Positions 1 to 17,077 of a stretch of DNA of 17,077 nt are shown piece after piece. The stretch covers positions 1 to 17,077 of the forward strand of contig JAILIR010000045.1 in the NCBI GenBank assembly GCA_024695185.1. Reading direction: 5' to 3'. The stretch's first letter is position 1. Every line of letters starts with the position of its first letter. Under the pieces are notes generated by a model. The model was not told the origin of the DNA and did not search any database. It saw only the letters and a list, made by a program, of their open reading frames with translations. The position numbers and the translations under genes were made by a program. Origin of the DNA: a bacterium. Lineage in GTDB: Bacteria; Bacillota_I; Bacilli_A; Acholeplasmatales; JAEDCM01.

Positions 1-619
1 TGTTTTTATTTTCTTCAACCAATATAGGAACTATATGGTGACGATATCTATTTCTTGTATATTTATCTTTCAAATTAGAATTATCTTCCATATATGGTAT
101 ATTTTTTAACTCTTGGTATTCTTTTATAGTTTGTCTATTTACACATAATAAAGGTCTAATTATAGAAAAGCTACTATAATTAATAATTGGCTTTATTCCG
201 CCATAACCATATAAATTACTACCACGAGATATACGCATTAAAATAGTTTCTAATAAGTCATCTAAGTGATGAGCTGTAGCTATTTTAGTCGCATTATGTT
301 TTCTAGCTACATTAAAGAAAAACTCATAGCGTAGTCGTCTAGCTTCATCTTGGAAATTAGTACCTTCTATTTTATCTAGTACTGTTGATTCAAATTTTAT
401 ATTTCTTTCTTCAGCATACTTTTTAACGAATATTAATTCATCTTTTGATTCTATTCTTACATTATGATTAACGTGCGCGATTATTATATTATAGCCAAGA
501 TCATAAAGCACGTTTAAAAGAACCATTGAATCTATACCACCAGATACTCCAACAACAATGGTTTCATTCTTTTCTATTAAGTTTTCTTCGTTAATAAAAT
601 TCTTAATAGTATCAATCAT
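1..619 (-). CDS. tilS: tRNA(Ile)-lysidine synthase TilS, N-terminal part (runs off the window)
   Basis: Translating the minus strand from the ATG at 619-617 gives 206 open codons up to the window edge, so the C-terminus is missing. TilS is a cytosolic PP-loop enzyme that uses ATP and lysine to convert C34 of the AUA-reading tRNA-Ile to lysidine. Visible motifs are the PP-loop SGGIDS (residues 26-31), HVNHNVR (49-55), DEARRLRY (91-98), TAHHLDDLLET (115-125) and the RNRYRHHIVP stretch (189-198), all in the family's order and spacing. The start is supported by a GGTGA ribosome binding site about 6 bases upstream. It is transcribed away from the AAA+/M41 gene at 820. Family assignment is firm; only length and C-terminal domains are unknown. 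Confidence 0.95.
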   Translation of the reverse strand, partial: MIDTIKNFINEENLIEKNETIVVGVSGGIDSMVLLNVLYDLGYNIIIAHVNHNVRIESKDELIFVKKYAEERNIKFESTVLDKIEGTNFQDEARRLRYEFFFNVARKHNATKIATAHHLDDLLETILMRISRGSNLYGYGGIKPIINYSSFSIIRPLLCVNRQTIKEYQELKNIPYMEDNSNLKDKYTRNRYRHHIVPILVEENKN

Positions 620-636
620 AAAATTCACCAATACAT

Positions 637-642
637 ATTATA
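637..642 (-). promoter_or_regulatory. possible -10 box for tilS
   Basis: Read on the minus strand this is a perfect TATAAT, 17 bases upstream of the tilS start codon. No good -35 hexamer is visible at the usual spacing. Transcription from here would leave a leader of only about 10 bases, with the ribosome binding site at its 5' end. This is possible but uncertain in such AT-rich DNA. Confidence 0.35.
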
Positions 643-730
643 ACATAAATTATTATATTTTAAAAATATAATGCGAAAAGCGTGTTATTATAATTGGCAA
701 AGAGATTTTTAATCATTAATTCTTTCGAAT

Positions 731-736
731 TATAAT
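731..736 (+). promoter_or_regulatory. possible -10 box for the AAA+/M41 gene
   Basis: A TATAAT lies 83 bases upstream of the start codon at 820. The hexamer 17 bases before it (708-713, TTTAAT) matches a -35 box poorly. Two inverted repeats touch this site: TAATTC/GAATTA (717-722 and 727-732) and TAATTTCTA/TAGAAATTA (733-741 and 762-770). No CIRCE or CtsR operator was recognised, although a protease/chaperone gene might have had one. Confidence 0.3.
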
Positions 737-770
737 TTCTAACTCTACATAGAATTATAGGTAGAAATTA
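733..770. repeat. inverted repeat in the leader of the AAA+/M41 gene
   Basis: Perfect 9-base arms (733-741 and 762-770) are separated by 20 bases. They run from the candidate -10 box into the predicted start of the transcript. This could be an operator half-site pair or an RNA hairpin. Long AT-rich arms like these also arise by chance. Confidence 0.4.
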
Positions 771-819
771 ATTAATAAAAAAAAATTAATACTACTATGT
801 TACAAGGAGGAACAATATC

Positions 820-3800
820 ATGAGAGTATTAAAAACAAATAAAAAAGGTATAGAAGCCGTAGAGAAATTTCTAAAAGATCATCATATTGGATACCATATT
901 GTGGAAGGGACTAAGTATGTGACATTTGCGATCAGAAAGATTCCAGATGAAGCACTAAAGGAATATACAGAATTCCACAAGGTTATTACCGAGATTAACA
1001 AGGCTCTTTTAGAAGCAGAAAAGAAACAAGCCGAAAGAGAAAGGCTAAGACAAGAACAAGAACAAAAGCAAGAAGAAGAAAAAAAGACAATCACTCTTAA
1101 GGATATCACTAGGAAAAACAATGTTGATGATACTGAGTGGGATCAAATTGATGTAGAAGATGATTTTGAGGAGATAGAAAACTTTGATCGTCCTCAAGTT
1201 GTAGTTCCTGAATATATGGCAAATAAGGAACTTATTAGAAAAGTTAAGAGATTTAAAAGAAATCTTAATATGGTTGTAAAAGGGCAAGAAATAGCCATTA
1301 ATAAGTTAGTAGAGACTTATTATTTAACACACACTATCATTGATGAAAAAGACAAAGTTGTAGGAGGTTCTATCCTATTTGTAGGACCTAATGGTGTAGG
1401 TAAAACATACTTAGCAAAAGCCTTCGCTGAAGAACTAGAAAGAAAATATTTAATAGTAAACATGAGTGAATATAGTGACAAAGATTCTATCTATAGATTT
1501 AAAGGATTTGATGACACTTATAAAAACTCAACAGCTGGTGTAGTAACATCCTTTGTAGATGAAAATCCTGATAGTGTAATAATATTTGATGAAATAGATA
1601 AGGCTGATAAAAAGGTACATGATTTATTCATTGAATTATTCAATACAGGAGCTATCTTTGATGCGAAGCTTAAAAGAAAGGTATCTTTTAAAAACACATT
1701 ACTAATATTTACAACAAATGTTGGTAAGGCTATCTATGAAGATGAAAATATTGATATATCTAGAGTAGATGAAGCTAAAATAATTGATGCTATTGTTAAG
1801 GAGAAGAGTAGCGTTACAGGTGAACCTATATTTTCTAAGGCTATAGTATCTAGATTATCTTCTGGTGGAATTGTTATGTTTAACAATCTAGAGCCAAGTG
1901 TATTAATTGATATTGCTAAACATCATTTTAGGAACTGTCTAGATATCTATTCAAAGAATACAGATTTAAAAATTAAAATAAATGATGAAGATGAAATTAT
2001 ATCTGCTTTAACCTATTCGTGTGGTGGAAAAGCTGATGCTAGACGTTTAACATCACTTGTAGGAAAATATGCTAACCAAGCGATTTTAGGTGGTTTAAAA
2101 AACTTAAGCGATGCTCAATTTGATAATCTAGAAACTATTGAATTTAGAGTTAACGAAATAGAAAAAATCACCTTAGATTTAAAAGGCAAAACTAAAGGAA
2201 TAATGTTTACTTCTAAAGGACTTTATGATAGAGTAAAAGGCTTAAGAAGAGGTATTGATTTAATACATTCAGAGTCTATTGAAGAAGCCAAAGAACTACT
2301 TAAAAAAGATATTGATTTTATCATTATTGATTTAGATTTAAATGCTATAGAAGATTCTTATTCTATTGATTTAAGTGACATTTCTTCTGATGGTAGAAAA
2401 TTAGTTGATTATGTATTTGAATTTAATAGAGAAGTTCCTATCTATTTACTTAATAGAAATAGAGATCTTTGTGATTATGAACCTCTAATAAACCAAGGTG
2501 TTAAAGGTATAGTCAATTTTGATCTAACATTAAAGCAATTTAAAAATGATATTTTAGAAATTCAAAAAGCATCTTTAATTGCTAAAAAGTGTTATCAATT
2601 ACGTAGATCCAACAAAGCCTTAACTTATAAGATTAGAAAAAAGATTATTGATAAGACTCTAATAGTAGAAATGTATGATTTAAAGTATAAAACAAGTTAT
2701 CTAACTGAAGATAATGATGTTATTCTTGATTTCCAAAGACCAGATGTTAAATTTAGCGATGTCATTGGATGTGAGGATGCTATAAATACCCTAAAAGATT
2801 TTGTTAAGTATCTAGATGATCCAATGGAATACACTAAAAATGGTGCTAGAGCGCCAAGAGGTGTCCTATTATACGGACCTCCAGGAACAGGTAAGACTAC
2901 CTTAGCTAAAGCTTTAGCAGGAGAAGCTAGAGATTGTGAAATCATTCAAAAATCAGCTTCTGATTTTGTTGGCAAAGATCCATCAGTAATAGAAGATTTA
3001 TTCAATGAAGCAAGAAGATATGCTCCAGCTATTATCTTTATTGATGAAATTGACGCTATTGCTAAAGAAAGAATTGGCATTTCTAATACAGAACCATTAT
3101 TAAATAAACTTCTAACAGAACTAGATGGCTTTGAATTTAATCCTAAAAAACCAGTATTAGTAATTGCTGCAACTAATTATCCTGTTGAAAGGAAGAATGG
3201 TTGTCAAATATCATTAGATCCTGCCTTTGTAAGAAGATTTGATAGAAAAATATGTATAGATCTACCTGATGAAGCTGGTAGAAGAAAAGTAATTAAATAT
3301 TTCTTAAACACTCATAATGCAACAAATATAAGTGAAGATTGTATTAATAATATTGCTAGTAGAGCAATTCAATATAGTCCTGATAATTTAGGTAAGCTTA
3401 TTGAACATGCTATTAGAAGAGCATCTTCACCTGATAAATTAACTGATGAAATCTTAAATGATTCTTTTGATGCCAATAAGTATGGTGAAAAAGAAAACTA
3501 CTTATCATTTGAAGATAAGAAGTCTACAGCTATACATGAGGCTGGGCATGCTCTAGTAAGCTATCTAACAGGTAATGAAATATCTTATATTACTATTAGA
3601 TCTAGAGGTAGCTTTGGTGGATATGTTTCATTTAGAGAAAAAGAAAATAAAACATATAACAAGCAAGACTTATTAAATAAGATATGTATTGCCCTTGCTG
3701 GTAGAGTTGCTGAAACCATAAAATATGGCGAAACAAAGGGAACAACAACAGGTGCATCAGAAGATTTAACATATGCTACTGGCGTGGCCAAATCAATGAT

Positions 3801-4062
3801 TTGTGATTACGGAATGAGCGATAGCTTAGTAGCTTTAGAACTATTTGGTGACATTAAAGAAGAGAAAGTCTATCAAGAAGTTCACTCTATTTTAGAGAGA
3901 GAAAACAAAAGAACAAGAGAGCTTATTCTAAAAAACAAAAACAAGTTTGATGCCTTAATTATTACTTTAATGGAAAAGCAAAGCTTAACCGGAAAAGAAG
4001 TATGTGATTTATTTGCTACAGTCTTTGAAGATGATGAATTAAAAAACATAATTGAATCATAA
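820..4062 (+). CDS. Clp-type AAA+ / receiver-like / FtsH-type AAA+ / M41 metallopeptidase fusion
   Basis: A 1080-residue predicted ATP-dependent zinc protease with AAGGAGG at 804-810. Residues 55-95 are Lys/Glu/Gln-rich and probably coiled-coil. Residues 140-430 resemble the second AAA+ module of ClpB/ClpC: Walker A GPNGVGKT (189-196), Walker B VIIFDEID (253-260), sensor FTTN (297-300) and a lid with GGKADARRL (402-410). Residues 459-580 look like a degenerate response-regulator receiver with IIIDLDL around Asp504. Residues 640-880 are an FtsH-type AAA+ module: GPPGTGKT (686-693), IIFIDEID (738-745), RRFDRK (805-810). Residues 895-1070 are an M41 peptidase with HEAGH (906-910) and a likely third zinc ligand Asp982 in TTGASED. 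FtsH normally has about 600-700 residues and two N-terminal membrane helices; none is seen here, so this protein is probably soluble. Substrates are unknown. It could be an FtsH paralogue or a replacement; its catalytic motifs are intact. Confidence 0.9.
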   Translation: MRVLKTNKKGIEAVEKFLKDHHIGYHIVEGTKYVTFAIRKIPDEALKEYTEFHKVITEINKALLEAEKKQAERERLRQEQEQKQEEEKKTITLKDITRKNNVDDTEWDQIDVEDDFEEIENFDRPQVVVPEYMANKELIRKVKRFKRNLNMVVKGQEIAINKLVETYYLTHTIIDEKDKVVGGSILFVGPNGVGKTYLAKAFAEELERKYLIVNMSEYSDKDSIYRFKGFDDTYKNSTAGVVTSFVDENPDSVIIFDEIDKADKKVHDLFIELFNTGAIFDAKLKRKVSFKNTLLIFTTNVGKAIYEDENIDISRVDEAKIIDAIVKEKSSVTGEPIFSKAIVSRLSSGGIVMFNNLEPSVLIDIAKHHFRNCLDIYSKNTDLKIKINDEDEIISALTYSCGGKADARRLTSLVGKYANQAILGGLKNLSDAQFDNLETIEFRVNEIEKITLDLKGKTKGIMFTSKGLYDRVKGLRRGIDLIHSESIEEAKELLKKDIDFIIIDLDLNAIEDSYSIDLSDISSDGRKLVDYVFEFNREVPIYLLNRNRDLCDYEPLINQGVKGIVNFDLTLKQFKNDILEIQKASLIAKKCYQLRRSNKALTYKIRKKIIDKTLIVEMYDLKYKTSYLTEDNDVILDFQRPDVKFSDVIGCEDAINTLKDFVKYLDDPMEYTKNGARAPRGVLLYGPPGTGKTTLAKALAGEARDCEIIQKSASDFVGKDPSVIEDLFNEARRYAPAIIFIDEIDAIAKERIGISNTEPLLNKLLTELDGFEFNPKKPVLVIAATNYPVERKNGCQISLDPAFVRRFDRKICIDLPDEAGRRKVIKYFLNTHNATNISEDCINNIASRAIQYSPDNLGKLIEHAIRRASSPDKLTDEILNDSFDANKYGEKENYLSFEDKKSTAIHEAGHALVSYLTGNEISYITIRSRGSFGGYVSFREKENKTYNKQDLLNKICIALAGRVAETIKYGETKGTTTGASEDLTYATGVAKSMICDYGMSDSLVALELFGDIKEEKVYQEVHSILERENKRTRELILKNKNKFDALIITLMEKQSLTGKEVCDLFATVFEDDELKNIIES

Positions 4063-4101
4063 CAATAGAGGTGTTAGATTAATTTCTAACACTTTTCTAT
4101 T
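4063..4101 (+). terminator. probable terminator after the AAA+/M41 gene
   Basis: Perfect 8-base arms GTGTTAGA/TCTAACAC (4071-4078 and 4085-4092) enclose a 6-base loop and are followed by TTTT. An outer AATAGA/TCTATT pair can extend the stem across a bulge. The short, interrupted U-tract makes it weaker than the other terminators here. Confidence 0.65.
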
Positions 4102-4110
4102 ACTTAATCG

Positions 4111-4134
4111 TATAACTTGAACGAATAAGTTATA
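4111..4134. promoter_or_regulatory. palindromic candidate operator over the -35 box
   Basis: Perfect 8-base inverted arms TATAACTT/AAGTTATA (4111-4118 and 4127-4134) are separated by 8 bases. The -35 hexamer of the downstream promoter lies inside (4117-4122). A repressor bound here would block RNA polymerase. That would fit autoregulation by the operon it precedes, whose first product has a helix-turn-helix-like N-terminus. Binding is inference. Confidence 0.5.
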
Positions 4135-4145
4135 AATGCTATAAT
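4117..4145 (+). promoter_or_regulatory. promoter of the DUF3990 two-gene operon
   Basis: TTGAAC (4117-4122) and a perfect TATAAT (4140-4145) are separated by 17 bases. Transcription should begin near 4152, giving a leader of about ten bases that starts essentially at the AAAGGTGAT ribosome binding site (4151-4159). Confidence 0.75.
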
Positions 4146-4162
4146 AAAATAAAGGTGATAAT

Positions 4163-5017
4163 ATGAAAATATGTAATTACTCTAACTATAGAATAGATGA
4201 CGATATAAAAATGATTGTAGAAACAGAAAAAATGAATTTAGAATTATTATCTAAAAGAACAAATATATCAAAATCTACTTTATATGAAATTTTTACTAGT
4301 GGTTTTACAACAAAAGATGTTTATGAAAAGTTTTATTCATATGCCTATTCTTTAGGATATAGAATGAACAAAGCTAAAGAAAGCATATTAAAAGAAAACA
4401 ATAAATTAGTTTTATTCCATGCCTCAAAAAAAGGATTAAGCTTAATTGATTATAACAAATCAAGAAAAAGCTGTGATTTTGGGACTGGCTTTTATCTAGG
4501 TGAATCATATGATAACTCCTTAGATTTTGTATGTGATTATTATGATTCCTCTATTTATTCTTTTATCTATGAATTAAAGAATGTTAAGGTTTTAGAACTA
4601 GCGCCATCATTAGAATGGATGCTTATAATTTGTTACTATAGAGGTCAATTGGAAAAATATAAAGATAATAAAACAATAGTTGAACTTATAAAAAAAGTAG
4701 AAGAAAGTGATGTAATTATTGCACCTATTGCTGATAATAGAATGTATTATATAATGACTCTTTTTGTAAATGGTGATATTAATGAAAATGTCGCTATAGA
4801 GACACTTATCGCTGCTAATTTAGGAAATCAATATGTATTAAAAAATGAAAAGGCATTATCAAAATTAGATTTTGTTGAGAAATATTATTTGTGTAATTTA
4901 GAAAAGCAAGATGCTTTAAATAGATTAAATAAAAGAGCTATGGATATTGATACAACTTTAAAAGAAACTAAAAGAAAATATAGAGAAGGTAGATTTGTTG
5001 AGGAGGTGTTAGAATGA
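4163..5017 (+). CDS. HTH-DUF3990 protein, ADP-ribosyltransferase-like, candidate toxin
   Basis: A 284-residue cytosolic protein with no signal peptide or membrane helix. Residues about 25-48 form a plausible helix-turn-helix (LLSKRTNISKSTLYEIF). Residues 83-232 match the DUF3990 pattern: LFHAS (84-88), DFGTGFYL (105-112), IADNRMYYI (189-197) and GNQYVLK (221-227). DUF3990 is grouped with the ADP-ribosyltransferase superfamily, so His86, Tyr111 and possibly Gln223 are candidate active-site positions; that mapping is by eye and uncertain. Residues 245-284 are charged and helical. The stop overlaps the next start (ATGA, 5014-5017), so translation is probably coupled. A toxin or modification enzyme controlled by its neighbour is the working idea. 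The enzyme activity, its target and the toxin role are not shown by sequence alone. Confidence 0.7.
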   Translation: MKICNYSNYRIDDDIKMIVETEKMNLELLSKRTNISKSTLYEIFTSGFTTKDVYEKFYSYAYSLGYRMNKAKESILKENNKLVLFHASKKGLSLIDYNKSRKSCDFGTGFYLGESYDNSLDFVCDYYDSSIYSFIYELKNVKVLELAPSLEWMLIICYYRGQLEKYKDNKTIVELIKKVEESDVIIAPIADNRMYYIMTLFVNGDINENVAIETLIAANLGNQYVLKNEKALSKLDFVEKYYLCNLEKQDALNRLNKRAMDIDTTLKETKRKYREGRFVEEVLE

Positions 5018-5493
5018 GAGAATTTGATACTAACGGTCTTAGACTTGCTGAATATCAAGCAAAGCTATTTGAGGCATCACATGATAGATTTAAGTGTTCC
5101 TCGAGCGTCTTTTTAAGAAGATTTTTGCATTCTGAATTATTAGAAAGAATGGATAAAAATAATTCAGCTATTCTATCACTAGATGTAATAGAAGGGCTAA
5201 ACGACATAGAGGATGAATTTGGTATAAGCGAATATGGAAATACAAAATATAATTATGATTCCTTATTTTGGGTAGGATATATGTATAGATATATTTCCTA
5301 CACAAGAAACGTAAGCACTATCTTTTTGTTTAAAACTTTTGATTATAAAAAAATGTTTGAACTATATTATCCTTTACATACTCAGGATCCTGAATGGGTT
5401 ATTAGAAGTTTATTGGAATTGTATAATTTAAATGAAGATTATTTTGATCCAAACTATAGATTTAAACAAGAACTCAGAAAACGTGTTAGTTAA
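5014..5493 (+). CDS. small partner of the DUF3990 protein, candidate antitoxin
   Basis: A 159-residue soluble protein of unknown function, preceded by a strong AGGAGGTG (5001-5008) and overlapping the DUF3990 gene by 4 bases. The middle and C-terminal parts carry aromatic-rich motifs, WVGYMYRYISYTR (86-98) and YYPLHTQDPEWVI (118-130). I recall such motifs from small uncharacterised Firmicutes proteins, including ones next to DUF3990 genes, but cannot verify this here. No known DNA-binding, enzyme or membrane motif is visible. The tight coupling, shared promoter and size fit an antitoxin or an accessory subunit. Downstream, a terminator hairpin overlaps the stop codon and closes the two-gene unit. 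Confidence 0.65.
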   Translation: MREFDTNGLRLAEYQAKLFEASHDRFKCSSSVFLRRFLHSELLERMDKNNSAILSLDVIEGLNDIEDEFGISEYGNTKYNYDSLFWVGYMYRYISYTRNVSTIFLFKTFDYKKMFELYYPLHTQDPEWVIRSLLELYNLNEDYFDPNYRFKQELRKRVS

Positions 5494-5512
5494 AAACTAA
5501 CATGTTTTTATT
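5478..5512 (+). terminator. terminator of the DUF3990 operon
   Basis: Arms at 5481-5491 and 5495-5505 pair over 11 bases with one G-U, around an AAA loop, with flanking A and T runs giving the U-tract. The 5' arm lies in the last codons of the upstream gene and the stop codon begins at its final base. Confidence 0.75.
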
Positions 5513-5540
5513 TACAATTTATTAACAAATATGTTAAAAT
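5511..5540 (+). promoter_or_regulatory. promoter of the lipoprotein gene
   Basis: TTTACA (5511-5516) is followed after 18 bases by TAAAAT (5535-5540). A TG at 5532-5533 makes an extended -10 element. The -35 box touches the end of the preceding terminator. The leader is about 35 bases, with AAAGGAG at 5567-5573. Confidence 0.55.
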
Positions 5541-5581
5541 AAAGAGGACGAGACAGTTAGTCTATAAAAGGAGAGATTTTT

Positions 5582-8500
5582 ATGAATAAAAAAAGTATTG
5601 TAAAACTTGGAGCATGCTCTTTACTTGTAGGTTTATTAGCTTTAACTGCATGTGGGAAAAAGACCACAGCTAAGCCAAGTACTACAGCTAAGCCAATAAC
5701 AAAAACAACAGAAAAGACAACTGCGACAACTAAAACAACAAAAACAACAAAGAAAACAACTAAAAAGCAAACTACTACAGAAGATACTTCTAAAAAAGTA
5801 GTAGACTTTAATGTTTATGTAGATGATGTATTAGCTCCTACTGAAGGAGAAAATGCTGTAATAGCATTTACATATCTAGATGGATATGATTATGCTAGTC
5901 ATATTAGTGTTGAAGCTATTTATGATGATGATACTAAAGAAGAAATTGATAGTACAAAATATAAATTAGAAACTGATTTAACAGCCACATCTGAATGTGC
6001 TAGTGCTATGGAACCAGGAGCATATTCTATTGAAATTAGTTATGGTGAACTTAGTAAAAAGGTAAATATCGATGTCTTAATATATCAACAAGAAATAGAT
6101 ATTTCTAATCTAGCATGGAGTAATGCTACATTTACATATAATGGTAGTGAACAAGAATTAGAATTATTAAATATACCTACATTACCTACTGGTATGAGTA
6201 TTAATGTTACTGGTAATAAAGGAACTAATGCTGGTAATTATACAGCTTTAGTAGAATTAGTTAGAGATAATAAAAACTATGTTTGGGCAAGTGATCTACC
6301 TACAGGTATTAATAACCATAAATGGACAATCGATAAATTAAGTGTTGATACATCTAATATTGAATGGGCTTATGATGGACCTATTGAATATAGTGGTGCA
6401 GAAAACATTATCGAGCTTGATGAAACTACAATTCCTGAAGGCGTACAAGTAATATATACAGATAATGAAGCAACAGAAGTAGGTACTTATAAAGCAAGAG
6501 CAACTTTTGTGACAAATGCTAATGTTGAATATTCTAATGCATATATTGAGTTAGATTATGAAATTATTAAATGTGATGCTAAATTTGTTAGTGTTTCTAA
6601 CCCAACAAGAGTATATAATGGTGAAGAAATAGAAATTGAATATGTTAATAATGTTGATGCTGATGTCACTATTACTTATAGAAAGTACGATGAATATGAT
6701 GAAGAAGAATATTCATCTGTTGTACCAGTAGATGCTGGAGCTTATCAAGCACGATTAGTTATTGAAGGAACAGATAACTATAATGGATGCGAAAAAGAAA
6801 TATGTTTTACTATTGAAAAACAAGAAATTGCGCTACCTAATGGCAATTACAGCAGTGATGCAAGTTCTGATCATAAAAATATCTATATTGTAACATATAC
6901 AGGTTCTGAACAAGAACTAGTATTAGAAGGCTTCGATGAAGATGTTATGGAATTTTATGATGATGATTTAACTCAAAGTGAAATTGGTGTATATGAGTAT
7001 ATTGTTGGAATTAAAGAAGAATATCAAAAAAACTATAGATTTGAAAATAATAGTTCTGATGCAAAAATGTATTATTATTTTAAGATTATAGGCGAATTAT
7101 CTAGTTATGTTGATTCAATCAAGTATAATGATGAAACAATAAGTCTTGATGATTTTGAAGACTTAGAATTAACATACAGAGGCGATAAATTTGAATTTAG
7201 TTTAAAAGAAGGATATAGTATTAATTTTTCTTCTTATACAGAGGATGAAAATATCTATATCAATGAATGGGGCGAAAATTTTGAATTTGAAATAGTTGAT
7301 GAATTTTATGATACAGTGTATTCAAGAAAAATTAAAGCAGCTCATTATTCTGGTATTGAAGGTTATTATATTAATGGAAAATATATAGATTCATCAATTA
7401 GTTTTGGCGACTATTCTTATATGTTTAGCAACGAGGAAGAAATTGAATTACAATTCGTTTTCAATAAATATATAAATCTTTTAAAAATTAATTATGAAGA
7501 CCTTGATTATAGTCAAACAACTTATACATTTAGAATCGATGAGTTAGAATATGGTTATATAGATATTTATACAGAAACAGACGAAAATCAAAGCTCATTT
7601 GCAATTTCACTGATAGATGAAAGCAAGTTAATTGTTAAAAGTATAGATGTTATAAGTGTTGAAGTGGGTTCGTCAAATGCGAAAGTTAGTAATATCAAAT
7701 ATGATGGTGGAAGTATTTCTGGATATTTTTATGGCTCTATTGTTATAGGCTTAAGAGTAAACTTTGCTAGCGGTTATGAATTTGCTACTTATAAGATAAT
7801 AGATGAATATACAAGTAAAGAACTAGATTTTTATAATTGTAGAGCAGGAGATATTTATGCTTATCTTGTTTGCTATGACGAAGATGGAAAAGAAATAGAT
7901 AAAATTTTAGTTCAATTAACTGAACATCAGTTTGAGTTAAATAATGATAATTTCAGTTATTCTATGAGTGATGCTATTAGGCATTTTAGGTCTACAGATC
8001 AAGCTAAAACAGTATTTGAACCTAATTATATACCTGGGGATGTAGAAGTAAAAATTAAAGGAACTAATACAAACGAAGTAACTTATACAAGCTATGGTAT
8101 TTATAGAGAAACAATTGAGTTTAAATGGAATTATATTGGCTTTGAATGTATAAGATATATGTTAGTAGATGTAATTTATAGTCCAAGGATTAAGGATTAT
8201 GCTGATAATTTAGGGTTTATCTTAAATACTGAAGATGGAGATGTAAGAATATATGATTCTGATGATGAAGGATGCGAAAATATCATCAATAAAGAGAGTG
8301 GCTGTTCTTGGAATAATATATTAAATATTAATGATTTACTAAAACTAACAAAAGATGATTTAGTATATGATGGCCTAAAAGATGGCTATACATTAGATTA
8401 TAGTAAATCAAGTATTGAATTTGTTGGATTAGATGATAAAGAACAAACAAGAGTTATCATAAAATATGCTTTAACTAAAGATGAGGAAACAGTTTATTTA

Positions 8501-9979
8501 TATGCTATAAGCTATCACTATGGTTATATAACTGATAATACTAAAGTAGAAGGTGAAAAAATAACTGGTGAATGTTCTATTCTTGATATTGATGACTATG
8601 AAGTAGATATAGTAGAAGATACTGTAACTATAGAAAACTCTAATGCCTTCTTTGAGTATGAAATAGATTTAGAAGAAGAATGCCATATAGAATTAAGAGA
8701 TGGAAACGGAAAAGTTATTGTGGAAGATGATGACAATTATTTATATTTCCACTTTAATAGTGAAGGAACTTATTTATTAATCATTACAACAAATAGTGGC
8801 GCAACAAGAACAATTACTATAACTGTAACTGGTAATTTTGGTAATGTATTTGAAACAAGTATAGGCGATGGCGAATTACTATATTACAATACAGATGGTA
8901 AGAATAATATGGCAGTTAATGTTGACTATGATACAGATGTTTCATACATTACAGGCTTCTATGGTGCTAGTAGCGCTAGTGCTATTACTTCTACAAATAC
9001 AGTAGATGTATATATTGGCGGACTATTCTTCGATAGATTATATATGGATGAAGATTTAACTATTCCACTAACTAGTACAACAACTACATTTAATGTAATG
9101 TATAGTGGTGATGTTCCATATATTAATGCATATATGTATGATGTAATTATTACATTATATCTAGCTGATAAACCAGAACAAGAAGCTGTTTTAACTATTG
9201 ATGAAGAAGAATATGGTATTATCCATAGCTTGGATGATTTAGATAATCCATATCATGGTGATTTAACTGAATATATCTTTATGCCATTAGGATGTAGTAC
9301 TTTAACTTTAACAACTGAAGAAGTATATGATGATTATAGTTATGCCTTAGTATTTATTACTGACCCAGATGTATTAGAAGGATATGATTCATATAGTAAA
9401 TTAGAAGAAGATGGATTACTTTATAGAGTAACTGATAACGATACATTAAGTGTAAATGTCGATTTATCTAGTTATGGTTTGACAGCATATATGGGTATAG
9501 TTCCAAAGGGTTCAACAGATTCAAATTATAATGTTTCTAATTGGATACAAATTGTTGTATTCCCATCTTTAAATATATTTACTATTAGTAACGGTGTAGA
9601 TGATTATTATGCTGATATAGCCGCAGAATTTGATGGTGGTGACGTAGCTTATGATGAAGATACAAATGCTTATCAAGCAAGCAATCTAACTCCAATGGGC
9701 TTCAACTCACAATATGTATTCTTTATTGGTTTTGATGAATATGATAATATTGATAGCGATGGATACTATAATTTCACATTCACTTCATCGTTCCCTATTA
9801 CAGGAAATCTAACATATGGTAATGGTGATCCAATTGAATATGATAGTACTACTAATACAGCAAAATATTTAGTTCCTGAATTTGGTGATGAAGATGTACC
9901 ACAAATGGTATTACACTTTAATTTTTATGGACTACCTGTATCAATAGTATTAGTATTCTTTGATCCATTAATGCCTTAA
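5582..9979 (+). CDS. large MBG-repeat surface lipoprotein
   Basis: A 1465-residue predicted lipoprotein. Residues 1-23 form a lipoprotein signal peptide (basic MNKK start, hydrophobic core) ending in the lipobox LTAC with acceptor Cys24. Residues 26-70 are a Thr/Lys-rich spacer of the kind that lifts a domain off the membrane. About four MBG-like immunoglobulin-fold repeats follow (roughly 177-250, 259-329, 337-412, 436-500), each starting with a motif such as YNGSEQEL and ending with one such as AGNYTAL. The remainder is rich in Asp, Glu, Tyr and Ile, looks all-beta and has no enzyme motif that I recognise. There is no LPXTG signal, so anchoring is by lipid alone. Adhesion or surface binding is the family-level expectation; the ligand is unknown. 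It is monocistronic, with its own promoter and terminator. Confidence 0.8.
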   Translation: MNKKSIVKLGACSLLVGLLALTACGKKTTAKPSTTAKPITKTTEKTTATTKTTKTTKKTTKKQTTTEDTSKKVVDFNVYVDDVLAPTEGENAVIAFTYLDGYDYASHISVEAIYDDDTKEEIDSTKYKLETDLTATSECASAMEPGAYSIEISYGELSKKVNIDVLIYQQEIDISNLAWSNATFTYNGSEQELELLNIPTLPTGMSINVTGNKGTNAGNYTALVELVRDNKNYVWASDLPTGINNHKWTIDKLSVDTSNIEWAYDGPIEYSGAENIIELDETTIPEGVQVIYTDNEATEVGTYKARATFVTNANVEYSNAYIELDYEIIKCDAKFVSVSNPTRVYNGEEIEIEYVNNVDADVTITYRKYDEYDEEEYSSVVPVDAGAYQARLVIEGTDNYNGCEKEICFTIEKQEIALPNGNYSSDASSDHKNIYIVTYTGSEQELVLEGFDEDVMEFYDDDLTQSEIGVYEYIVGIKEEYQKNYRFENNSSDAKMYYYFKIIGELSSYVDSIKYNDETISLDDFEDLELTYRGDKFEFSLKEGYSINFSSYTEDENIYINEWGENFEFEIVDEFYDTVYSRKIKAAHYSGIEGYYINGKYIDSSISFGDYSYMFSNEEEIELQFVFNKYINLLKINYEDLDYSQTTYTFRIDELEYGYIDIYTETDENQSSFAISLIDESKLIVKSIDVISVEVGSSNAKVSNIKYDGGSISGYFYGSIVIGLRVNFASGYEFATYKIIDEYTSKELDFYNCRAGDIYAYLVCYDEDGKEIDKILVQLTEHQFELNNDNFSYSMSDAIRHFRSTDQAKTVFEPNYIPGDVEVKIKGTNTNEVTYTSYGIYRETIEFKWNYIGFECIRYMLVDVIYSPRIKDYADNLGFILNTEDGDVRIYDSDDEGCENIINKESGCSWNNILNINDLLKLTKDDLVYDGLKDGYTLDYSKSSIEFVGLDDKEQTRVIIKYALTKDEETVYLYAISYHYGYITDNTKVEGEKITGECSILDIDDYEVDIVEDTVTIENSNAFFEYEIDLEEECHIELRDGNGKVIVEDDDNYLYFHFNSEGTYLLIITTNSGATRTITITVTGNFGNVFETSIGDGELLYYNTDGKNNMAVNVDYDTDVSYITGFYGASSASAITSTNTVDVYIGGLFFDRLYMDEDLTIPLTSTTTTFNVMYSGDVPYINAYMYDVIITLYLADKPEQEAVLTIDEEEYGIIHSLDDLDNPYHGDLTEYIFMPLGCSTLTLTTEEVYDDYSYALVFITDPDVLEGYDSYSKLEEDGLLYRVTDNDTLSVNVDLSSYGLTAYMGIVPKGSTDSNYNVSNWIQIVVFPSLNIFTISNGVDDYYADIAAEFDGGDVAYDEDTNAYQASNLTPMGFNSQYVFFIGFDEYDNIDSDGYYNFTFTSSFPITGNLTYGNGDPIEYDSTTNTAKYLVPEFGDEDVPQMVLHFNFYGLPVSIVLVFFDPLMP
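5663..5790 (+). repeat. low-complexity ACA/AAA region encoding the Thr/Lys spacer
   Basis: The DNA is a loose run of ACA, ACT and AAA codons. It includes a 13-base direct repeat (5666-5678 and 5684-5696, period 18 bases) that encodes two TTAKP units. Such tracts can change length by slippage. Confidence 0.7.
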
Positions 9980-9983
9980 TATT

Positions 9984-10010
9984 AAGCAACCTTCGGGTTG
10001 CTTTTTATTT
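9984..10010 (+). terminator. terminator of the lipoprotein gene
   Basis: AAGCAACC/GGTTGCTT arms (9984-9991 and 9996-10003) around a stable TTCG tetraloop, followed by a T-rich run. This is a textbook intrinsic terminator five bases after the stop codon. Confidence 0.93.
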
Positions 10011-10041
10011 AATAAAAAAAGGCTTATTTATGCGAAAATAG

Positions 10042-10070
10042 ACATAAATTAACATAAATGTATCATTTAT
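10042..10070. repeat. direct and inverted repeats upstream of the trp promoter
   Basis: ACATAAAT occurs at 10042-10049 and 10052-10059, exactly 10 bases apart. ATAAATG/CATTTAT arms (10054-10060 and 10064-10070) form a palindrome with a 3-base centre. The cluster ends 22 bases before the -35 box, where an activator or repressor could bind. The DNA is very AT-rich, so chance is a real alternative. Confidence 0.35.
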
Positions 10071-10092
10071 AAAAAATAATAAAAAAAGATTA

Positions 10093-10121
10093 TTGACATA
10101 TAAAAAAAGTAATATTATAAT
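10093..10121 (+). promoter_or_regulatory. trp operon promoter
   Basis: Full-consensus TTGACA (10093-10098), a 17-base spacer and TATAAT (10116-10121). The transcript should start near 10128. Such a strong promoter fits control downstream, at the T-box, rather than at initiation. Confidence 0.92.
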
Positions 10122-10127
10122 ATGCTT

Positions 10128-10389
10128 GTATTTAATAATTAAACCGTTGAAACGGAAGTTAAACGATTTATCGCTTATAGAGAGTAAGGGATGGTGGAAG
10201 CCTTACAGTATGAGAATTGACAAATGGGCCGTTGAGGGAATTACGAACGATTTCTAGTAGTAATTACGTTATTCTTACGTTAGTAGATAGGTTTGTGCTA
10301 GCAGACTGAAAAAGAGCCACATTATTATGTGGAATTTAGGTGGTACCGCGGGAATTATACTCGTCCTATTTATGTAGGACGAGTTTTTT
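10128..10389 (+). promoter_or_regulatory. tryptophan T-box riboswitch leader
   Basis: The leader has the T-box landmarks in order. The Stem I base is AACGG/CCGTT (10151-10155 and 10229-10233). AGAGAG lies at 10179-10184. A distal hairpin closed by TAAGG/CCTTA (10185-10189 and 10201-10205) carries the ATGGTGGAAG loop. Stem III is at 10317-10332, and the T-box core AGGTGGTACCGCGG is at 10338-10351. The likely specifier codon is TGG at 10225-10227 (Trp), just before the closing Stem I strand; the downstream trp genes support this choice. Known mechanism: uncharged tRNA-Trp pairs with the specifier and, through its CCA end, with the TGGT bulge, stabilising an antiterminator (TAGG/CCTA, 10337-10340 with 10365-10368) and so switching on the operon. 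No Trp-rich leader peptide was needed to explain the region. Confidence 0.95.
10359..10389 (+). terminator. T-box-controlled terminator of the trp leader
   Basis: A perfect 10-base stem (10359-10368 and 10375-10384) with a 6-base loop, then six T residues (10384-10389). Its 5' arm shares bases 10365-10368 with the antiterminator, so the two structures exclude each other. Confidence 0.93.
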
Positions 10390-10409
10390 GTTTATAAGGA
10401 GTATTAAAA

Positions 10410-11879
10410 ATGAAGCCAACATTAGAAGAAATTAGAAAAATGAATTTAGAAGGGTTTAATATTATACCAGTATATAAAGAAATATATTCAGATATTAAAA
10501 CACCCATACAAGTACTTAAAAACTTAAAAGCAAAATCAAAGAAAGTATTCTTACTTGAATCTGTATCTCAAGAAATCTGGGGTAGATATTCCTTCTTAGG
10601 CTTTGATCCTAGATGTGAAATTAAATGTAAGGATAAAGAAATAACAATAACTACAGATGAAGGATTATCTAATACATTCCATAGTAATGATCCTATGAAT
10701 GAAATTAGAAAGGTTATAAAGGAATATAGATCTCCTAAATTAGATAACTTACCATCCTTTACTGGTGGATTAGTTGGTTATGCTTCATATGATACACTTC
10801 AATATGCGGAAAGCTCCTTACACTTTTCTTCATATGATGAAGCAAATTTTAATGATTATCATTTTATGTTATTTGATAAGATAATCGCTTTTGATAATGT
10901 TAGACAAAAGATAATCGTTATGGAAAACATAAAACTAAATGATTTAGATAACCAATATAAAAAAGCTGAAAAGAACATTAACTTCTATATCGATTTAATT
11001 AAAGCTGATTTAAATCCAAATATAGGAAATAATAAAATAATTGAGCCGATTAGAAGTAATGATACATTTAGTGAATATAAAAAGAAAATTGAAAAGATTA
11101 AATACTATATCACTGAAGGAGATATCTTCCAATGTGTATATTCAAGAAGATTTAAAGGTAAAATGATTGGTTCACTATTTAATACATATAGAGTTTTAAG
11201 AGGATTAAATCCTAGTCCTTATATGATATACTTAGACACTAATGAACTTGAAATAGCTGGAGCAAGTCCTGAAACACTAGTTAAGAAGGAAGGTAATTTA
11301 TTACAAACCTTCCCTATTGCAGGTACTCGTCCTAGAGGAAAGAATGAAAAAGAAGATTTAGAGATAGAAAAAGAATTACTAGCTGATGAAAAAGAACTAG
11401 CAGAACATAATATGTTAGTAGATTTAGGAAGAAATGATATTGGTAAGATTTCTAAGTTTAATAGTGTAGATGTTATAAATTATAAATATGTTTTAAAGTT
11501 TAGTCATGTAATGCATATAACTTCTACAGTTAATGGAATAATTAGACCTGATAAGGATGCCATAGATGCCCTAAAAGCCATACTACCAGCAGGGACATTA
11601 TCAGGAGCTCCAAAAATAAGAGCCGCAGAAATAATTGATGAGCTTGAACCAGTAAGACGTGGTATATATGGTGGAGCAATTGGATATATTGATTTTAATG
11701 ATAATTTAGATATGTGCATATGCATTAGATGCGCCATTAAAAAAGGTGATTATGTATATGTACAAGCAGGTGGAGGAATTGTTTTAGATAGTGTTCCTGA
11801 AAATGAATATCAAGAAACAGAAAACAAAGCTAAAGCTATTCTTACAGCCTTAAAATTATCGGAAGGAGAGTTAGAATGA
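10410..11879 (+). CDS. trpE: anthranilate synthase component I
   Basis: A 489-residue cytosolic enzyme, typical for TrpE. It converts chorismate to anthranilate using ammonia delivered by TrpG. The chorismate-binding C-terminal half includes GTLSGAPK (395-402) and the following stretch ending GGAIGYID. The N-terminal domain has LLES (48-51), the motif that binds tryptophan in feedback-inhibited TrpE proteins, so end-product inhibition is likely. The start is set by AAGGAG shortly before the ATG and lies 20 bases after the T-box terminator. The stop overlaps the trpG start as ATGA. The related pabB is less likely because of the full trp operon and the trp-type leader. Confidence 0.97.
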
Positions 11880-12433
11880 TTTTATTAATTGATAATTATG
11901 ATTCATTCTCTTATAACCTATATCAGTATTTAGGTTCACTTAATCCTGATATCAAAGTTATAAGAAATGACGAATTAAAAATAGAAGAAATAAAAGCTTT
12001 AAACCCTACACACATAATAATATCACCAGGACCTGGAAAACCTAAGGATAGCGGGATTATTGAGGATGTAGTTAGATTTGTTGATATACCTATTTTAGGA
12101 GTATGCCTAGGACATCAAGCAATATGCGAGGTGTTTGGTTCTAATATAGTGCATGCCCCAGTAATTATGCATGGTAAAAAGGATATTATAAATATAGATA
12201 ATAAATCAACTCTATTTAAAGGGTTAAAAGATAAAATAGAAGCTGCTAGATATCACTCACTAGTCGCTGATAAAGTAACAAGCGATTTAATCGTAACCGC
12301 AACATCTAATGATGGCTTAATTATGGGTGTTGAACATAAAACAAAAAAAATATATGGAGTGCAATTCCATCCTGAATCAATAATGACAAAGGAAGGAATG
12401 CAAATATTAAGAAATTTCTTGGAGGTAAAATAA
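11876..12433 (+). CDS. trpG: anthranilate synthase component II (glutamine amidotransferase)
   Basis: A 185-residue class I glutamine amidotransferase that releases ammonia from glutamine for TrpE. The catalytic Cys77 lies in GVCLGHQA (75-82); His165 and Glu167 lie in HPES (165-168). The oxyanion-hole motif PGPG is at 51-54. The protein is a stand-alone TrpG, not fused to TrpD as in some bacteria. AAGGAG at 11863-11868 precedes the start, which overlaps trpE by four bases; this suits a complex needing equal amounts of both subunits. In some species the same subunit also serves PabB. Confidence 0.97.
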   Translation: MILLIDNYDSFSYNLYQYLGSLNPDIKVIRNDELKIEEIKALNPTHIIISPGPGKPKDSGIIEDVVRFVDIPILGVCLGHQAICEVFGSNIVHAPVIMHGKKDIINIDNKSTLFKGLKDKIEAARYHSLVADKVTSDLIVTATSNDGLIMGVEHKTKKIYGVQFHPESIMTKEGMQILRNFLEVK

Positions 12434-12434
12434 A

Positions 12435-13451
12435 ATGGATAAAAAACAAGTATTAGAAAAATTAATGAATAAAGAGAATTTAACATATGATGAAGCATAT
12501 GAAACAATGGATTTAATTATGAAGGGTGAATTAGAACAAGCTTATGTAGCTTCTATTCTAACAGCCTTAAGAATGAAGGGTGAAACAGTAACTGAAATTA
12601 GTGCTTGCGCTACAGCAATGAGAGATAACGCAACTACACTAGATAAAAGTAGTGATGCTGTAGATATCGTAGGTACAGGTGGAGACAATGCTCATACATT
12701 TAATATTTCAACAATCTCAAGCTTTGTTATAGCTGCGGCAGGTATTAAAGTAGCTAAGCATGGTAATAGAAGTGTATCAAGTCTTTGTGGTGCTGCAGAT
12801 TGCTTTGAAGAATTAGGTATTAATATTAATACAACAAAAGAACAAGCAGAAAAAATTTTATTTGAAGATAACATCTGTTTCTTATTTGCTCAAGTTTATC
12901 ATAAGTCTATGAAAAACGTTGGACCTATTAGAAAATCTATGGGTGTTAGAACAATCTTTAATATTCTAGGACCTCTTACAAACCCAGCTAAAGTAGATAA
13001 TATTGTCTTAGGTGTATATGATGAATCATTACTTGATGTTATGGCTAATGTACTTAAGGAAATGGGTGTTAAAAAGGGTGTAGTTGTATATGGTGATGAT
13101 GGACTTGATGAAGTTACTCTAACCACTACAACAAAGATGACTATTCTAAAAAATGGCACAATAGTCAAGTTTACCTTTGATCCACACTCTTACGGATTCT
13201 CATTATGTAAGGCTAGAGATTTAGTTGGTGGAACTAAAGAAGATAATAAAGAAATAGCTTTAGGAATCTTAAAAGGAAAAATCAGTGGACCTAAAAAGGA
13301 TGTTGTTATTATTAATGCAGGTATAGCAATTTATCTAATGAATGAAGATCTAACTTTAGAAGAAGCTTTCGTTGTAGCAAGAGATACTATTGATAGTGGT
13401 AGAGCATATAAGAAATATGAAGAATACAGAAATGCGAGTGTTTCTTTATGA
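12435..13451 (+). CDS. trpD: anthranilate phosphoribosyltransferase
   Basis: A 338-residue enzyme that joins anthranilate to PRPP, giving phosphoribosylanthranilate. Family signatures are the PRPP-binding GTGGD (80-84), KHGNRSVSS (108-116), the anthranilate-site region around HKSMKNVGPIRKSMG and the metal-binding acidic pair in DGLDE. The length is normal. It starts one base after the trpG stop, with GGAGGT at 12421-12426 inside the end of trpG. The stop overlaps trpC as ATGA. Confidence 0.97.
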   Translation: MDKKQVLEKLMNKENLTYDEAYETMDLIMKGELEQAYVASILTALRMKGETVTEISACATAMRDNATTLDKSSDAVDIVGTGGDNAHTFNISTISSFVIAAAGIKVAKHGNRSVSSLCGAADCFEELGININTTKEQAEKILFEDNICFLFAQVYHKSMKNVGPIRKSMGVRTIFNILGPLTNPAKVDNIVLGVYDESLLDVMANVLKEMGVKKGVVVYGDDGLDEVTLTTTTKMTILKNGTIVKFTFDPHSYGFSLCKARDLVGGTKEDNKEIALGILKGKISGPKKDVVIINAGIAIYLMNEDLTLEEAFVVARDTIDSGRAYKKYEEYRNASVSL

Positions 13452-14218
13452 TCTTAGATAACATAGTAGAAAAGACTAAGGAAAGATATAGCGATAAATT
13501 AGAAAAAATAGATGAAATAAAAAAAATAGCAGAAAAAAGAAGTATATTAAATCCTAATTTCTTTTATGATGCTATAGCTAAAAAAGGTATATCATTTATT
13601 TGTGAAGTAAAAAAGGCAAGTCCATCTAAAGGAATTATTAGTGATGATTTTCCTTATTTAGAAATAGCAAAAAAATACAACAAGTGTGCTGATTGTATTT
13701 CATGCTTAACTGAACCATATTTTTTCTTAGGATCTGATAAATATTTAACAGAAATAAAAATGAATGTTAATATTCCTGTTTTAAGAAAAGATTTTATTCT
13801 ATATGAATATCAAATATATGAAGCAAAAGCTATTGGTGCTGATGCTATATTATTGATAGTTGCAATTCTTGATAAAGATATTTTAAAAAAATATATTGAA
13901 ATAGCACATTCAATAGGTCTTGGTTGTTTAGTTGAAGCACACGATGAAGAAGAATTAAAAATCGCAGTTGAAGCTAATGCAAAAGTAATAGGCATAAATA
14001 ATAGAAATTTAAAAGATTTTACTGTTGATATGTCTAATTCTATTAATTTAAGAAATAAGGCACCTAAAAATATCTTATTTGTTTCAGAATCAGGAATAAA
14101 AACAAGAAGTGATATTAAAAAATTAGAAGACAATAATATAGATGCTGTATTAATTGGTGAAACTTTAATGAGAAGTAGTGATATTATTAGTGAAGTGAGG
14201 AAGTTAAAAAATGATTAA
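13448..14218 (+). CDS. trpC: indole-3-glycerol-phosphate synthase
   Basis: A 256-residue single-domain TIM-barrel enzyme that closes CdRP to indole-3-glycerol phosphate with loss of CO2 and water. Expected catalytic residues are visible: Glu53 and Lys55 in EVKKASPSKG, Lys114 in LRKDF, Glu163 in VEAH, Asn184 in GINNRNL and Glu214 in SESG. It is not fused to TrpF, unlike the E. coli enzyme. No convincing ribosome binding site precedes the start (GAGTG at best), so translation probably depends on ribosomes finishing trpD through the ATGA overlap. Confidence 0.96.
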   Translation: MILDNIVEKTKERYSDKLEKIDEIKKIAEKRSILNPNFFYDAIAKKGISFICEVKKASPSKGIISDDFPYLEIAKKYNKCADCISCLTEPYFFLGSDKYLTEIKMNVNIPVLRKDFILYEYQIYEAKAIGADAILLIVAILDKDILKKYIEIAHSIGLGCLVEAHDEEELKIAVEANAKVIGINNRNLKDFTVDMSNSINLRNKAPKNILFVSESGIKTRSDIKKLEDNNIDAVLIGETLMRSSDIISEVRKLKND

Positions 14219-14774
14219 GATTAAAATATGTGGGCTTAGAAGAATAGAAGATATTTTAATTGTTAATAAATATAAACCAGACTATATTGGTTTTATATTT
14301 GCTAAAAATAAAACTAGAACAATTACTTTAGAAGATGCTTTAATCTTTAAACAAAGTTTAAATAATGATATAATAGCAGTTGGTGTGTTTAAAGATAATG
14401 ATATTGATGAAGTAATAAATATCGCAAATAGTGGTGCTATTGATATGATTCAATTACATGGCACTGAAAGTGATTTATATATTTTAGAAGTAAAAAAACG
14501 CACTAGTAAGCCAATTATTAAAGCTTATAGAGATTCTATGTATGCTGATTATTCTTTATTTGATAATATTAATCCAGGAAGTGGAAAAACATTTGATTGG
14601 AGTAGTATTAAAACAAATAAACCATATTTTTTGGCTGGTGGAATTGATATAAATAATATAGAATTAGCGAAAAAAATAAATCCATATGCTATAGATTTAT
14701 CATCTAGTGTTGAGGTTAATGGATTTAAAGATGAAGAAAAAATAAAAGAAATTATTAGGAAGGTGAGAGAATGA
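14211..14774 (+). CDS. trpF: phosphoribosylanthranilate isomerase
   Basis: A 187-residue TIM-barrel isomerase that converts PRA to CdRP by an Amadori rearrangement. The catalytic pair is Cys7 in KICGL and Asp129 in FDW. The phosphate-binding regions LAGGID (141-146) and DLSSSVE (162-168) are present; the latter usually reads SSGVE, so Ser replaces Gly. It is slightly shorter than the usual 200 or so residues. GTGAGG sits just upstream, and the start overlaps trpC by eight bases (ATGATTAA). Confidence 0.95.
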
Positions 14775-15952
14775 AAGGAAGATTTGGCAACTTCGGTGGA
14801 CAATATGTTCCTGAAACATTAATGAATGCCGTTAATGAACTTGAAGAAGCATACATTAAATATAGTAATGATCCAGAATTTCAAGCTGAACTATCTAAAC
14901 TATTAAGTGAATATGCTAATAGACCATCTTTATTATATTACGCAGAAAAGATGACTAAGGATTTAGGTGGATGTAAGATTTATTTGAAAAGAGAAGATTT
15001 AAACCATACAGGTAGCCACAAAATTAATAATGTATTAGGTCAAATTTTACTAGCTAAAAAGATGGGTAAAAAACGTGTTATTGCTGAAACTGGTGCTGGC
15101 CAACATGGTGTTGCTACAGCTACAGGTGCTGCTTTAATGGGTTTAGAATGTGAAATATTCATGGGTGAAGAAGATACTAAACGTCAAGCTTTAAATGTAT
15201 TTAGAATGGAACTATTAGGTGCTAAAGTACATAAAGTTATGAGTGGAACTCGTACTTTAAAGGATGCCGTTAATGAAGCTATGAAAGAATGGGCTACAAG
15301 AATGGATGATACACTATATGTATTAGGTTCAGTAATGGGACCACACCCATATCCAACAATCGTTCGTGACTTTCAAAAGATTATAGGTAAAGAAATAAAA
15401 GAACAAATCAATGCTTTAGAAGGAAGAAACCCTGACTGTGTTATTGCATGTGTTGGTGGTGGATCTAATGCTATGGGTACATTTTATGAATTTATTAATG
15501 ATAAAGAAGTAGAATTAATTGGTTGTGAAGCTGCTGGTAAAGGAATTGATACTCCTTATACAGCTGCTACATGTAATACAGGTAGTATTGGAGTATTCCA
15601 TGGAATGAAATCATATTTCTGTCAAAATGAATATGGCCAAATAGCTCCAGTATATTCTATTAGTGCTGGTTTAGATTATCCAGGTGTTGGCCCAGAACAT
15701 GCTCACCTATTTGAAACTAAACGCGCTAAATATGTAGGAATTACTGATGATGAAGCCGTTTCTGCCTTCATGTATTTATCAAAAACAGAAGGAATTATTC
15801 CAGCAATTGAATCAGCACATGCTGTGGCATATGCGATGAAATATGCTAAAGAATTAGGAAAAGATAAAATAATGGTTATAACTATATCTGGTAGAGGAGA
15901 TAAGGATGTTGCTGCTATTGCTAGATATTTAGGAGTTGATTTACATGATTAA
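14771..15952 (+). CDS. trpB: tryptophan synthase beta chain
   Basis: A 393-residue PLP enzyme that condenses indole with serine to form tryptophan. The PLP lysine is Lys84 in GSHKINN; the catalytic Glu is Glu106 in AETGAGQHG. The phosphate-gripping loop is GGGSNA (229-234), and ISGRGDKD near the end contains the serine that contacts the PLP ring nitrogen. Length and the N-terminal [12 protein letters not shown] mark the classical TrpB1 type that works with TrpA, not the TrpB2 form. It has a strong GGAAGGTGA site, and the start overlaps trpF as ATGA. Confidence 0.98.
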
Positions 15953-16724
15953 TTTTAATAAATATATGACACATAAAAAAGCATTTGTACCATTCCTTAC
16001 TGCAGGAGACCCTTCACTTGATAAAACTAAAGAATTTATTAAAGCTTTAATAGAAGCTGGATCTACTATTATAGAAATAGGTATTCCATTTAGCGATCCT
16101 ATTGCTGAAGGTAAAACTATTATGGAAGCTGATGAAAGAGCACTTAAAGGTGGAGCAACTACAGATAAAATATTTGATATGGTCAAAGATATAAGAAGTG
16201 AATATCCTAACTTTCCTTTAGTATTTATGACATATTTAAATCCTGTATTTGTTTATGGATATGATAAATTCTTTGCTAAATGCAAGGAAGTTAAAATTAG
16301 TGGTATTATTTTAGCTGACTTATCATTTGAGGAGAAACATGAAGTAAGTGATGTCGCAAGTAAATATGATGTGGCTGTTATTTCATTAATTGCACCTACA
16401 TCGCTAGATAGAATAGAACGCATTGCAAAAGAAGCTGAAGGCTTTGTTTATTTAGTATCAAGCTTAGGTGTTACAGGAGTTAGAGAAAGTATTACTTCAG
16501 ATGTAGAAGGCAATGCTAAAAAGATTAAAGAATTTACTAATATTCCTGTATTTGTTGGTTTTGGAATTAAAGATAAGGAAGCTGCTAAAAAAATGGCTAG
16601 TGTTTCAGATGGTGCAATAATAGGTTCAGCAATAGAAAATATTATTGCTAAATATGGTAATGATTCAAAAGAATATATTTATAAATTTGCTAAAGAAATA
16701 GTAGATGAAATAAATGCATTATAA
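15945..16724 (+). CDS. trpA: tryptophan synthase alpha chain
   Basis: A 259-residue TIM-barrel subunit that cleaves indole-3-glycerol phosphate and passes indole to TrpB through a tunnel. Catalytic Glu44 lies in EIGIPFSDP. The second catalytic acid (Asp60 in E. coli) is Glu55 here, in IAEGKTI; Glu is allowed in the family signature. FVGFGIKD and the GSAIE region form the phosphate site. I chose the ATG at 15945 rather than the in-frame TTG at 15936, because AGGAG at 15931-15935 is well placed only for the ATG and the protein then starts like its relatives. The overlap with trpB is ATGATTAA. It is the last gene of the operon. Confidence 0.97.
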
Positions 16725-16750
16725 GCAACCAAGCGGTTGCTTTTTTTAAT
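16723..16750 (+). terminator. trp operon terminator
   Basis: AAGCAACC/GGTTGCTT arms (16723-16730 and 16735-16742) with an AAGC loop, followed by a T run. The 5' arm begins inside the trpA stop codon. The arms are identical to those of the terminator at 9984-10010. Confidence 0.93.
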
Positions 16751-16779
16751 AAATACTTATATTTATTATTTAATTTGTG

Positions 16780-16785
16780 TATAAT
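16780..16785 (+). promoter_or_regulatory. -10 box for the zinc-ribbon gene
   Basis: A perfect TATAAT, 23 bases upstream of the start codon, in the short gap after the trp terminator. The -35 region (around 16757-16762, TTATAT) is poor. Confidence 0.45.
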
Positions 16786-16808
16786 ATATATAGATTGGAG
16801 GAATACAT

Positions 16809-17009
16809 ATGAAATGTCCTTATTGTGGTGCTGAATCAACTGATGATTTAATTTGCTCAGAATGTGGTGCTAATATTAATAGTTTTAATAAAATTAAAGA
16901 AGCTAGTGATAGCCATGATATTTATACTAGAAGAATAATTATTAAGATATGTTTAATAGTATTTATTCTTTTTATATGTGTATTCACTACAATTATTTTG
17001 TTAGTTTAA
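16809..17009 (+). CDS. small zinc-ribbon membrane protein
   Basis: A 66-residue protein with GGAGG at 16797-16801. The N-terminus has two CxxC knuckles (Cys3/Cys6 and Cys16/Cys19) in the CPYCGAE...CSECGA pattern of a zinc ribbon. Residues about 43-66 form one strongly hydrophobic helix after an RR pair, so the ribbon most likely faces the cytoplasm with the tail in the membrane. Many Firmicutes carry short proteins of this plan, but I do not recognise a specific function. It has its own promoter and terminator. Confidence 0.8.
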   Translation: MKCPYCGAESTDDLICSECGANINSFNKIKEASDSHDIYTRRIIIKICLIVFILFICVFTTIILLV

Positions 17010-17034
17010 AAAAGGCTTTGTTAAGCCTTTTGTT
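17010..17034 (+). terminator. terminator after the zinc-ribbon gene
   Basis: AAAAGGCTT/AAGCCTTTT arms (17010-17018 and 17023-17031) around a TGTT loop. The U-tract is short and partly inside the stem, so some read-through into the next gene is possible. Confidence 0.7.
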
Positions 17035-17047
17035 GTGAGGTGTTATT

Positions 17048-17077
17048 ATGATTTATGATAGAATATTAGTTAGATAT
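17048..17077 (+). CDS. thiI: start of a gene, probably ThiI (partial)
   Basis: An ATG with GTGAGGTG at 17035-17042 opens a reading frame cut off by the window edge after ten codons (MIYDRILVRY). This matches the usual ThiI beginning in Firmicutes, where a YDxILVRYGE-type sequence starts the protein. ThiI is the tRNA 4-thiouridine synthase and/or thiamine sulfur-transfer enzyme. Ten residues cannot prove this. Confidence 0.5.
   Translation, partial: MIYDRILVRY

Follow-up and report, generated by a model that had tools for sequence, protein, structure and literature searches.

A predicted soluble FtsH-like protease with a Clp-type AAA+ module and a receiver-like domain on the same chain

Two reviews describe FtsH as a membrane-anchored AAA+ protease (PMC9020784, PMC7226402). 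According to one of them, the FtsH-like proteases of mitochondria are unique in being anchored in the membrane; as AAA+ enzymes whose protease is part of the same chain it lists FtsH and Lon (PMC7226402). In a study that engineered such proteases, YME1L was still active after its membrane span had been swapped for a soluble hexameric coiled coil, and mitochondrial AAA proteases from which the span was merely removed formed no hexamers (PMC5095350).

The protein described here resembles FtsH and departs from it at several points. Its gene lies near one end of the contig JAILIR010000045.1 (assembly GCA_024695185.1) from a bacterium of the Acholeplasmatales; we call positions 1 to 17,077 of this contig the window. 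The gene and its immediate surroundings are as follows.

2..631, reverse strand: 5' part of a tilS-like gene (210 amino acids), an open reading frame cut by the contig end and named by eye
804..810, forward strand: Shine-Dalgarno sequence AAGGAGG, 9 nt before the ATG of the protease gene
820..4062, forward strand: two-AAA+ FtsH-like protease gene, one uninterrupted open reading frame of 1080 amino acids with an ATG start
4067..4096, forward strand: terminator-like hairpin after the stop codon of the protease gene

Two terminator-like hairpins were seen in the 5 kb scanned, against 0.8 expected (sd 0.9). Promoter-like sites in the same scan were at chance level (23 seen, 30.7 expected) and so prove nothing.

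Domains of the 1080-residue protein

The original prediction had read, from motifs, a Clp-family AAA+ module, a receiver-like domain, an FtsH-type AAA+ module and an M41 peptidase, in that order. Profiles, alignment and models return the same order.

820..1239, forward strand: N-terminal region, residues 1-140, charged and poorly conserved, with no Pfam match above cut-off
1240..2139, forward strand: AAA1, a Clp/HSP100 D2-like AAA+ module, residues 141-440, from profile and model matches; pore-loop Tyr234
2173..2610, forward strand: receiver-like (pseudo-receiver) domain, residues 452-597, from hhalign and a low-confidence model
2611..2742, forward strand: beta-rich linker, residues 598-641, from the secondary structure of a low-confidence model and the alignment
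2743..3489, forward strand: AAA2, an FtsH-type AAA+ module, residues 642-890, from Pfam, NCBIfam and motifs
3490..4029, forward strand: Peptidase M41 domain, residues 891-1070, from Pfam and alignment; HEAGH 906-910 and D982

Pfam and NCBIfam place both motors and the peptidase; it is the receiver that Pfam does not show. The Pfam matches are AAA_2 at residues 183-316 (113 bits, cut-off 27), AAA at 682-814 (152.7 bits, cut-off 21.2) and Peptidase_M41 at 895-1062 (108.3 bits, cut-off 29.9). The NCBIfam FtsH profile (TIGR01241) matches residues 639-1061 with 313.2 bits, under its cut-off of 600, and positions 155-598 of the 598 in the FtsH_fam model align to the protease. ClpV1 matches residues 46-413 with 143.6 bits, and ClpA (124.3 bits, cut-off 993) and ClpB (101.5 bits, cut-off 1232) match stretches overlapping it. 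None of these four NCBIfam matches is over its equivalog cut-off. The predicted likeness of the first module to ClpB D2 stands: in profile as well as fold AAA1 comes nearest to the D2 module of Clp proteins, its model matching ClpC, ClpB and ClpA in a fold search. The tandem of Clp D1 and D2 is absent, and the protease has a single Clp-type module. In the AAA1 loop segment, the motif IG[FL] of the ClpP-binding loop is missing in all six members of the family described below, so that ClpP is unlikely as a partner of AAA1.

The catalytic motifs of the window protein are intact, as predicted for Walker A, Walker B and HEAGH and now seen in a motif check and an alignment. AAA1 has Walker A and B, sensor 1, arginine finger and sensor 2; AAA2 has Walker A and B and the arginines of the second region of homology (SRH); the zinc site consists of HEAGH plus D982. 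Compared with ordinary FtsH, AAA2 lacks about four residues in its pore-loop region. The absence of a membrane helix, also predicted, is borne out by hydropathy: the highest 19-residue value is 1.11, whereas the ordinary FtsH proteins of two congeneric genomes reach 3.07 and 3.09. No member of the family has a membrane helix by this measure, with maxima of 1.11-1.43 across the six.

Between the two motors sits the receiver-like domain. When the middle region was scanned by itself, Pfam returned no match of note and none to the receiver family PF00072; it took profile-profile comparison to reveal the likeness. In hhalign, the alignment of the six members scored 79% against receivers of related genomes (11 of 16 receiver loci were used) and 83% with tighter bounds. 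As controls, eight segments taken from elsewhere in these proteins all stayed below 1%, and none of five column-shuffled copies rose above 0.2%. Searching PDB profiles with the alignment of the middle region returned eight matches at E<=10; three of them, at about 1e-5, were designed TIM barrels, and response regulators came no better than 0.25 and 1.0, an outcome that speaks neither for nor against a receiver. In a single-sequence model of the receiver-like domain, strands and helices alternate five times up to a long final helix, after which come beta strands; the mean pLDDT of this model is only 53, and the other four receiver-only models scored lower still. A model of AAA1 together with this domain has a mean pLDDT of 59, with the receiver part below 50. 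In the PDB, 49 of the 50 fold matches shown for the low-confidence receiver model are receivers or response regulators by title (CosR counted among them), and one is SufS. They include NtrC1, DctD, FleQ-type domains and RssB. TM-scores by query run from 0.29 to 0.45; of the 878 matches in all, 12 reach E<=0.001. Receivers carry out phosphotransfer with an Asp after strand 3, a Thr or Ser after strand 4 and a Lys after strand 5; as aligned, the Asp is found in five of the six members, a Ser in two and the Lys in none. We read residues 452-597 as a probable pseudo-receiver, on the strength of the profile comparison with its controls and of the low-confidence fold. Searched with the middle region, 395 genomes of the class gave weak matches (E 4e-4 to 0.009) in eight other genomes, none of them a family member.

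A small family and its neighbours

The original prediction could not say how widespread this architecture is. A search for the same domain combination found it, receiver-like domain included, as single open reading frames of 941-1180 amino acids in five other genomes, and the six carriers fall in two orders of one class. G485 (1180 amino acids) and G408 (992) came from a search of 160 genomes of the window's order, G186 (941) from a draw of 392 genomes of the phylum, and G752 (1039) and G806 (1045) from a search of 279 genomes of the order to which G186 belongs. This makes at least 3 of 160 genomes in the window's order, a count that a six-member profile gave again, and at least 3 of 279 in the other (G186, G752 and G806). 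In a draw of 395 genomes of the class the six-member profile found the window's own genome (G000) and G186 only, among the matches listed. The draws overlap, so the counts must not be summed, and the E-value limits were strict enough that much weaker-scoring members could be missed. Among the genomes covered, this is a rare protein. Within the window's genus one of three genomes has the gene. All members from the window's order come from genomes that are 72-77% complete, and none from the 88 high-quality genomes of that order; the genomes of G186, G752 and G806 are 92-96% complete.

Beyond the class, the searches consisted of one poorly specific genome-contig scan, one viral scan, and tblastn against phages and plasmids. 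The tblastn gave no record covering 80% of the window protein. On viral contigs, no row covers both AAA modules together with M41, among the matches listed (80 of 99 relatives). The genome-contig scan with the window protein, whose peptides were poorly specific, led to two confirmed loci, an FtsH of 602 amino acids and an open reading frame matched only by AAA modules. Seven long FtsH frames (802-904 amino acids), taken from the list for the order of G186, were also considered as possible further members; with a single Walker A motif and a pair of hydrophobic segments apiece, they are ordinary long FtsH.

The five relatives are 45, 36, 32, 27 and 26% identical to the window protein, with identity highest in AAA2 (62-30%). 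Quick trees of the AAA2-M41 part place the six members in one group, with SH-aLRT support of 99 in a tree of 54 rows, restricted to open reading frames with at least 300 aligned columns, and 100 in a tree of 36 rows that omits 18 of them. A mixed alignment of FtsH and Clp was dropped, its Clp rows having been placed on the wrong AAA module. The six group together but on long branches, so a single origin is likely, if unproved. The grouping also argues that the window gene is no recent copy of the FtsH of its own genus.

Is there an ordinary FtsH in the same cells? The original prediction proposed looking for a separate membrane FtsH. The answer is yes as regards a second M41 gene in the other carriers, all five of which have one that scores better (149-232 bits; one is a fragment at a contig end). 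In the window's own genome, which is 72% complete and in 248 contigs, the M41 search finds only the protease gene itself. The neighbourhood offers a likely reason. In two genomes of the same genus, G001 and G002, maf is followed by tilS-hpt-ftsH in the opposite direction (the names maf, tilS and hpt being assigned by eye). In the window, the protease gene has come, by insertion or rearrangement, to occupy the position of maf, with tilS divergent beside it; the tilS-like protein is 85% identical to residues 2-210 of its G002 counterpart. Because the contig stops inside tilS where its congeners continue to hpt-ftsH, the ordinary FtsH of this genome is probably unassembled, and hpt-ftsH would follow immediately beyond the break. 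In the relatives, small genes upstream of the protease gene or adjacent to it showed no clear family, and we claim no conserved partner.

Conservation within the family is uneven. As aligned, the zinc ligands and catalytic Glu and the P-loop Lys of both motors are present in all six members. In AAA1, four of the six have the Walker B Asp-Glu, and the same holds for the pore Tyr, the arginine finger and the sensor-2 Arg; in AAA2, four have the Walker B Asp-Glu and first SRH arginines, and the second SRH Arg is found in five, G186 having a Lys. The motor losses are not scattered across the family: they are always in G752 and G806. In these two neither motor retains its Walker B pair, and AAA1 is also without its pore loop, its arginine finger and its sensor-2 Arg, but the P-loop Lys of both motors, one SRH Arg, the zinc site and the overall length are kept. 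It is thus unlikely that every member unfolds substrates by means of ATP. All motor residues checked are intact in the window protein and two other members, and in G186 all but that second SRH Arg. The pore region of AAA2 is short in the window protein and G485, and FVG is missing in the other four members, so AAA2 may not translocate as FtsH does.

How the protein might work

On balance we think it probable that this is a soluble unfoldase-protease with two rings on one chain, comparable to ClpAP or ClpCP, in which the pseudo-receiver would serve as a docking or regulatory platform; its activity is a prediction from sequence. Six copies would assemble through AAA1, AAA2 and M41. The Clp D2-like ring would take the place of the membrane anchor and hold the hexamer together. 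The engineering of YME1L indicates that a soluble oligomeriser can replace the anchor, and since removal of the span alone gave no hexamers, a soluble FtsH hinges on AAA1 oligomerising (PMC5095350). The AAA1 ring, with its pore-loop tyrosine, would be the first motor to grip and unfold a substrate. The receiver-like domain and beta linker between the rings might act as a platform on which a substrate or an adaptor docks, rather than as a switch worked by phosphorylation. From there the substrate would pass through the FtsH-type ring, stacked behind, into the zinc chamber of M41, and the enzyme would degrade cytosolic proteins side by side with the ordinary membrane FtsH.

More tentatively, the six proteins may form an undescribed, separate class of soluble AAA+ protease that combines a Clp-type and a classic FtsH-type motor with a pseudo-receiver and a zinc protease, and has a sister branch of pseudo-ATPases that kept the protease. 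Were this so, the family would allow one machine to be studied both in a form driven by ATP and in a form independent of it. An FtsH that is soluble by nature and has a motor from a second AAA+ clade would reveal the purpose of the membrane anchor and provide a soluble M41 hexamer without engineering. It would also permit a direct test of two unlike motors sharing one substrate path.

A different view of the same architecture is that AAA1 and the receiver-like domain form a scaffold for assembly and recognition, the motors mainly gate access, and M41 makes limited, site-specific cuts in one or a few regulatory targets. G752 and G806 invite this thought, having held on to zinc site and length after losing both Walker B pairs and the AAA1 arginine finger and pore loop, and a 143-residue gene directly upstream in both could encode a partner; the shortened AAA2 pore loop of the window protein points the same way. 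A mere scaffold, however, would not need the motor residues that the window protein and two other members keep in full and G186 keeps but for the one SRH substitution. We consider it an unlikely account of the family, though the likeliest of the alternatives.

A role in defence seems improbable. Here the AAA+ protease would sense a phage product and cleave host or phage targets, in the manner of the AAA-ATPase-plus-protease system IetAS. The PADLOC models for IetA (3.1e-33) and DolB (2e-22) do match the AAA modules, but these are generic AAA+ modules on which the FtsH and Clp profiles score higher, and IteA_antiphage reaches 99.1 bits, under its cut-off of 510. By eye, no gene for a subtilisin, the partner in IetAS, was recognised among the window's open reading frames. 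The gene after the protease gene encodes a DUF3990 protein, with a small overlapping partner alongside, that matches phage-defence candidate models, but a terminator-like hairpin stands between the two and separates them. Near the G408 gene there is a fragment resembling a DNA methyltransferase, again by eye. Read in the same way, the genes around the five other proteases have for the most part housekeeping or signalling roles, and nothing like DUF3990 was recognised among them. Little of a defence role is to be seen.

That a frameshift, mis-assembly or mis-binned contig joined two genes or brought in a foreign one, a danger raised in part by the original prediction and fed by the fragmented, incomplete assembly and the gene's presence in only one genome of three in its genus, is very improbable indeed, for the five relatives with the same domain order refute a fusion artefact and the adjoining tilS-like gene is 85% identical to that of the genus.

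Comparison with known systems

Whether this is already a characterised family was a question the original prediction left standing; a description of the domain arrangement was not found in the open-licence literature, which is weak evidence of absence as subscription papers fell mostly outside the search. The nearest genetic parallel comes from plasmids, for example in Ciceribacter, where an ftsH gene adjoins a large Clp-type AAA ATPase gene of the clpK type. There, unlike here, the two are separate genes, with ftsH first in the Ciceribacter plasmid. The two activities are thus known as neighbours, with no one-chain case found.

NtrC1, DctD and the receiver adaptor RssB may have the receiver fold in common with the protein, as judged from the fold matches of a low-confidence model. 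They differ in that the domain here lacks the phosphotransfer Lys in all six members, has no Pfam receiver match and accompanies a different class of AAA+ module. Any link to the mechanism of NtrC or RssB is by analogy. With the IetA-type AAA ATPases the likeness lies in AAA2 and part of the linker, which match IetA models; those models (262-395 positions) cover the AAA part only, and the FtsH profile scores higher on the protease.

The closest kin are the two families whose parts the protein combines. AAA1 is like the D2 module of ClpA, ClpC and ClpB (HSP100) in profile, fold, pore tyrosine, arginine finger and sensor-2 arginine, but here there is one Clp-type module, no ClpP-loop motif and a zinc M41 protease on the same chain. 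With FtsH/HflB and the m-AAA and i-AAA proteases (TIGR01241) the protein shares the order of AAA2 and M41, the SRH arginines, HExGH and the Asp of the third zinc ligand. It differs from them in having no membrane helix, in the extra Clp-type AAA+ module and receiver-like domain placed in front, and in the shortened pore loop of AAA2.

Genes beside the protease in the window

Genes downstream of the 1080-aa protease (820-4062, +) include:

4163-5493 (+), DUF3990-domain protein gene (Pfam) with an HTH-like start
5582-9979 (+), lipoprotein-like protein of 1465 aa with a Thr/Lys-rich start

The first is overlapped by a 159-aa gene, together with which it looks like a separate two-gene unit, and its DUF3990-domain protein matched several PADLOC phage-defence candidate models. 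A Pfam scan of the lipoprotein-like protein returned no match.

Small genes upstream of family members

Proteins with the same domain order are preceded in three loci by small genes:

L144 722-1153 (+), 143 aa, immediately 5' of a decayed-motor member
L145 4601-5032 (-), 143 aa, immediately 5' of a decayed-motor member
L059 12918-13346 (-), 142 aa, immediately 5' of the G485 member; weakly TerB-like, below cut-off

The 143-aa genes are 31% identical to each other and found no match in a family search; they are possible candidate partners of the members with decayed motor residues.

Other M41 proteins and FtsH multiplicity

L057 (G037:C5) 4199-6091 (-), 630-aa AAA + M41 protein with an additional N-terminal P-loop part
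L057 (G037:C5) 19461-20000 (-), second M41 gene, of which the gene end alone was read
L160 (G806:C12) 4286-5812 (-), 508-aa AAA + M41 protein, third M41 gene of genome G806

By hydropathy, neither the 630-aa nor the 508-aa protein has a membrane helix. Regulator-like and nuclease-like genes, recognized by eye, share the L057 stretch with both M41 genes, and this stretch is perhaps a defence or mobile island. Elsewhere in the window's order, four small genomes (that of locus L050, and G271, G451 and G452) hold four strong FtsH-type matches apiece; this pattern fits phytoplasmas, in which case the order would be Acholeplasmatales.
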